Assembly: GCA_021107755.1 (NCBI GenBank)
Contig: JAIOSF010000012.1
Span: forward strand, 1-64,000
DNA: 64,000 nucleotides
Direction: 5' to 3'
From: Arcobacteraceae bacterium
Lineage (GTDB): Bacteria; Campylobacterota; Campylobacteria; Campylobacterales; Arcobacteraceae
The notes under the pieces are model-generated. The model did no database searches, was not told where the DNA came from, and saw nothing but the letters and a program-made list of their open reading frames with translations. Shown here piece by piece: positions 1 through 64,000 of this stretch. Within the stretch, counting starts at the first letter, position 1, and the number at the start of each line of letters is the position of its first letter. Both the position numbers and the translations under genes were made by a program.

Positions 1-123
1 TGCTTCTATCCCTTTATTATAAATTACATTTATATTTCCGAATTTCTCTATACTATCACAGTATATCTTCTGTACTTTTGGGTCTACTTGTGTTGTTGAG
101 TTATTATCTAAGTATACTTCCAT
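1..123 (-). CDS. nifS: Cysteine desulfurase NifS, N-terminal part (runs off the window)
   Basis: Only the first 41 codons are present; the gene continues beyond base 1. The reading begins MEVYLDNNSTTQVDPKV, which is the start typical of NifS/IscS class-V aminotransferase-fold desulfurases (YLDNNATT). These PLP enzymes take sulfur from cysteine for Fe-S cluster assembly, and NifS serves nitrogenase. The next residues (KFGNINVIYNKG) are less typical than the usual GNPSSLH, so it may be a divergent member. It follows the nifQ-like gene on the same strand with a 29-base gap and an AAAGGAAAA ribosome-binding stretch, so it is probably the third gene of the fprA-nifQ-nifS unit. The assignment rests on a short N-terminus plus context. 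Confidence 0.75.
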   Translation of the reverse strand, partial: MEVYLDNNSTTQVDPKVQKIYCDSIEKFGNINVIYNKGIEA

Positions 124-152
124 TGTTTATTTTCCTTTTTTTTGATTAAATT

Positions 153-488
153 TTATTCTGAAACTTTACAAACAAAACAATTTATTTGATCTTTACAATC
201 TTCACAAGCAGGGGCAATTTCCCCTATGCTATCATAAATATATTTTTTCCATAATTTATCTTGAGGTTTATTTTGTGCTAAAAGGGGAAAGTGTTCTTTC
301 ATAAATCTTCCCATCTCTACTCTACTTTTAAAACCCAAATCTTGATAAAGATGATTTTCCATCAACGAAGTTTGTGCAACTTGGACAGAGATAATATTCT
401 TAGCTCTTTCATTTTTTGCATATTTTTGTAAAAATGATATTACTTTTTCTTCTAGTGTTTTTAATGGTGTTTCATTTTTTATACTCAC
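153..488 (-). CDS. nifQ: Short NifQ-like protein (molybdenum donor for FeMo-co)
   Basis: 111 residues. The C-terminal half reads like NifQ: HLYQDLGFKSR, HFPLLAQN, WKKYIYD, then a cysteine cluster near the end. NifQ proteins are usually longer (about 160-200 residues), so this one lacks much of the N-terminal part. Family NifQ binds a Mo-Fe-S cluster through C-x4-C-x2-C-x5-C. Here I see C-x2-C-x5-C-x2-C (ACEDC...CFVC): the first family cysteine falls on Glu and an extra cysteine lies downstream. It starts with GTG overlapping the TGA of fprA (GTGA), which indicates translational coupling. The role as molybdenum donor to NifE/NifN is inferred from the family. Confidence 0.75.
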   Translation of the reverse strand: MSIKNETPLKTLEEKVISFLQKYAKNERAKNIISVQVAQTSLMENHLYQDLGFKSRVEMGRFMKEHFPLLAQNKPQDKLWKKYIYDSIGEIAPACEDCKDQINCFVCKVSE

Positions 489-1701
489 AGTGTCATCTCC
501 ACCATTTTCCCATTTACTATTTCCCCAAACTCAATTCCAAAATCAAAACAATCCATTAGTTCCTCTTTTGTTGGTATAAGTTTTATTTTCATAGGATCTA
601 GAGGAACTCTAAACTTCAAGTTTTTTAATCTTCCATTCATCATATCAACTGCTTCTCCACTCCATCCATAAGAGCCAAAACAACCACCAAATTTTCCTTT
701 TTTAGTAACATCATACAACTCAATAGATCCCAAACAGGTTTTGGTACATCTCCATTAATTGTTGGGCTACCAATAATAATACCAGTACTTTCTTCTAAAA
801 TTGTAAGCATATTTTGTTCATCAAGAGCAGTTAAATCATAAATATTTGCTATTAAATTATCATTAGATTCAATACCATTATAAATACTTTCTGCCATATT
901 TTTAGTATTTTTATAACTAGTTACATAGAAGATTGAAACAACTTTTTTCCCATGTCGTAAATCATCTTTATTACTCCATTTTAAATATTTATCTATATAT
1001 TTTTGAGGATTATTTCGCATAATTGGACCATGTAGATTACATATCATATCAATTTTACATTTTTCATAGAGTCTTAGGGCATTTAATACATCTGTTTTAA
1101 ATGGTCGCATAATATGGTCATAATAGTATTTAAAGGCATAATCAAAATCACCAACTAAATCATCAAATAATCTATCATCAAAATAGTGACTTCCAAATAC
1201 ATCACCACTAAATAATATCTCATCTTCAACCAAATAACTACTCATAGTTTCAGGCCAATGTAGATTTGGTGTACTTAAAAATTTTAGTGTTTTATTCCCA
1301 ATTTTAAGTTCTTTGTTAGTCCAAACATTTTCTAAGTTCATCTCATCTGTTTTTGCAATAGATTTTAACATAGGTCTAGCCATTGGTGAGATAAATACTT
1401 TTGCATTATTTGTCCGTTTTACAAGTTCTGGTAAAGCACCACTATGATCTGGTTCTAGATGATGCATAACGATATATTTAATATCCTCATATTTACAAAC
1501 AGATTCTAGTTTTTTAAAAAACTCTTCTTGAAATTCATATTTTACAGTGTCAAAAATAACAACACCCTCTGGTGTTTTAAGTAAGTAAGCGTTGTATGTA
1601 GTTCCATTTGCTGTTTTCATAATAATATCAAATGTTCTAATATCGGGATCACTTACCCCAATATAAAAAAGGTCTTTTTTTATCTGTATTGCTTGTTTCA
1701 T
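485..1701 (-). CDS. fprA: Flavodiiron protein FprA (A-type), interrupted by a -1 frameshift
   Basis: An N-terminal beta-lactamase-like diiron domain (residues about 1-250, HLEPDH metal motif, later GDVF and LHGP) is followed by a flavodoxin domain. The first frame runs for 353 codons and stops at 640. The flavodoxin half continues in the -1 frame from about 733 to 485 (GKFGGCFGSYGWSGEAV). The frames must join near codon 333 at a run of six A; the joined protein would be about 405 residues, the normal family length. Flavodiiron proteins reduce O2 or NO to water or N2O, and this one sits in a nif operon, so oxygen protection of nitrogenase is a reasonable inference. One lost A (mutation or sequencing error) or programmed frameshifting could explain the break. 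Confidence 0.85.
697..703 (-). other. Frameshift point / slippery heptamer A AAA AAG in fprA
   Basis: The minus strand reads CTA AAA AAG GAA in the upstream frame, so A-AAA-AAG is phased as a canonical -1 slippery heptamer. After slipping, reading continues as AAA AAA GGA AAA TTT, giving KKGKFGGCFGSYGW, which matches flavodiiron proteins. I see no convincing upstream Shine-Dalgarno stimulator or strong downstream hairpin, so a lost A (A7 to A6) is equally possible. Confidence 0.6.
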
Positions 1702-1712
1702 AGTTACTTTTA

Positions 1713-1728
1713 TGCAATAACTATTCCT
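1713..1728 (-). promoter_or_regulatory. Sigma-54-type promoter element before fprA-nifQ-nifS
   Basis: Minus strand AGGAATAGTTATTGCA has GG and GC separated by exactly ten bases, the -24/-12 spacing of RpoN promoters. It overlaps the end of hemD and lies only 12 bases before the fprA ATG, so a normal start point would give almost no leader. The same layout occurs before the three other nif units here. Confidence 0.6.
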
Positions 1729-2626
1729 ACTTTAACTCCAACGCTTTTTTTACACAAGATTCTAAAGAAGTATTCTCTGCAATCACTGGTTTTATATAGT
1801 CTGGGAAAAACTTTGCAGTGGTTTGTCCTATACTAATAGCAGTATAACTTTCATCCCATTCTACATTTTTTAAAAAACACTCTATAGTAGATGGAGAAGA
1901 GAAAATTATTGCAGAATTTTTAGGAATTTTTATTTTCTTTTTATATTCTTTACATACTGTTTCATATATAACTAAATTATCACATTCTACATTATTCTTT
2001 TTTAGTATAGTAGTAAGATTAGAAACTACTTTTGCACCACCTACATATAGAACTTTTTTCCCTTTTAAATCATTTGTAATTTCTTGTGCAAACTGATCTC
2101 CATGATGTTCTTTCCCAACTAGTTTTAATTTTCCACCAAGAGATTTTACCACTTTTGCAGTTTGAGGAGCAATAACATATGAAGGTATTTTCTTCCAACT
2201 ATTATCCATACTATCTAATGCTTTTACAGCATTTTTAGATGTAAAAATAAGTGCATCATATTTTTCTAAGTTAATATCCTGTTTTTTATATTTGATATCA
2301 ATAACAGGTATACTTTTAGTGTGTTTAATATTTTTATCAGTTAAAATATATATTTTTTTATTACTATTTTTTATCCCTTTAAATATATTTTTAAATCGTT
2401 GTTTTAGTCTTATTAAAAATCTGTCTTCATGAGAGATAACTATATCCTTATTCTCATCTATAAAAAATTCTATGTCATCTTTAGAGAGGGTATATGTTAT
2501 TTTTATCATCTCTTGATAAGCATTTTCTTTTTGAGAATTCACATCTACAAAAAGTGTATTTGAGGTGATGTCATATTCATAATATAATAAATTTAAAGGT
2601 TCTAATAATTTTTTTATTTTATCCAT
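1727..2626 (-). CDS. hemD: Uroporphyrinogen-III synthase with N-terminal extension
   Basis: 299 residues. From about residue 90 onward the sequence follows the HemD (HEM4) pattern of two alternating alpha/beta lobes: IFTSKNAVKAL, YVIAPQTAKVV, VLYVGGAKVV, LVIYET, IIFSSPSTIECF and TAISIGQTTA. HemD closes hydroxymethylbilane to uroporphyrinogen III, the branch point for heme and siroheme; siroheme is needed by the sulfite reductase farther right. The first 85-90 residues are extra compared with the usual 210-250-residue family and I do not recognise them. It is divergent from sfsA, and its stop overlaps the fprA promoter element, so it is probably not part of the nif unit. Confidence 0.8.
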   Translation of the reverse strand: MDKIKKLLEPLNLLYYEYDITSNTLFVDVNSQKENAYQEMIKITYTLSKDDIEFFIDENKDIVISHEDRFLIRLKQRFKNIFKGIKNSNKKIYILTDKNIKHTKSIPVIDIKYKKQDINLEKYDALIFTSKNAVKALDSMDNSWKKIPSYVIAPQTAKVVKSLGGKLKLVGKEHHGDQFAQEITNDLKGKKVLYVGGAKVVSNLTTILKKNNVECDNLVIYETVCKEYKKKIKIPKNSAIIFSSPSTIECFLKNVEWDESYTAISIGQTTAKFFPDYIKPVIAENTSLESCVKKALELK

Positions 2627-2690
2627 TTGTTAAAGTTCCAGATTATTTTATTTAGGTATATTACTACAATAGTGATAAGGATAAAGTAAA

Positions 2691-3383
2691 ATGAAATTTG
2701 ACATACTCACACATGGAAAACTCATAAAAAGATATAAAAGATTTTTAGCTGATATACAACTTGATAATGGGGAAACAATAACTGCACATGTACCAAATAG
2801 TGGTGCAATGACCTCTACAATTGAAACTGGTTGCGATGTTTGGGTAAGCTTTCATGATAATCCCAAAAGAAAACTCAAATATACATTAGAACTTACAAAA
2901 TTGTATGATCAATATATTTGTACAAACACAAATGTAGCAAATAAGATAGCAATAGAAGCAATACAAAATGGGATAATTAAAGAGTTACACAATTATAAAA
3001 CTTTAAAGCCAGAACAAAAATATGGACAAAATAGTCGCATAGATATCTTACTTGAGAATGAAAATGAAAAGTGTTATGTAGAGGTAAAAAGTGTCACTTT
3101 AAAAATAGAAGATAATTTGGCATTTCCAGACTCTATTACTTCAAGAGGAGAGAAACATCTCAATGAACTAGCACAAATGGTAAAAGATGGTCATAGGGCA
3201 GTGATGTTATATATAATTCAAAGAACTGATAATCTCCCATTTAGAATTGCAAGTGAAATTGATAAAAAATATTATGAGAGTTTTTTAAATGTCACTAAAA
3301 AAGGTGTAGAAGTATTAGTCTATCAATCAAGTATCTCACAAAAGGAGATATTTATAGATAGAAAATTAAATTTTAAAATTTAG
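2691..3383 (+). CDS. sfsA: SfsA family protein (sugar fermentation stimulation protein homologue)
   Basis: 230 residues, full length for SfsA. Visible family segments are AHVPNSGAM, the SRIDILL...YVEVKSVTL core resembling a PD-(D/E)xK nuclease fold, and FPDSITSRGEKHLNEL. The biochemical role of SfsA is not settled; the E. coli name comes from maltose metabolism and DNA binding. It has an AAGGATAAAGTAAA leader before ATG. It converges with the diguanylate cyclase gene and the two stop codons overlap by four bases. Identification is confident, function is not. Confidence 0.9.
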   Translation: MKFDILTHGKLIKRYKRFLADIQLDNGETITAHVPNSGAMTSTIETGCDVWVSFHDNPKRKLKYTLELTKLYDQYICTNTNVANKIAIEAIQNGIIKELHNYKTLKPEQKYGQNSRIDILLENENEKCYVEVKSVTLKIEDNLAFPDSITSRGEKHLNELAQMVKDGHRAVMLYIIQRTDNLPFRIASEIDKKYYESFLNVTKKGVEVLVYQSSISQKEIFIDRKLNFKI

Positions 3384-4537
3384 TTCTCACCATAAATTTT
3401 AATAGTATCTCTTCCACTCTCTTTAGCTTCATAGAGGGCTATATCTGCTAATTTAAAAGCTTCTAAAAAGTTTTTAGAGCTACTTGGTGTTTTATTAACC
3501 CCAATAGAGACTGTAATATAAATATAATCTTCTTCATTAATAAACATCTTATGTTCTTTTATATTTGAAAATACTCGTTGAATCACACTGAGTGAAGTAT
3601 CACTATTTTCAGATTTGTTCTTTATAAAAATAACAAACTCTTCACCACCATATCTAACAACAATATCTTCCTCTACTCTAATTGTATGAAGTAATATATT
3701 ACCAACTTCACGAAGTATTATATCTCCAACATCATGACCATAAGTGTCATTGACATTTTTAAAATAATCTATATCAAGTGCTGCAATCATATATTCATCT
3801 AAATTAACTGTATCTTCTATCTCATGAAGATAGTTTCTATTATATACATTTGTTAATCTATCTGTAAATGACTGTTGTTTCATCCTTTTATATCTTATAA
3901 ACTGTATTAAAAAAACAATAAATAATAGAAATACAATACCAAGAATAAAAAATAATCCACTTTTCATCATTATGATGATTTCATTTATTTTTTGTAACTT
4001 ATCAATTGAAAAATCAATAACTAAAACCAGTTTTACTTCCTCTTTATACAATACTGGAACTAAATAACTCAGTGAAAGTTTTTGTAGGTAAGTATGTTTA
4101 ATAATAACTGGTAATTTTGTTTCATATAGTTCAAACCATTTATCACTTGTAATATCAAGTTTTTGATCTATCATCGCTTTTTCTTCAGAACCATCAACTA
4201 AAAATCGAAAAGTGTTTTTTCTATCTTTATAGAGCAAATATGCATATTTTATATTTGGTGTTATAAGATTTTTGAGTTGCATCTCTAATCTTTTTTGTAA
4301 CTGTGTATCTTTTTTTATATCATTTATATAATCATCACTATATCTTAAAATTTTTGTAATATGGTCTGCTTTATTTTGAGTAATATGTAATACATCTGTT
4401 GTTGCTATTGTGAACATGTCTTTTTCAATATTTTTTTCATATTGAAATATTATATAAAGTAAAAAAACTAAAAAAGATACGACTACAAACAATCCAGCAA
4501 CAAGATAATAAGGGTTTTTTAAAAAATTTTTATTCAT
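3380..4537 (-). CDS. Membrane diguanylate cyclase (periplasmic sensor domain plus GGDEF)
   Basis: 385 residues. One transmembrane helix at about 12-32, a periplasmic region of about 150 residues of Cache-like character, a second helix at about 190-212, then a GGDEF domain with an intact GGEEF active site at about 297-301 and the DxDxFKxxND segment (DIDYFKNVNDTYGHD). This should make c-di-GMP from two GTP. I see no canonical RxxD inhibitory site ahead of GGEEF. It overlaps the preceding small periplasmic-protein gene by eight bases and is the last gene of a three-gene unit with a TonB-dependent receptor, which suggests that an outer-membrane or periplasmic signal controls it. Confidence 0.9.
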   Translation of the reverse strand: MNKNFLKNPYYLVAGLFVVVSFLVFLLYIIFQYEKNIEKDMFTIATTDVLHITQNKADHITKILRYSDDYINDIKKDTQLQKRLEMQLKNLITPNIKYAYLLYKDRKNTFRFLVDGSEEKAMIDQKLDITSDKWFELYETKLPVIIKHTYLQKLSLSYLVPVLYKEEVKLVLVIDFSIDKLQKINEIIIMMKSGLFFILGIVFLLFIVFLIQFIRYKRMKQQSFTDRLTNVYNRNYLHEIEDTVNLDEYMIAALDIDYFKNVNDTYGHDVGDIILREVGNILLHTIRVEEDIVVRYGGEEFVIFIKNKSENSDTSLSVIQRVFSNIKEHKMFINEEDYIYITVSIGVNKTPSSSKNFLEAFKLADIALYEAKESGRDTIKIYGEN

Positions 4538-4988
4538 TGATATCTTCTATATACTTGAGATATTCTTTTGATAATTGTACACTATTACCCTCTAGTCTTT
4601 GTTTGATAAAAACAATATTTGGTCTACTTTTACTCCAAAAAAATGCACCATAATATCTATTATCTGCAATCAATCTTCTATAGTTATTTGTAAAAAACAG
4701 TTTATTATATTTTTCACATTTATCCTTAAAAACTCCTTTATTATCATATATAAAATTTGCTGACTCACAATCTTTTGTAAGATTACAATATTGAGAATAT
4801 ATCTCTTTCTCTTGTTCTGAAATATTAGGAATAAATAATTTAATTTTTTCTTTAAGTGAAGATGTTGCTATTTTTGAAATAATTTTTGCTTCAAAATCTA
4901 TCTCTTTATTAAATTTATTAACCAAAAAAACATATTGATCACTAAAAGCAACCGAAAAAATCGTTAGTAATAAAATAAATATTTTCAT
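4530..4988 (-). CDS. Small periplasmic protein of unknown function between TonB receptor and diguanylate cyclase
   Basis: 152 residues from the ATG at 4988, which overlaps the receptor stop as TAATG; a GTG 12 bases earlier is also open but less likely. MKIFILLLTIFSVAFSDQ is a clear signal peptide. The mature part begins YVFLVNKFNKEIDF and contains three cysteines; it loosely recalls the small half of phosphate-type periplasmic binding proteins, but I would not assign a family. Its position, overlapping both neighbours, suggests that it links the TonB-dependent receptor to the periplasmic domain of the cyclase, much as YfiR controls YfiN. That parallel is by layout only, not by sequence. Confidence 0.7.
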   Translation of the reverse strand: MKIFILLLTIFSVAFSDQYVFLVNKFNKEIDFEAKIISKIATSSLKEKIKLFIPNISEQEKEIYSQYCNLTKDCESANFIYDNKGVFKDKCEKYNKLFFTNNYRRLIADNRYYGAFFWSKSRPNIVFIKQRLEGNSVQLSKEYLKYIEDINE

Positions 4989-6910
4989 TAAAATACCCAC
5001 TTCATACTAAGAGTTACTTTTCTTTGATAGTCATCTAAAGCAAAATTTGCTCCATTAAAACCCTCTTGAAAAAGTGATTGTGTAGATTTATCTAGTAAAT
5101 TCTCAGCTTTTAAACTTATAGAACTATCTTTAGAAATATTATATGTTGCTCCAATATTAAAATTAAAACTTTTATCTACATACACATCTAAAAATCGATA
5201 AGAGTTTCTATAAATTAAAGAGGTAAAATACTCAAAAGATTGATATTTTCCCATATATTTAACATATCCACCTTTATATGAGTTAGTAAAATTTCTACTT
5301 AGCTTAGTTATATAATAGTTTAATTGTAGTTTATTATCTTGAGAAAACTCATAAGAATAATCAAAAATCAACCCTTCAGTATTTACTTTATAATCTACAT
5401 TAATAAATCCAACTGGAGTGTAATAAATAAAGTTTTCTATGTTTATATGGCTATATAAAAGACTGAACTTTGAACTATCTTTAGCATAAACACCTTTAAT
5501 TGCATAATATTTGTATTGTTGTGATTTCATCTTATCATTATTTTTATCTGCATAATCTACATTATAAAAAGTTGGAGTGATGTATGTTTCAGTATAAAAA
5601 GCTTTTAATCCAAAATTATTGAAAGGTGTATATATAGCCCCTATTCTATACTGTTCATCACTAAAATCATCTAAATTTCCATTTCGTTTAAACTTATCAA
5701 ACTTTCCATTTGCAACTAATAAAAGATCTTCATTCACTTTATAATCATCTTGAAGTAATAAAGATAAAGTTTTTTCTCTATCAAAACTTGTATGCTGTCC
5801 AACATCACTTGTAACATTTGCAAAGTTCACAGTTGTATTTTTATGTGTGGTATATTTTTTGTCTTGGAAATTAGCACCAATTAAAAAATTATTTTTGTTA
5901 TGGCTTATTGTTTTTGTTATTAAAGTATTGAACTTTGAAACCCTACTATCATGATAAGATTCTTTAGGAATTGTTCCCCCTAGATTTGTAAAATCCAATA
6001 CTGGTATTAGTGCTAATCCCCCACTATCTTGCTCGTTTATTTTTATATCATTATTATCATAAGATATTTGTACTTTTATTGATTTATCATCCAAAAAATA
6101 GTTTTTAATATCAATAAAATAATCTTTTGAATCAATTTCACCATTATCAGAATTTGCGTCTAATGCTAATCCTAAATAATTTTCCTTTGATAGGTCAGTA
6201 TATCCAAAGTTAATATCTGTATTGTTTTTTTGAATATTAAGATAAAAGTATCTTTGGTCTGCATCGTTACCAACTTTGTTACCTTTGTAGGTATTTGAAT
6301 CTTTTACTTTTGTTTTGTTAAAATATGATAAATAAGACCAGCCACTTTCAAAAGTTTCTGAGTGTGTTACACTTTGTGAATTAGTACCATGAGAAGCAAC
6401 TGTTGTTGCAATTTGAGAACCATTCTCTTGAAAAGGTTTTTTAGTATATATTCTAATAAAAAATATACCATTTTCACTTCCAAAAGCAAAAGAGCTATTT
6501 CCTCTATAAACTTCAATATAATCAATAAAATCAAGAGGTAATTCAATCCAAGAGTTAGAGGGTGATTGTGTATAACTAGAACTCACTTCATGGTCATTTA
6601 TAAAAAATCTAAAAAAACCACTTACATCAGTTTTTGTACCAGAAATAGATAAACTTGATACACCATATTTATTTTTATTCAGATTTGTTAAAGGAAGTTC
6701 TTTTAACAAATCTGCTAATGTAGTATATTGCATCAGTTTTAAATCTTTTTGTGAATATATTGTCACATGACCTAATTTTTCATCAACAGTTTTTAGGGAT
6801 TTTTTAGTATTAGACTCATACTCTTGTAAAAGTGTATCTATATTTTGTGCATAAAGAATATCTATAAATAAAAAAAGATATATAAAATATTTATACAAAA
6901 CTAACTCCAC
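4988..6910 (-). CDS. TonB-dependent outer-membrane receptor
   Basis: About 640 residues. After a signal peptide ending YAQ comes a plug domain (VTIYSQKDLKLMQYTTLADLL..., later YIEVYRGNSSFAFG), then a long beta-rich region with alternating aromatic residues and a C-terminus ending in a terminal aromatic (KVTLSMKWVF), as expected for a beta-barrel. Such receptors import siderophores, heme, metals or vitamins; the substrate cannot be read here. The open frame starts with GTG at 6910, but GTGGAG looks like the ribosome-binding site for a TTG at 6898, which would give a cleaner signal peptide. First gene of the unit with the small periplasmic protein and the diguanylate cyclase. Confidence 0.88.
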   Translation of the reverse strand: MELVLYKYFIYLFLFIDILYAQNIDTLLQEYESNTKKSLKTVDEKLGHVTIYSQKDLKLMQYTTLADLLKELPLTNLNKNKYGVSSLSISGTKTDVSGFFRFFINDHEVSSSYTQSPSNSWIELPLDFIDYIEVYRGNSSFAFGSENGIFFIRIYTKKPFQENGSQIATTVASHGTNSQSVTHSETFESGWSYLSYFNKTKVKDSNTYKGNKVGNDADQRYFYLNIQKNNTDINFGYTDLSKENYLGLALDANSDNGEIDSKDYFIDIKNYFLDDKSIKVQISYDNNDIKINEQDSGGLALIPVLDFTNLGGTIPKESYHDSRVSKFNTLITKTISHNKNNFLIGANFQDKKYTTHKNTTVNFANVTSDVGQHTSFDREKTLSLLLQDDYKVNEDLLLVANGKFDKFKRNGNLDDFSDEQYRIGAIYTPFNNFGLKAFYTETYITPTFYNVDYADKNNDKMKSQQYKYYAIKGVYAKDSSKFSLLYSHINIENFIYYTPVGFINVDYKVNTEGLIFDYSYEFSQDNKLQLNYYITKLSRNFTNSYKGGYVKYMGKYQSFEYFTSLIYRNSYRFLDVYVDKSFNFNIGATYNISKDSSISLKAENLLDKSTQSLFQEGFNGANFALDDYQRKVTLSMKWVF

Positions 6911-6960
6911 TAAATTTTAGTTATTCTAGTGTAATAAGCTTTAAAGATTGGTTATTAGTT

Positions 6961-7326
6961 TTATTTTTTTAAAAGTATTCTTTTTAACCAAAGTGGAGCA
7001 CTATCTTGCATCATCTTTTGTAATGATTTTATCACATCTTCTATTCTCTCAGACTCATGAGATGACTTCATTGGATAGATACCACACTTTTGTACCATAT
7101 TGGCAGCTTTGGGTCCTATTTGCGATACATATACGATGTCACTATCCTCTAAACAATTGATTTTATACTCTAATTTATCTATCTCATCATCAAACTTCAA
7201 TGAAGAGTCAACTTCACTAACAAGTTCATAATCGTCTTCAGAAATTTCATAAATATAAAACATCTCACACCAACCAAAATGTTGGTTTACATGAATATTA
7301 TCTTTTGATGCAAATGCTATCTTCAT
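6961..7326 (-). CDS. nifX: NifX-type dinitrogenase iron-molybdenum cofactor-binding protein
   Basis: 121 residues starting MKIAFASKDNIHVNQHFGWCEMFYIYEI, the beginning of the NifX/NifB-C/NafY cofactor-binding fold (HFG with a nearby aromatic). A later IVYVSQIGPKAANMVQKCGIYP segment fits the same fold. Family members hold NifB-co or FeMo-co precursors during transfer to NifEN or apo-dinitrogenase in the cytosol. It lies alone after the defence cassette, with its own sigma-54-type element 34 bases upstream and an AAAAGGATAA ribosome-binding stretch. The symbol nifX is the nearest label; NifY or a generic NifX-like protein is also possible. Confidence 0.85.
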   Translation of the reverse strand: MKIAFASKDNIHVNQHFGWCEMFYIYEISEDDYELVSEVDSSLKFDDEIDKLEYKINCLEDSDIVYVSQIGPKAANMVQKCGIYPMKSSHESERIEDVIKSLQKMMQDSAPLWLKRILLKK

Positions 7327-7359
7327 CGATTATCCTTTTGGATTTGTTATGTAAGTTTA

Positions 7360-7375
7360 TGCAAGAGTTGTTCCT
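7360..7375 (-). promoter_or_regulatory. Sigma-54-type promoter element before nifX
   Basis: Minus strand AGGAACAACTCTTGCA has GG-N10-GC and a TTGCA end, close to the RpoN consensus TGGCAC-N5-TTGCA. The predicted start near 7350 leaves a leader of about 24 bases with a good ribosome-binding site. It separates nifX transcription from the HNH/ATPase genes upstream. Confidence 0.65.
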
Positions 7376-7378
7376 TAA

Positions 7379-8449
7379 TTATTTACCGTACTCTTTTATA
7401 TGTTTATATAAGTCTTTTGTCATTTTTGATAAAGGATGTTTATTAAATTCTTCTTCTTTGTAGTAATTGCAAAAATGTTTCTGGTATTCATCTTCTGATA
7501 AATCAAATGTATTTTTCAAAAACTTTTTATTTACATCTGGATATTTTTGATGTTTTGTAAACATCTCATTTACATAGTCACTATGTATCTCATTGTAAAG
7601 ATTATCAAGATGTAGTACTTCTGAATTTTTTATAGTATCTGAACATTTTAAATTTATTTTTCTTGTATCTGTATCTATAGAATCAAACTCAAATCTAAAT
7701 CTATCATCATTTTCTTTCATCTCATAAGGACTTATGCAATTTTGTGTATAAGTATCTACATCACTTTTTATTTTATTACAAAATGCACAAGATGGTAAAA
7801 GATTTGAGATACTTAGAGATAAAAAAGGGTAGATTGATTTTGGAAAAAAATGCTCTATATCAGGAGATTGATTATCATTTGCCCCATGTAGCTTCGTTAT
7901 TTCATCTTTATGTATAGGATTTATAAAATTTCTATTACAATAGGGACAAACATTCACATCATTAAAAAGTTCAAAAAATGGTTTTTTAAAGTCACTTTTT
8001 ACATTACTTAAATATTTAGAATATAAAGTTTCAAATTTTTTGTGATATTTTTTATAATCACTCGATCTTAACTTTTTATTTTCTTGATAAATTAATAAAG
8101 AATTAGAATCTACTTTATCTTTTAAATAATTTTTCATAGTACCAAAATCTGCTGATAAAATTAAATAGATATCATCTCTTAAAGTTCTAAGTTCAGCTTT
8201 AAAATTATCATCTATCTTACTTCTTAGTAAATTTGTTATCTCTTTACAAATAAGTTTTTTAAACTTAAATATTGAAATAGAGTCTGCATTAGTATAACTT
8301 TCAAAAACACTTAAATCGTTGTAATCTCTAACTGAACTACTTTCAATATCTTCAAGTTTTTCAATCACTTCTTTTTTTAAATTATTAATACTAGAGTTAT
8401 TTAAAGAGGCAAATATTCGTTTTTCAGCACTATTATCAACTCTAATCAT
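7379..8449 (-). CDS. HNH endonuclease, Septu PtuB-like
   Basis: 356 residues from ATG 8449; the longer frame opens with a TTG one codon earlier. The C-terminal half holds an HNH nuclease core: CPYCNRNF, then DIEHFFPKSIYP, then NLLPSCAFCNKIKSD, with two CxxC pairs for structural zinc and the catalytic EH. The N-terminal half is helical and not recognised. The start lies inside the end of the ATPase gene (8-base overlap), so the two are coupled. An ATPase plus HNH nuclease pair is the layout of Septu (PtuA/PtuB) and of some retron effectors; in those systems the nuclease attacks nucleic acid on phage infection. Assignment as PtuB-like is by layout and HNH motif. Confidence 0.8.
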   Translation of the reverse strand: MIRVDNSAEKRIFASLNNSSINNLKKEVIEKLEDIESSSVRDYNDLSVFESYTNADSISIFKFKKLICKEITNLLRSKIDDNFKAELRTLRDDIYLILSADFGTMKNYLKDKVDSNSLLIYQENKKLRSSDYKKYHKKFETLYSKYLSNVKSDFKKPFFELFNDVNVCPYCNRNFINPIHKDEITKLHGANDNQSPDIEHFFPKSIYPFLSLSISNLLPSCAFCNKIKSDVDTYTQNCISPYEMKENDDRFRFEFDSIDTDTRKINLKCSDTIKNSEVLHLDNLYNEIHSDYVNEMFTKHQKYPDVNKKFLKNTFDLSEDEYQKHFCNYYKEEEFNKHPLSKMTKDLYKHIKEYGK

Positions 8450-11108
8450 CAATATTCTCTAAATATAATTTTTTTAATATCTCATTTTGTTCTGACTGAG
8501 AAAAGCTTTTAAGTGTTTTCATAATTTCGCTATTTTCTTTATCTCTTAGTTCTTTAACTATCTTATCAATATTTTTATCTTCATCAAACAGGTATTTTAT
8601 ATCATTTAAAAGTTTATTTCTAAGCATAGGCTCACCAATGCGTTGAATTGTTCGTTTTATTTTATCTTGAAGTGTTTTATCGTTTAATATTTGAGTTATA
8701 TTTTGTAATATAAATTTTTCATCGATTTTTTTATCAAAAAAATCATTAAAAGAGTTTATAAATTTTTCTTTTATTTCTCTCTTTTTTTTTTCATCTTTTA
8801 ACTCTTTGATAATTTTATATAGATTTACTATATCTATAACTTGATTTATCTTTTTTTCTGCAAACTCACCCATAAAACTTTTCATAAAAAAACTATCATT
8901 ATAAATATCATATATATTTGCACCAAAGGTACTTTTTTTATTTTCCTCACTTTGAGATACATCTGTACTATATCCATCTTCATTTTTTAGAAATACAACT
9001 CTATCATCTGTAATATCTGAAAGAATCATAGGTGAGTGAGTAGCATAAAGTATATAAAATTTATTGTCACTATAATTATTTAGAAACTCTATCAAATCAT
9101 TTACAAATTTTCTTTGCCATTCAAGATGAAGTTTTAAATCTGCTTCATCTAAAAGGATTAAAATATTTTGATCATTTTTTTCTTCTTTTATTCTTTTTAT
9201 TGCATCGTTTATTCTTGAAAACAATACTAACTTTGCTTTTTCTCCAGATGAAAAATGAGGTTCTATTTCATAAGTAAATGGTTTTATTTTATCCTTTATA
9301 ATAAATTCATAGAATTTAAAGAAATTATCATTTACTTCAAAAATACTATTTTGATGTTTAACATTTACTCCAAATCCATCTAATATATTTTGCTCTAGAT
9401 TATTAAATAAATTAAAAAAACTTTCAATTCGGAATGTCAAATTACCAATATCTTTATTCTCTTCAATATCAAAATTAATGTATTTACCTATATCATTACA
9501 CACACTTATTAACATATTTAAAGTTCCTAATACTCTTGATATTAAAAAATCTTCTGATGATATTTTCAAAAGTTTACGAAACTGTAAAATAAATAATTGT
9601 TGTATAAAGGCTACATTATGAGGTTCTGAATTTATCATAATATTTTTAATATTGTTATATAAAAATGTTTTTAGACTTTCATCTTCAATAATCTTTTCAT
9701 TTTTGAAAAAATTACGAACATCAAGATATTTTAATTTGATTGCCTCATATATAAATTGATCATATAATTTATTATCAATTACTTCAAAATTGAGTTTATC
9801 CACCCTTTCATTTTTTAGTATAAATATTTTTAAACAAATTTCAATATTATTCTTAAACTGTTTTTCTAGAATCTTTTTATCTTGCATATAGTCAATTATC
9901 GCTTTTGAAACTTCATTCACAATTCTTTTATAAATAATATTCATGACTTTTAAATAAACATTTTCTTCATTTTCTCTAAATAGTTCTTGATATTGATTCA
10001 GTAAGTCAGTCTTCCTCGATAAAAAATTTCTAAATTCTTGTAGTATTAAATCATATAATTCGCTAAATATAGAAGTTAATTCAAATTCCAAATGGGACGT
10101 AATCATATCGATAGGTAAATAGCGATTATCATAAAAAATGTCTTCATAAAAATTTCTTTCTATTAATTTCATCAGTTCATGATATCTTTGAATTTTTTTG
10201 ATTTCCACATAAAATGCTTCAAATATTTCATTATATTGTTCCAATCCATTTTGATTAGTGACTTTCTCAAAATAATTATCAAGAATTTTTTTATTTTGTA
10301 AAAGTAAGTAAAATATCCTTTGTTCATATCTTAAAGAATCATATAACACTTCTTTTTTAAAAGATTGAGGGAAATTTTTCAATATTTTAAAAATAAAATT
10401 TCTGTTTTCTTTTTCTTCAGGTTTATTATTTAGAATATTAAATATTGATTCCATTAACTGATTATTATACTTTGTAAATAATTTTTCTTCTATTTCATCA
10501 AAATATGTTTTTGAAGAGTAGACTTTAATTTTAGTAATCTCTTTTATACCCAAAATCTCTTTATTTGGTAAATTGAAATATTTATGAATATCATCATTTT
10601 CAATTAATGATAATCTATTATTTAGAGGTAAATCATCATAACTATTTATTAATGCTCTATTTGAAATATTATAATCAGATTTTATATCATTTTCAGATGT
10701 ATCAAGAATTGAACTATAGTAGATATATTCAAAGTTGTCATCAACTTTTTTTACATCTTTATCAACTCCATCAATATTAATATTAACACTTTTATGAACA
10801 TGATTTATAAAATAAAATTGCTCATCATTTTCATAAACTATAATTGAGTAATTGTTACTTTTATCCCTAATAGAATTAATTAAAACACTTTTTCCAGTAC
10901 CATTTTCACCTATAATAACTCCAATATCACAGTTTTTTAAGTAAAAATCATCTTGATAGCTTTTCTTAGTAGTCAAGGTAATATCAAACTGATGTTTTTG
11001 ATTTTGAACTTTAATATCTTCAACATTATATTTCTTACTAAAACTAATCAACGTACCTTTTTTTAAAGTGGCTTTATTCTCATAAAAATATATAAATAAC
11101 AGTCTCAA
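8442..11108 (-). CDS. Large AAA/ABC-type ATPase, Septu PtuA-like or SMC-like
   Basis: 888 residues. Walker A GENGTGKS at 67-74, an ABC signature-like SSGEKAKL near 620, Walker B LILLDEAD near 650 and the switch histidine ATHSPM near 690, so the nucleotide-binding domain is split by roughly 500 residues of helical, Lys/Glu-rich insertion. The C-terminal 150 residues are also helical and charged. This split layout is that of RecF/SMC/OLD and PtuA-type defence ATPases, though typical PtuA proteins are shorter. It starts with TTG overlapping the TGA of the HEPN-like gene by four bases and overlaps the HNH gene, so all three should be translated together. No TOPRIM nuclease motif is seen, which argues against OLD/Gabija or PARIS. 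Confidence 0.85.
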   Translation of the reverse strand: MRLLFIYFYENKATLKKGTLISFSKKYNVEDIKVQNQKHQFDITLTTKKSYQDDFYLKNCDIGVIIGENGTGKSVLINSIRDKSNNYSIIVYENDEQFYFINHVHKSVNINIDGVDKDVKKVDDNFEYIYYSSILDTSENDIKSDYNISNRALINSYDDLPLNNRLSLIENDDIHKYFNLPNKEILGIKEITKIKVYSSKTYFDEIEEKLFTKYNNQLMESIFNILNNKPEEKENRNFIFKILKNFPQSFKKEVLYDSLRYEQRIFYLLLQNKKILDNYFEKVTNQNGLEQYNEIFEAFYVEIKKIQRYHELMKLIERNFYEDIFYDNRYLPIDMITSHLEFELTSIFSELYDLILQEFRNFLSRKTDLLNQYQELFRENEENVYLKVMNIIYKRIVNEVSKAIIDYMQDKKILEKQFKNNIEICLKIFILKNERVDKLNFEVIDNKLYDQFIYEAIKLKYLDVRNFFKNEKIIEDESLKTFLYNNIKNIMINSEPHNVAFIQQLFILQFRKLLKISSEDFLISRVLGTLNMLISVCNDIGKYINFDIEENKDIGNLTFRIESFFNLFNNLEQNILDGFGVNVKHQNSIFEVNDNFFKFYEFIIKDKIKPFTYEIEPHFSSGEKAKLVLFSRINDAIKRIKEEKNDQNILILLDEADLKLHLEWQRKFVNDLIEFLNNYSDNKFYILYATHSPMILSDITDDRVVFLKNEDGYSTDVSQSEENKKSTFGANIYDIYNDSFFMKSFMGEFAEKKINQVIDIVNLYKIIKELKDEKKKREIKEKFINSFNDFFDKKIDEKFILQNITQILNDKTLQDKIKRTIQRIGEPMLRNKLLNDIKYLFDEDKNIDKIVKELRDKENSEIMKTLKSFSQSEQNEILKKLYLENIDD

Positions 11109-11503
11109 AATATTTTCTTAAAATATATATTTAAATTATTTAAAATAGGATAATATCTGTTAATTATAAGCTCTTGAAGTTCTTCAAGGATTTTATCATC
11201 ATAAATATCCAAAGCTAAATTTCTTTTTTCTAATGCTTCAAGCCAAAGCGTTCCATCACTTATAAGTCCGTGTGTAAATGCAGTTTTGATAGTTTCTCTT
11301 GGGCTTTTTACATCATAACCCTCAGACTCAAGATAATCTTTTATCACTTTCCAAGCTAACTCAAAACTTACTTCAAAAAACTGAATTAATCCAGCTTTTT
11401 CTATGTCATTTAATGATTCTTTTTCAACTGTTAGATTTAGATGATTAAGTGATTTTTGATAGTTTGAAAATCTTTGTCTACATCGTGTAAGATTATCTTT
11501 CAT
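11105..11503 (-). CDS. HI0074-family (HEPN-like) nucleotidyltransferase-partner protein
   Basis: 132 residues that follow the HI0074 family along their length: FFEVSFELAWKVIKDYLESEGYDVKSPRETIKTAF, HGLI, LWLEALEKRN...YDD. This family is HEPN-fold and normally pairs with a small MNT nucleotidyltransferase; no such gene is adjacent here. The usual HEPN RNase motif of the family, RN-x3-H-x-Y, reads RNLALDIYD, so the catalytic His is Asp and RNase activity is doubtful. It is followed by the ATPase with a four-base overlap (TTGA), so it is more likely a structural or regulatory partner of that ATPase than a classical antitoxin or toxin. Confidence 0.8.
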   Translation of the reverse strand: MKDNLTRCRQRFSNYQKSLNHLNLTVEKESLNDIEKAGLIQFFEVSFELAWKVIKDYLESEGYDVKSPRETIKTAFTHGLISDGTLWLEALEKRNLALDIYDDKILEELQELIINRYYPILNNLNIYFKKIF

Positions 11504-11569
11504 AAGAACCCCTAGCTATAAATTGCATTGATTTATTATATCTATATTCATCTTTTATTATACAAAACA

Positions 11570-11938
11570 CTAAGAAGCTATAAACTCCATAGTAGCCTTT
11601 TGTATGAGTGCTGATCTGCTCAGGTTATGATCTTTTGCATATTTGTCTGCTATATCTAAAAAGTTTGCTTGTACGGATATGTTTATCCTTTTTGTTTCAT
11701 TTCCGAAATCTCTTATGATACCTTCTAAAGATATATCTTCATCTAAACTTTCAAAATGTATCCCCATACCATTTGCAATAAGTCTGTAATCTTTTAGCTC
11801 TTCAATAGAAGCATTTTTTAATTTTGGAGTATAAGAGTAAGGGACAGTTAAAACTCTCTTTGTATTGAGTTCTATATAGAGTTTATCATCACCAAATCCA
11901 ACAGACTCAATAAGTACTTTATCTTTTAAAGTATTCAT
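11570..11938 (-). CDS. DUF2442 protein with C-terminal ribbon-helix-helix (probable antitoxin)
   Basis: I place the start at 11938 because AAGGAG lies six bases before that ATG; a start 24 bases upstream is open but lacks a site. Residues 1-75 or so match DUF2442 (YIELNTKRVLTVPY, LKNASIEELKDYRL, GMGIHFESLDEDISLEGI). The C-terminal 38 residues (INISVQANFLDIADKYAKDHNLSRSALIQKA) look like a CopG/HicB-type ribbon-helix-helix DNA-binding segment. DUF2442 genes commonly sit beside DUF4160 genes as a putative toxin-antitoxin pair. Its start region overlaps the end of the DUF4160 gene. I infer that it is the antitoxin and binds the operator at 12167-12186. Confidence 0.75.
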   Translation of the reverse strand: MNTLKDKVLIESVGFGDDKLYIELNTKRVLTVPYSYTPKLKNASIEELKDYRLIANGMGIHFESLDEDISLEGIIRDFGNETKRINISVQANFLDIADKYAKDHNLSRSALIQKATMEFIAS

Positions 11939-12152
11939 CCCATGCTCCTTGTAGTATCTCATTGTTTTGTTTTACTAACTCTACTAATTTTTTTATATCT
12001 TTTGAGTTTAGATTGTAACTATCTGTTATTTTTAGTGTATCGAGTTCTATCCTTACATAAGCATCTGCTTTTTCTATATGTATATGTTTAGGATCGTGTT
12101 CATTACTAAAAAAGAAAAATCTAAACCCATCTATTTTTAAAATAGTAGGCAT
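11919..12152 (-). CDS. DUF4160 protein (probable toxin partner)
   Basis: 77 residues, full length for DUF4160: MPTILKIDGFRFFFFSNEHDPKHIHIEKADAYVRIEL, with the conserved HxPxHIHV-like stretch (HDPKHIHIEK). DUF4160 proteins are usually found next to DUF2442, as here, and are regarded as candidate toxins; the activity is not known to me. It has a strong promoter of its own with an overlapping inverted repeat, and overlaps the DUF2442 gene downstream. The gene order and the operator suggest an autoregulated module. Confidence 0.78.
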   Translation of the reverse strand: MPTILKIDGFRFFFFSNEHDPKHIHIEKADAYVRIELDTLKITDSYNLNSKDIKKLVELVKQNNEILQGAWDEYFKR

Positions 12153-12166
12153 TTTAAAACTTCTTT

Positions 12167-12203
12167 ATTGTGTAATTATACACAATCATTCTTATTGTGT
12201 CAA
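12167..12203 (-). promoter_or_regulatory. Promoter and inverted-repeat operator of the DUF4160/DUF2442 module
   Basis: On the minus strand TTGACA (12203-12198), 17 bases, then TATAAT (12180-12175): a perfect sigma-70 promoter. ATTGTGTA (12167-12174) and its exact inverse TACACAAT (12179-12186) flank the -10 box, and a third copy of ATTGTGT lies at 12194-12200 beside the -35. A repressor bound here would block the promoter, which fits toxin-antitoxin autoregulation. Confidence 0.75.
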
Positions 12204-12313
12204 TAATTATAAATATATTCATAACTTACCCCATAAATTTTATAAGATAAGTTTACCATGAAATAAAAAATAAATTTAATTATATGGCATATTGCAATCT
12301 ATATTATAAAATA

Positions 12314-13285
12314 TTAGATGATATATATCTGTATATTCTCATCATTTATTTGAGACAATGTATTTTTAATCATATCATAAGTACTTGTTGCACCTAAACT
12401 ACATCCAGCACAGGCACCTTGGTATGCAAGTCTTATTTGGATATCTGGTTCATTGATATAATCTAAAATCATCATATCTCCACCATCTTTCACTAAAATA
12501 GGTCGTATAAAACGATCAAGTGCATCGGCTATGATATCGTATTGTTCTTCATAAGACTTTGCTCTAAATACTTTGTTTGGTTCACATGCTGTATTTGGTT
12601 TTCTATCAACTCCACCCATTTGAGCCACTGCCATAGGATGTCCTGATAGTGCTGCATTTAACATAGCATTAAATCCTTCTCTTACTCTATCCTCATTTGT
12701 TCTATCTTTTAAAAGAAGTAAACCTAATCTAAAATTTGCACCTTGGTGGTTTTTCTTCACAGCAATTCTAAAATAATCTATCGCTTTATCTTCATCTTCC
12801 TCTACACCAATTTTTGATTGGTACATAAGTGCTAAATTATAAGTTGCTGAATCATTTTCATACTCGGCACCTTTTTCAAACCACTCTCTGGCTTTGTCAA
12901 AATCCTTTTCAACACCCTCACCTTTTAAATACATCAAACCAATATTTGCCATAGCTTGATCATTTTTTAGTTCTGCCTCTTTTGTCCAAATGCTTAATGC
13001 AGTATCAAAATCTTTTGCTCTGTATGCTTTTAATGCTTCTCTATGTTCCATAAATCTAATTCCTTCTTTTGGATTTGGGATCTCTTTCCCTAGTTCTAAT
13101 TGTTTTTTTATATGTTTTTCTAAATACTCAGTAGCTATCTCTATAGCTTCATAATAATCTTCACTAGAACCTTTTATATCAAAGTCAGTATATACTGCTA
13201 AATAAGCATCTCCAACTTCGTGTTCACCAGGATACACCTCAATTGGATAATCCAAATTCATATAATATTCTAAATTCTTTTCCAT
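12314..13285 (-). CDS. Three-part fusion: HicB-like domain, Sel1 repeats, NifU C-terminal domain
   Basis: 323 residues. Residues 1-75 resemble a HicB-type fold (YPIEVYPGE...GDAYLAVYTDF...AIEIATEYLEKHI). Residues about 85-230 hold Sel1-type TPR-like repeats (ALKAYRAKDFDTALSIWTKEA, ANIGLMYLKGEGVEKDFDKAREWFEKGAE, YNLALMYQSKIGVEEDEDKAIDYF, ANFRLGLLLL). Residues about 245-323 form a NifU C-terminal (Nfu) domain, IRPILVKDGGDM...GACAGCSLGA, whose CxxC can carry a [4Fe-4S] cluster. It directly follows cowN (TAGATG) in a nif operon, so a role in Fe-S delivery or nitrogenase protection is likely; the exact job is unknown. The domain combination is unusual. Confidence 0.8.
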   Translation of the reverse strand: MEKNLEYYMNLDYPIEVYPGEHEVGDAYLAVYTDFDIKGSSEDYYEAIEIATEYLEKHIKKQLELGKEIPNPKEGIRFMEHREALKAYRAKDFDTALSIWTKEAELKNDQAMANIGLMYLKGEGVEKDFDKAREWFEKGAEYENDSATYNLALMYQSKIGVEEDEDKAIDYFRIAVKKNHQGANFRLGLLLLKDRTNEDRVREGFNAMLNAALSGHPMAVAQMGGVDRKPNTACEPNKVFRAKSYEEQYDIIADALDRFIRPILVKDGGDMMILDYINEPDIQIRLAYQGACAGCSLGATSTYDMIKNTLSQINDENIQIYII

Positions 13286-13585
13286 CTAACAACACTCTAA
13301 TTCAATTTGATCAAGTAATTCTGTCCCTTTTTCAAAATTAAACTCTTCGAACAGATCATGAATATAAAATACATTTGCACAAATCAGATATAAAGTATCT
13401 TTCTCTTCCCCTTTACTCCAAACCTCTCGGTAGTTTGTAGGAATTTTATCCATAAAATTAACCCATAATTGATTTTTCGATTCTAGTTTTAATTCAAAAA
13501 GTTCATTCATCGCATCAAGTACCAATGCTGCATTTTCATAGCAGTCAATATTGTTAAAGGTTACATATCTATCTTTTACTTCCAT
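13286..13585 (-). CDS. cowN: CowN-like protein, sustains N2 fixation in the presence of CO
   Basis: 99 residues matching the pattern of CowN along its length: VKDRYVTFNNIDCYENAALV, a central LWVNFMDKI, DTLYLICANVFYIHDLFEEFNFEKG, and the ending ELLDQIELECC. CowN is known from Rhodospirillum rubrum and Gluconacetobacter as a small protein that protects nitrogenase from CO inhibition. It lies between a nifX-like gene (3-base gap) and the NifU-domain fusion (stop and start adjacent), all behind one sigma-54-type element, so it should be made with nitrogenase. The match is from recalled family features, not a search. Confidence 0.8.
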   Translation of the reverse strand: MEVKDRYVTFNNIDCYENAALVLDAMNELFELKLESKNQLWVNFMDKIPTNYREVWSKGEEKDTLYLICANVFYIHDLFEEFNFEKGTELLDQIELECC

Positions 13586-13588
13586 AGT

Positions 13589-13981
13589 CTATTTACTATC
13601 CTCGCACCCACAACTACAAGTTTCACCCTCACCTGGATTTAAGAGTTTTTTATAGTTTTCACCTGTTAACTTTACTAGTTTATTATTGTTTAGCTCTGTA
13701 AATATCTCTTCAATTGTATATTCATTATAATCAGCTGTATACACTTCCAGACCATTTTTACAAAATGATTTGTAAACACCTTCACCCATATAGTAAAATA
13801 TAGTTGAATTTACCCCTTGTGTTTTTAAAAAATCACCACTTTTAGGACCTTCACCTTGTACCTCATTTGAGATAACCTTATAATCTCCTGTTTTAGTATC
13901 AAGTAGTGCAAAATATGGCACTCTTCCATAAAGTTTTGAGATTTTTGTTGATTCTTTTGTATCGATTGGAATTGCTAGCAT
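13589..13981 (-). CDS. NifX/NifB-C-like cofactor-binding protein with cysteine-rich tail
   Basis: 130 residues. MLAIPIDTKESTKISKLYGRVPYFALLDTKTG is the start of a dinitrogenase iron-molybdenum cofactor-biosynthesis (NifX/NafY/NifB-C) fold, and GVNSTIFYYMGEGVYKSFCKNGLEVYTA completes it. The protein ends GETCSCGCEDSK, a CxCxC cluster that may bind metal. It is the first gene of the operon with cowN and the NifU-domain fusion, preceded by AAGGA and a sigma-54-type element. A cytosolic role in carrying Fe-S or FeMo-co precursors is likely. It is distinct from the nifX at 6961-7326. Confidence 0.82.
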   Translation of the reverse strand: MLAIPIDTKESTKISKLYGRVPYFALLDTKTGDYKVISNEVQGEGPKSGDFLKTQGVNSTIFYYMGEGVYKSFCKNGLEVYTADYNEYTIEEIFTELNNNKLVKLTGENYKKLLNPGEGETCSCGCEDSK

Positions 13982-14017
13982 TTATAAATCCTTGCTCTAT
14001 ATTTATATAGTATACAT

Positions 14018-14033
14018 TGCATAATCTATTCCA
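14018..14033 (-). promoter_or_regulatory. Sigma-54-type promoter element before nifX-like/cowN/NifU-fusion operon
   Basis: Minus strand TGGAATAGATTATGCA has GG-N10-GC. It differs from the nifE element (TGGAATATCTTATGCA) at only two positions. The predicted start near 14007 gives a leader of about 26 bases with AAGGA before the ATG at 13981. Confidence 0.7.
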
Positions 14034-14071
14034 TAAATATTATTTTGAACTACAAATTTATAAATTGCTTT

Positions 14072-17000
14072 TTATATTTGTTTAGTAAGCTCTGAAGCCT
14101 TTTTAAAGTCAAACTTTTTAATATTGTTTTTAATATTCTCAAAAGTTTTTTGTTCCTCTATAGAGAGTTGATATTTTTCTATTTGAATAACTACAGTTTC
14201 AATATTTTTAGGTCTTTTTGTTTGTAGTGTATCTTGAAGTTTATTGAATAACTTCTCTTTTATCTCAATCGTAAGTTCCTTTTTTTCAGTAGAAATTTTT
14301 TGATTTTTATTATTAAAAAACTCTAACTCTTTAATTACTTTATTGAGTTCTTCGTAAAATTCTAAAAACAATACTTCATTATCTTCTATCTCTAATTTTT
14401 CAACTATTTTATGAAGATTTATGGCTCCTATATTTGCACTTAAACCTTTTATTGTATGAAAAGTCCTTATTTTTTCTTCATCATTTAAGTCATTTAATAT
14501 AAGATTACTATAGGTATTGTAAAAATTATTTAATACTTTTATATAAAGTTTTTTATTATCTCCCATATGAAGTAATCCAATATTTGTATCTATATACTGA
14601 AAGTTTGGTATATCTCTCTTTTCATCATAATCCAATTCTAACACACTATTTTCAACATTTAAGTACTTAAATAATGTTGTATATAATTTTTCTACTTCAA
14701 TTGGTTTATTTAAATGTTCTTGCATCCCTATTAATTTTGTTTTTTCAATATCACTCTTCAATGAGTTTGCACTGAGTGCTATAATTGGTATATCTTGATT
14801 CTCTTTTCTTATAAGTTTTGTTGCTTCGTACCCATCCATTATAGGCATTTGGATATCCATTAAGATAAGATCGTATTTATCTTTATCTTGTGTAAACAGA
14901 TCTACAGCTTCTTTTCCATTTGAGGCTATATCAATTTTCATTTCACTATGTTCTAAAAGTCCAATTATTATCTCTTGATTTGTTTTATTATCTTCTACTA
15001 AAAGAATTGTAAAATTTTGTAATTTATGAATATCAATTTCTGAAGGCTCTTGAGTAACTTTGTTATAATAGTTAGTTTTAATATCAATTTTAAACACATC
15101 ACTAAGTACATCATTCAATATTGAGGGATTTATTGGCTTTTGCAAGAATATATCTATCCCCACATCTTTTGCTAAATCAACAATTGAATCTTGTCTAAAG
15201 GCACTTACCATAATAACTGTAGGTGGAGTGGTACTTGCATCACACTCTTGTTTTATAAGCTTTGTAGTTTCAATACCATTCATATTTGGCATATTCCAAT
15301 CCATAAGGATAATATCATAACTATTATTGCATTTATCAATTTTAACTAGTGCCTCTTCACCACAAAAAGCAACATCAACATCCAGCCCAAAATGGGAAAG
15401 TAAATTTTGTAAGATATCATGCCAAGTTGGATTATCATCCACAACTAAAGCTTTTTTATTATGAAATTGTAGATATTCTTTTTGTATACCTTTTGACTCT
15501 TCTAAATTAATCTCAAATATAAAACTACTCCCTTTATCTTTTTTACTTTCAACCCATATCTCTCCATCCATAAGTTCAACAAGTTGCTTTGAGATGGAAA
15601 GACCAAGTCCAGTTCCCCCATACTTTCTTGTGGTACTTCCATCAGCTTGTGAAAATGATTGAAATAATTTACCCTGCTCCTCTTTTGTTAAACCAATTCC
15701 TGTGTCTTTCACTGTGAACTGAAATCTATTATCTGAATTTTTTTCAATAAAAATTCCAATCTCACCCTCTTGTGTAAATTTCACAGCATTTGTTAAAAGA
15801 TTGATAATAATTTGAGACAATCGAACTGGGTCACCTATAAATTGTTTTCCTATGTTAGAACCATAACTTACTATTATCTCTAAATTCTTTTCATGTGCTA
15901 ATAACTCTATAAGATTAATGCTATTATCTATGACCGTAAAAAGATCAAATTCTATAGTTTCTATCTCTAATTTTCCAGCTTCTATTTTAGAGAAATCCAA
16001 AATATCATTGATAATACTCAATAAGTTTTTAGCACTATTATCAATTTTTTGTATATAGTTTTTCTGTTTTTCATTTAAATCTGTTTGTAATACTAAATGA
16101 GACATCCCTATAATTCCATTCATAGGTGTTCGTATCTCATGGGACATATTTGCTAAAAATTCTGATTTAGTTTGTGTTGCAATTTCTGCTTTACTTTTAG
16201 CGATTTCAAGTTCTTTTGTTCTTGATTCTACTGTCTTTTCTAGATTATTATATACCATTGCATTTTCAATTGATATGGTGATTTGACCACTTAAGTATTG
16301 TAAAAACTGTACATTTTCATCTGTAAATACAGCTGGCAAAAGATTATTTTCTAAATACATAATACCTTTTAATTCCCCTTGTAACAATAAAGGAGCACAC
16401 AAAACAGATTTAATATCTCTATTATTACTATCTTTAAAAACTTTGTCTTCATTAAGGTTATCTATAACAATATATTTTTGTGTTCTTAAAACATAATTTA
16501 CTACAGTATGGACTATTCTTTCACACTGCATATAAGCTTTATGGTGCATCACTTCAGTTTTATTATTATCAATAGAACTAACAGCTTCTACAAAAAGCCC
16601 CTCTTTATCTTTTAAGAGTAAGACACCTCGTTGTGCTCCCGCATTTTTTATAACAATTTGCATCAACTCTTTTAATAAATTTGAAACCCTTTTCTCTTTT
16701 GTAATTACTTCAGATGCTTGGAGTAAAGTTTTAATATCTAATTTTATATTATTTATATCTCTTTGAGTATTGTTTGGAGTAACTCCCCACTGTTGAAAGT
16801 TCCTTGATAGTTCATTTTTATAAAGTTTAGCTGGTTTAATCTGTCCCAAGTTTTCATAAATCTGAATTATTAATCTAGTAGCTATTATTTGTAAATTTGT
16901 TTGTAAATATATCTGGGCACTACTATTTGCCTGTTCATAAAAATTTATAGCTTCATTAAAATTATTATTTAACCTACATAATTCCCCTTGTAATATGTAT

Positions 17001-20000
17001 TTTCTTACTATAAAGTTTTCAGAACAATCAGAAGAGTATTTTTTGAATTTCTGAATTGTTTGATATATTACAGTTTTGTATTTAATACGATTTACCAACC
17101 CCTCATCTTTATAAAGCTGTGCTAATGTTAAAGCCTCATAAAAAAGGTGTTCAGTATTATGTAACATCCCTTTTGAAGAACTTGCAAAACTTTTTCCTAA
17201 ATTTGATACTTTAAAAGCCTCTTGATACTCTTGATGTATATATAATGTGATAAGTTTATTTATAAAATAATAATGTGCAAAATGTTTTGAATTGTATTTT
17301 TCTAAACTTTGTACATAATCTGTTTCATTAAAATTTTTACTATCAAAATAAAGTGGAGATAAAGTTTTTTCTTGTAGATTCAATATAGCTTGCTTTACAC
17401 TTTGTATTGCACCCCATTGCTCCTCTAAACCTATATTTTTAAGAACTACCCTAAACTCTTCTATTTTCTCTAAAATAGTCTCAAAATCAACCCCACGCAT
17501 AAACATACTTTGTACAATCCCAGCTGCTGCACAACTAGTATGAAACCAATCACCTATTGCCAAACCATCTTTGTAAGCTTGGTACCATATATCTTCTGTA
17601 TATTGTGATGACTGTTTCCACGATGTTGCAAAATATCCACAAACAAACTTCACCTCAGCATGTTGTATTGTATTGTTAAATTTTTTCAACATATCTGTTG
17701 AAAGACTACAATACTCAAAACCTAATGTATGGTTTCCTAAAATTCCACCTTGAAATATCACACCAAAAACTGTAAAAGCTATAACAGATTCTTTTGTCAA
17801 TCCTTTTTCCAAACAAAGCTCTACTATTTTTAAAGCATTTGCCACACAAAGTTCTGGTTTAATTTGATATGCAGCTTGTAAAGTATTTGCTGCTATTTTT
17901 ATTAAAAGTTTAAACTCCTCATCAAAAGACTCTTCTATATTGATGAGCTCAGCTATTTTTTTATTTCGTAATTTAAATTTTACCCTTGCAAAGTCAAGTA
18001 TAAATAAAGGAGGAATAAAACCTTTTGGCATATTAAAACCAAAAAGAGCAGTAGCAACTCTTCCCACTTCATATGCTTTTTTAAAATCTGAAATATCAGA
18101 ATATAACTTAATAAGAAGTTCATATATTAAAGCTTGCGTCTTAATATCTTCACTTAATCCCAACGCTATTTCATAATATTTAATCGCTTCTTGGCTATTG
18201 TGGCAAAGATGCTCACACTCTCCTCTTTCTTTAAGTATAAAAATATCTTTTTTTGTATAAGTTTCTTGCTTTATTAAATCCATTGCTTGTTTTATATACT
18301 CTAAAGCATTTATAAAATCTCCACTTTTTTTTGAATGTAAAGAGGCTCTAGTATTAAGTTCAATTAATACCCCTAAATCATCTAAAAATTCAACTCCCAT
18401 ATTAAGATGATTTGTACAGTTTATAAGTTTTTTACCTACAATATCTGTTTTGTATAAATAACTTCCAATCTCAAAATGTATCTTTTTTAAAGTATCTTTT
18501 TCAATACTTGAATAAACAATTTGCTGTAACTTATCATGTGAGAAACGATAAGTTATATTTTGTTTATCATTTTTTAAAACTATCCATTCATCTTTTAAAA
18601 CTTTATCAATAACATAATCAAAAGAGCTATCATCATTATAAATTTTTTGTAATAACTCACTAGAAAAAACATTTCCTATTGAGGATGCAATATTAAGTAG
18701 TTTTTGTACATTTATATCAAGTTGTCCAATTCGTTTACTTAATACTTCAAAAACATTATCACTAATTGGAAAATTTTTTAATTTTTCTAAATCACAATAC
18801 CATTGTAAACTTTCTGGGTCAAACCATAGTACTTGATCCTCTTGCAGTTGTTTTATATACTGTTTTACAAAAAAAGAATTTCCTTCAGTTTTATTATATA
18901 TAATTTCACAAACTTCAGATGCTTGTTCTAAGTGCATTGCATCAACAAGCAAACTTTGTATATCTTTTTTAGTTAAGGAATCTATATTAAACTCTCGAAT
19001 CTCAACATCAAAAGAATCAAGTTTTTTTATCATCTGTTTTACAATATGGTTTTCATCAACCTCTTCCTCTCTATAGGTTACAAAAACAAATATATTTTTT
19101 AAATTTAAAAGAATATTTTCTAACCACTTTATAGTAATATCATCTGCCCATTGTAAATCATCAATATAGATACATAAGGGCTTTTGGGTAGTAAAAAAAA
19201 GCTTCATAAAATTCACAAGTAAATTATCAAATCTTACTTTGATATCAGATGGATTAATCTCAATTATATTTTCTTGTTTTCCAATAATAAGTTCTATTTC
19301 TGGAATTACATCAATTAATATTTGAGCATCATTACCTAAAATATTTTGTAATTTATACTTATAAGCCTCAATTGATTTTTCATCTTTTATTATAATCTGT
19401 TTTGTTAAATCTCTCAATGCCCCATACAATATCTCATAAGGTGCATTTTGTTTATATCTTTCTAGTTTTAACTCTAAAATATAACTAAATTTCTCTTTGT
19501 GTGATTTTAATACTTTATTTACTAAAGATGATTTTCCAACACCTGAGTTACCATATAAACTTACTAATACATTTTGATATTGTTGTGAATTTATAATATT
19601 ATGTAACTCTTTCTCTTGAAAATCTCTTCCATAAATAAAATCTGTTTGATTTAATCCTAATTGGTGATTTAAAGTATCAATTTTAAATGTTGTAAATAGA
19701 TTGCTTTTTTGATACTCTTTTAAAACTTTATTAAGATCTGCATATACAGAAACTATGTCTTGATATCTTTCACGGCTATCTTTGACTATCATTTTATTTA
19801 TTATTTGAGATAAAACAGCTGGTACTTTTTCACTACTTAAAAAAGGGATTTTTGTAGTTAATAGATCATAGTCTATCTCTTTACTAGCATTTGATTTATT
19901 TTTAAATTCAGAATCGAGTATCTCATAAAAAATGATACCTAAACTATATATATCAACAGAACTATCAATATTACTATTGATTCTATCACTTTGTTCTGGT

Positions 20001-20227
20001 GCTTTATAAATATTATTCTCTATATTATTATTTGCATAATCTATATCCAAAGTTATATTTTGATTTTTATCTATAATTATATTATCTGGTGTTAAATTTC
20101 CAAGTATTTTTTTTTGTTTATGTACAACGAGTAAAGCTTTACATAAATTTATAGATAAAACCAAAAAACTCTCTATATCAAAATTTTTATGTTTTATAAA
20201 ATTAGTTAGTCTAGTATTTAAATTCAA
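14072..20227 (-). CDS. Giant hybrid sensor kinase: pseudokinase, AAA/TPR, GAF, histidine kinase, two receivers, HPt
   Basis: 2051 residues. Residues 1-170 resemble the C-lobe of a Ser/Thr kinase but lack the N-lobe, Gly loop and VAIK Lys, and HRD reads LGNLTPDN and DFG reads DYA, so it is probably a pseudokinase. An AAA_16-type NTPase follows (Walker [10 protein letters not shown] at 226-234; [10 protein letters not shown] near 350), then long TPR-like helices to about 1180, a GAF domain (about 1200-1340), HisKA ([10 protein letters not shown] near 1363), HATPase (to about 1540), two receivers (VVDDN near 1590; LVEDN near 1738) and HPt ([12 protein letters not shown] near 1922). It should be cytosolic. 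It is the last gene of an operon after a cytochrome and a second hybrid kinase. Ligand and output are unknown. Confidence 0.88.
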
Positions 20228-20261
20228 CTCTTTCCCTCTTGCATTATTTCATCATAAATAT

Positions 20262-21644
20262 CTAATAATGACTTCTAAAATATTGGTATTTTTTCCATTT
20301 TAATAAAATATCATCACTTATACTACTATTTGATGCTGCATAATTCATCAATACTGCTTCTAAAAATGTACTATAATCCAATGCAATCACACCCTCTTGT
20401 TTTGATTGGGGTTCATCTCCTGATCTATTTTTAAACCACTCATTCCACTCTTTTGAACCAGGGGTATACATTTCCCATGGTTGCTTATTAAACTCTTTTG
20501 CTGGATAAAAATAAGTGATCATTTTATCATCATTAAGCATAAAACTTGATGTACCATGACAACTTATACATGAGGAACTTCTCAAAGATTTAACCATTTT
20601 CCCATCAACTTCAACATTATACTTCACAGCAATATCAAAAGGTCCTGACATCCGTTTTCCATATCCTAGTGTTACTTTTGTCCAAGCTGGTGCTTTGGGA
20701 TTTATATAAGTTTCCATGAGCTCTTGTATCGGATTTTTTGCAGAATTTACATCTGGATCATTCCCCCACATTGCACCCAAGGGAACCATTCTATCCCAAG
20801 CATTATTACCTTTTGCATCTTTATCATAAACTAAAGTGGTAAATACCCAACCTGTTTGAGGAGAAGCAACTGAATCTTTTATTAAAATATCAAATATACC
20901 AACCCTTATATCTGTTAGCTTTGGTTTTGCATCTTCTATAGTTCCCTTTAGATTAAAAGGTTTTCTATATATTTTCCATTTAGCTGCCCCTTCTAATACA
21001 GGCCATTGCTCTGGAGTTGCTGTCACACCAGCTGATTTCACTATGATTGATCCCTCTGGAAATTGTGCTTCATTATTGGTAACACTAGGGATACATATAT
21101 CTTTACTCTTATCACATTTATTCCATACTTTGTGAAGAGTATAAGCAGCTGTTTGATTGTAGTAAATAGCTGCATGATTTCTTATATCAACAGTAAGTCC
21201 AGAATCTTTATAAACATCTTTTGATATTATTTGCCCCGTATATGTTCCATAGATAGCTTCTCTCCCTTCCCAACCTGTTTTAGAGATCTCTTCTCCAGCC
21301 CAAAGCATACTATACCAACCAGTTTGAGGACTCTCATTCCACTTTTGTGGCTCCATTACAAATGTTTTCATAGTTTTACCTACATATTGCTTTAATGCCA
21401 TAACATATTCATAGCTGTTTTCTTTTGTTAAAGGTTTCCCATTTAAGACTTCTAACCAAGGTGTATTGATAGGTTTGATATACTCCTTTGGATAGTCATA
21501 ATTAAACTTAAAAAAAGTCCCATTATATTCATTCTTTGGTGGGATAAATCCATTATTGATGGCAAATGGGTCAACTTCTTTTGCTTGTAAATTCAAAGCT
21601 GTTATACTTAAAAGTATTCCTAAAAAAACTTGTTTTTGATTCAT
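20262..21644 (-). CDS. Periplasmic monoheme c-type cytochrome-like protein
   Basis: 460 residues with a signal peptide (MNQKQVFLGILLSITALNLQA) and one heme-binding CISCH at about 359-363 (SSSCISCHGTSSF). The rest contains many Trp, Gly and Pro residues and does not fit a small cytochrome fold; I do not recognise the large N-terminal domain beyond its likeness to uncharacterised periplasmic cytochromes. It starts one base after the stop of the upstream hybrid kinase and ends 34 bases before the downstream one, so it is encoded inside a sensor-kinase operon. It could be a redox enzyme whose substrate or product is sensed by the kinases. Confidence 0.75.
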   Translation of the reverse strand: MNQKQVFLGILLSITALNLQAKEVDPFAINNGFIPPKNEYNGTFFKFNYDYPKEYIKPINTPWLEVLNGKPLTKENSYEYVMALKQYVGKTMKTFVMEPQKWNESPQTGWYSMLWAGEEISKTGWEGREAIYGTYTGQIISKDVYKDSGLTVDIRNHAAIYYNQTAAYTLHKVWNKCDKSKDICIPSVTNNEAQFPEGSIIVKSAGVTATPEQWPVLEGAAKWKIYRKPFNLKGTIEDAKPKLTDIRVGIFDILIKDSVASPQTGWVFTTLVYDKDAKGNNAWDRMVPLGAMWGNDPDVNSAKNPIQELMETYINPKAPAWTKVTLGYGKRMSGPFDIAVKYNVEVDGKMVKSLRSSSCISCHGTSSFMLNDDKMITYFYPAKEFNKQPWEMYTPGSKEWNEWFKNRSGDEPQSKQEGVIALDYSTFLEAVLMNYAASNSSISDDILLKWKKYQYFRSHY

Positions 21645-21645
21645 C

Positions 21646-24600
21646 TTATTTTCCTTTTTTATGATTTAAATAGTTTTCTTCATACAATGACAAACAATCC
21701 AAAGCCTTTTGAAAATCAAATTTTTCTGTATATTCTTTTATCATATTCAAATTATTTTCTTCCTCAATATTAATCTGATACTGGTCTATTTCCAGTAGTA
21801 CCTTTTCAATATTTTTAGGTCGTTTTGTGTGCAAAACCTCTTTAAGCTTTTCAAATAACTCTTTTCGCTTCTCTTTAGTTATTATCCCTTTAGATTTAAT
21901 AATTGCTTCATCAAAAATATCTAATTGTTCCAATTCACCTATTATTTTACTATGCTGTTCATAGAGTTTAGATAGCAACATTGTATCGTTTGTAGTTTCT
22001 AACTTTTCAATTATTTTCACCAAATTTACTGCACCAATATTACCACTTAATCCTTTCAATGTATGGAGTTTTTTTCTCTCTTCCTCTAATGCTAGATTAT
22101 CAATATTAAAATCTTTATATTCTTCATAAAAACGATGTAATATTTTAAGATAAAGCTCTTTATTATTATTTAAATAACTCAAACCTTTTGTTGTATCTAT
22201 ATATTTAAAATCTGGTAATACACCCATACCTTTCTCTTCCGTATTTTTATCTATTGAGAGATATTTTTGTAATGTTGTATAAAGTTTATCAACTTGAATT
22301 GGTTTATTCAAATGCTCTTGCATCCCTATAGCTTTTGTTTTCTTTTTATCACTTACCATTGCATTTGCACTAAGTGCTATTATTGGTATTTGTTTATCTT
22401 CTGCTCTTATAATCTTTGTTGCTTCATACCCATCCATTATTGGCATCTGTATATCCATCAAAATTAAGTGATATCTATTTTTATTTTCTGTATACTTCTT
22501 TACAGCTTCTTTTCCATTTGAAGCTAGATCAATTGTTACTCCACTTTGTTCTAACAATCCTATTACTATCTCTTGATTTGTTTGATTGTCTTCCACTAAG
22601 AGAATTGTTTTATTTTTTAAGATTGCTATCTCTTGTTCTATAGAGTTTATTGTATTATCGTTTTCAATCGAGCTACAGATACTTTTTTCTAGTTTTAATT
22701 TAAAACTAAAAGAAGACCCAACACCTACAATACTCTCTAACCAAATTCTTCCACCCATTAACTCTACAAGTTGTTTAGAGATAGAGAGTCCCAATCCGGT
22801 TCCACCATATTTTCTTGTAGTAGTCCCATCTGCTTGTGAAAATGAATTAAATATATCTTGTTGTTTCTCTAAATTTATTCCAATCCCAGTATCTTTCACC
22901 TTAAATTCTACATAATTATTTGGTTTATCAATAATTTGCAACTCTACTTTACCTGTATTTGTAAATTTAATTGCATTATTAAGAAGATTATTTAGAACCT
23001 GCCCTATTCTTAAAGAATCTCCTACATAAATACTGTGCTTACTATCATAAAATATATTAAATTCTAAATTCTTTTTTTCACTTTCTAGTTCTATTACATT
23101 TTGAATATTTTTAATAACATCTCTCATATCAAAATCGATATATTCAATATCTAATTTTCCAGCTTCTATTTTACTAAAGTCTAAAATATCATTAATTATA
23201 TTTAAAAGTGTTTTTGCAGAATTATCTATATTTTGTATATATTTTTTTTGTTTTGCAAAATCTTGAGATTCTAAAGCTAAATAGCTCATACCTAATATGC
23301 TATTCATAGGTGTTCTTATCTCATGGGACATATTTGCTAAAAATTCTGATTTTGCTTTTGTGCTATTTTCAGCTTTTTCTTTTTCTATTTGTAACTCTTT
23401 TGTTCGCTGTAAAACTTTTTCTTCTAGATGTTCATTAAGATTTTTCAACTCTTTTGTTTTTTCATTTACCTTTGAATTGAGTTTATAGTTTAAATATCCT
23501 GCAATAAACAGTAAAACAACAACAAGAGCTATAATTTTATAAAAAAATGTGTAATCTGACTTTTGCTCCACCACCAATGAGGTCCAATTATTAAAAAACT
23601 GCTTGTATTTCTCTTTTGGTATTTGCTGTAAAGCTTTATTTAATATCTTTAATAATTGTTCATTATCATCTCTAACTGCAATTGATAAATCATATTTAAT
23701 ATTCAAATATCCTGCTATTTGTAAATCTTGTAATCCATATTTACTTATCATATAAGAGGTAATAGGTAAAGATGCTATGGTGGCATAATTTTCACCTTTT
23801 GCAACGCTTAAAAACACATCTTTTGCTGTCTTTTCTTCTACTATGTTTATATTTTTATATCTACTCTCTAACAGACTAATAAGTCCTGAACCTTTTTTTC
23901 TAACAATTTTTTTATCAAGTATCTCCTCAATACTGTTTATAAAAGGTTTATCTTTTGTTGTAATAATTGCTAAATCTAAAGAGAGAAATGGTGTTGTAAA
24001 ATTTGCATAAGCTACTCTCTCTTTTGTTTTTGCAGCAGCTGGTAAAATATCACATTTTTTCTCTTTTAAATATTGTAACGATTCAATCCAACTAGATGTA
24101 TGAACATGCTCAAATTTGATATCAAGTATAGTTTCTAAAGATTTTATCACATCAATTGCTATCCCATCAACTTTATGATTATTTTGTGTACCATTTTCAA
24201 TAAACTCATTTACAAACTCTATTGGGGCAAAGTCATGATTATTACACATTTTTATCACTCTATTACTAGAAATATAGTTCTGTTCTTCTAATGTTAAGAA
24301 GTCCTGATTATTAGTATAAATACTATTTGACTTTAACATTTTCTTTTTTATTTTTAATACTTCATCTTCAGTAATACTATTTTGTGCTTTTTGTAATATT
24401 TCATAAAGTATGATATTTTGTTTACTAGTAGCTATAAACAGATCAATACTCAGTCTTGGGTCTTTTACTTCAAAAATTGGTTTTACATTATTAATAGAGT
24501 ATTCACTAATAAGATATGAGGCCACATTATACATATCAAAGAGTGTTCCATCTGCTTTTCCAGTAGAAACTGCCTGTAGTGCTTCAAGGGAACTACCAAC

Positions 24601-25143
24601 TTTTATAACATTAATCTTTGGATAATATTTTTTCAAAAGTTCATCTTCAAAAAAACCTTTGATTACTGCTATAGTTTGTCCATCCATATCTTGTAAAGTA
24701 GTTAATTTTTTATACTCACTATTTTCATTTACAAATAACACATCAGTAGTACTGATATATGCTTTATTACTATATGTCAAAAATTTTAATCGTTCAGGAG
24801 TTTTTGCTATATTTAAAATTACATCTATTTTATTTTCTTTTGCCATAGTTAAAAACTGATCCCAGCTAGGACCCGTAATATATTTTACTTTTAAACCAAC
24901 TTTAGAAGCCAATAGATTCATATAATCTATAGAGAAACCTTGTGGTTTTCCATTAAAAACATAGTTGTATGGTGGCCAGTCGAGCTCATTATGTACTGTA
25001 ATAGTGTTGTGATTTTGAATAAATTCTTTTTCTTGCTGGGTTAAGTTAATTGAACTATCTAAGTTTAAAAATCGATCTTGAAATTTGGATTCATTGGAGA
25101 AACAAGATAGCATAAATAATAATAGTAAAATTGTAACTTTCAT
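21646..25143 (-). CDS. Hybrid histidine kinase with two periplasmic SBP_bac_3 domains (BvgS/EvgS type)
   Basis: 1165 residues. A signal segment, then two solute-binding (family 3, Venus-flytrap) domains at about 40-270 ([25 protein letters not shown]) and about 290-535 ([25 protein letters not shown]), one transmembrane helix at about 540-560, HisKA ([10 protein letters not shown] near 605), HATPase (to about 800), one receiver ([12 protein letters not shown] near 846) and HPt ([12 protein letters not shown] near 1026). It senses a periplasmic small molecule. Its receiver, HPt and tail are very similar to those of the 2051-residue kinase in the same operon, which suggests that they duplicated from a common source. 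No separate response regulator lies next to them. Confidence 0.92.
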
Positions 25144-25224
25144 ATTATCTCCAAAAATTATTTAGATTTAATTATCATATCATAAAATAGTCTTATAAAA
25201 GTCTTGTGTTCTTAAACTGTACAA

Positions 25225-25240
25225 TGGAATATCTTATGCA
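25225..25240 (+). promoter_or_regulatory. Sigma-54-type promoter element before nifE
   Basis: TGGAATATCTTATGCA has GG-N10-GC at RpoN spacing. The predicted start near 25251 gives a leader of about 24 bases that contains GGAG seven bases before the ATG at 25275. A TATAAT-like string (25249-25254) downstream has no -35 partner that I can see. Confidence 0.7.
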
Positions 25241-25274
25241 TACTCATTTATAATACTACTAGCGGAGTACAAAA

Positions 25275-26627
25275 ATGATGGTAAATAAAAAACAAATCAG
25301 AGAACTTTTAAATGAATCAGCATGTTCACACAATGACAAAAAAAAATCAAGCTGTGATAAACCAAAACCAGGTGCTACAAGTGGTGGTTGTGCTTTTGAA
25401 GGAGCTCAAATAGCTCTATTTCCTTATGCAGATGCAGCGCATCTTGTACACGCTCCTGCAACTTGTCAAGGTGCATCTTGGGAAACGAGAGCAACACCTA
25501 CAAGCTGGGAGGGTGAAAACAATGTACCGTTAGGATACTGTACAGATGTCACAACAAATGATGTTATCTTTGGTGGAGATCAAAAACTAGAAGATAGCAT
25601 AAGTTATATTTGCGAAGAAAAAAAACCAACAGCAGTATTTGTCTATGAGACTTGTGTCACTGCTATGATTGGTGATGATATGGATAATGTTGCAAAAAGG
25701 ATGGAAGAAAAATATAAAATCCCAATCGTTGTAGTACACGCTCCTGGCTTTGTAGGGAGTAAAAACTTAGGAAGCCGCCTTGGTGGAGAAGCTGTTTTAC
25801 ATCAACTTATAGGTACAAGAGAACCCCAACAGATACATCCATTTGGTATCAATCTCATTGGTGAATATAATGTAACTGGTGATATGTGGCAATATACTCC
25901 AATACTAGAAAAAATAGGTATAAAAGTAGTTTCAACTTTAGCAGGTGATGGAAGAATAGAAAATATCCAGATGGCTCATAGAGCAAAACTCAATGTAATC
26001 GTATGTGCAAAATCACTCATAACTTTAGTGCGAAAAATGGAAGAACAATATGAGATACCACATATCTCTGTTTCTTTTTATGGGAAAAGAGATACTACTA
26101 ATGCCATCATGTCTATAGTGAATGCCTTTGGAGATAAAACACTTACAAAAAAAGCACTTGAAGTGATAAAAAAAGAGGAAGAAGCTTTAGAGCAAAGACT
26201 TCTTCCTTACAGAAAAATACTAGAAAATAAAAAAGCCATTTTAAATACAGGTGGGAATAAAGCATGGTCTATTGCATCAGCTCTACAAGATATAGGGATA
26301 GAAGTGGTTGCTACAAGTATTAGAAAATGTACTTTAGAAGATATCGAAATAGCAAAAAAATATGTCCCTATTTTAATGAAAGTTCCAGCAAATGAACAAG
26401 CTAAACTCATAGATGAACACGGTGTAGATATACTTCTTGCAGGTGGAAGAAGTTTATATACAGCTATTAAGAAAAAAGTGGCTTTCGTGGATGTAAATCA
26501 AGAGAAAAAGATAAGCTATGGTGCTTATGGTGGCTTAGAAAATCTGGCAATTGATGTATGTGCCGCAGTTTTAAATCCAGTATTTAAAACTGTAGGTGAA
26601 CCAGCTCCGTGGGATGAGAACCGTTAA
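25275..26627 (+). CDS. nifE: Nitrogenase MoFe-cofactor scaffold protein NifE
   Basis: 450 residues. The N-terminal KPKPGATSGGCAFEGAQIAL, followed by HLVHAPATCQG and later VFVYETCVTAMIGDD and GFVGSKNLGSRLGGEA, is the NifE pattern (CKKPxPGxxxGGCAFDGAQ) rather than NifD, NifK or NifN. NifE pairs with NifN as the cytosolic scaffold on which NifB-co matures to FeMo-co. The start is supported by GGAG seven bases upstream; ATG is doubled (MMV). It stands alone on the plus strand, with a sigma-54 element upstream and a hairpin terminator downstream. NifN is not next to it, so it must be elsewhere in the genome. Confidence 0.93.
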   Translation: MMVNKKQIRELLNESACSHNDKKKSSCDKPKPGATSGGCAFEGAQIALFPYADAAHLVHAPATCQGASWETRATPTSWEGENNVPLGYCTDVTTNDVIFGGDQKLEDSISYICEEKKPTAVFVYETCVTAMIGDDMDNVAKRMEEKYKIPIVVVHAPGFVGSKNLGSRLGGEAVLHQLIGTREPQQIHPFGINLIGEYNVTGDMWQYTPILEKIGIKVVSTLAGDGRIENIQMAHRAKLNVIVCAKSLITLVRKMEEQYEIPHISVSFYGKRDTTNAIMSIVNAFGDKTLTKKALEVIKKEEEALEQRLLPYRKILENKKAILNTGGNKAWSIASALQDIGIEVVATSIRKCTLEDIEIAKKYVPILMKVPANEQAKLIDEHGVDILLAGGRSLYTAIKKKVAFVDVNQEKKISYGAYGGLENLAIDVCAAVLNPVFKTVGEPAPWDENR

Positions 26628-26653
26628 AAAAGAGTAAACAGTTTTACTCTTTT
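26628..26653 (+). terminator. Hairpin terminator after nifE
   Basis: AAAAGAGTAAA, loop CAGT, TTTACTCTTTT: a perfect 11-bp stem that begins right after the nifE stop. The right arm ends in four T, so termination can work on the plus strand, and the A-run on the left arm allows it in the other direction too. Confidence 0.75.
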
Positions 26654-26654
26654 A

Positions 26655-26704
26655 GGTTCGAAACCGAAACGGTCGTAACGAAGTGAAGCCGTGGAGGCAA
26701 GCTT
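26655..26704. other. GC-rich intergenic patch of unknown nature
   Basis: By my count 27 of 50 bases are G or C, roughly twice the surrounding density. It contains GGTT-CGA-AACC and ACGG...CCGT self-complementary pieces. It encodes no protein that I can support. It may be a dispersed intergenic repeat, a small RNA piece or a relic of a tRNA-like element. Confidence 0.4.
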
Positions 26705-26736
26705 ATAATTTATTCTTCCTGTGATATACTCATTGT

Positions 26737-28152
26737 ATGAAAATATTATTAACAGGTGCAAATGGATATATTGGTAGAAGAGTTAAAAACATACTCAAAA
26801 CCAATCCGAATATAGAACTAAAACTTTTTGTTAGAAATAAGCAATCCTTGTCTCAAGAGATACTTCAAACATGTGAAGTAATAGAGGGTGATACCTTTAA
26901 TCTTGATGCTTTAAAAGAGGCACTTCAAGATGTAGATGTAGCATACTATTTAATCCATTCATTAAACAATGAAAATTATAAAGAGCTAGATAAAATATCA
27001 GCACAAAACTTTATACAAATAGCAGAACAATGTGGTGTAAAAAGGGTGATTTATCTAGGTGGACTTGGTGTAAAGGATGAAAATACAAGCGAACATCTTC
27101 TAAGTAGACTAGAAACTGGAGAAATTTTAAGCTCCTCATCAACAGTGCAAACAATTTGGATACGAGCTGGAGTTATTATAGGTTCAGGAAGTGCAAGTTT
27201 TGAGATTATTAGAAACTTAGTAGAGAAGCTTCCAGTTATGATAACACCAAAATGGGTTGAAACTTATGCACAACCAATTTCTGTAGATGATGTGATAAAC
27301 TACCTCATTGCATCTATAACACTTGAATATGATAAAAATGTAATAGTAGATATAGGTACTACAAAAATGAAATATAAAGATCTAATGCTTCAAACAGCAG
27401 TTGCTTTAAATCTCAAAAGATATTTGATTCCTGTGCCATTTATGAGTATAAATATATCTTCACACTGGTTAAATCTCTTTACACCAGTACCTTTTACTGT
27501 TGCTAAAGCATTAATAGAGGGGTTAAAATCTGAAGTTACTATGCAAAATGACAACGCTAAAAAATATTTTCCACAAATAAAACCTCTTAATTATATTGAG
27601 TCAGTTAAAAAAGCCATTACAGAGATAGAGCAAAATCAAGTTGTAAGTAGATGGAGTGATGCAGATGGAAGTATCTGGGATAAAATACATAGAAAACAAA
27701 TCAATGATGCAATTTTTGTAGATAGGGTTGAAGCTGATATCAGTTCTTATGATGAAGCAAAAGTATTTAATGCTGTTAAATCAATAGGTGGAAAAAATGG
27801 CTGGTTTGATTATAGCTATCTGTGGAGAATAAGAGGTTTTATCGATAAACTTATTGGGGGCGTTGGGCTAAGTCGTGGAAGAAGAGATATTTGTGATTTA
27901 AGACTTGGTGAATGTTTGGATTTTTGGAGAGTGGAAGATATAAAAGAAAATGAAAGACTTCTACTCTTTGCTCAAATGAAAGTACCAGGAGAAGCTTGGC
28001 TTGAGTTTAAAATTCAAGATAATAAACTTATCCAATCTGCCTACTTCTATCCTCGTGGTATTTTGGGTAGATTATATTGGTACAGTATGATTCCTATGCA
28101 TTATTTTATATTTAGAAATATGATAAGAGGTATTTTAAAAAATAGTAAATAA
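26737..28152 (+). CDS. SDR/NmrA-type NAD(P)-binding protein with DUF2867 domain
   Basis: 471 residues. The N-terminus MKILLTGANGYIGRRV is a Rossmann fold with the extended-SDR motif (TGxxGYIG), followed by VIEGDTFNLDAL, VAYYLIHSLN and RVIYLGGLG. From about residue 320 the protein continues as DUF2867 (SSYDEAKVFNAVKSIGGKNGWFDY...LWRIRGFIDKLIGG...FWRVEDI). This fusion is common as a conserved NAD(P)-dependent epimerase or complex-I-assembly-like protein of unknown substrate. It has no clear functional link with nifE upstream or hypF downstream, although hypF follows on the same strand after 51 bases. Confidence 0.85.
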   Translation: MKILLTGANGYIGRRVKNILKTNPNIELKLFVRNKQSLSQEILQTCEVIEGDTFNLDALKEALQDVDVAYYLIHSLNNENYKELDKISAQNFIQIAEQCGVKRVIYLGGLGVKDENTSEHLLSRLETGEILSSSSTVQTIWIRAGVIIGSGSASFEIIRNLVEKLPVMITPKWVETYAQPISVDDVINYLIASITLEYDKNVIVDIGTTKMKYKDLMLQTAVALNLKRYLIPVPFMSINISSHWLNLFTPVPFTVAKALIEGLKSEVTMQNDNAKKYFPQIKPLNYIESVKKAITEIEQNQVVSRWSDADGSIWDKIHRKQINDAIFVDRVEADISSYDEAKVFNAVKSIGGKNGWFDYSYLWRIRGFIDKLIGGVGLSRGRRDICDLRLGECLDFWRVEDIKENERLLLFAQMKVPGEAWLEFKIQDNKLIQSAYFYPRGILGRLYWYSMIPMHYFIFRNMIRGILKNSK

Positions 28153-28203
28153 GCTTATTATGATAAAATGTTTTACTAATAAATTTTCCATAAATGAGGT
28201 CAA

Positions 28204-30414
28204 ATGGTTCGATATAAGTATAAAATAAAAGGTATTGTTCAAGGTGTTGGATTTCGCCCTTTTGTTTATAAACTAGCATATCAATTTAACCTTATAGGGA
28301 ATGTTTTAAACGATAGTGATGGTGTAACTATAGAGCTTCAAGGAACTGCAAAAAATATAGAACTTTTTGATGAGGAGCTTTTAAATTCACTTCCACCATT
28401 GGCTCATATTGATAGTTTTGAAAAGCATCCTATATCTCTAAAAAATGAAACAACTTTTGAAATAATTCAGACAAATAATTCAAGTACGAAAACCACCCTT
28501 GTCTCTCCTGATATCAAAGTCTGTAATGATTGTTTAAATGATATAAAAAACAAAGAGAAATACCACAACTATTTCAATACAAACTGTACAAATTGTGGTC
28601 CTAGATATAGTATTATCAAAACCTTACCTTATGATAGAGTCAATACCTCTATGTCTGATTTTACCCTTTGTGATAGTTGCCAAAAAGAGTATGAAGACCC
28701 AACAAATAGAAGATACCATGCACAACCTATCTCTTGTAAAGAGTGTGGTCCACAATTAACTCTCAGTATCAAAAATAAAGTTGTAAATAGTAATGATGAG
28801 ATATTTTCAAAAACTGCAAACTTACTGCAAGAGGGAAAAATAGGTGCCATAAAAGGGATGGGTGGATTTCATATTGTTTGTGATGCTACCAATGATGACA
28901 CAATCACTAAGTTAAGAGCGTATAAAAATCGTCCAGCAAAACCATTTGCTATTATGTGTAAAGATTTAGAACAAATTCAAGCTATTGGAGATATTAATGA
29001 TAAAGAAGAAAAACTTCTTATCTCAAAAGAAGCACCAATAGTAGTACTTAATAAACTTCAAAATTCTAATATAAGTGATTTAATCGCACCAAATATCACT
29101 AAAATTGGATGTTTTTTACCCTATACCCCTATTCATTATTTACTTTTTGAACATCTTGATACCCCTATTGTGGCTACTAGTGCAAATATGGGTGGGGAAC
29201 CAATCATCATAGCAAAAGAGGAGATTGAGACTAAATTGCCATTTATAGATTTTATCCTTGATTTTAACAGAGATATTATCAATGCAATTGATGATAGTGT
29301 AGTACAAGTTATTGACAATAAAGTACAAACTTTACGACTCTCTCGTGGTTATGCACCAAAGGTTATTAAACTTCCTTTTAAAATTGATAAAAAGATACTT
29401 TGTGTTGGGGCAAACAATAAAAGTAGTATCACCATAGCTTTTGAAGATACTTTAATTTTGAGTGCCCATATTGGAGATTTGGACAATATTAAAGCATTTG
29501 AATATTTTACGAGAACTATAGAAACTTTTAAAAGGTTTTATGACTTTACCCCAGATATTATAGTACATGATTTACACCCAAACTATGAAACAACATTATG
29601 GGCTAAACAACAGAATATAAAACTAATTTCTGTACAACATCATTTAGCTCATATTTATAGTGTAAAAGCAGAACATAACTTACAAAAAAAAGAATATATA
29701 GGCTTCAGTTTTGATGGAACTGGTTATGGTCTTGATGAGACACTTTGGGGTGGGGAAGTTTTTATCAATGATAAAAGAGGTTACCACTTCAAACCTATGA
29801 AACTTTTAGGAGGGGAGAAAGCGATAAAAGAACCACGAAGAGTTGCAATGGCACTTTTATTTGAGAACTATACATTAGAAGAGATTATGAGATTTAATCT
29901 TCCTGTTACAAAAACATTTTCACAAATAGAATTAAACCTTTTATATCAAAGTTATGAAAAAAATATTAATAGTTTTGATACCACTTCTGTTGGAAGACTA
30001 TTTGACGCAGTTACATCCTTTTGTAATCTGTCTCAGATTTTATCCTATGAGGGGGAGAGTGGACTTCTCTTAGAATCTTATTACGATGAAACAATAACAA
30101 CAACTTTTAAGTGGAATATTACAAATGATATTATAGAGATTAAAATAGTTGAATTCATTCTTCACAATACTTATGATACAAAATTATTAGCTTCAATGCT
30201 TATAAATACACTATCACAAATTATTGTGGAACTTTCATCTAAAATCAATTTTGATGTTATACTTTCTGGTGGAGTCTTTCAAAATAAAACACTCCTTCAA
30301 AAAGTTTTAGTAGATCTAAAAGCAAACAATAAAAAATACCATATAAATGAAAAAACCCCACCAAGTGATGGCGGGGTTAGTTTAGGTCAAGCGTATTATC
30401 AGATAAACAACTAG
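28204..30414 (+). CDS. hypF: Carbamoyltransferase HypF (NiFe-hydrogenase maturation)
   Basis: 736 residues, full length. It has an N-terminal acylphosphatase domain (VQGVGFRPFVYKLA), two zinc-finger-like CxxC...CxxC blocks (CNDC/CTNCG and CDSC/CKECG), a YrdC-like domain (KGMGGFHIVCDA, RPAKPFAIM) and a C-terminal Kae1-like domain (QHHLAHIYSV, SFDGTGYG, LSGGVFQNK). HypF makes the carbamoyl group that becomes the CN ligands of the hydrogenase iron, working with HypE in the cytosol. It is separated by about 15 kb from the rest of the hyp genes (45.5-59.2 kb). Its stop overlaps the convergent rhodanese stop (CTAG). Confidence 0.96.
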   Translation: MVRYKYKIKGIVQGVGFRPFVYKLAYQFNLIGNVLNDSDGVTIELQGTAKNIELFDEELLNSLPPLAHIDSFEKHPISLKNETTFEIIQTNNSSTKTTLVSPDIKVCNDCLNDIKNKEKYHNYFNTNCTNCGPRYSIIKTLPYDRVNTSMSDFTLCDSCQKEYEDPTNRRYHAQPISCKECGPQLTLSIKNKVVNSNDEIFSKTANLLQEGKIGAIKGMGGFHIVCDATNDDTITKLRAYKNRPAKPFAIMCKDLEQIQAIGDINDKEEKLLISKEAPIVVLNKLQNSNISDLIAPNITKIGCFLPYTPIHYLLFEHLDTPIVATSANMGGEPIIIAKEEIETKLPFIDFILDFNRDIINAIDDSVVQVIDNKVQTLRLSRGYAPKVIKLPFKIDKKILCVGANNKSSITIAFEDTLILSAHIGDLDNIKAFEYFTRTIETFKRFYDFTPDIIVHDLHPNYETTLWAKQQNIKLISVQHHLAHIYSVKAEHNLQKKEYIGFSFDGTGYGLDETLWGGEVFINDKRGYHFKPMKLLGGEKAIKEPRRVAMALLFENYTLEEIMRFNLPVTKTFSQIELNLLYQSYEKNINSFDTTSVGRLFDAVTSFCNLSQILSYEGESGLLLESYYDETITTTFKWNITNDIIEIKIVEFILHNTYDTKLLASMLINTLSQIIVELSSKINFDVILSGGVFQNKTLLQKVLVDLKANNKKYHINEKTPPSDGGVSLGQAYYQINN

Positions 30415-31628
30415 ATACCTATAGGCTCATTTGCTTCCATTTTACATTCATTATTTTTATTACAATCAATGTTTGCATCTAGATAAAAAACTCTATCTAA
30501 ATCTTTTTTAACCTCTTCAAAATGTGCTCTACCTTCGATAGCTCTAGTCCCTGTTCCACAAAACATTATCACCTCTTTATCTTTTGGTATAGCTTCTACA
30601 AATTGTTGTGCTTTCTTATCTCCAACATAAATGTTGATAGCTCCAGGTATTGTACCTGATTTAAAATCTTCTTTTGAACGAACATCTACTAATACAACCG
30701 ATTTTGGAAGATTTTTATAGTTTTTTATAAACCACTCACCATCAACTGTACCTGTGTCAACTCCTAGCATTAAGTTACCCGATTTACTCATTTTTGCTTT
30801 TTTTGAATCTTTTTTTGCTGTAGCTTTACTGCTTCCACCTGTTATTGGGTAACCTGCTTTTTTCCACTCAGGAAATCCTGCTGCTAAAACTTTTACATTT
30901 TTATACCCTAGTGCTCTTAGTTTATCTGCTACAATATGAGATTTATCACAACCGTATCCACCACAGTAAGTTATAATTGAAGTTTTTTTATCTGCAGGCA
31001 TAAATCCAGCATATTTATCAAATTGTGTATCGGGTACATTTAAACTTCCAATTATAGTACTTCCAAAAAATTTAGGCCAAGGTCTTGCATCTATAAAAAG
31101 TGTATCTTTTTTCTCAAACATTGCTTTTGCAACATTTGGATCTATCTCAACATAGTTTTGTTTTTTCCATTGTGGCATACCAGCAATATAAACCTTTATA
31201 TTTTTATGCCCTTTTTTTATTAAATCTACAGCTAATTTAGGTGATTTAACACATTTGTATCCACCACAATAGATTATAAGCTCTTTTGTTTTACTCACTT
31301 TTCCTAAAACAGATTCATACATACTATCAAACTTTGTATCAGGCAATGCCAATGCACTTGGTATATGTGATACTTGGTATTTTTTTAAAGGTCTTGCATC
31401 AATAACTACTGCAATTGCTCCTTTTCTCGTACCATTACCAATAGCTTTTAGAACATGTTCATAGTCTACAATCTCTAAGTTATGTTCCTTAATCATCTTC
31501 TTAACAGACACTGCTGCTTGAATATCAAACCTCTTTTGCTCAATACTTGAAAGTGCAAATGCACTAGAACCTACAAATAATACTGCTAACACTACTATGC
31601 TAGTGAATTTATTTACTAATTTCATCAT
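30411..31628 (-). CDS. Periplasmic protein with three rhodanese domains
   Basis: 405 residues with a signal peptide (FTSIVVLAVLFVGSSAFA). Three rhodanese-like domains follow, each with a catalytic-position cysteine: IIYCGGYKC, IITYCGGYGC and VIMFCGTGTRA. A Lys/Ser-rich linker separates domains 2 and 3. Rhodaneses transfer sulfane sulfur to thiophilic acceptors; a secreted triple-domain protein fits handling of thiosulfate or polysulfide outside the membrane. It is next to mnmA and the cysteine and methionine genes but has its own 190-base upstream region containing a GTAAC/GTTAC inverted repeat (31659-31674). Substrate unknown. Confidence 0.88.
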   Translation of the reverse strand: MMKLVNKFTSIVVLAVLFVGSSAFALSSIEQKRFDIQAAVSVKKMIKEHNLEIVDYEHVLKAIGNGTRKGAIAVVIDARPLKKYQVSHIPSALALPDTKFDSMYESVLGKVSKTKELIIYCGGYKCVKSPKLAVDLIKKGHKNIKVYIAGMPQWKKQNYVEIDPNVAKAMFEKKDTLFIDARPWPKFFGSTIIGSLNVPDTQFDKYAGFMPADKKTSIITYCGGYGCDKSHIVADKLRALGYKNVKVLAAGFPEWKKAGYPITGGSSKATAKKDSKKAKMSKSGNLMLGVDTGTVDGEWFIKNYKNLPKSVVLVDVRSKEDFKSGTIPGAINIYVGDKKAQQFVEAIPKDKEVIMFCGTGTRAIEGRAHFEEVKKDLDRVFYLDANIDCNKNNECKMEANEPIGI

Positions 31629-31818
31629 ATCCCCTCTGTAATCAATTTTAAATATTAAGTAACAACTGCGTTACAACCATTTTATCTTCCTCTTATAGGC
31701 ATTGTATCATACTTTTATTAAAGACAAAACCCTATTTTAAATACAAAAAAGGTAGCTTATAATTTATTGGTTAAAGAATAATTATAGGATAAAAAAATAT
31801 TAAAATAAAAAATAGGAT

Positions 31819-32856
31819 TTATTTAGAGAAAGTTTTAGTAATCCAACCACTTCCTAAAACTTTTTCATCTTGATAAAAAACAGCTACTTGCCCACAAGCA
31901 ACTCCAAAAGCTGGTTCTTTTAACTCAACTTTTGCCACATTATCTTGTATAGTTACTTGACAAGCTATTTTTGTAGTACGATATCTTAGTTTAATGGTAC
32001 ACTCAAAATTCACCTTATCTATAAATAAATTCAGATCTTCTAATTGAACGCTAGAAATATACAACTCCTCTTTTTTACAAACAACTATTGTATTATTTTT
32101 AGGATTTAACTCTTTTACAAAATGTGGATCATGAGCTCCATGAACATAAAAACCTTTTCTTTTACCAATAGTATAGTGCATATATCCCTTATGGTGTCCT
32201 ATCTCATTTCCCTTTATATCTAAAGCTTTTCCTTCATTATCTATAGAATGATGTTTTTTTAAAATATCTGTATAAACAGTATCTACAAAACATATCTCTT
32301 GAGATTCTTTCCCTTGTGCTATATCTTTAATAGCAGGTATAGTAGAGCCAAGTTTTATAATATCCTCTTTTTTATATTTTGACATGGGAAAAATAATACT
32401 CTTTAAAGCATCTTGTTTAATTTGCCCTAAAAAATAACTTTGGTCTTTTGATTTGTCATCTGCTTCATAGATAAACTCACCATCAGTTTTTGCATAATGT
32501 CCTGTAGCTAAATAATCTGCACCTAAACTTTTTGTAAAATCTAACAGTGCTCCAAATTTTATAGTACGATTACACTTTACACAAGGATTTGGAGTATTCC
32601 CTTTTTCATATTCTGATACAAAATAGTCATACACCTCCTCCTTAAATTTATCACTCAAATCTAAGATATGATACTCTATTCCAAGAGAGGAAGCGACTTT
32701 TTTCCCTGATTCTATATTTTTTTCATGATAATTTTCCACAAGATTATGAAGCTTCATATAAACTCCAATTACCTCATAACCCTCTTGTTGTAAAAGATAT
32801 GCCGTCACAGAAGAGTCAACTCCACCACTCATACCTACTACTATTTTTTTACTCAT
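31819..32856 (-). CDS. mnmA: tRNA-specific 2-thiouridylase MnmA
   Basis: 345 residues, full length. PP-loop VGMSGGVDSSVTAYLL at the start, catalytic cysteines in NPCVKCNRTIKFG and SQEICFVD, and the later HYTIGKRKGFYVHG. MnmA activates U34 of Glu, Gln and Lys tRNAs with ATP and inserts sulfur in the cytosol. It follows metY with a 9-base gap and is probably at the end of the rrf2-cysK-csd-metY-mnmA operon, which ties tRNA thiolation to the sulfur supply. Nothing unusual is seen. Confidence 0.97.
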   Translation of the reverse strand: MSKKIVVGMSGGVDSSVTAYLLQQEGYEVIGVYMKLHNLVENYHEKNIESGKKVASSLGIEYHILDLSDKFKEEVYDYFVSEYEKGNTPNPCVKCNRTIKFGALLDFTKSLGADYLATGHYAKTDGEFIYEADDKSKDQSYFLGQIKQDALKSIIFPMSKYKKEDIIKLGSTIPAIKDIAQGKESQEICFVDTVYTDILKKHHSIDNEGKALDIKGNEIGHHKGYMHYTIGKRKGFYVHGAHDPHFVKELNPKNNTIVVCKKEELYISSVQLEDLNLFIDKVNFECTIKLRYRTTKIACQVTIQDNVAKVELKEPAFGVACGQVAVFYQDEKVLGSGWITKTFSK

Positions 32857-32865
32857 AATCTTCTT

Positions 32866-34131
32866 CTATGCATTCAGTGCTAGTTTTAAATCTTCAATTA
32901 AATCATCAGCATCTTCAAGTCCAATACTTAATCTAATCAAACCCTGTGAAATACCAATTTTAGCCTGTTCATCTAAAGGTATTTGTTGGTGTGTTGTTGA
33001 TGATGGATGGGTAATAATAGATTTTGAATCACCAATATTTACAACTATTGAAAACAGTTTTGTATTATCAAGTATTTTCCAAGCAGTATCTTTATTGGCA
33101 ACTTCAAAACTCAATAATCCACTACATAATCCATCTTTAAAATATTTTTTTGACAAATTGTTGTATTTATTAGTTTCTAATCCTGGATAATTTAGATTTG
33201 AAACTTTTGGATGAGACTCTAAAAATTTTGCAACTTTTAGTGTATTATGACTATGTTTTTCAATTCGTAGACTCAATGTCTCTAAACTTTGTATCAATGA
33301 CCAAGAGTTAAAAGGTGATGGAGTTGCCCCAATATCTCTTAAAAGTGCCAGTCTGATTCTAAGGTTAAATGGTGGAAATGGTAAATCTGTATACACTAAA
33401 CCATGATAACTCTCATCAGGTGTAAAGAAGTGTGAATATCTTGGATTGTCTTTAAAAAACTCCAATAAACCATCTCTATCAATAATCGCACCACCAAGTG
33501 CTAAACCTTGACCAGAAATATATTTACTACAACTATGGACTACTATATCTGTTCCATGTGCAATTGGATTTACTAAATATGGAGTTGCAACTGTATTATC
33601 ACAAATAGAGATAATCCCATGTTTTTTTGCAACAGCACTAATAGCATCTATATCTGCTACTACAATTTGTGGGTTTGAGAGTGACTCAAAAAATATCGCT
33701 TTTGTTTTATCATCTACAAGTGATTCAATAGTTGAAGGATCATCAAGATTAAAAACTCTTGCTTCAAGTCCAAATCTTTTAAGTGTATGTTTAAAAAGTG
33801 TTACACTTCCCCCATAAATTTTATCAGAGATTATTATATTATCCCCTGCTTCTATTAGGTTTGAAATCGCATAAAATATCGCTGCTTGACCACTTGAAGT
33901 TGCTAATGCACTTGCACCCCCTTCAAGTTGAGCAAGTCGTGCTTCAAGTACTGCTGTTGTAGGATTAGTTAACCTTGTATAGATATTCCCTAAATCTTGT
34001 AAAGTAAATCTATCTGATGCTTGTTTTGCACTTTGAAATGCATACGCTGTTGTTTGATATATTGGCACTGCTGTTGTACCTTGAGTGTCTTTTTCATATC
34101 CATGGTGGATAGCTATTGTTTCTTTATTCAT
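32866..34131 (-). CDS. metY: O-acetylhomoserine sulfhydrylase (MetY-type)
   Basis: 421 residues of the Cys/Met-metabolism PLP family: YQTTAYAFQSAKQASDRF, the PLP-lysine context VVHSCSKYISGQG, and LIRLSIGLEDADDLIEDL at the end. The length (about 420) and the long insert after the PLP lysine fit O-acetylhomoserine sulfhydrylase rather than cystathionine gamma-synthase. It makes homocysteine from O-acetylhomoserine and sulfide. Start and upstream stop share bases (TAATG), so it is coupled to the class-V aminotransferase gene before it. The operon context (Rrf2, cysK) agrees with sulfide assimilation. Confidence 0.9.
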   Translation of the reverse strand: MNKETIAIHHGYEKDTQGTTAVPIYQTTAYAFQSAKQASDRFTLQDLGNIYTRLTNPTTAVLEARLAQLEGGASALATSSGQAAIFYAISNLIEAGDNIIISDKIYGGSVTLFKHTLKRFGLEARVFNLDDPSTIESLVDDKTKAIFFESLSNPQIVVADIDAISAVAKKHGIISICDNTVATPYLVNPIAHGTDIVVHSCSKYISGQGLALGGAIIDRDGLLEFFKDNPRYSHFFTPDESYHGLVYTDLPFPPFNLRIRLALLRDIGATPSPFNSWSLIQSLETLSLRIEKHSHNTLKVAKFLESHPKVSNLNYPGLETNKYNNLSKKYFKDGLCSGLLSFEVANKDTAWKILDNTKLFSIVVNIGDSKSIITHPSSTTHQQIPLDEQAKIGISQGLIRLSIGLEDADDLIEDLKLALNA

Positions 34132-35456
34132 TATTTTTCCTTTAATTCTTTTATTGATTCTTTTAGTGCAAAAAGTAAATATTCTATACTTTCTATACTA
34201 TGTGTGTAATTTACACTTATTCTTAACCAGCTTGGTTTTTCATCTGTTTTATTTTTTTTATTGATACCAAACAAGTCATGACCATAAGGACCAGCACAAC
34301 TGCATCCTGCTCTCGTTTGTATTCCAAACTTTTGCGATAATTTTTCACATAATTCATACGGAGTAACACCATGAAAATTAATAGCCAAAATCCCAACACT
34401 TCTGTGATTTTCATTTTGTCCATAGATGGTGTACCCCTTTAGCATGGCTAATCCATCTTTTAATACTTTAAAGAGTTCTTCTTTTCTTTCTTGAATTCTT
34501 TTTATCCCTATCTCATCTCTTAATTGATATGCAAAAGAGGCTTTAATAAGCTGTAAAATAGCTGGTGTTCCTGCATCTTCTCTTATTTCAATATCACTAT
34601 TAAAAATATGTTCATCTTTTGAAACAAAGGCAACTGTTCCCCCACCTGCAAAAGTTGGTGATTCTTTTTCATTGATTAAACTTCTTCTAATTGCTAACAA
34701 TCCACAAGTACCAGGTCCACCTAGTAATTTATGAGGAGAGAGAAAAATTGCATCAAACATTTTACTATCTACATTTAAACATGGTGAAGATGCTGCACTA
34801 TCAAAAGTAATAATTGCATTATATTTTCTTAATAACTTAGATATTTTCTCATATGGTGATATTATCCCAGTTACATTAGAAGCTGTAGAAAATGCACCAA
34901 TAATTTGTCTATGTTGATTCTTTTTTAATACACTAGATAAATATCTCAAATCTACATTTCCTGTTTTATCTAAAGGGACTCTAATAACATCACAAATTCC
35001 CTCTCTATAACTTATCTCATTTGAATGATGTTCAAATGGTCCAACAATTATAAGTGGTACATCAATATCCATAATCTCAAACTTAAATCTATTTCTTGTA
35101 GATGGAGGCATATAAATTCCCAATAACTCTTGAAACTTTTTAATTGCTCCTGTTGCTCCTGTACCACAAGGTAAAAGGACAAAATCATCCTCTAATTCTA
35201 AATATTTTTTTAAATTTCTCCTTGCTATATCATAATAATAAGAGGTGGTTTTAGCATCACTTGAAAAATCTGAATGTGTATTTGCATAGGTAGTTAAAAC
35301 CTCTTGTATTCTATTTTCAATTGGTCTAAACCCAAGTCCCGATGCTGTATAGTCAAAATATTTTTCTTTATTTACACCTATAATTTCATCATTTAAATCT
35401 TTAAAACTTATATCTTTAGTTACGAATGGTCTAAAAATATTATTATCATTGTTCAT
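34131..35456 (-). CDS. Class-V aminotransferase-fold PLP enzyme, cysteine-desulfurase-like
   Basis: 441 residues. Visible features are DYTASGLGFRPIE near the start, HSDFSS, a PLP lysine in IFLSPHKLLGGPGTCGLL, and the C-terminal RAGCSCAGPYGHDL that carries cysteines where SufS-type enzymes have the sulfur-accepting Cys. It is longer than SufS (about 410). The group includes cysteine desulfurases and related lyases, so the precise reaction is open. It lies between cysK and metY in the sulfur operon and may mobilise sulfur from cysteine. It is distinct from the NifS at the left edge. Confidence 0.8.
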   Translation of the reverse strand: MNNDNNIFRPFVTKDISFKDLNDEIIGVNKEKYFDYTASGLGFRPIENRIQEVLTTYANTHSDFSSDAKTTSYYYDIARRNLKKYLELEDDFVLLPCGTGATGAIKKFQELLGIYMPPSTRNRFKFEIMDIDVPLIIVGPFEHHSNEISYREGICDVIRVPLDKTGNVDLRYLSSVLKKNQHRQIIGAFSTASNVTGIISPYEKISKLLRKYNAIITFDSAASSPCLNVDSKMFDAIFLSPHKLLGGPGTCGLLAIRRSLINEKESPTFAGGGTVAFVSKDEHIFNSDIEIREDAGTPAILQLIKASFAYQLRDEIGIKRIQERKEELFKVLKDGLAMLKGYTIYGQNENHRSVGILAINFHGVTPYELCEKLSQKFGIQTRAGCSCAGPYGHDLFGINKKNKTDEKPSWLRISVNYTHSIESIEYLLFALKESIKELKEK

Positions 35457-35483
35457 TTTTTACCTTTTATTGCAAGTCAACCC

Positions 35484-36404
35484 TTATGAATACAGGGCTG
35501 TACTTAAATATCTTTCCCCTGTATCACAAAGGATTGTCACTATTGTTTTTCCTTTGTTCTCATCTCTTGAAGCTACTTGTGTAGCTGCCCATACATTTGC
35601 CCCAGCAGAAATTCCTACTAGTAGTCCCTCATTTTTAGCCAATTCTCTTGATGTTTCAAAAGCATCTTCATCATCAACTCTTACAACCTCATCAAATATT
35701 TTTTGATTAAGAACTGCTGGTATAAAACCAGCTCCTATCCCTTGTATTTTATGAGGTCCTGCTTTTTCACCTGATATTACAGCTGAACTTGAAGGCTCCA
35801 CTGCAATAATTTTTGCCTCAGGATTGTGTTTTTTTACAATTTCTGAAATTCCTGTTAATGTTCCCCCTGTTCCAACAGCGGCAACAACAATATCTACTTT
35901 TCCATCTGTATCTTTTAATATCTCTAATGCAGTAGTTTCTCTATGCATTTGGGGATTTGCTGGATTATTAAACTGTTGAGGCATAAAACTATTATCAATC
36001 TCTTTTACTAACTCTTCAGCTCGTAGAATTGCTCCACCCATACCCTTTGATGCTTCTGTCAAATCAATCTTGGCACCAAGAGCTTTTAATAACTGTCTTC
36101 TCTCTAAACTCATAGATTCAGGCATTGTAAGTGTTAATTGTAACCCTTTTGCAGCACAAACCATAGCAAGACCAATACCTGTATTTCCACTTGTTGGTTC
36201 TATTATTATTGTCTCTTTATTTATTTTTCCATCTTTGATTCCTGCTTCAATCATAGCAAGGGCTATTCTATCTTTTACAGAACTTGACGGATTCATAAAT
36301 TCACATTTCCCTAAAATCTCTGCCCCTGTTTCATTTGAAAACTTATTTATTCTTACAAGTGGTGTATTTCCTACTAATTCTGTCACATTATTTGCTATTT
36401 TCAT
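35484..36404 (-). CDS. cysK: Cysteine synthase A (O-acetylserine sulfhydrylase)
   Basis: 306 residues, normal length. PLP-lysine motif SSSVKDRIALAMI, substrate loop EPTSGNTGIGLAMV, glycine-rich VAAVGTGGTLTGI and the end ILCDTGERYLST are all present. It condenses O-acetylserine with sulfide to give cysteine in the cytosol. It is the second gene after the Rrf2 regulator (10-base gap) and is followed by the desulfurase-like gene. Regulation by the Rrf2 protein through the promoter at 36859-36894 is likely. Confidence 0.96.
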   Translation of the reverse strand: MKIANNVTELVGNTPLVRINKFSNETGAEILGKCEFMNPSSSVKDRIALAMIEAGIKDGKINKETIIIEPTSGNTGIGLAMVCAAKGLQLTLTMPESMSLERRQLLKALGAKIDLTEASKGMGGAILRAEELVKEIDNSFMPQQFNNPANPQMHRETTALEILKDTDGKVDIVVAAVGTGGTLTGISEIVKKHNPEAKIIAVEPSSSAVISGEKAGPHKIQGIGAGFIPAVLNQKIFDEVVRVDDEDAFETSRELAKNEGLLVGISAGANVWAATQVASRDENKGKTIVTILCDTGERYLSTALYS

Positions 36405-36414
36405 TTTGTTATCC

Positions 36415-36828
36415 TTATATGTAATATACTAAATTTGAAGAATCTTTTTCTAAGAACTCTTCTAATTCACTAATAGTAATTTGAAAAATCTTTTCTACTT
36501 TCTTTTGAGTATCTTCCCAAAAAGGTTGTAAAATATTTTTATCTGTACTACTGTCTGTTTGTGCAAAACAGCACTCTAATGATTGTAATACATCAAATAC
36601 AGTAATATTGTTTGGATCTTTAGCTAACTTATATCCACCACTAGCACCTCTAATACTCATCACAAGCCCTGATTTTTTTAATACAACCAAAATCTGTTCA
36701 AGATAATTTTGAGGAATATCTCCTGCTTTAGCAATCTCTTTGGTTTGTAATAATTCTTTATCTTTTTGTCTTGCTAGAATAAGAACTGCTGTTAAACCAT
36801 ACTCGCCTTTTGTTGATACTATTGCCAT
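36415..36828 (-). CDS. Rrf2-family transcriptional regulator (CymR/CysR-like)
   Basis: 137 residues. The N-terminal winged helix is typical of Rrf2 (GEYGLTAVLILARQK, KEIAKAGDIPQNYLEQILVVLKKSGLVMSIRGASGGYKLAKDP). IscR-type regulators bind an Fe-S cluster with three spaced cysteines; here there is only an adjacent pair (LECCF), so a cluster of that type is unlikely. CymR in Firmicutes senses cysteine status through CysK, and here the gene is directly upstream of cysK. Its own promoter carries the shared TTACTTGACATT box, so autoregulation and control of the whole sulfur block are inferred. Confidence 0.88.
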   Translation of the reverse strand: MAIVSTKGEYGLTAVLILARQKDKELLQTKEIAKAGDIPQNYLEQILVVLKKSGLVMSIRGASGGYKLAKDPNNITVFDVLQSLECCFAQTDSSTDKNILQPFWEDTQKKVEKIFQITISELEEFLEKDSSNLVYYI

Positions 36829-36858
36829 TTTAAATTCCTTTTATCTTAAAATTGTAAA

Positions 36859-36894
36859 ATTATAGCACAGTTCATTTTCAATGTCAAGTAAATC
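36859..36894 (-). promoter_or_regulatory. Promoter with sulfur box, drives rrf2-cysK-csd-metY-mnmA
   Basis: On the minus strand GATTTACTTGACATT (36894-36880) contains TTGACA at 36887-36882, then 17 bases and TATAAT at 36864-36859. The 12-base core TTACTTGACATT is identical to the boxes at 42046-42057, 43543-43554 and 43565-43576. A repressor on the core would cover the -35. Confidence 0.8.
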
Positions 36895-36966
36895 TATATG
36901 ATTTTATAAGATTAAAACTATTTTACATATAATTTGATATTTAAAAATATAAATTTCCTTTTAACA

Positions 36967-38556
36967 CTAGCTTTCTAGTAAGTTTGTAATAAACTTTTCA
37001 TCAGTGATTTTTTCTTTTACAAATTGATTAAAAACCTTTATACTTGAATTTTGGTAGGATAAAATAATTTTTTCTACTACTTCATTTACTTGTGAAGGTT
37101 TGATTTTTAATTTTGTTTTTTCTCCAAATGAGGATTTTTCACCTTCTAAATTTCCTCCTAGTATAAGTTCAAAACCAGCTATTGTATTACTATCTTCATC
37201 TTTAAATTTAATTGCTAATAATCCTATATCAACTACATGGGGATGTGCACATGAATTAGGACAACCATTTATTGATATTGAAATCGTTTCATTAAAATTT
37301 GGAAATCTTTTTTCTAAATACTGAACCAATTTCATTGCTTGATCTTTTGTTTCTACTATCGCAAACTTACAAAATTCAATTCCTGTACAAGAGATTGTTC
37401 TAGCTTTAAAAGAACTTGGGCTTGTATCTATCTTTTGTATTTGCAACTCTCTTACTAAAAAATCAACATTATTATTTGGTACATCTAAGATTACAAAATT
37501 TTGGGTATTTGTTACTTTGATTGTTGTAGCCTGATATTTTTCTAAACTATCTGCTAATACTGCTAACCCTTTTGCCCCAATTTTTCCACCATTAATTGCA
37601 CACCCAATATAAGAGTAACCATCTTTTTTTGATTTGTGTACTCCAAAATGTTCCCTTTTAGAATAAGGAGTATAATTTTGAACATTTTTATTTTCTAATT
37701 TAAACTCTATTTTTGTTTCTAACAAACCTTTAAATTTTTCTGCACTCCACTCATTTACAAGATGCCCTAATCTTGCTTTTTTTCGATTCTCTCGTAATCC
37801 ATAATTTTTGTATATATAAGAAACTGCATCTACAACTTTTAATATATTTTCCTCTTTCACATAACCAAGATGTATTGCAATTTGCTTATTTGAAGCTAAT
37901 CCTCCACCAACACTTACATCAAAAAATATTCCATCTTCAAAATTAACAGCACTAAATGATAAATCTTGTATCTCATGCCCTATACAATGTTTAGAACATC
38001 CACTTACCCCAACTTTATATTTTCTTGGTAAATTTGCCAACTCATTATTTCCTCTAAAATAATCATTTATAGAAGATACGATATGATTTACATCTATTAT
38101 CTCATCATGTTCGATTCCTGAAACTGGACAAGTTACTACATTTCTTGGTACATCCCCCGCTGCAAATACGGTACTTAATCCTACATTTTGTAACTTTTCA
38201 AAAATAGTAGGTAGGTTTTCTACAGAAACATTATGAAATTGTATATCTTGTCTTGTAGTAAAAGTAGCTGTTTGTTTAGCATAGTTATCTGATATATCAG
38301 AAATAGCTCTCATTTGTTCTACACTCATAGCCCCTTTTTCCAACTTTACACGAAGCATAAAATATAAACTTTCATCAAATTCATCTTGAGAATTTTTATT
38401 TTGTGTGTACAATCCATACCATTTAAATCTATCTATATCTTCTGGATTTATAGCTTCTTTTGTTGTTGCATATCTTTTGATATCTGCTAAAACATCTAAA
38501 CCACTCTTTTCTTTTTTTATCCGTTCAACTCTTTGAGTTGCATTTTCTTTTATCAT
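36967..38556 (-). CDS. cysI: Assimilatory sulfite (or nitrite) reductase hemoprotein
   Basis: 529 residues with the two-repeat layout of siroheme sulfite/nitrite reductases. The cluster and siroheme ligands are visible: CTGIEFC (C-x5-C) and NGCPNSC (C-x3-C) near 390-440, with RQDIQFH and GDVPRNVVTCP in the first half. It reduces sulfite to sulfide with six electrons, probably from ferredoxin since no CysJ is present. It directly follows cysN (10-base gap) and ends the DUF2061-cysH-cysD-cysN-cysI unit, which favours sulfite over nitrite as substrate. Siroheme would come from the cysG product upstream. Confidence 0.9.
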   Translation of the reverse strand: MIKENATQRVERIKKEKSGLDVLADIKRYATTKEAINPEDIDRFKWYGLYTQNKNSQDEFDESLYFMLRVKLEKGAMSVEQMRAISDISDNYAKQTATFTTRQDIQFHNVSVENLPTIFEKLQNVGLSTVFAAGDVPRNVVTCPVSGIEHDEIIDVNHIVSSINDYFRGNNELANLPRKYKVGVSGCSKHCIGHEIQDLSFSAVNFEDGIFFDVSVGGGLASNKQIAIHLGYVKEENILKVVDAVSYIYKNYGLRENRKKARLGHLVNEWSAEKFKGLLETKIEFKLENKNVQNYTPYSKREHFGVHKSKKDGYSYIGCAINGGKIGAKGLAVLADSLEKYQATTIKVTNTQNFVILDVPNNNVDFLVRELQIQKIDTSPSSFKARTISCTGIEFCKFAIVETKDQAMKLVQYLEKRFPNFNETISISINGCPNSCAHPHVVDIGLLAIKFKDEDSNTIAGFELILGGNLEGEKSSFGEKTKLKIKPSQVNEVVEKIILSYQNSSIKVFNQFVKEKITDEKFITNLLES

Positions 38557-38566
38557 AGAACAACTC

Positions 38567-39979
38567 CTATACTATTTTTTTAGATTCCCAATGGGGAAAA
38601 TGTTTTCTTATTAAACTATTTAATTCTATTTCAAACTCCGAATGTTCATCTATAACTTGATTTGAATTTTCCAAAACTTTATCAACTATCATCCCTGCAC
38701 CAACTGTATTATTTGTAACTCTATCAATTATGATAAAACTCCCCATTGTTTTGTTATATTCATACGAATCATATGCTATAGTTTGATTAAGAGAGAGTTT
38801 TGCAAAACCTATCTCATTTAATTCCAACTTATGCGTTGTTTCCTCTTCTAAAGTATTTACATTTGTCTTATAATGAAAGCTATCAATTGAACCACTTGTT
38901 ACAGTTGAAGCTCTTTTGATATAATAAGATTTTCCTTTTATTAAAGGGGTTTCATCCATCCAAACAATTCTTACATTAAAGAGTTTAGCTTGAGCTGGTT
39001 GCTCATCACTTTTTACTATAATATCACCACGAGATATATCTATCTCATCTTTTAGAGTAAGTGTTATAGCTTGTTGTGTATAAGCATATTCTAAATCACT
39101 ATCATAGGTTATTATCTCTTTTACTGTTGAACTTTTCCCTGAGGGTAAAACGGTTACAACATCACCAACTTTAACAACTCCTGAAGCAATTGTTCCACAA
39201 AACCCCCTAAAATCTAGATTTGGTCTATTGACATACTGCACAGGAAGTCGAAAATGGGTAAGATCTCTTTGTGATGAGACCTCAATATTTTCTAAAACTT
39301 CAAGAAGTGTATCCTCTTTATACCAAGGAGATTTTGTACTTTTATTTACTACATTATCCCCATCTAAAGCAGAGATAGGGATAAATGTTAAATTTGCTTT
39401 TACCCCTAAATCTTTTGCAAAAGAGATATAATCTTTTTTAATCTCATTAAATGTATCTTCACTAAAATCAACTAAATCCATCTTATTTATAGCAATTACA
39501 AGTTCTTTTAATCCCAAAAGTTTTGTGATAAAAGTATGTCTTTTTGTTTGTGTTTGCACACCATACCTTGCATCAATTAATATGATTGCTAAATCAGCTG
39601 TACTAGCTCCTGTAGCCATATTTCTTGTGTATTGTTCATGCCCTGGCGTATCTGCAATGATAAACTTTCTTTTATCTGTTGCAAAATATCTATATGCTAC
39701 ATCTATTGTAATACCTTGTTCTCTTTCACTAGCAAGACCATCAACTAATAGTGCTAGATCAAATTCTCCATTTGTAGTACCACTTTTTTTACTATCATTT
39801 TTTATAGCAGTTAACTGATCTTCAAATATCATTTTTGAATCATGAAGCAATCTTCCTATGAGTGTTGACTTTCCATCATCAACACTTCCACATGTGATAA
39901 ATCTAAGTAACTGTTTATGCTCATGCTCTTTTAAATAACTCTCTATATCATCTGCAATTTTTTTCTCTTGAACTGACAT
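38567..39979 (-). CDS. cysN: Sulfate adenylyltransferase subunit 1 (GTPase) CysN
   Basis: 470 residues. EF-Tu-like GTPase motifs are intact: [14 protein letters not shown] (G1), [12 protein letters not shown] (G3) and NKMDL (G4), followed by two beta-barrel domains. The length shows that no APS kinase (CysC) is fused at the C-terminus. Together with CysD it makes APS from sulfate and ATP, powered by GTP hydrolysis. It lies between cysD and cysI on the same strand; the 108-base gap before it holds no feature that I can name. Confidence 0.96.
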
Positions 39980-40087
39980 CTTAAAATACCTTTTATATTT
40001 ACTATCTTTTTTTAACTCTTTATTTAATCAACTTTCATACTAAAAGAGATAAACCTACATAACACATTTTTTTTACTAAAGAATTTT

Positions 40088-40999
40088 TTAAAAATATCCT
40101 TCAATTTTCTTTTTTTCCATTGATCCTGCACTATCATTATCTATAACCCTCCCTTGTCTTTCGCTAGTTTTTGTTAATAACATCTCTTGAATAATTTCTG
40201 GAAGTGTTGAAGCTGTTGACTCAACTGCACCTGTTAATGGGTAACAGCCAAGTGTTCTAAATCTCACAAATTCTTCAGTTGGAACTTCACCCTCTTCTAA
40301 AGGTAATCTTTCATCATCAACTAAAATTTTAACACCATCTCGTACAACTACTGGTCTTTTTTTTGCTAAATATAGAGGCACAATTGGAATATCTTCTAGA
40401 TAAATATACTGCCAAATATCTAATTCTGTCCAGTTTGATAAAGGGAAAACTCTTATTGACTCACCTTTTTTTACTTTTGAATTATAAATACTCCATAGTT
40501 CAGGTCTTTGATTTTTTGGATCCCATCTGTGATTCTCATCTCTAAAAGAATAAATTCTCTCTTTAGCCCTACTTTTCTCTTCATCGCGTCTAGCCCCACC
40601 AAATACTGCATCAAATTTATATTTATTTAATGCTTGTTTTAAACCTTCTGTTTTCATAATATCTGTATGAACAGCACTTCCATGTGTAAATGGTCCAATA
40701 TTTTGTTCTATTCCATTTGGATTTATATGTACTAAAAGCTCAAATCCAAGTTCTTTTTTCATTTTATCTCTAAAAGCAATCATCTCTTTAAATTTCCATC
40801 TTGTATCTACATGAAGTAGAGGAAATGGTAGCTTTGCTGGATAAAATGCTTTTTGAGCAAGGTGTAACATCACAGCAGAATCTTTTCCAACAGAATATAA
40901 CATAGCTGGATTATCAAATTCAGCTATTACTTCTCTTATAATATGTATTGACTCTGCTTCGAGCTGTTTTAAATGTGTTATTTTTTCTATATTTATCAT
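40088..40999 (-). CDS. cysD: Sulfate adenylyltransferase subunit 2 CysD
   Basis: About 303 residues from the ATG at 40999, chosen because GGAG lies seven bases before it; earlier TTG and ATG codons are open up to 41014 but overlap that site. The PP-loop [14 protein letters not shown], the segment [17 protein letters not shown] and the C-terminal [15 protein letters not shown] are typical of CysD. It is the ATP sulfurylase catalytic subunit and works with CysN. It follows cysH closely. Confidence 0.95.
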
Positions 41000-41049
41000 T
41001 TTTTTCTCCATCAATTAGTTCAAATTGAAAGTTTGAATTTATTGTAATT

Positions 41050-41748
41050 TTATTTTTGGTGTAATCCACACTCTTTATGTTCCGGATTTTCCCACCACCA
41101 TCGTCCACTTCGAATATCTTCACCTTCTTTTATTGCCCTCGTACAAGGTGCACAGCCAATACTTGGATATCCTTGTGAATGAAGCTTGTTAATAGGTACA
41201 GAATTTTTTAAAATATAATCCCATACTTGCTCTTCTGTAAAATTGATTAAAGGATTTAATTTTATTATCCCATTTGCTTTATCATATTCAAATATTTTTA
41301 ACTCTTTTCTTGTAATACTCTGCTCTGCTCTTAATCCTGTTATCCAAATATCAACATTTTTTAAAGCTCTTCGCAACGGTTCTATTTTTCGTACATAACA
41401 ACAGTTTTTTCTGTTTTCTATTGATTCATAAAAACCATTAACACCTTGGGTATTATATAGTTCTTCTATATTTTCATATTTTGGGAAATATACCTGTACT
41501 TTAATGTTATATTTAAGGTTTGTTTCATCCATTACATTATAAGTTTCATAAGGTAGACGCCCTGTATCTAAAGTAAAAATATTTGCATCTTTGCTTATTT
41601 TTAACATCATATGAGTTAGCACCTGATCCTCTGCACCAAAGCTAGAAGACAATGCAACATTATTTTTAACATCATTTAAAAAATACTCTAGTACCTCTTC
41701 AGGTTTAGACTTTTTGAATTTATTATTTAATTCTTCTATTATTTTCAT
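41050..41748 (-). CDS. cysH: APS reductase (CysH family, [4Fe-4S] type)
   Basis: 232 residues. It has the PP-loop SSSFGAEDQVLTHMM near the start, ITGLRAEQS in the middle, and the cluster cysteines CC (NCCYVRK) and CxxC (GCAPCTRA), with catalytic ECGLH close to the C-terminus. CC plus CxxC marks the iron-sulfur APS reductases; PAPS-specific enzymes lack them. This agrees with the absence of APS kinase in the operon. It reduces APS to sulfite with thioredoxin or glutaredoxin. It sits between the DUF2061 gene and cysD. Confidence 0.93.
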   Translation of the reverse strand: MKIIEELNNKFKKSKPEEVLEYFLNDVKNNVALSSSFGAEDQVLTHMMLKISKDANIFTLDTGRLPYETYNVMDETNLKYNIKVQVYFPKYENIEELYNTQGVNGFYESIENRKNCCYVRKIEPLRRALKNVDIWITGLRAEQSITRKELKIFEYDKANGIIKLNPLINFTEEQVWDYILKNSVPINKLHSQGYPSIGCAPCTRAIKEGEDIRSGRWWWENPEHKECGLHQK

Positions 41749-41758
41749 TATTTTATTC

Positions 41759-41983
41759 CTATATTTGATAGTCAGGCTGTTTTATTTTCCCTAACTTTAT
41801 TTTATTCCATCCTCTTTCATGAAGATAATATAAAATAATTTTTGTTACAACTTCAATTGAACCAATCGATGCTGCCATCACAAAACTACTAGTTATAAAA
41901 TAAGAAACAGCAATAGTATCTAAAGTACCGACTATTCTCCACGAGATCGTTTTTACAATTGACCGATAAGCTTTTTCTTCCAT
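41759..41983 (-). CDS. DUF2061 small membrane protein
   Basis: 74 residues, typical DUF2061: SIVKTISWRIVGTLDTIAVSYFITSSFVMAASIGSIEVVTKIILYYLHERGWNKI, with one or two hydrophobic helices. The function is unknown, but genes of this family commonly lead or accompany assimilatory sulfate-reduction operons, as here: it is the first gene after the promoter at 42025-42057, with cysH 10 bases downstream. A helper role for sulfate metabolism at the membrane is an inference from position. Confidence 0.85.
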   Translation of the reverse strand: MEEKAYRSIVKTISWRIVGTLDTIAVSYFITSSFVMAASIGSIEVVTKIILYYLHERGWNKIKLGKIKQPDYQI

Positions 41984-42024
41984 TTATTTCCTTTTATTTG
42001 ACTGTCACATCAAAATTTGGCGAA

Positions 42025-42060
42025 AGTATATCATAGATTTATTTCAATGTCAAGTAATTC
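42025..42060 (-). promoter_or_regulatory. Promoter with sulfur box, drives DUF2061-cysH-cysD-cysN-cysI
   Basis: On the minus strand TTACTTGACATT (42057-42046) supplies the -35 TTGACA (42053-42048); 17 bases later comes TATACT (42030-42025). The core is identical to that of the rrf2 promoter. Confidence 0.78.
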
Positions 42061-42069
42061 TATAAATTT

Positions 42070-42087
42070 ACTAGAGTATACTCTAGT
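42070..42087. promoter_or_regulatory. 18-bp perfect palindrome upstream of the cys promoter
   Basis: ACTAGAGTATACTCTAGT is a perfect palindrome 16 bases upstream of the -35 hexamer of the DUF2061-cysH operon. The position suits an activator or a second regulator. The remaining bases to 42248 hold nothing that I recognise. Confidence 0.5.
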
Positions 42088-42248
42088 GTACTACTAGGAA
42101 TTCAGTATTTATGGACTTTAGAAGAATAATTTATTATTTAAACTATATAAAATTCTCCTCAAATTACAAAATTCCGACACTATTATTTTAAAAATATTGA
42201 ATTATTGTTCATTAATAAGTGAATTTTGTGTGAGGATTTATATACTAA

Positions 42249-43496
42249 TTATATATTTGAAAAAATTGTATTGAAATGAACCACATCACCAAAAATCAAA
42301 ATTGCTGGGCTTGGGATATTTTGAGCTGATTTTTCAAGATTCTTTAGAGTTGTAGATACAACTTTTTGATTAGGTCTGCTTGCATTTGATACTATTGCAC
42401 AAAGTTTATTTTGATTTATATTTAATTGATTTGCTTCTTCTATAATCTCTTTTATTTTACTTAAGCCCATCAAAACTACTACTGTATGAGTTTTTAATTT
42501 AAGTAAATTTACCCAACTTACATTTACTCTATTACCTTTTAAATGTGCAGAAACAACACTAAATCCTGTAGAATAACCTCTTGCAGTAATGGGTATACCA
42601 GCTGTTGAACACCCACTTATAGAAGAGCTAATACCTGAAATTACTTCTGTAGAAATATTTTCATTTATTAAACTCTCTAACTCTTCTGCACCTCTTCCAA
42701 AAACAAAAGGATCTCCACTTTTGAGCCTCGCTACTTTTAAATCTTTTTTAGCATATTTAATTATTAACTTATTAATCTCTTCTTGTGATTTAGAATGAAA
42801 ATCTTTTTGTTTTCCTACATAAATTTTTTTTACTGATGTTGGTACAATATCCATAATCTCAGAACTAATCAGATTATCATATAAAACAACATCTACACTT
42901 TTTATAATGTTATATGCTTTTATCGTTAGAAGTTCTACATCACCTAATCCACAACCTACTAAATAAACTTGAGTAAATTTCTTTTTAAGCTCCTGTTTTG
43001 TTGTTTGAACATCGATAATTCCAGTATCTCTTTCTTTTTGTTTCTTTTTTAAATAGCTTGTTATATCTTTGGGAATCAGTTTTTCACACTCATCTCTAAA
43101 ATATTTTGCCGCCGTTGGTGAAGTGCCATTACTAGAAACAGCTATTTGCAAAGGTTTATTTTTTGTTAGTGCCATAAAATAAAAGTCACAATATTTTGGT
43201 ACATCTACAACATTCAACAAAAAAGAATACTTTTTTTTATGTTTGAAAAGTTTTTTTGCAACTTTTTCATCTCCTGTTGCATCTATAACTATATAATAAT
43301 CTTTTATATCATTTAATTTAAATTTTTTTATTTCAATATGTCTACATAGATAATTTATCTCTTGTTTTAACTCTTTTGCAATTATTTTAAACTTTATGTT
43401 GTTCTCAGCTAATACTTTTGCTTTTTGCAAGGCTACATTACCTGCGCCTAGCAATAAAATCTTTTGTTCTTTTAAGAGTATTGGTATTGTTTTCAT
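42249..43496 (-). CDS. cysG: Siroheme synthase (precorrin-2 dehydrogenase/ferrochelatase plus uroporphyrinogen-III methyltransferase)
   Basis: 415 residues. Residues 1-150 form the NAD-binding precorrin-2 dehydrogenase/ferrochelatase half (LLLGAGNVALQKAKVL, IAVSSNGTSPTAAKYFRDE). Residues about 170-415 form the SAM-dependent methyltransferase half (VYLVGCGLGDVELLT, RLKSGDPFVFGRGAEE, GISSSISG). It turns uroporphyrinogen III into siroheme, the cofactor of the sulfite reductase. It is shorter than E. coli CysG (about 457) but has both halves. GGAGG lies just before the ATG. It is divergent from yeeE over a 22-bp inverted repeat that holds both -35 boxes. Confidence 0.93.
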   Translation of the reverse strand: MKTIPILLKEQKILLLGAGNVALQKAKVLAENNIKFKIIAKELKQEINYLCRHIEIKKFKLNDIKDYYIVIDATGDEKVAKKLFKHKKKYSFLLNVVDVPKYCDFYFMALTKNKPLQIAVSSNGTSPTAAKYFRDECEKLIPKDITSYLKKKQKERDTGIIDVQTTKQELKKKFTQVYLVGCGLGDVELLTIKAYNIIKSVDVVLYDNLISSEIMDIVPTSVKKIYVGKQKDFHSKSQEEINKLIIKYAKKDLKVARLKSGDPFVFGRGAEELESLINENISTEVISGISSSISGCSTAGIPITARGYSTGFSVVSAHLKGNRVNVSWVNLLKLKTHTVVVLMGLSKIKEIIEEANQLNINQNKLCAIVSNASRPNQKVVSTTLKNLEKSAQNIPSPAILIFGDVVHFNTIFSNI

Positions 43497-43521
43497 TCGA
43501 TTTCCTCCATTTAATTTTGAA

Positions 43522-43597
43522 ATATTAACTCAATTATTTTTAAATGTCAAGTAAATCACTTGATTTACTTGACATTTAAAAATATATTAGATACAAT
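43522..43597. promoter_or_regulatory. Divergent cysG/yeeE promoters on a perfect 22-bp inverted repeat
   Basis: The arms 43537-43558 and 43561-43582 are exact inverse complements with a two-base centre. Plus strand: TTGACA 43569-43574, 17 bases, TACAAT 43592-43597. Minus strand: TTGACA 43550-43545, 17 bases, TAATAT 43527-43522. Each arm has the TTACTTGACATT core, so one regulator could close both promoters. Confidence 0.82.
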
Positions 43598-43629
43598 TCC
43601 ATTATAAAGAAAGAAAAAAGGATAGATAT

Positions 43630-44709
43630 ATGTTTAATATAGAAAATTATGAAATATACAAAATCATAAATATTTTAGGCTTTTTAATTGGTATTGCTTT
43701 TGGTATGATTGCACAAAAAAATCAGTTTTGTTTTAGTGGTTCAATTAAAGATTATATTTTAACTAACAGTACCAAAAGAGCATCATCAGTTATTATGGCA
43801 ATGATTGTTGCTATAGTGTCTACTTATATAATCTCCTCATACAATGAAATAGATTTAACTCAAACAAATTTTTATAGAGATAATATAAACTATTTCTCAA
43901 TTATATTAGGTGGAGCATTATTTGGGATAGGGATGATGGTTGCGGATGGATGTAGTAGTCGCCACTTAATAAAATTCTCACAAGGTGATTCAAATTCACT
44001 TGTGACTGTAATATTTATAGGGATATTTGCATATGCAACAACAAAAGGGTTTTTAAATTATCCGATTTCTCAAATTAGTTCAAATAGTACTTTAATAGAC
44101 TTATCCTCGTATCTTGAGAATATACAATTAAATATCTATTTTATTATTGTCCCTTTACTTGTAGTCTTATGGCTTTTAACAAAAAGTTTTAAAAGGGTTT
44201 TCTCTTTAAAAGATGGTTTTCTAATAGGATTACTTATATCTTTTGGATGGTATGTAACTGGGGTATTAGGTGCTGATGTATTAGAGAAACAAATTAGTTT
44301 GACAAGTATGACTTTTGTATACCCTACTGCTAAAACATTAGAATTTTTTACATACTATGAAGTGAACGAATTATCATTTAGTATAAGTATAGTGTTAGGT
44401 GTGATTTTAGGTGGATTTTTCATGTCTAAAATAAACAAAAAGTTTTCATTTGGTTGTACTTCAAATATAAAAACTAGTAAATTAAAAAGTAGTATGATTG
44501 GTGGTGCACTTATGGGTGTTGGTGGTGTAATGGCAATAGGTTGTACAGTAGGACAAGGACTTACAGGACTTTCAACTCTTGCATTTGCCTCAGTGCTAGC
44601 TATATCTTCAATTATGCTTTCAGGATATATAACAGCAATATATCTACACAAAAAAGAGCAACTCCCTATGTGTTTTGTTTTTGACTGGGAAGAGGTAGAT
44701 TCAAAATAA
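43630..44709 (+). CDS. YeeE/YedE-family membrane transporter (thiosulfate uptake type)
   Basis: 359 residues with about nine or ten hydrophobic helices in two related halves. Conserved cysteine sites of the YeeE family are visible: KNQFCFSG, MVADGCSSRH, FGCTSN and AIGCTVGQGLTG. YeeE (TsuA) proteins pass thiosulfate across the inner membrane by way of these cysteines. The shared divergent promoter with cysG and the sulfur box support a sulfur-source transporter. AAGGATAG precedes the ATG. No TusA-like partner is adjacent. Confidence 0.88.
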   Translation: MFNIENYEIYKIINILGFLIGIAFGMIAQKNQFCFSGSIKDYILTNSTKRASSVIMAMIVAIVSTYIISSYNEIDLTQTNFYRDNINYFSIILGGALFGIGMMVADGCSSRHLIKFSQGDSNSLVTVIFIGIFAYATTKGFLNYPISQISSNSTLIDLSSYLENIQLNIYFIIVPLLVVLWLLTKSFKRVFSLKDGFLIGLLISFGWYVTGVLGADVLEKQISLTSMTFVYPTAKTLEFFTYYEVNELSFSISIVLGVILGGFFMSKINKKFSFGCTSNIKTSKLKSSMIGGALMGVGGVMAIGCTVGQGLTGLSTLAFASVLAISSIMLSGYITAIYLHKKEQLPMCFVFDWEEVDSK

Positions 44710-44739
44710 ATATTATCTAAAGTATTTTAGATAATATTT
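44708..44739. terminator. Bidirectional AT-rich hairpin between convergent genes
   Basis: AAATATTATCTAAA, loop GTAT, TTTAGATAATATTT: a perfect 14-bp stem. It starts in the yeeE stop codon and covers the last codons of the convergent gene, so it may end transcription from both sides. Confidence 0.6.
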
Positions 44740-45373
44740 CAACTCTTTGATCTTTTGTATAGTTGAATTTAAACTCACACTCTTTTAAATAGTAAAAAAA
44801 ATTTTCACTATTAACACCTTTATATTGTAAAATAGTATTTTCAAAAAAATTCCAAAACTGTACAATAGGGTTTTCCATTTTTTTTGTTTTTGCTATTTTA
44901 TTAAACATCATAAAATGTGAAAACTCTCTAAAATAAACCTCTTCTAAATTATCACTTCTATACTGTTCTTTATATCTATTGAGGTTTGGCATCAAAAGAT
45001 TATAGACTTTATTATCATCATAACAAAAGGTTAAAAAATTTTGTGCCTCAAAAATATTTTCTTTGATTTTCTTTTTGCTTTTAGGTAGATATACATATTC
45101 ATCATATTGGCTTGTTTCATACAAAGAGTATTGAGCTTCTAAATAAGAAGCTAGATACTTCCTATAGTTTATAAATCTTTTTTGTACTGTTATATAGTTA
45201 GTTTCTAAACTCTTAGCTGTTTCATTTACATTGTTATCATTACAAAAAGATTCACAAATTTTTTCATCTAAAAGAATTTTATTTGGACTAAATTTTCTTT
45301 TGCACTTTGAACATTTTTCTTGGTTTGTTTTTAACTTATAAGTAACACTATAGTTACAATATGGACAATTCAT
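44717..45373 (-). CDS. Zinc-ribbon protein, probably derived from an IS1595-type transposase
   Basis: 218 residues. The N-terminus has two zinc-ribbon CxxC pairs (CPYCNYSV and CSKCKRKF), followed by a helix-turn-helix-like stretch (NVNETAKSLETNYITVQKRFINYRKYL). This order is that of IS1595/ISXO2 transposases. The catalytic part that should follow is short and the DDE residues are not clear, and I see no terminal inverted repeats or target duplication. It may be a decayed or domesticated transposase, or a regulator. It stands alone between yeeE (convergent) and hupE (divergent). Confidence 0.55.
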   Translation of the reverse strand: MNCPYCNYSVTYKLKTNQEKCSKCKRKFSPNKILLDEKICESFCNDNNVNETAKSLETNYITVQKRFINYRKYLASYLEAQYSLYETSQYDEYVYLPKSKKKIKENIFEAQNFLTFCYDDNKVYNLLMPNLNRYKEQYRSDNLEEVYFREFSHFMMFNKIAKTKKMENPIVQFWNFFENTILQYKGVNSENFFYYLKECEFKFNYTKDQRVEILSKIL

Positions 45374-45496
45374 CTATGATTGTATCATTTTTAGTCCCAA
45401 AAGTATATAAGAAATTGTTTTTTTTATATTAGTTTTAATTATTTTAGTCAAAATATGAATATTAATTCACATTAGTGGATATCAAAAGGGGTATTT

Positions 45497-46006
45497 ATGA
45501 AAATTTTAGTGTTAATTTTAGCTTTAAGTAGTTTGGTTTTGGGTCATACAAGTATGCTTGAGCATGGTGGTTTTATGAGTGGTTTTATGCACCCTATTAG
45601 TGGACTTGATCATATTTTAGCAATGATTGGTGTTGGTATGGTTGCATTTTATGCTACACAAAAAGGGTTTTTAACTCTTATTGCATTTATAGGAGCTATG
45701 ATACTAGCAGCAACAGCTGGATATAATGGTGTACAACTTATAGGTATGGAAGCTGGAATTTTAATCTCAATTGCAGTAGTATTTGGTCTAATTGGATTTG
45801 CTTCTAAGCTTCCTATTGGTACTATTGTAGCAGTAGTTGCATTTTTTGGTATGTTTCATGGATTTGCTCATGGGGCAGAGTTTACAACAGGAAGTTTTAT
45901 GGCGTATATGGCTGGGTTTTCAAGTTCAACTTTAATACTACACTTAAGTGGTATGGCTATAGCTTATCTCTATTCAAAAAAACTACAAGTTGCTTTTAAC
46001 AACTAA
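45497..46006 (+). CDS. hupE: HupE/UreJ-family nickel permease
   Basis: 169 residues. A signal-like start, then HTSMLEHGGFMSGFMHPISGLDHILAMIGVGM, the metal-binding first helix of HupE/UreJ, and a later MFHGFAHGAE, with about six hydrophobic helices. HupE proteins move Ni(II) for hydrogenase or urease. It is first in the hyp unit (hupE, NicO-cytochrome, hypB, hypC, hypD), so nickel supply for NiFe hydrogenase is likely. AAAAGGGG precedes the ATG. Confidence 0.9.
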   Translation: MKILVLILALSSLVLGHTSMLEHGGFMSGFMHPISGLDHILAMIGVGMVAFYATQKGFLTLIAFIGAMILAATAGYNGVQLIGMEAGILISIAVVFGLIGFASKLPIGTIVAVVAFFGMFHGFAHGAEFTTGSFMAYMAGFSSSTLILHLSGMAIAYLYSKKLQVAFNN

Positions 46007-46027
46007 TAATATAACTAAAGAGGTAAG

Positions 46028-47125
46028 ATGGAATTAGGTTTACTACTAATATTTTGGTATGGTATTTTACATGCTTTTGGACCTGACCATCTTACTGCTA
46101 TTGCTGACTTTTCAATTGGTAAATCTAAAAAGAAGACCCTACTTATTACAATAGCCTTTGCCATAGGACATGGTGTGATGCTCTTTATATTTGCAAAAAT
46201 TCTAGAGTATTATAGTCTCCCTGAATATATAACAAACTATGGAGATATCATAAGCTCTATTGTAATTTTATCTATGGGTTTATATATATTATTTATGGTG
46301 TTTTCAAATCGAATACAACTAAAAGTTCATAATCATCAAGGGAAAGATCATATCCATATATGGTTTGGGAAAAACCATGAACATGATAATACCGCTACAG
46401 CAAGTGCATTTACTATTGGTGCTTTAATGGGTATTGGTGGAGTTAGAGGTATGCTTGTAACACTAGGTCTGATAGAGGGAAAAAGTGTTGATTTTATTTT
46501 AATTTTGATGTTTGTATTGGGGGTAAGTGTAGTTTTTGTATCTCTTGGTGTTATCATACTTTATATAAATCAAAACCTACTTAATAATCTACAAAACATT
46601 AGAAGAGTATTTACAACAGTTGGGATTATCTCTGTAATTGTAGGGGCAAATATGCTTTTTACTCCACACTCCCATGCAGTGATAATAGAACCAAATATCC
46701 AAGGTATTGAAAATCATTCACATCCTCATCCATTAAACGATGAATTAAACAATGCTGATGCATTAGTTCAAAGTAAAACAAAATCTGATATGACATACAA
46801 ACAGATGATGCAAAGAATGGGTGAAGCTTATAAGATGATGCAAACAGGTATAATAAATCAAAATAAAGAATTAGTAAAAATGGGAATTTGGATGATAGAT
46901 AATCACCCAGCACCTAAAGAGAAACCTTGGAGCATTGTCAAAGAAAAAGATAAAGAAAGTTTTAAAAAAACTTTGATAGCATACAATAATTTGCTACATT
47001 CAAGTAGTAATACAATAAATCAATCACTTAACAGTGATGATTGGGTAGAGATAAATAAAAAAGTATTTGAGTTATCAAATCATTGTTTATCTTGCCATCA
47101 TTTATGGAAAAATAATTTAAAATAA
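46028..47125 (+). CDS. NicO/RcnA-like metal transporter fused to a cytochrome c'-like domain
   Basis: 365 residues. Residues 1-225 are a membrane transporter with the metal motif HAFGPDHLTAIADFSIG, a His-rich loop (HNHQGKDHIHIW...NHEHD) and further helices (GALMGIGGVRGM). Residues 250-365 are soluble and helical, ending FELSNHCLSCHHLWKNN; a CxxCH at the very end of a four-helix segment is the pattern of cytochrome c' or c556. So a nickel/cobalt-type transporter carries a periplasmic heme domain. It lies between hupE and hypB. The fusion is unusual; it could couple metal transport to redox state. Confidence 0.78.
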   Translation: MELGLLLIFWYGILHAFGPDHLTAIADFSIGKSKKKTLLITIAFAIGHGVMLFIFAKILEYYSLPEYITNYGDIISSIVILSMGLYILFMVFSNRIQLKVHNHQGKDHIHIWFGKNHEHDNTATASAFTIGALMGIGGVRGMLVTLGLIEGKSVDFILILMFVLGVSVVFVSLGVIILYINQNLLNNLQNIRRVFTTVGIISVIVGANMLFTPHSHAVIIEPNIQGIENHSHPHPLNDELNNADALVQSKTKSDMTYKQMMQRMGEAYKMMQTGIINQNKELVKMGIWMIDNHPAPKEKPWSIVKEKDKESFKKTLIAYNNLLHSSSNTINQSLNSDDWVEINKKVFELSNHCLSCHHLWKNNLK

Positions 47126-47134
47126 GGAAATAAT

Positions 47135-47917
47135 ATGTGTAAAGATTGCGGTTGTAGTATAACAGACCACGAACACCACCATGACCATAGTCATGACCAA
47201 GAGGGACATCACCACCATCACCATGGTGACAAAATGGATAATATCCATGCAAATCCACAACTAAATGATAAAAAAACAGTTGATGTAATCAAAAAAATAT
47301 TAGATAAAAATGACCATGAAGCAGCTCACAATAGAGCTCACTTTGACAATCATAATGTACTAGCAATCAATCTAATGTCAAGCCCAGGAAGTGGGAAAAC
47401 AACACTTTTAGAAAAATTAGCAGATATAACACCTTTTAAGTTTGGTGTTGTTGAGGGTGATTTAGAAACCTCAAGAGATGCTGATAGACTTAAAGCCAAA
47501 GGTATCCCTGCATACCAAATACAAACAGGCTCAGCTTGTCACCTTGATGCTTTTATGGTACACAAAGGGCTTCACGATATGCCTTTAGATGAGATTGATG
47601 TATGTTTTGTAGAAAATGTTGGAAACCTTGTATGTCCAGCATCTTATGATGTAGGAACTCATCTTAATATTGTACTCGTAAGTGTACCAGAAGGAAATGA
47701 TAAAATAGAAAAATATCCAGTAATGTTTAGATGTGCGGACTTAGTTCTTATCACTAAAACTGACCTTTTACCGCATTTTGATTATGATATAGAGCATGAG
47801 AAAAAAGAAGCAAGAAAATTAAAACCGAATGTAGATATACTAGAGGTAAATGTACATGATGAAGAGTCTTTAAAAAAAATAGTAAACTGGATAAAATTTA
47901 AAATGGAGATGCGATAA
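47135..47917 (+). CDS. hypB: Hydrogenase nickel incorporation GTPase HypB
   Basis: 260 residues. The N-terminus has CKDCGC and a long His-rich stretch (HHHDHSHD, HHHHHHGD) for nickel storage. The GTPase part has the P-loop SSPGSGKTTLLEKL, EGDLETSRDADR, the metal-site region GSACHLDA and NVGNLVCPASYD. HypB inserts Ni into the hydrogenase large subunit together with HypA in the cytosol. It is one base from hypC downstream and 9 bases from the transporter fusion upstream. Confidence 0.97.
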   Translation: MCKDCGCSITDHEHHHDHSHDQEGHHHHHHGDKMDNIHANPQLNDKKTVDVIKKILDKNDHEAAHNRAHFDNHNVLAINLMSSPGSGKTTLLEKLADITPFKFGVVEGDLETSRDADRLKAKGIPAYQIQTGSACHLDAFMVHKGLHDMPLDEIDVCFVENVGNLVCPASYDVGTHLNIVLVSVPEGNDKIEKYPVMFRCADLVLITKTDLLPHFDYDIEHEKKEARKLKPNVDILEVNVHDEESLKKIVNWIKFKMEMR

Positions 47918-47918
47918 T

Positions 47919-48203
47919 ATGTGCTTATCAATACCAAGTAAAGTTACAAAAATAGATAAAGAAAACAATATGGCTACAGTTGATACTATGGGTATTAGCC
48001 GTGATGCTAGTTTAGATTTAATGGAAGAAGGTGATGTAAAAATTGGGGATTATGTTCTACTTCATATTGGGTTTATTATGAATAAGATTGATGAAGAAGA
48101 TGCCCTAGCCTCCCTTGAAACCTATCAAGAAATACTCGATGTTATGGATGAAGAGGAGAGGCAGAAAGCTATCCAAGAGAGTGATAACTGCCCAAATGGA
48201 TAA
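47919..48203 (+). CDS. hypC: Hydrogenase maturation chaperone HypC
   Basis: 94 residues. It begins MCLSIPSKVTKID, the family start with the essential Cys2, and has GDYVLLHIGFIMNKIDEEDA. HypC holds Fe(CN)2CO with HypD and delivers it to the large subunit. Its end overlaps the start of hypD by eight bases. The tail (residues 80-94) is slightly longer than in some HypC proteins. Confidence 0.96.
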   Translation: MCLSIPSKVTKIDKENNMATVDTMGISRDASLDLMEEGDVKIGDYVLLHIGFIMNKIDEEDALASLETYQEILDVMDEEERQKAIQESDNCPNG

Positions 48204-49320
48204 GTTAAATCTCAAAGATTTATATGATGGTTTTCGGCAACCTGAAGTTATAAAATCTTATGCCAAACTGATTTCACAAGAAGCTACAAAGCTACCAAAA
48301 CCAATAAATATTATGGAAGTGTGTGGTGGACATACTCACTCTATTATGAAGTATGGTCTCAATCAACTTTTACCCCAAAATGTAAACTTTATCCATGGAC
48401 CAGGTTGTCCTGTATGTGTGATGCCAAAAGAGAGAATTGATCATGCCTATACTCTTTCACTACAAGAAAATGTGATACTTGTAACATTAGGTGATATGAT
48501 AAAAGTACCTGGAAGTAACGGAAACTTACAAGATGCAAGAGCAAAAGGTGCAGATGTACGATTTGTTTACTCTCCACTTGAATGTCTTAAAATTGCTAAT
48601 CAAAATCCAGATAAAACTATCATATTTTTTGCCATTGGATTTGAAACAACAACCCCTATGACTACAGCTCTTATAAACCAAGTGATAAAAAAAGATATTA
48701 AAAATATACTTTTTCATATCAACCATATCACAGTACCAGAGCCTATGAGAGTTTTACTCGATGATAAAACAAATACTATTGATGCTTTTATAGGACCATC
48801 ACATGTAAGTGTTATAAGTGGAAGTAAAATTTATGATGAGTTTGCAAATAAATATAACAAACCTGTTGTTGTAAGTGGATTTGAACCACTTGATGTGATG
48901 CAGTCTGTTTTGATGATTTTAAAACAGTTCAATGAAGAAAGATGCGAAGTTGAAGTGGAATATAGTAGAAGTGTCTCAAAAGATGGTAACCTTGTAGCAC
49001 AAAAACTCAACGATAAATACTTTGAAAGAAGAGAACATTTTAGATGGAGAGGGATTGGGGATATTGCAAATAGTGCTTTAAAACTAAAAGATAAGTATGC
49101 CTATTTAGATGCCGAAGTAAAATATGCTGATATTCTTCCAACAAAACTTATAGATGACCACAAGCTATGTATTTGTGGAGAGATACTTAAAGGGAAAGCA
49201 AATCCAAAAGATTGTAAAGTTTTTGGAACTGCTTGTACACCATCTTCTCCTTTAGGAAGTTGTATGGTAAGTAGCGAAGGTGCTTGTGCTGCGTATTACA
49301 AGTATGGTAATTTACTTTAA
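48196..49320 (+). CDS. hypD: Hydrogenase maturation protein HypD
   Basis: 374 residues from the ATG at 48196. The open frame extends further upstream into hypC, but that part is not family-like. It has MEVCGGHTHSIMKYGL, HGPGCPVCVMP and the C-terminal [4Fe-4S] cysteines in CICGEILKGKANPKDCKVFGTACTP. HypD is the central iron-sulfur scaffold for Fe(CN)2CO assembly with HypC. It ends the first hyp block; a toxin-antitoxin pair with its own promoter follows. Confidence 0.97.
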   Translation: MDKLNLKDLYDGFRQPEVIKSYAKLISQEATKLPKPINIMEVCGGHTHSIMKYGLNQLLPQNVNFIHGPGCPVCVMPKERIDHAYTLSLQENVILVTLGDMIKVPGSNGNLQDARAKGADVRFVYSPLECLKIANQNPDKTIIFFAIGFETTTPMTTALINQVIKKDIKNILFHINHITVPEPMRVLLDDKTNTIDAFIGPSHVSVISGSKIYDEFANKYNKPVVVSGFEPLDVMQSVLMILKQFNEERCEVEVEYSRSVSKDGNLVAQKLNDKYFERREHFRWRGIGDIANSALKLKDKYAYLDAEVKYADILPTKLIDDHKLCICGEILKGKANPKDCKVFGTACTPSSPLGSCMVSSEGACAAYYKYGNLL

Positions 49321-49344
49321 AAAAATGTCTGATACCTTAACAGA

Positions 49345-49373
49345 TTGACATAAGTATTATTATGTAGTACAAT
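49345..49373 (+). promoter_or_regulatory. Promoter of the VapBC-like pair
   Basis: TTGACA at 49345-49350, 17 bases, TACAAT at 49368-49373, followed by an AAAGGA ribosome-binding stretch and ATG at 49406. Confidence 0.7.
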
Positions 49374-49405
49374 TATGTATATATTTTTATGTAAAGGATT
49401 ATGTA

Positions 49406-49651
49406 ATGAGTGCAAATGATGTTAGAAAAAACTTTGTGTTTAAAAAAGATGTTGCACAGCACCTTGAAGAGATAGCAAAAAGAGAGAATAAATCTATGAC
49501 AAAAGTTGTAGAGGAGCTTGTAGAGAAAAAGTATAGTGAAGTAAGTAAGGAAGAGAAATTAAAAGCAGTTCATGCTTTTTTTGAAGGAACAAAAGGGATG
49601 TTTGAACCGGGCATGACTATACAGTCTATCAAGGCAAATATGGATGTATAA
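49406..49651 (+). CDS. Antitoxin of a VapBC-like pair (ribbon-helix-helix type)
   Basis: 81 residues. Residues 8-45 (KNFVFKKDVAQHLEEIAKRENKSMTKVVEELVEKKYSE) fit a ribbon-helix-helix DNA-binding unit; the rest (HAFFEGTKGMFEPGMTIQSIKANMDV) would be the toxin-binding tail. It overlaps the PIN-domain gene by eight bases and precedes it, the usual antitoxin-toxin order. It should repress its own promoter and neutralise the RNase. The family is assigned by pattern and context. Confidence 0.75.
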   Translation: MSANDVRKNFVFKKDVAQHLEEIAKRENKSMTKVVEELVEKKYSEVSKEEKLKAVHAFFEGTKGMFEPGMTIQSIKANMDV

Positions 49652-50066
49652 AAAAGTATTCTTAGATGCAAATATATTTATAGATAAAGAAGATGAAACT
49701 AGAGATTTAGACAAGAATAGTTTAAAAGTTTTATCCTCTCTACTTAGCAATGATGTGGAACTTTTTACAAGTTGTGATTTGATAACTACTATTTACTATA
49801 TACTCGCAAAAAAAGATAAACAAAAAGCTCTTGAAGCAATTGAAAATATAAATAAAATCTGCAAAATTATAGATTTCACAAATATTGAAGTGAATCAAAC
49901 TTGCGCACTTATGAAAGAAAATCCAAAATTTAAAGACCTTGAAGATACTATTCAATATATCTTAGCTAAAAAAGAAGGATGTAATTTAATTATCTCAAAT
50001 GATAAAGAGTTTGCTTGTGATGAGATAGAGTTAGTAACGACTAAAGAGTTTTTAGAAAAAATATAA
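49644..50066 (+). CDS. PIN-domain RNase toxin (VapC-like)
   Basis: 140 residues. The PIN acidic residues are in place: FLDANIFID near the start, a middle DLITTIYYI, then DLEDTIQYILA and IISNDKEF near the end. PIN toxins cleave RNA, often tRNA, when their antitoxin is degraded. The start overlaps the antitoxin gene. The pair sits between hypD and the MazG-like gene and splits the hyp genes. Confidence 0.82.
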   Translation: MYKKVFLDANIFIDKEDETRDLDKNSLKVLSSLLSNDVELFTSCDLITTIYYILAKKDKQKALEAIENINKICKIIDFTNIEVNQTCALMKENPKFKDLEDTIQYILAKKEGCNLIISNDKEFACDEIELVTTKEFLEKI

Positions 50067-50076
50067 TAGGCTAAAA

Positions 50077-50430
50077 ATGGATATAGAAAAAATAAAACAA
50101 AGAATACAAAAATTTAGTGATGATAGAGATTGGAACTCGCATCATAATCCTAAAAATCTTGTCATGGCACTCACAGGTGAAGTTGGAGAGCTCAATGAGA
50201 TATTTCAGTGGCTTGATTTTGATGACTCTACAAATCTTCCCCCTGAGGTATTAGAGCACACAAAAGAGGAAGTGGCAGACATAGCTATCTATCTTATTCG
50301 TCTTTGTATGAAACTTGATATAGATTTAGAGGATACAATTCATAGTAAAATGGGTAAAAATGAGATAAAATACCCTCCACAAAGTTCATCTGGTAATCAG
50401 AAAAAATATGGTAAAAGTATAAATAGATAA
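50077..50430 (+). CDS. MazG-like nucleotide pyrophosphohydrolase
   Basis: 117 residues. GEVGELNEIFQW and KEEVADIAIYLIRLC show the ExxE and ExxD metal-binding helices of the MazG/RS21-C6 (dCTPase) family. It hydrolyses non-canonical or excess (d)NTPs in the cytosol. It starts 10 bases after the PIN toxin, so it may be cotranscribed with the toxin-antitoxin pair. The C-terminal tail is polar and variable. Confidence 0.88.
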   Translation: MDIEKIKQRIQKFSDDRDWNSHHNPKNLVMALTGEVGELNEIFQWLDFDDSTNLPPEVLEHTKEEVADIAIYLIRLCMKLDIDLEDTIHSKMGKNEIKYPPQSSSGNQKKYGKSINR

Positions 50431-50443
50431 AAGGTAAAACTCC

Positions 50444-51421
50444 ATGAATTTAAAACAATATAAACAACAACTCATCGACCTAGTAATTGATTTAAAAAAA
50501 TATGATGCTAATAAAGCAGATGAGGACTATCAAGAGTTAAAAAAACTCTTTGATATAGTCTATGAAAGTGGTGTTTTAAATATAACACATCTTGAGAAAG
50601 ATATACAAGATGAATATAAATTAGAACTTTTTACTTTTCTCTCTAGTATCTCTGGTACTTTATCATTTTTAACCATACAAATATTAGCTGCATATAATAT
50701 CATGGCAAAAAATCATTATCATAAAAGAGAATATTACTTCAAAAAAAAATGTGGAATTGCTATTAATCATCTTCGAGCACCCGTAACAGTAATAAGTTCG
50801 GAAAAAGTAGAAGGTGGATACAAACTCAATGGTACTTTAACATGGGCTAGTGGATATAAAATATTTGATACACTTCTTATAGGTTTTCATAATGATGGTT
50901 TTGAGTATGAAGCTATGACTAAATTTGAACCTCAAGAAGGATTTAATATACAAGAAGCTGACACTACTTTTGTAGCATATGCTCTTAATACTGTCAATAT
51001 TGAGCTAAAAGATTTTTTTGTAAAAGAGGAAGATGTTATCTCATCAAACAATATAGGTAACTACACAAAAGTAAAATCAGCTTCAAAAACTGTTCACTTT
51101 TGCCTTTATGGATTAGCTGTATCTGCTATTTTACAATCAAAGAACAATCACTTTATAGCCAAAGCTACTTATGACCTTGAAGCAATAAAAAATAAAATAA
51201 TCACCTCTTGCGATACTTATGAACTTGATCTTTTAAGAGTTGAATTATTTAATTTAGTACAAGCTATAGTTACTACAGCAATGACTTTAATAGGTGGAAA
51301 ATCTGTTCTAGCTTCACAAAACCTCCAAAGAGTTTATAGAGAACTTATAATGTTTAATTCAAATGGTTTAAATGATACATTAAAAGATATATTTAAAACT
51401 AAATTTATAAATCGAAAATAG
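50444..51421 (+). CDS. Acyl-CoA dehydrogenase-fold protein of unknown substrate
   Basis: 325 residues. A helical N-terminal part is followed by a middle segment (CGIAINHLRAPVTVISSEKVEGGYKLNGTLTWASGYKIFDTLLIGF) that matches the beta-domain of acyl-CoA dehydrogenases, where FAD and the acyl chain bind, and then by a helical C-terminus. It is shorter than typical enzymes (about 380) and I do not find the catalytic Glu with confidence. It may be a flavin monooxygenase-type relative. It is followed by a FetB-like gene one base away. Confidence 0.65.
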   Translation: MNLKQYKQQLIDLVIDLKKYDANKADEDYQELKKLFDIVYESGVLNITHLEKDIQDEYKLELFTFLSSISGTLSFLTIQILAAYNIMAKNHYHKREYYFKKKCGIAINHLRAPVTVISSEKVEGGYKLNGTLTWASGYKIFDTLLIGFHNDGFEYEAMTKFEPQEGFNIQEADTTFVAYALNTVNIELKDFFVKEEDVISSNNIGNYTKVKSASKTVHFCLYGLAVSAILQSKNNHFIAKATYDLEAIKNKIITSCDTYELDLLRVELFNLVQAIVTTAMTLIGGKSVLASQNLQRVYRELIMFNSNGLNDTLKDIFKTKFINRK

Positions 51422-51422
51422 T

Positions 51423-52115
51423 ATGTATCAAATATCATTTTTGGACCTATTATGGATAGCATTCCCTCTATTATTTGTATACTATATCTATCAAAAATGG
51501 AGTGATGATAAAGTTACTATCCCTTACGCACTTGGACGAATGTTTTTACAACTTATACTTATAGGATATGTCCTTACATATATATTTGAAACTAAAAACT
51601 TTTTTATTATTATATTTATATTAACTATAATGCTTGTTGTTGCGAGTGTAATAAGCTTAAGACCTGTTGCAAAAAAAAACAACAAGCTCTATTTTATAAG
51701 TTTTTTGTCAATTTTTATAGGTGGTGTTATCACTTTGGCTTTTGTTATAGGTGGTGTGTTAAACCTTGAACTTTGGTATGAACCAAGATTTCTAATCCCA
51801 CTAGCCGGGATGATATTTGCAAATTCGATGAATAGTGTTTCTATATCTGCTGAGAGGTTTAATGTAGAATATGGAAGAAGTTTTCAATATGAAAGTTCAA
51901 GAAATATTGCCTATAAAGCTGCACTCATACCAAATATAAATAGTCTTTTTGCAGTAGGACTAGTTTCAATTCCAGGGATGATGACAGGACAGATACTTTC
52001 AGGTGTTTCTCCAATTATTGCGGTAAAATATCAAATAATGGTTATGTGTATGATACTTATAAGTAGTGGTATATCTACTGCTATTTATCTTAAGTTATTA
52101 CAACCCAAAAAGTAA
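51423..52115 (+). CDS. FetB/UPF0014-family membrane protein (iron export permease type)
   Basis: 230 residues with about seven hydrophobic helices. The family segments VIGGVLNLELWYEPRFLIPLAGMIFANSMNSVSISAERF and SIPGMMTGQILSGVSPIIAVKYQIMVM fit FetB (YbbM). In E. coli FetB works with the ATPase FetA as an iron exporter. No FetA ATPase is next to it here, so its partner is elsewhere or absent. It is part of the insertion between hypD and hypE. Confidence 0.88.
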   Translation: MYQISFLDLLWIAFPLLFVYYIYQKWSDDKVTIPYALGRMFLQLILIGYVLTYIFETKNFFIIIFILTIMLVVASVISLRPVAKKNNKLYFISFLSIFIGGVITLAFVIGGVLNLELWYEPRFLIPLAGMIFANSMNSVSISAERFNVEYGRSFQYESSRNIAYKAALIPNINSLFAVGLVSIPGMMTGQILSGVSPIIAVKYQIMVMCMILISSGISTAIYLKLLQPKK

Positions 52116-52129
52116 TCTTGTGATGAAGA

Positions 52130-53674
52130 TTGAATTTAAACTATACTATTGGAGCTATGATGGCTAAAATGAATTTTGCAAAAAAAGAAAATAAAGAAAC
52201 CTCAGTTGAAAAAAGTTTTTTCAAGATACTTATTGTTGACGATGAACAAGAGGTACATAATATCACTAAAGCAGTTTTAAGAAATTTTACATTTGAAAAT
52301 AAAAGCGTAGAGATATTAAGTGCTTTTAATGGACAAGAAGCGATTGAAGTATTAAAAGAGCATCCAAATATTGCTTTAATTTTACTTGATGTAGTTATGG
52401 AAACTGATGATGCTGGGCTTATTGTTGCAAAAAGAATAAGAGAAGAATTACATAATAAAAATGTTCGTATTGTTTTAAGAACAGGACAACCAGGATGTGC
52501 TCCTGAAAAAGAGGTGATTGATAATTATGATATCAATGATTATAAAGAAAAAACTGAACTTACCTCTATAAAGCTTTATACTACTATTGTTGCATCACTT
52601 CGTTCATACAGAGATTTAACTATTATTGAAAGAAATAAAAAGGGTTTACAAAAAATTATTTTAGCTTCTAAGTCTATTTTTCAACTAAGCTCTTTAGTTA
52701 TATTTACGGAAGGTGTATTAGAACAACTTGTATCTATTTTAAATATAGGTGATAGTTTTATCCAATCAAAAGCAAGTGATGCTTTTTTTGCCACATTAAA
52801 AAATCAAGATTTTGAGTTATTAGCAACTGCTGGTAAATTTAAAGATAGTGATAACTTCAATATTATTACACCGAGATCACTTGAATATCTTAATAAAGCT
52901 TATGAAAATGAAAAAAGCTATTTTGAAGATGATATTTATGTGGGGTATTTTAAAGCACTTAATAATAAAACTATCTTTTTGTATCTAGAAGGATGTAAAA
53001 ACCTAGAAAAATGTGACAAAGATTTTCTTAATATTTTTTCTAATAACATATCTATTGCTTTTGAAAATATATGTCTTAATGACGAAGTTATAGAAACACA
53101 AAAAGAGATAGTAGAAAGACTTGGTGGAGTGATAGAAAATAGATGTAGTTCAACTGCTGAACATGTTCATAGAGTAGCACAACTCTCTTATTTACTAGCT
53201 AAAGAGTATGGTCTTAGTGAAGATGAAGCATACAAACTAAAACTTGCAAGTCCAATGCATGATATTGGAAAAATTGGTATCCCAGATAAAGTTTTACTAA
53301 AACCAGAGCAACTGACCCCTGATGAATTTAAAATCATTCAAAAACATGTAGATATAGGTGAAGAGATTTTAGCAAACACAAATAGAGAAATATTAAAAAT
53401 AGCAGAAGTTGTAGTTGCTCAGCATCATGAAAAATATGATGGAACTGGATATCCTAGAGGTTTAAAAGGTGATCAAATACATATATATGGGAGAATAACA
53501 GCTATTGCCGATGTATTTGATGCACTTTCATATAAACGAGTCTATAAAGATGCTTGGGAATATGAAAAAATTTTAGAATATTTTAAACAACAAAGAGGGA
53601 AACAATTTGATCCAGAACTGATTGATATATTTTTTAATAATCTTGATAAAGTAAAAGAGATATATGAAATTTAA
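52130..53674 (+). CDS. Response regulator with DUF3369 and HD-GYP domain (c-di-GMP phosphodiesterase)
   Basis: 514 residues. A receiver (residues about 30-155: ILIVDDEQEVHN, LILLDVVME, a terminal Lys in KEKTEL), a DUF3369 middle domain (about 160-310), and HD-GYP at about 325-510 with intact HDIGKIGIPDK and HHEKYDGTGYPRGLKGD. It should break down c-di-GMP when phosphorylated. Its end overlaps by eleven bases the start of the next gene, a histidine kinase, which is the obvious partner. Confidence 0.93.
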   Translation: MNLNYTIGAMMAKMNFAKKENKETSVEKSFFKILIVDDEQEVHNITKAVLRNFTFENKSVEILSAFNGQEAIEVLKEHPNIALILLDVVMETDDAGLIVAKRIREELHNKNVRIVLRTGQPGCAPEKEVIDNYDINDYKEKTELTSIKLYTTIVASLRSYRDLTIIERNKKGLQKIILASKSIFQLSSLVIFTEGVLEQLVSILNIGDSFIQSKASDAFFATLKNQDFELLATAGKFKDSDNFNIITPRSLEYLNKAYENEKSYFEDDIYVGYFKALNNKTIFLYLEGCKNLEKCDKDFLNIFSNNISIAFENICLNDEVIETQKEIVERLGGVIENRCSSTAEHVHRVAQLSYLLAKEYGLSEDEAYKLKLASPMHDIGKIGIPDKVLLKPEQLTPDEFKIIQKHVDIGEEILANTNREILKIAEVVVAQHHEKYDGTGYPRGLKGDQIHIYGRITAIADVFDALSYKRVYKDAWEYEKILEYFKQQRGKQFDPELIDIFFNNLDKVKEIYEI

Positions 53675-55502
53675 AAATATTATTACAAAACTTTACATTG
53701 CTCTAGGTTTTATTGTCAGTATATCACTAGCTATTGTAATGTTTTCAAACTATTCAAGTTCCATACTTGAAAAAAACAATAAAAAAAGACATGAGATCAA
53801 CAATGAAATTATATTTTTTGAATCAATGCTAGGTAAACATGAAAAGTATGTAAAAGAGATGTTACATTCAATGATATTTCAAACAAAATTTACAAAAGAA
53901 TTAAACCCAAAAAAATGTAATTTTGGACAGTGGTATTACAAAATGATAAACTCTGAAAAGTTTAAAGAACTTCCAAAAAATATACAAAAAGATATTTTAG
54001 GTATTGAACTTAGTCACACAATACTTCACCAAACAGGAAGAATCATAAAAGAGCAATATGTATCATTAGATAGACATCTAAAAGACTCTCTTATGGAGAT
54101 AAAAATAAAACATATAAAATTTCAATACTATTTAAAAAAACAAATTGAGAATAAACAGTTAATAAATAGAGGTCTTAATAGTAAGACCTGTTCTTATGGT
54201 ATATGGTGGGAATCATATCAACTTTCCAATGAATATCAAAACCAAACTACCCCGCAAATAAAAAAATTATTTCAAAAAAATATGTTAGCACATAAAAATA
54301 TGCACCAAACTATTAATAAAATTTATCAACTACAAAAAAAGAATCAATATACCAAAATAAATAAAATATTTTACACAACTTACCAACAACAATTTACAAA
54401 TATGGTAAATACTTTTGATGCAATTTTAGCTCAAATAGATAAGATAGAACAAAACAACAAATCTATACGAGATGATTTAACACTACTTATTCCTCCTTCT
54501 CTAAAAGTTTTAAAAGAGGGTCTAAAACCTTATCAAAACTATCTTCATAAACAAAGAGATGAAGCTATTTTGGAAATTGAGCAAAATTCCGAGCTTCTTG
54601 ATACTATCTCTATGGTATTGACCATTTTAAATATTATTATAATCATTATAGTTGGATACTGGATACAATATCATTTAGTAGAGCAAATAAGATATTTAAA
54701 AGAGCGATATAAAGAGCTACAAGAAACACAAACCCAGCTTGTAGAATCAGAGAAAATGGCTTCTTTAGGGGGAATGGTTGCTGGTGTTGCCCATGAGATT
54801 AATACTCCTGTTGGTGTAGCACTTACAGCTATTACACATCTTGAAGATGAGACAAAAGCACTCAAAAAAAATTATGATGCTGATAATATGAGTCAAGAAG
54901 ACTTTGAAGAGTATTTAAAACATAGTATGGAACTTAATAAATCTATTAATATCAATTTAAATAAAGCAGCATCTCTTGTAAGAAGTTTCAAACAAGTTGC
55001 AGTTGACCAAACAAGTGAACATGATAGAACTTTTAATTTAGCACAATATATAAATGAAATTTTACAATCATTACATAGTCAACTTAAAAGAACTTATATT
55101 ACTATAGAACTCAATCTAAATGACAAATTAGAAATTTATTCAAATCCTGGAGCTATTTCCCAAATTTTAAGTAATTTTATTATGAATTCTATGATTCATG
55201 GTATTGGGGGGAAACCAGAAGGTATTATAAAAATTGAAACCATACAAGAAGATGATTATTTTATTCTCACTTATAGTGATAATGGTAAAGGGATGGATAA
55301 AGAAACTCAAGAAAAAGTATACGAACCATTTTTTACAACAAATAGAGAAAATGGAGGAAGTGGCTTAGGGATGAATATCATATTTAATCTTGTAACACAA
55401 AAACTTCATGGTACAATAGACTTAGAAACAAGTCCAAATAATGGTGTTCTGTTTACAATTAAAGCACCACTACATTATAAAGAAATAACAAATAAGGTTT
55501 AA
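53664..55502 (+). CDS. Histidine kinase with two tandem CZB-like zinc-binding domains
   Basis: 612 residues. TM1 about 8-28, periplasmic region about 30-310, TM2 about 312-332, then HisKA with GVAHEINTPVGVALT near 377 and HATPase (SNFIMNSMIHG, GKGMD, GGSGLGMNI). The periplasmic part holds two copies of a CZB-type pattern: H59, C85-x2-G-x-W90, H118, H122; and H150, C176-x2-G-x-W181, H210, H214. CZB domains bind Zn through three His and one Cys, often to sense zinc or hypochlorite. The gene overlaps the HD-GYP regulator, so it may control c-di-GMP breakdown in response to zinc or oxidant. Confidence 0.85.
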   Translation: MKFKNIITKLYIALGFIVSISLAIVMFSNYSSSILEKNNKKRHEINNEIIFFESMLGKHEKYVKEMLHSMIFQTKFTKELNPKKCNFGQWYYKMINSEKFKELPKNIQKDILGIELSHTILHQTGRIIKEQYVSLDRHLKDSLMEIKIKHIKFQYYLKKQIENKQLINRGLNSKTCSYGIWWESYQLSNEYQNQTTPQIKKLFQKNMLAHKNMHQTINKIYQLQKKNQYTKINKIFYTTYQQQFTNMVNTFDAILAQIDKIEQNNKSIRDDLTLLIPPSLKVLKEGLKPYQNYLHKQRDEAILEIEQNSELLDTISMVLTILNIIIIIIVGYWIQYHLVEQIRYLKERYKELQETQTQLVESEKMASLGGMVAGVAHEINTPVGVALTAITHLEDETKALKKNYDADNMSQEDFEEYLKHSMELNKSININLNKAASLVRSFKQVAVDQTSEHDRTFNLAQYINEILQSLHSQLKRTYITIELNLNDKLEIYSNPGAISQILSNFIMNSMIHGIGGKPEGIIKIETIQEDDYFILTYSDNGKGMDKETQEKVYEPFFTTNRENGGSGLGMNIIFNLVTQKLHGTIDLETSPNNGVLFTIKAPLHYKEITNKV

Positions 55503-55506
55503 TAAT

Positions 55507-56160
55507 ATGTCAGATTTAGAAAAAGAATTTTTAGATAATAAAAATAGAGAAAAAGATATCTGGAGAATGTTTAAAATTTTAAGTGATTTTACAGACGCCA
55601 ATGAAGACTTATGTAGCTTACCACAAGCAATATCTATATTTGGAAGTGCAAGAACTGATAAAAATCACAAACATTATCAAGATGCCTACAAGATATCAAA
55701 GCGATTATCAAAAGAAGGATATGCAATCATCACTGGTGGTGGTGGAGGTATTATGGAAGCTGGAAATAAAGGTGCAAAAATATCAGTAGGACTTAATATA
55801 AAACTTCCTGCTGAACAAAAAATAAATAAATTTGTAAAACTATCTTTACAATTTCGTTACTTTTTCACAAGAAAAGTTACTTTTTTAAAATACTCTGTAG
55901 GATTTGTAGTAATGCCTGGTGGCTTTGGAACTTTAGATGAACTTTCAGAAGCTTTATGTTTAGTACAAACAAAAAGGATGGGAGCTTTCCCTATTGTATT
56001 ATTTGGAAAAGATTTTTTTAAACCACTAGAAGCTTTTTTTCAAACAATGTTAGAACACAACTATATTAGTAAAAAAGATTTATCACTTTATCTCATTACA
56101 GATGATATTGATGAAGCAGTTGAATATATCAAAAAAAACTCTATAACAAATGGACATTAA
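55507..56160 (+). CDS. LOG-family protein (TIGR00730, nucleotide 5'-monophosphate phosphoribohydrolase type)
   Basis: 217 residues. The signatures GGGGGIMEAGNKGA and PGGFGTLDELSEAL are those of LOG/YvdD/PpnN-type proteins, which release bases from nucleoside monophosphates and are often mislabelled lysine decarboxylase. It follows the kinase gene by four bases and its end overlaps the start of hypE. The biological role is unclear. Confidence 0.9.
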   Translation: MSDLEKEFLDNKNREKDIWRMFKILSDFTDANEDLCSLPQAISIFGSARTDKNHKHYQDAYKISKRLSKEGYAIITGGGGGIMEAGNKGAKISVGLNIKLPAEQKINKFVKLSLQFRYFFTRKVTFLKYSVGFVVMPGGFGTLDELSEALCLVQTKRMGAFPIVLFGKDFFKPLEAFFQTMLEHNYISKKDLSLYLITDDIDEAVEYIKKNSITNGH

Positions 56161-56161
56161 A

Positions 56162-57151
56162 ATGGAAACAATCAAACTAGCCCACGGAAATGGTGGAGAA
56201 GAGAACAACAAACTTATAAGTGAAGTTTTTTATAAAGCTTTTGAAAATGAGATTTTAGCAAAAAGTGAAGATGCAGCAATTATAGAAGATGGTAAACTTG
56301 CATTTTCCACAGATAGTTTTACTGTAAGCCCCCTATTCTTTAATGGAGCAAACATAGGGAAACTTGCTATTTGTGGTACTTGTAATGACCTAGCAATGAT
56401 GGGTGCAAAACCTAAATATCTTACTTGCAGTGTGATTATTGAAGAGGGATTTAGTGTTAAAGACCTTAAAACTATTGTAGCTTCTATGAAAGAGGAGTTA
56501 GAAAAAAATGGTGCAATAGTAGTCAGTGGTGATACAAAGGTTATGCCAAAAGGGACTATTGATAAAATCATCATAAATACAACAGGAATTGGTGAAATAA
56601 CAAAAGCAAATATTAGTTCAAACAATATAACAACAGAAGATATAATCCTTGTAAATAGAGATATAGGAGCCCATGGAGCTACTATTTTTACAGCTCGTGA
56701 GGGGATTGATATGAGTAGTAGTTTACAAAGTGACTGTGCTTCACTTTATCCAGTTGTAAAAGCTTTGATCGATGCCAATATAAATATCACAGCTTTAAGA
56801 GATGCCACACGAGGTGGAGTAAGTGCTGTACTTAATGAGTGGTCAAAACAATCAAACATATGTGTGGAGGTAGAGGAGGACACTATTCCTGTAAGCGATG
56901 AAGTAAATGGTGTATGTGAGATGTTAGGTTTTGAACCAACAGCTTTAGCAAATGAGGGGACATTTGTACTTGCTATAAATAAAGCAGATAAAGATAAAGC
57001 ACTTGAAATCTTAAAAAAGTTCAATCAAAATGCTACTATTATAGGAAAAGTAACTTCTCAATATCCACAAAAAGTTGTTCTTAATAGTGCCTATGGGACC
57101 TCTCGATTTTTAGATACCCCAACAGGTGAACTTCTTCCAAGAATTTGTTAA
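56162..57151 (+). CDS. hypE: Hydrogenase maturation protein HypE
   Basis: 329 residues from the ATG at 56162; an in-frame ATG at 56150 (MDIKM) is also possible. It has IKLAHGNGGEE near the start, AFSTDSFTVSPLFF, GDTKVMPKG, RDATRGGVSAVLNEW and the C-terminal PRIC, whose last Cys receives the carbamoyl from HypF and is dehydrated to thiocyanate. It is separated from hypD by the inserted genes of 49.4-56.2 kb, yet stays on the same strand. Confidence 0.96.
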   Translation: METIKLAHGNGGEENNKLISEVFYKAFENEILAKSEDAAIIEDGKLAFSTDSFTVSPLFFNGANIGKLAICGTCNDLAMMGAKPKYLTCSVIIEEGFSVKDLKTIVASMKEELEKNGAIVVSGDTKVMPKGTIDKIIINTTGIGEITKANISSNNITTEDIILVNRDIGAHGATIFTAREGIDMSSSLQSDCASLYPVVKALIDANINITALRDATRGGVSAVLNEWSKQSNICVEVEEDTIPVSDEVNGVCEMLGFEPTALANEGTFVLAINKADKDKALEILKKFNQNATIIGKVTSQYPQKVVLNSAYGTSRFLDTPTGELLPRIC

Positions 57152-57208
57152 TTGTCCATTATAAAATGTAGCTACTAAATCTGTTATTTTTTAGATACAT
57201 AGATAATG

Positions 57209-58825
57209 CTATTTTCCAGATGCAAGTATCGCTTTATAAAGATAATGATTAATTCGAGAGATATGGATACTTACACGATACAACCATCGTATAGCTTCGA
57301 GTCTATTTGAACCATCTGGAACATCTAAATCTCCACTTGCTATTTTATTTGCTATCTCTTCTCTAAAAGTTTGCTTTATTTGTTCAATTTTAATAGTTAA
57401 CTCTTCACTATGTTTTACCACATCACTCCATCTATTTGTTTCTTGAACTGATATAGTCTCCAAAATAATTATATCTAACTGTTTTACAACACTTTGTAAT
57501 TGTTCTATATGCTTAGCACAAACTGCTCTATCCTCTTCTTCTTCACACCTTTCATGTAGTCTTTGCAGATGATCAATTATATGAATGATAGCTATTAAAT
57601 AATTCCAATTTGGATCATCTTTATAATGAATATGAATTTTATCAGCAAACTTATGTGTTTCATCAAGTAGATTTTGTATTTGTTGGATATCCATACGAAC
57701 ATATTTTGAATTATCATTAAGTATTGCATTCATATGTCCTAAAATTACTTGATACTCTTTCATAACATTTTGCAATAGCATATTCAATGCTATTCGCGGT
57801 TCGTTAAGTAACTCTTCATCTAATTCATTAATTAAAACATCTCTTTTTTCTTTGATAACATGTTTAATAAATTTTGCAAAGATATTTGTAAATGGTAAGA
57901 TAATTAAAACACTAATAATATTAAATGAACTGTGAAATGCCACTAAAGCAATTTCACCATTTTCCCTAATTGCATCAGGTTGTATATATTCCCAAATTCC
58001 TATATAAGGGGTGATAAACATAAATGCAAATACTGCACTTAAAAGATTATATATTACATGAGAAAAACCTGTTCTTCGTGCATTGATATTTCCACCAATT
58101 GTAGCCATTGCAGCTGTCACTGTTGTCCCCACATCCATACCAATAACCAAAGCGGCTGCTTGTTCAAAATTTACAGCACCTCCATACAAAAGTGTCAAAG
58201 TCACAGCAATACCAGCACTTGAAGCCTGTGTAATCATAGTAACAATTATTCCCATAGCTATAAGTAACAATCGTCCTCGAATTGAATCACTTGGAAGTAT
58301 TTCAGGAGTCAGAATATTTTCAAACCCCTTCACCGCATCTTGCATCGTATCTATACCAACAAAAATAAGTCCAAAACCAGCAAGTGCAAAACCAACAGAA
58401 GCTAAATTGTTTTTTGCAAAAAGTTTTAAAACCGCTCCAAAAAAAATCAAAGGTAAAACAACTGTTCCCAGACTAAATTTAAAACCAAAAAGAGCAACAA
58501 TCCAACCTGTAATTGTACTCCCAATATTTGCACCAAAAATAATACCAAGGGATTGAGAAAAGGTAATAATACCAGCACCTACAAAACCTACTGCTGTTAC
58601 GGTTGTAGCACTTGAAGACTGTAACATAGTAGTCATAAAAGCACCACTTACGGCACCGCTATAAGGACTTTTTGTAAATCTCAACATTAAATTTCTTAGG
58701 CTATCTCCGGCAACAGATTGTAAACCTTTTGTCATAATTATAAGACCTACCAAAAATATACCAAGTCCTCCAAGTAAAGTAACAATAACAAGTATCTTGG
58801 AAAAATCTATCATAATTACACCCAT
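57209..58825 (-). CDS. Na+/phosphate cotransporter-family protein with PhoU-like tail
   Basis: 538 residues. The membrane part (about 1-320) has the two repeated motifs of the NptA/PNaS family: TTMLQSSSATTVTAVGFVGAGI and ITQASSAGIAVTLTLL, with GANIGSTITGW and GMDVGTTVTA. The C-terminal 200 residues are helical and PhoU-like. It takes up phosphate with sodium. It is convergent with hypE and divergent from hypA. The open frame starts MGVIMIDF; the inner ATG (58813) is an alternative start. Confidence 0.9.
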   Translation of the reverse strand: MGVIMIDFSKILVIVTLLGGLGIFLVGLIIMTKGLQSVAGDSLRNLMLRFTKSPYSGAVSGAFMTTMLQSSSATTVTAVGFVGAGIITFSQSLGIIFGANIGSTITGWIVALFGFKFSLGTVVLPLIFFGAVLKLFAKNNLASVGFALAGFGLIFVGIDTMQDAVKGFENILTPEILPSDSIRGRLLLIAMGIIVTMITQASSAGIAVTLTLLYGGAVNFEQAAALVIGMDVGTTVTAAMATIGGNINARRTGFSHVIYNLLSAVFAFMFITPYIGIWEYIQPDAIRENGEIALVAFHSSFNIISVLIILPFTNIFAKFIKHVIKEKRDVLINELDEELLNEPRIALNMLLQNVMKEYQVILGHMNAILNDNSKYVRMDIQQIQNLLDETHKFADKIHIHYKDDPNWNYLIAIIHIIDHLQRLHERCEEEEDRAVCAKHIEQLQSVVKQLDIIILETISVQETNRWSDVVKHSEELTIKIEQIKQTFREEIANKIASGDLDVPDGSNRLEAIRWLYRVSIHISRINHYLYKAILASGK

Positions 58826-58904
58826 ATTTTTCTTCTAGTTTACATATTTTTTTATTAATTATCGATATAATAAAACCCTAAATTATACAAAAAAGGATAA
58901 CTAT

Positions 58905-59246
58905 ATGCATGAATATAGTATTGTACAATCATTAATTGATAGTTGCGAAGAAAATGCAAAAGCAAATGATGCTACAAAAGTTACAAAAGTAATTGTCAAA
59001 ATAGGTGTTATGAGTGGAGTCGAACCTGACCTACTTCAAACAGCTTTTGATACTTTTAAAGAAGAAACAATTTGTCATAATGCTCAATTTGTTATCAATA
59101 TACAAAAAGTAAAAATACTTTGTAATGAGTGTCAAACAACTAGTGAATTAGAAAAAAATGAGTATTGTTGTCCTAAGTGTGAAAGTACCCAACTAGATAT
59201 TTTGGATGGGGAAGAGATGTATCTTATGCAACTAGAGTTAGAATAA
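58905..59246 (+). CDS. hypA: Hydrogenase nickel chaperone HypA
   Basis: 113 residues. MHEYSIVQSLIDSC with the nickel-binding MHE start, GVMSGVEPDLLQTAF, and the zinc site CNECQTTSE...CCPKC. HypA passes Ni to HypB. It is alone on the plus strand between the divergent Na/Pi gene and the convergent GGDEF-EAL gene, about 1.75 kb after hypE. AAAAGGA precedes the ATG and a TATAAT lies at 58866-58871. Confidence 0.96.
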   Translation: MHEYSIVQSLIDSCEENAKANDATKVTKVIVKIGVMSGVEPDLLQTAFDTFKEETICHNAQFVINIQKVKILCNECQTTSELEKNEYCCPKCESTQLDILDGEEMYLMQLELE

Positions 59247-59249
59247 CCT

Positions 59250-61235
59250 CTACTCTAGCCAAGAGCTAAGTGGTCTTGGTTTTCCTAAAAAGTACCCTTG
59301 TCCATAAGTGATACCAATCTCTCTTAAAGCATCAACATCCTCTTTTGTCTCTACATACTCAGCAACCGTTTCTTGCCCTTTAAGCTGAGCTATCTCTTGG
59401 ATATATCGAATAACTGCATTATCAATAGGATCTTTGTGCATATCTTTTACAAAACTTCCATCAATTTTCACCACATCAAAAGGTAAGCTTTTGAGGTATT
59501 CAAAAGAAGCCATACCTGTACCAAAGTCATCAAGAGCTAACCCTATTTTTTTACTTTTTAACCACAGTATAAACTCATTTGCTCTATTAAAATTTCCAAT
59601 TGCAGAGCTTTCTGTTACCTCTAACTCTAACTTTTCCCAAGGAAAATCAAAATGTTCAACTGCCTCTTTTACTTTAGCTTGAAAATCTGGATTATTTAAA
59701 CTTGAACCTGCAAGATTTATATGTGCTGAATGTAAATTCTCTATATGTTCTTTTTTTTGTGTCACTGTCTCTAAATATGTCCAAAGTACAAATATATCTA
59801 TCTCACTCATAAGTTGATATCTAGCTGCTGCTGGTAAAAAATCATCTGGGGCTATAAAGTTACCATCTCTATCCCACATCCGTATAAGTATCTCATAGCC
59901 TACTTTATCTGTTTCATACTGCAACGGCACTATATCTTGTGCAAAAAGTTCAAATCTTGAAGGTCCCTTGCCTAGTGCTTCTTTGATAAATTTTGCTGTT
60001 TGTATCTCAGTATTAAATCTTTGAGTGATATTATCATCAATATCATAGATATGTGACTTGTTTCTACCTTTACTTTTTGCACTATAAAGCGCACTATTAC
60101 TCGCTTTTAGTAGCTCTTTTAAAGTGTATTGAAATGGTTTAAAATATATTAACGAAATAGATGCTGAGATACTATATGTTTCATTATTATGGGAAAATCT
60201 AAAATCACTAAGCCTCTCTAAACTTTCCTCTAAAAACTTCTTCCCCTCTTCTAAAGTAAAGTTTTTAAGCAATACCATAAAACCATCACCATCAACTCTT
60301 CCAAAAATACCACTCTTAGGCAATATATTTTGATAATCACTTACCACCATTTTTAAAAGTTCATCACCAGCTTGATATCCTGCTGAATCATTGATAAGTT
60401 TAAATTGATCCAAATCAATATATAGAAGAATATGCCCTACTTCACTTTCATCTTTTAAAGAATTTTGCAACTCATTTTCCATATAAAATCTATTATAAAT
60501 ATTTGTAAGTTGATCATGATTAGCCTGATAGTGTAGTTCCTTTGAAGATGCCGAAATCTGTTCCATTTGTGTATTAAAACCATCAAAAAGCTCTTTTATT
60601 TCATTATTAGCTGTTGTTTTTACCTTTATAATTTCATTATTTGTAGGATCACTTTTTTTCATAGCATCAAGAAGATTTATAAAAGGTTTTGTATAGTTTT
60701 TACTTAAAAAGCTACTAACCATAAATCCAAATAATAAAGCAAATGGGAAGATTGCTAAAATTGTATAGGCTGTTTGTAATTGTTTTTGTTTGTATGTAGA
60801 GAGATTTATATCTAAAAGTAAAAAACCAAAAGTATATCCTTCTGCTTTTATCTCATTTTTAATAAAAAGATGATTTTCAGTAAAAATTATATTTTTTTTA
60901 AATATCTCCTCTTTTTGATTTTTTATATCAATTTCATGGGCATATTTATAAATACTATTTTTGTTTTCATCATATAAAATAAGACCATCTATCTTGGGAA
61001 ATGCTGTCAATCTGTAAGTGATATCAGATAACATATCAGCATTGGGATTTAACATCACTTTTAAAAGATCATTATTTAGAGATTTTGTTATCGCTTCAAC
61101 TTCTAAAATAGCATTTTTTTGATTCTCTTTTTGTTGTAAATTGTATACAAAAAAGAGTGTACTTATCTCTACAACAGTAACAACTATTGTCATAAATATA
61201 ACAAGTTGGATTTTTATATTAAAGCGATTCCACAT
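59250..61235 (-). CDS. Membrane GGDEF-EAL protein (degenerate GGDEF; EAL motif reads EIL)
   Basis: 661 residues. TM about 10-30, periplasmic domain to about 155, TM about 157-178, HAMP, then GGDEF (about 245-400) and EAL (about 415-661). The GGDEF site reads VDGDGF, so cyclase activity is unlikely. In the EAL domain, the motif reads EIL, while INLAGSSL, LEVTES, LDDFGTG, VKIDGSF and VAEYVET are kept, so phosphodiesterase activity is plausible, or it may bind c-di-GMP as LapD does. Convergent with hypA. Confidence 0.88.
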   Translation of the reverse strand: MWNRFNIKIQLVIFMTIVVTVVEISTLFFVYNLQQKENQKNAILEVEAITKSLNNDLLKVMLNPNADMLSDITYRLTAFPKIDGLILYDENKNSIYKYAHEIDIKNQKEEIFKKNIIFTENHLFIKNEIKAEGYTFGFLLLDINLSTYKQKQLQTAYTILAIFPFALLFGFMVSSFLSKNYTKPFINLLDAMKKSDPTNNEIIKVKTTANNEIKELFDGFNTQMEQISASSKELHYQANHDQLTNIYNRFYMENELQNSLKDESEVGHILLYIDLDQFKLINDSAGYQAGDELLKMVVSDYQNILPKSGIFGRVDGDGFMVLLKNFTLEEGKKFLEESLERLSDFRFSHNNETYSISASISLIYFKPFQYTLKELLKASNSALYSAKSKGRNKSHIYDIDDNITQRFNTEIQTAKFIKEALGKGPSRFELFAQDIVPLQYETDKVGYEILIRMWDRDGNFIAPDDFLPAAARYQLMSEIDIFVLWTYLETVTQKKEHIENLHSAHINLAGSSLNNPDFQAKVKEAVEHFDFPWEKLELEVTESSAIGNFNRANEFILWLKSKKIGLALDDFGTGMASFEYLKSLPFDVVKIDGSFVKDMHKDPIDNAVIRYIQEIAQLKGQETVAEYVETKEDVDALREIGITYGQGYFLGKPRPLSSWLE

Positions 61236-61245
61236 AATTGAACTC

Positions 61246-62106
61246 TTACTTTTTACTAGATGGATTTATAATTGGTAGATTAAAATCGTTTCCCCACTCT
61301 TTCCATGATGCATCATAGTTCGCAACATCATACCCAAGCTCTCGCATTGCAAAATAGTTCGTAGCAGATATTCGTCCAACTGCACAATACAGTACTATTT
61401 TCTTATCTTTTGATATCTCTTTATAAGTTTCTTGGAGTTCATTGGTTGTTTTTAACTTTAAGACTGTATTACTTCCATTTATATTGTGGGTTGCAGGGAT
61501 GTTAATAGCTTTTGGAATATGTCCATACCGTTTAGCAGATGATACTTTCCCCACATAAGCATTAATTCCTCTTGCATCAATAATCACTTGAGTAGGACTT
61601 TTTGTAGCTATCTGTGTTATAAATTTTGTAGCAAGTCTTTTATTATTTATGGTAGCTATATAGTCACTTTTTTCAGGTGTTAATGTAGTTGTAGATACAG
61701 GAAGATTATCTACTTCCCACTCTTGGAAACCTGCATTTAAAAGTTTTACATTTGTAAATCCATAAACCTCAAGTGTCCAAAAAAGCCTAGCAGCATCAAA
61801 AAATGTACCATCGTCATACACTACAACTTTATCATGAACATTAAGTCCTAAATCTCTTAATATACTTTGCATCTTAGCTGGTTGTGTAATTTTTCCATTT
61901 ACAGATTTATGTTCATAAGTTAGACTAATAGGAAAGTTTAAAGCATTTTTAATATGACCTTCTTGAAAAGCTTCACTATCTCTTACATCTAATATTTTAT
62001 AACTTGTAATATCTTTTGATAGTTCATTTGGTTCTATTCTTAAGTTTGTTGCACTTAGTGTAAGTGTACTTAATATGAAAATTATTAAAATTGATATTTT
62101 TTTCAT
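61246..62106 (-). CDS. Periplasmic two-domain sulfurtransferase (rhodanese)
   Basis: 286 residues with a signal peptide (KISILIIFILSTLTLSA). Two rhodanese domains: the first (YKILDVRDSEAFQEGHIKNALNFPI) is the inactive-type half, and the second (VIIDARGINAYVG...KIVLYCAVGRISATNYFAMRELGY) carries the active-site Cys near residue 237. The active loop CAVGRIS resembles thiosulfate or 3-mercaptopyruvate sulfurtransferases (SseA type). A second secreted rhodanese in the window, along with the triple one at 30.4-31.6 kb, suggests periplasmic sulfane-sulfur chemistry. Confidence 0.9.
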   Translation of the reverse strand: MKKISILIIFILSTLTLSATNLRIEPNELSKDITSYKILDVRDSEAFQEGHIKNALNFPISLTYEHKSVNGKITQPAKMQSILRDLGLNVHDKVVVYDDGTFFDAARLFWTLEVYGFTNVKLLNAGFQEWEVDNLPVSTTTLTPEKSDYIATINNKRLATKFITQIATKSPTQVIIDARGINAYVGKVSSAKRYGHIPKAINIPATHNINGSNTVLKLKTTNELQETYKEISKDKKIVLYCAVGRISATNYFAMRELGYDVANYDASWKEWGNDFNLPIINPSSKK

Positions 62107-62277
62107 AAATTACCCCTTGTAGTTTCAATAATTGTACAATAAAACAGCTTACTAATTATAAATATTATTAATTAATATACTTTTAGCAATAACACATATA
62201 ATAAGTAATTTTTACTGAGATAAATATAGATGAAGAGATAAAAAAGGCTTGTGAGTTAACCTTATTTAAATTGTGGA

Positions 62278-62415
62278 TTATTTCGCTAAAAGATTTTTAG
62301 CAATTTTTGGACATAGTCCAGATTTTGAACAAGCATTTTCAAAATTTTCATTTGATTTTAAAAGTCTTATTAAAACTTCTAATTTTTCATTTTTTGTAAT
62401 GTTTCTTATTGACAT
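62278..62415 (-). CDS. 45-residue small protein of unknown function
   Basis: Not a shadow of another gene: the ATG at 62415 is preceded by a very strong AAGGAGG seven bases upstream, and the frame runs 45 codons to TAA. The protein is basic and helical (MSIRNITKNEKLEVLIRLL...) with two cysteines (NACSKSGLCPK). I do not recognise it. An ACAACT/AGTTGT inverted repeat lies upstream at 62492-62510. It is alone between the rhodanese and the tRNAs. Confidence 0.6.
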   Translation of the reverse strand: MSIRNITKNEKLEVLIRLLKSNENFENACSKSGLCPKIAKNLLAK

Positions 62416-62574
62416 GTTTACCTCCTTAATTTAATTTAGCATCTATTACAATGCATTATGAATTTTACTTTCATAAAATTACTTTTTGATTACAACTTAT
62501 AAATAGTTGTATAATGGATACCAAAAGGTAATCCTAAAACCTAAACAATATTTCTAATTAATTGATTGTTTTGA

Positions 62575-62590
62575 ACCTTATGAATAAGGT
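62575..62590 (-). terminator. Possible hairpin after the tRNA genes
   Basis: ACCTTAT, two bases, ATAAGGT: a perfect 7-bp stem nine bases beyond the initiator tRNA end. There is no clear U-run on the minus strand, so the terminator call is weak. Confidence 0.35.
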
Positions 62591-62598
62591 ATTGTAAT

Positions 62599-62675
<77 letters not shown>

Positions 62676-62697
62676 ATATGTAAATTGGTTTAAAAAG

Positions 62698-62772
62698 TGG
62701 ATGGGGTAGAGGGATTCGAACCCCCGAATGGTAGCACCAAAAGCTACTGCCTTACCGCTTGGCGATACCCCA
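62698..62772 (-). tRNA. tRNA-Gln (UUG)
   Basis: 75 nt including encoded CCA. The acceptor stem TGGGGTA/TACCCCA closes, the T-loop GGTTCGAATCC is present, and the anticodon loop is CTTTTGGTG with anticodon TTG. It is upstream of the initiator tRNA in the same transcription unit. Confidence 0.95.
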
Positions 62773-62860
62773 ATAAGTGTATCTCTTTTTAAGTGCTGGA
62801 ATTATAGTAAAAAAAAACATATTTGTCAAGAGCTTTTAGGATAATTTTTAAAATTTGTGT

Positions 62861-62866
62861 TATAAT
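62861..62866 (+). promoter_or_regulatory. -10 box of the ribB promoter
   Basis: TATAAT with a GTGT run before it; no good -35 is seen at 17 bases. It lies downstream of the first in-frame ATG (62855), which argues for the later start at 62903. No FMN riboswitch is seen in the 130 bases upstream of ribB. Confidence 0.5.
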
Positions 62867-62902
62867 CATAAAAACAATAAGAATAAAAAGGCAAACTATA
62901 TT

Positions 62903-63931
62903 ATGTCAGCAATACAAAGAGTAAAAGAAGCAATAGAAGAGATCAAAAAAGGCAATATGGTAATAATGCTTGATGATGAAGATAGAGAAAATGAGGGAGA
63001 CTTAGTATACGCAGCTGCTTTAAGTGATGATAAAAAAGTAAACTTTATGGCAAGTCATGCAAAAGGATTGATCTGTGTAGCAGTTTCAAAAGAAACTGCA
63101 CTTAGACTAGATTTAAATCCAATGGTAGCAAGTAATACTTCTTCGTATGAAACAGCATTTACAGTTTCTGTAGATTGCGCAAAAGCTAGTACAGGGATTA
63201 GTGCCCAAGAGAGAGATGACACTATAAAAATACTTGCAAATCCAATTAGTAATACAACTGAATTAGTAAGACCTGGACATATTTTTCCACTCATAGCTAA
63301 AGATGGTGGTGTTTTAGTACGAACTGGTCATACAGAAGGTAGTATGGACCTTTGTAAACTAGCTGGACTTGCAGGTGAAGCTGTAATTTGTGAAATCATG
63401 AAAGATGATGGAACTATGGCTAGACGAGATGATCTTGATATCTTTGCAAAAAAACATGATATGAAACAGGTATATATATCTGATTTAGTTGAATACAGAA
63501 TGGCTCATGAATGTTTAGTTGAAGAGATTTCACAAGAGAATGTAACATTTTTTGAAAAAAAGGTTGAAAAAAGAATATTTAAAGATCACTTAAATAATCA
63601 ACATACTGTTATAGTATTTGGCTCACTAGAAGAGACTAGTTTAGTAAAATTTCATAATGTTGAGCCTGATATCAACCTATTTTTAAATAACGATAAACTC
63701 AATTCAATGTTAAAAGCTATAAATTTTTTAGAAAGTAAAGGTGGTGTTTTAATCTTTTTAGATAATACCCATGAAAATAAAGAGACTATGAAAGATTTTG
63801 GTATTGGAGCTCAAATACTTAATACCCTTGGTGTAAAAGAGATTAAACTTCTGACAAGTGGAGGAAAGTACTCTTTTGTAGGGCTCACTGGTTTTGGACT
63901 TACTATAAAAGAAGAGATCCCTATCTCTTAA
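62903..63931 (+). CDS. ribB: 3,4-dihydroxy-2-butanone-4-phosphate synthase RibB with GTP-cyclohydrolase-II-like tail
   Basis: 342 residues from the ATG at 62903 (an earlier ATG precedes the -10 box). Residues 1-205 are RibB: MLDDEDRENEGDLVYAA, ASHAKGLICVAV, RPGHIFPL, RTGHTEGSMDLCKLAGL and CEIMKDDGTMAR. It converts ribulose 5-phosphate into the four-carbon riboflavin precursor. The last 130 residues resemble the GTP cyclohydrolase II domain of RibBA, but the zinc cysteines (C-x10-C-x-C) are absent and the domain is short, so it is probably inactive, as in other Campylobacterota. Confidence 0.92.
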   Translation: MSAIQRVKEAIEEIKKGNMVIMLDDEDRENEGDLVYAAALSDDKKVNFMASHAKGLICVAVSKETALRLDLNPMVASNTSSYETAFTVSVDCAKASTGISAQERDDTIKILANPISNTTELVRPGHIFPLIAKDGGVLVRTGHTEGSMDLCKLAGLAGEAVICEIMKDDGTMARRDDLDIFAKKHDMKQVYISDLVEYRMAHECLVEEISQENVTFFEKKVEKRIFKDHLNNQHTVIVFGSLEETSLVKFHNVEPDINLFLNNDKLNSMLKAINFLESKGGVLIFLDNTHENKETMKDFGIGAQILNTLGVKEIKLLTSGGKYSFVGLTGFGLTIKEEIPIS

Positions 63932-64000
63932 AAATCAATATCTTACTCTTTTAGGTAATTATGTTCATACTATAGGAGAACATAATTACTTTTCCTATAT

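Follow-up and report, generated by a model that had tools for sequence, protein, structure and literature searches.

What does a protein do in which a cluster-binding Nfu domain is joined to Sel1 repeats and a HicB-like head, and whose gene lies among nitrogen fixation (nif) genes? The question is raised by a gene, here called SN, in a 64,000-nt stretch of DNA from an Arcobacteraceae bacterium (assembly GCA_021107755.1, contig JAIOSF010000012.1, positions 1-64,000, forward strand; hereafter the window). The initial annotation of the window had placed this fusion in a cowN operon behind a sigma-54 element and proposed that it could be a carrier of Fe-S clusters with nitrogenase or NifEN as its docking partner. 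Judged by its domains and by gene order (Table 1), such a carrier is the most likely reading.

Table 1. Features of SN, its operon and neighbouring nif-type genes in the window
Feature	Position	Strand	Basis or remark
SN (HicB-like + Sel1 + Nfu) gene	12314..13285	-	ORF, Pfam, orthologues in 41/298 genomes
HicB-type N-terminal domain, SN residues 1-74	13064..13285	-	Profile and structure comparison
Sel1/TPR-like helical repeats, SN residues 75-223	12617..13063	-	Pfam, PDB sequence search, model, Foldseek
SN linker, N-x2-F signature	12539..12616	-	N237 and F240 invariant, 45/45 aligned rows
Nfu / NifU C-terminal domain, SN residues 250-323	12317..12538	-	PF01106, PDB NFU chains
CxxC cluster-binding motif of SN, C292-A-G-C295	12401..12412	-	Both Cys invariant, 45/45 rows
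cowN	13286..13585	-	Directly upstream of SN; 90.9 bits, cut-off 27
NifX-like (Nitro_FeMo-Co) gene, first of operon	13589..13981	-	40.5 bits, cut-off 26.3
nifX	6961..7326	-	TIGR02663 103.1 bits, cut-off 112; adjoins SN in many relatives
Flavodiiron (FprA-like) gene, next in conserved order	485..1701	-	Frame broken in window
Short NifQ-like gene, conserved order	153..488	-	
nifE-like gene	25275..26627	+	Divergent neighbour of SN operon in many relatives
Sigma-54-like -24/-12 element TGGAATAGATTATGCA	14018..14033	-	52 nt before first operon gene

SN joins Sel1 repeats to an Nfu domain in one reading frame

SN is a single frame of 323 aa that is intact in the window. Both the Sel1 domain (PF08238, 62.2 bits, cut-off 30.7) and the NifU C-terminal domain (PF01106, residues 252-316, 45.6 bits, cut-off 27) score above their Pfam cut-offs, and a PDB sequence search matched residues 83-224 to Sel1 proteins and residues 246-310 to Nfu proteins. 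A full-length AlphaFold model built from 45 aligned family members (mean pLDDT 89.6) has a beta-beta-beta-alpha head, a helical solenoid and an alpha-beta-beta-alpha-beta tail; the Sel1 region is all-helical in this model, and Sel1 structures were found among its Foldseek matches (best E 5e-8). The annotated architecture thus holds up, with one frame and with both the N-terminal third and the Sel1 repeats recovered by profile searches, though the HicB head is weak by sequence and owes its support to structure. No cysteines other than C292 and C295 are conserved across all 45 aligned rows, and the CxxC motif also is kept in four shortened members of the family.

Like the Nfu carriers NfuA, YutI and NFU1, SN has a CxxC Nfu domain over the cut-off with invariant cysteines; unlike NfuA, which has an A-type domain, it has its Nfu domain fused to Sel1 and, in part of the family, to a HicB-type domain, and unlike all three carriers it is encoded within nif operons. 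SN shares a C-terminal Nfu domain with NifU but is without the IscU-like and ferredoxin domains, and NifU proper (TIGR02000) was ruled out as its identity, since the match reached 28.9 bits against a cut-off of 273.3 and covered the Nfu part only. With Sel1-repeat proteins such as LpnE, HcpC, SEL1L and COA7 it has the solenoid in common, as seen by Pfam, the PDB sequence search and the model, whereas no title among the Sel1-repeat PDB matches mentions an Nfu domain.

The head is a HicB-derived fold and is optional

In the window's SN, the HicB family PF15919 stays below its Pfam cut-off (14.0 bits against 27, E 0.056). When a profile of 18 family heads was compared with the PDB, the best match was the HicB structure 5yrz (E 0.012), and HicB proteins made up three of the six matches (E 0.012-0.38). 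The same profile finds stand-alone ORFs of the same order (E 1e-9 to 4e-11); of these, we checked two, which score above the PF15919 cut-off (58.5 and 49.1 bits). A HicA toxin gene (PF07927, 32.5 bits, cut-off 27) lies directly upstream of one, and the other is paired with a RelE-like toxin. At L160 (1011-1711), a HicB_lk antitoxin follows a RelE-like toxin rather than HicA, an apparent mixed toxin-antitoxin pair. An AlphaFold model of SN residues 1-79 (pLDDT 88.5) superposes on the HicB structure 6g1c with a VIA Z of 7.3 and 1.2 A over 60 residues. The best four VIA matches of the head (Z 8.1 to 6.5) are TTHA0281, which we take to be a HicB-family member, followed by three structures titled HicB; by Foldseek the head matches weakly, with a best HicB E of 0.16. 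Because of the PDB profile matches, the stand-alone relatives that pass PF15919 and the VIA superposition, we accept the head as a HicB-derived fold without an antitoxin role.

An SN that is a HicB antitoxin with extra domains, neutralising a HicA toxin, is largely refuted and was rejected. The kinship of its N-terminal fold with toxin-adjacent HicB proteins of the same order is what could be said for it. Unlike those antitoxins, however, SN falls short of the Pfam cut-off, has no adjacent HicA gene and is without the C-terminal ribbon-helix-helix (DNA-binding) half that is present in its stand-alone relatives. HicA was not found anywhere in the window's genome, and it occurs in 3 of 12 genomes with a three-domain SN, each time on a different contig from SN.

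The family alignment and tree (A5) comprise 45 rows, the tree being made on the Sel1+Nfu part. Left out were L067, which has an in-frame stop, L011 (a near copy of L010), L161, the shortened members L147, L149, L153 and L157, and 21 further loci from a contig scan, several from genomes already represented; the copy with the stop (8001-8969 of its locus) is that of Arcobacter sp. BM504. Among 41 genomes with SN, 19 have the HicB domain, 18 have Sel1+Nfu only and four have a form reduced to the Nfu domain, with Sel1 largely or wholly missing (no Sel1 matched in G089 and G180, part of it in G281 and G158); L155, whose called start lies too far upstream, was counted as being without the HicB domain. 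The two-domain form also occurs in a cultured relative, Sulfurospirillum arcachonense (L072). The domain is found in both deep clades of the tree, and its presence changes nine times, with at least six changes forced by well-supported branches. The core of SN is therefore Sel1+Nfu, and a HicB third that has been repeatedly lost or gained is not essential to the core function. The most constant part is the Nfu domain, followed by Sel1.

These counts bear on a second role for the head, in which SN would be a sensor with a labile Nfu cluster and the HicB-like domain would signal Fe-S or O2 status to a nucleic acid (RNA or DNA) or a regulator. We give this reading little credence. It has in its favour that a domain with a labile cluster is joined to a fold belonging to a regulatory family and that dsRNA-binding domains are among the structural matches of the head, but those matches, at a Z of about 6, are at the background level of the VIA aligner, a DNA-binding domain is absent, and 22 of the 41 genomes have SN without the HicB part.

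SN tracks nif genes across the order

We surveyed 298 genomes sampled from the order with a profile of the linker+Nfu part of SN (E <= 1e-24), and 41 of them carry the gene. nifH was over its cut-off in 66 genomes, among them 38 of the 41 with SN (Fisher p 1.5e-26, uncorrected for relatedness). For the other three SN genomes (G156, G167 and G249) the assemblies are incomplete or in fragments, and nif-type genes lie next to SN in them; nif genes are thus shown by all 41, and the link of SN with nif extends well beyond the window. At the threshold used, 28 of the 66 nifH-bearing genomes are without SN, and SN is therefore not indispensable to nitrogenase in this order. All 15 nifH-positive genomes of one genus (g32, family f20) have cowN and none has SN, so nitrogen fixation in that genus, if any, runs without it.

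A separate NifU-type protein, in every case below the TIGR02000 curated cut-off, was found in 39 of the 41 SN genomes. These proteins argue that SN is an additional carrier rather than a scaffold, and that it probably relays clusters rather than assembling them. The genome of the window yielded no such NifU; a 38-residue match to the Nfu part there reaches the end of contig C32 and may belong to a truncated NifU.

nifX is the constant neighbour of SN and cowN an occasional one

In the window, the cowN stop codon is followed directly by the ATG of SN (0 nt between) and the NifX-like gene is 3 nt from cowN. Both neighbours pass their cut-offs, and the translational adjacency that had been noted is borne out. 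The same genome has a second cowN (G000:C24:74952-75251) that, at 100 bits, scores above the window's copy.

We then counted neighbours at 40 loci, leaving out G250, where SN lies on a 3-kb contig. nifX is on the same strand as SN in 37 loci, within 2.5 kb in 34, and overlaps SN by exactly 4 bp in 12; it was not found in the fetched stretch of three (L150, L151 and L152). The proximity of SN to nifX holds in two deep clades. Other genes found on the strand of SN and no more than 2.5 kb from it are a second NifX-like gene (19/40), ferredoxin genes (19/40), fprA (15/40) and a NifQ-like gene (9/40), and nifE often is divergent from the SN operon. A short NifQ form recurs in the operon; at L034 (11304-11633) it has 109 aa and covers positions 62-158 of the NifQ family only (68.4 bits). 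TOBE-domain proteins form a family that includes molybdate-binding proteins, and the gene for one (7457-7906, 35.4 bits) directly follows SN at L146, in the diverged clade, a hint of a molybdenum link.

Just 8 of the 40 loci have cowN within 2.5 kb of SN and in the same orientation. Over 69 nif-bearing genomes, 25 have both genes, 16 SN only, 19 cowN only and 9 neither, and cowN does not predict SN (Fisher p 0.62). The description of SN as a gene of a cowN operon is thus true of the window but does not carry over to the relatives, in which nifX is constant, and the reading of SN as a partner of CowN is weakened.

This distribution also makes it quite improbable that SN works with CowN and the flavodiiron protein to shield nitrogenase from CO or O2 or to repair it, instead of delivering clusters for assembly. 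Such a role would fit the translational adjacency to cowN in the window, the flavodiiron gene at 15 of 40 loci and the direct action of CowN on nitrogenase (PMC8047169, in the text available from it), but SN and cowN co-occur no more than by chance in the nif-bearing genomes and cowN is seldom near SN.

SN could also be a general Fe-S carrier or repair factor, merely co-transcribed with nif and serving many proteins induced during nitrogen fixation; Nfu carriers usually have broad clients. Some genomes keep the Nfu domain with Sel1 shortened or missing, as this reading would allow; the occurrence of nif genes in every SN genome and of nifX nearby in two deep clades nevertheless makes it unlikely.

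The operon is broken up in the window. SN and nifX, which are adjacent in many relatives, here lie 5 kb apart, beyond an insert of 4.8 kb (7379-12152). This block holds a Septu-like ATPase and HNH pair that matches the PADLOC candidate PDC-M62A/B (158.6 and 127.4 bits), as well as genes for an NTase substrate-binding protein, DUF2442 and DUF4160. A perfect TTGACA-17-TATAAT promoter (12/12) stands at 12175-12203, before the DUF4160-DUF2442 pair just downstream of SN, and the C-terminal stretch of the DUF2442 protein weakly matches the C-terminal part of HicB_lk. Farther on, the fprA-like gene is split across two frames near 640-733, which may reflect a true frameshift or a mistake in the assembly. 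The SN operon and nifE are directly divergent in many relatives; in the window, the stretch between them (14072-25143) holds very large genes, of 2051 and 1165 aa, and its genes were read by eye as encoding hybrid signalling kinases.

A sigma-54-like element precedes the operon

The element upstream of the NifX-like gene matches the -24/-12 consensus at 8 of 11 positions, a score that one shuffled sequence in 300 attains. Comparable sites lie 41-54 nt upstream in 10 of the 19 loci tested, the window included; GG-N10-GC is absent in eight loci, and one has only a poor site 208 nt upstream. Over the whole window the consensus gives 23 matches where 22.6 are expected, without excess. With regard to NifA/sigma-54 control, a TGT-N10-ACA match was found in one of the 19 loci, which is not the window's. 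The sigma-54 element of the initial annotation thus beats 299 of 300 shuffles but recurs in only about half of the loci, and for that reason it is plausible, not proven.

SN was found only in Campylobacterota

A phylum-wide sample of 298 genomes gave 28 matches, all of them already in the order sample. One scan of genome_contigs, reaching outside the phylum, gave 51 loci, of which 32 (L057-L088) match through the Nfu part (E <= 7e-67); every one of these whose title names a group belongs to the Campylobacterota/Epsilonproteobacteria, and the titles of L062 and L085 say just 'bacterium'. The remaining 19 loci are partial, mostly the Nfu part alone, and come from Helicobacter, other Campylobacteraceae and one Nitrospina. 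Because the scan used stringent patterns, it would have missed distant relatives. On plasmids, the Sel1+Nfu part matched 379 records, three of which cover 80% of the query; the 30 matches listed of these 379 are Sel1-type, and the linker+Nfu part had no plasmid match. Viral contigs gave pattern matches in 18 stretches, none of which could be confirmed. Within what was searched, SN is found only in Campylobacterota.

We found no description of the Sel1+Nfu(+HicB) fusion or of its nif-bound conservation in the open literature, a body that leaves most subscription journals outside, in agreement with the earlier remark that no characterised protein with this architecture is known. One paper names Sel1 and NifU along with nitrogen fixation, but in separate sections that deal with unrelated points. 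For Campylobacterota nitrogen fixers, nif genes are listed in the available part of PMC12029903 and, for what is probably the L077 organism, in that of PMC4674564, where Sel1 and HicB are unmentioned. Nfu carriers, Sel1 proteins and HicB folds are each known, and SN is a new variant among Nfu carriers.

A candidate nif-dedicated cluster carrier

Nfu proteins form dimers that bridge a [4Fe-4S] cluster through their CxxC motifs. Domain content and gene order together make it reasonably probable that SN is a nif-dedicated Nfu-type [4Fe-4S] carrier that is docked by Sel1 on the NifX/NifEN/NifQ branch of cofactor assembly. One [4Fe-4S] cluster, obtained from NifU, would sit between the CxxC pairs of two SN chains and then be passed to a client on the FeMo-co branch. 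The most likely clients would be NifX/NifEN or NifQ, because their genes travel with SN. The Sel1 solenoid would be the docking arm that gives client specificity, and the HicB-type domain may be an accessory binding or dimerisation module that tunes the choice of partner. A more elaborate version, which we offer only tentatively, is that of a lineage-specific nif protein with a Sel1 platform that holds the NifX, NifEN or NifQ clients while Nfu inserts the [4Fe-4S] cluster, and with an exchangeable HicB-derived head for client selection or sensing; Sel1 would then act as an arm that targets an Fe-S carrier specifically to the assembly of the nitrogenase cofactor.

The individual steps have parallels. 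In the accessible text of PMC11605450, NifU hands a [4Fe-4S] cluster to NifQ in Azotobacter, and NifU-NifQ and NifB-NifX fusions join Fe-S delivery or carrier domains in nitrogenase assembly much as SN would, though the domains joined in SN are Sel1 and Nfu. An Nfu-type role in nitrogen fixation has a precedent in YutI, an Nfu-only protein whose CxxC, as given in part of PMC8038749, is needed for nitrogen fixation in Paenibacillus. NafU was dropped as an Nfu-like precedent, being an inner-membrane protein of another kind according to the available part of PMC8907163.

The LRV Fe-S repeat protein of Azotobacter nif regions reportedly also joins a repeat protein to an Fe-S site near nif, though our search of the open literature turned up no paper on it; the repeat and cluster domain of SN are, by contrast, unrelated to it. 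Little is understood of how carriers select their clients when the nitrogenase cofactor is assembled. A carrier that brings its own docking repeat, as SN would, and that is conserved together with nifX in a clade of nitrogen fixers from sediments, vents and the sea offers a testable handle on this, as well as a candidate component for transferring nitrogenase to other hosts. In its head, a toxin-antitoxin fold has been reused outside toxin-antitoxin systems.

Follow-up and report, generated by a model that had tools for sequence, protein, structure and literature searches.

CZB domains have been studied as cytosolic zinc and HOCl sensors of chemoreceptors and diguanylate cyclases. The locus described here lies in a 64,000-nt stretch of an Arcobacteraceae contig (the window) and raises the question of whether a histidine kinase can carry two such sites outside the cytoplasm, and what it would control together with the HD-GYP regulator encoded beside it. 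The reading favored here, with a probability of roughly 55%, is that a periplasmic double-CZB sensor was swapped into an existing histidine kinase/HD-GYP cassette, in which zinc occupancy or cysteine oxidation would set c-di-GMP hydrolysis.

The features discussed are collected in Table 1. The Pfam search with the whole kinase recovered CZB (E 5.9e-10, two stretches) and HATPase_c (E 1.1e-18), HisKA scored below threshold (22.6 bits; cut-off 26.9), and no HAMP domain was found. The motifs HEINTP (377), NFIMNS (504), DNGKGM (539), and GGSGLGM (564) are present, and the protein has the HisKA phosphoacceptor and the N, G1, and G2 boxes of HATPase_c that define an orthodox sensor histidine kinase.

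Table 1. Coordinates of the kinase, its domains, the adjacent regulator, and a related chemoreceptor (positions in the window unless another genome is named).
Feature	Coordinates	Strand	Description
Sensor histidine kinase	53664..55502	+	612 aa, ATG start; TM1 - CZB - CZB - helical hairpin - TM2 - HisKA - HATPase_c
Transmembrane helix 1 (kinase)	53679..53753	+	residues ~6-30; hydropathy, within model helix 2-72
CZB copy 1 (kinase)	53838..54047	+	residues 59-128; predicted ligands H59, C85, H118, H122; Pfam PF13682 above cut-off; profile match to DgcZ CZB 3T9O
CZB copy 2 (kinase)	54111..54323	+	residues ~150-220; predicted ligands H150, C176, H210, H214; below Pfam cut-off; motif and internal-duplication tests
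Membrane-proximal helical hairpin (kinase)	54348..54599	+	residues ~229-312; model helices 229-286 and 288-344
Transmembrane helix 2 (kinase)	54588..54680	+	residues ~309-339; enters kinase linker without HAMP
HisKA dimerization/phosphoacceptor domain	54768..54935	+	residues 369-424; likely phospho-His H377
HATPase_c catalytic domain	55149..55472	+	residues 496-603; Pfam
Response regulator REC-DUF3369-HD-GYP	52160..53674	+	504 aa; 11 nt overlap with kinase ORF; D77, HD 367-368, HHEKYDGTGYP 422-432
L123 tandem-CZB chemoreceptor (in G682)	1450-3861	+	804 aa, several HAMP matches

The initial annotation had proposed two CZB-type sites in this kinase, each with a full His-Cys-His-His set and C-x2-G-x-W, and had made the proposal depend on a profile search recovering CZB, which it did. 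Three histidines, one cysteine, and the C-x2-G-x-W motif occur in both copies, with nearly identical spacing (copy 1 and copy 2: H-C 26 and 26, C-H 33 and 34, H-H 4 and 4 residues), and C85 and C176 are the only cysteines of the whole protein. Against the curated Pfam cut-off for CZB (PF13682) of 29.4 bits, copy 1 scored 32.3 bits separately and 33.0 bits in the scan of its own genome, and copy 2 scored 17.5 bits (E 0.0054) and 17.2 bits, respectively. When residues 137-312 were shuffled, the motif H-C-x2-G-x-aromatic-HxxxH appeared in one of 200,000 shuffles, and the score of 68 for the alignment of copy 1 with copy 2 was reached by none of 5,000. Scored by itself with a less refined CZB profile of our own making, copy 2 was about level with the best 0.1% of its own shuffles, so the case for copy 2 rests on motif and duplication, not on profile score. 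Judged by its ligand register, the motif shuffles, and its similarity to copy 1, we regard copy 2 as a real CZB-type copy despite its sub-cut-off score. Zinc binding is predicted for both copies from their motifs.

Both copies are predicted to be periplasmic, since hydropathy places a hydrophobic stretch on either side of the sensor region (transmembrane helices 1 and 2 in Table 1), in agreement with the topology put forward in the initial annotation. The model of the sensor, made from a two-sequence alignment, is all-helical (mean pLDDT 80, pTM 0.53), with helices at residues 2-72, 86-95, 105-131, 139-162, 177-194, 197-225, 229-286, and 288-344. H59, H118/H122, H150, and H210/H214 lie within helices, C85 and C176 stand immediately ahead of helix starts in the loops that are the lowest-certainty regions of the model, and the final helix extends via TM2 into the linker. 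The structure prediction put forward as a check thus gave helices in the expected order but no significant fold match for the whole sensor; some of the weak matches are helical ligand-binding domains, e.g., McpS. Copy 2 modeled alone was poor (pLDDT 63) and likewise had no significant match in the fold search. A phmmer search of the PDB with the single sensor sequence gave no match; only multi-sequence profiles led to a known structure. The best match of a profile built from four periplasmic CZB regions was 3T9O, the DgcZ CZB domain solved by crystallography (E 8e-4), with His and Cys aligned. A CZB-like helical-bundle fold of the sensor is suggested by the model.

CZB domains are frequent in the phylum, with at least one in 344 of the 397 sampled genomes, and the genome carrying the kinase encodes eight CZB proteins. 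Relatives of the sensor and kinase were sought non-exhaustively in sampled genomes, about 690 distinct by handle. No other CZB histidine kinase was among the matches listed from these related genomes, no orthologous kinase was among those listed from the family, order, and phylum samples or found in plasmids, and in viral contigs one search gave kinase matches confined to the ATPase region and another gave none. The sole genome-contig match (L019) was rejected as an orthologue, being a single-CZB chemoreceptor identical in sequence to L012. Within the family, the sensor relatives found were the single-CZB periplasmic chemoreceptors L011 and L012, L013 with its CheW-like/CZB layout, L122 as a weak and partial match, and a chemoreceptor of the congener G074 (L121; 85-1911, minus strand). 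The periplasmic region of L121 is related, with another residue at the position of the CZB cysteine (TSILGEW), and its zinc site is apparently lost.

Tandem-CZB chemoreceptors were found in other families (n = 3: L123 of G682, L017 of G161, and L146 of G131), and they also have the membrane-proximal helical hairpin. L123 contains two CZB stretches (65.3 bits in total) with eight of eight ligands in register, and its copy 2 is the top-scoring stretch of the protein. It is a good alternative for structural work, and its gene immediately follows a CheA-like gene. L017 has the first copy-2 His displaced by one residue, and L146 lacks the first His of copy 1 and, in copy 2, both the Cys and the first His, so not every tandem sensor has the full two-site set. 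The predicted ligand pair comprises the sole cysteines in three of the four tandem sensors (the kinase, G682, and G161), and G131 keeps one Cys only. Ligand conservation, on which the initial annotation had also staked its claim, therefore holds in G682 and nearly completely in G161 but is partly lost in G131, and it was read from homologous sensors on other outputs, not from orthologous kinases. The architecture is rare, with no second CZB kinase among the matches listed from the sampled genomes, but the tandem sensor itself is shared with these chemoreceptors. The double-CZB region is a recurring and apparently exchangeable sensor that retains its ligands in most cases, though not in all, and the histidine kinase output is so far unique among the double-CZB sensors found in the sampled genomes.

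These comparisons bear on what the zinc sites might do. They may be structural, stapling two helical modules together, with another ligand of the helical sensor or of the membrane-proximal hairpin as the true signal. Such a role would suit the ~85 sensor residues that belong to neither CZB copy and that the tandem chemoreceptors share, the persistence of the G131 sensor without several ligands, and the non-significant fold matches to helical ligand-binding domains. However, the characterized CZB domains are regulatory (PMC8262984, PMC12871147), and the absence of any cysteine beyond the predicted ligands in most tandem sensors also argues against it; we consider it rather unlikely. It is doubtful, too, that copy 1 is the only working zinc site and copy 2 a duplicated, diverging helical repeat. 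The low score of copy 2, the ligand decay in G131, and the shifted His in G161 point that way, but copy 2 has its four ligands, Gly, and Trp in the expected register in both the window kinase and G682, and in the latter it outscores every other stretch of the protein. A thiol redox sensor, in which apo C85 and C176 form a disulfide or undergo oxidation independently, with zinc serving only to keep the thiols reduced, is improbable: it would fit the presence of exactly two cysteines, one per copy, here and in G682 and G161, and the published oxidation of the CZB Cys by HOCl (PMC8262984), but C85 and C176 belong to different copies, at a distance of 91 residues, and G131 retains a single cysteine.

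The proposal of a sensor swapped into an existing cassette is best followed from the regulator. Its REC phosphoacceptor Asp, HD, and HHExxDGxGYP motifs are all intact, as expected of an HD-GYP response regulator, so c-di-GMP hydrolysis is its likely output. In Vibrio cholerae VC1348, a REC-HD-GYP protein, the HD residues are required in vivo (PMC4212101). The pairing of this kinase core with a REC-DUF3369-HD-GYP regulator recurs in about a dozen relatives (L080-L094), where the two ORFs are adjacent and often overlapping. The cores of the adjacent kinases are ~48-56% identical for most, and the regulators near a similar kinase are 46-63% identical and have the same REC-DUF3369-HD-GYP layout. 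The sensors differ: PilJ-PAS, Tll0287-like, CHASE5-HAMP, SSF (sodium:solute symporter), and ABC_sub_bind-PAS occur, and none of the cassette sensors of the relatives examined is a CZB. No close paralogue of the kinase core was found in the same genome. From sequence comparison, the window kinase and regulator appear to belong to a cassette whose sensors are swapped. Functional pairing with the neighboring HD-GYP regulator, to which the initial annotation had pointed, is very likely because the cassette recurs in relatives with swapped sensors and the two ORFs overlap. The relatives of this common cassette also offer ready-made controls.

CZB domains bind one zinc ion through three His and one Cys, and HOCl oxidation of the Cys promotes zinc release and changes the output (PMC8262984; PMC12871147). 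TlpD and DgcZ are both controlled by zinc occupancy and Cys oxidation, with opposite effects: zinc-bound TlpD activates the kinase CheA, and zinc-bound DgcZ is inhibited (PMC8262984; PMC12871147). By analogy, after the double-CZB sensor had replaced the input domain of the cassette, each copy would bind one zinc ion through its three His and one Cys. Zinc loss, through scarcity or oxidation of the Cys thiolate, would repack the helix bundle, and the movement could pass from the last periplasmic helix through TM2 to the kinase dimerization helices, altering the balance of kinase and phosphatase activity. We infer this direct coupling from the course of the model's final helix, via TM2 into the linker, and from the lack of a HAMP match. 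The altered balance would change REC phosphorylation of the overlapping regulator and thereby its HD-GYP phosphodiesterase activity toward c-di-GMP. The least secure element is HOCl as the natural signal; the availability of zinc, or another oxidant, would fit just as well. A lone thiol may not last in so oxidizing a compartment as the periplasm, which counts against a zinc-thiolate sensor; the sub-cut-off score of copy 2, its poor model, the lack of a significant fold match for the sensor model, the ligand changes in G131 and G161, and the failure to find an orthologous kinase in which ligand conservation could be read likewise count against the double-CZB reading. Tentatively, each chain could use its two zinc-thiolate sites to detect envelope zinc and oxidants in a graded or coincidence-dependent manner, as a distinct extracytoplasmic module that has passed between chemoreceptors and a histidine kinase. 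Since its sole cysteines are the two predicted ligands, the kinase is well suited to a clean distinction between zinc sensing and oxidant sensing by CZB.

In the 2021 survey of 10,140 CZB sequences, seven architectures were distinguished, with no kinase class, and ~3.9% of the domains were periplasmic (PMC8262984), which bears out the earlier statement that CZB domains are usually cytosolic. No description of a tandem, double, or kinase-linked CZB was found in the full-text literature, mostly papers available without subscription. The kinase copies share with the CZB domains of TlpD, McpA, and DgcZ the His-Cys-His-His set and C-x2-G-x-W, and a helical fold is predicted for them, but they are in tandem, predicted to be periplasmic, and linked to a histidine kinase output. 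A further comparison is with periplasmic chemoreceptors that carry N-terminal CZB between two membrane helices, including L123 and L017, which also resemble the kinase in their tandem copies and similar total sensor length, with the full ligand set in G682. Their output is an MCP signaling domain, in contrast to HisKA/HATPase_c, and sensor identity is ~19-23%. The novelty of the kinase is a combination of known parts (a tandem periplasmic CZB, a standard kinase, and an HD-GYP regulator), and the tandem module itself is not unique. If the reading is true, a kinase with two extracytoplasmic CZB domains would extend CZB to classical two-component signaling and to envelope zinc.

The kinase/regulator pair sits between hypD and hypE, in a same-strand run of genes from 49406 to 57151 whose neighbors overlap or stand no more than 44 nt apart, and co-transcription with the hyp genes is plausible. 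No histidine kinase or response regulator lies there in the congeners, for which the interval was covered whole in G074, up to a truncated hypE in G073, and on the hypE side only in G072. Their gene order is hypD-LOG-hypE in G074, hypD, two small genes, and hypE in G073, and LOG-hypE in G072, and different genes are inserted in the interval among relatives. The hyp location alone is therefore weak evidence, and a functional tie of the pair to hydrogenase maturation was rejected as unsupported. The interval looks insertion-prone, with other small modules in relatives; in the window, a VapB-like/PIN-domain pair, a likely toxin-antitoxin, directly follows hypD (49406-50066). Beside hypB, a 365-aa membrane protein (46028-47125) has no Pfam match at E 0.01; its congener homologues are ~213 aa long, and in the window copy CLSCH, which may be a haem c motif, lies in a C-terminal extension. 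A GGDEF-EAL membrane protein near the HD-GYP regulator (59250-61235, minus strand) is a second c-di-GMP gene of the neighborhood.
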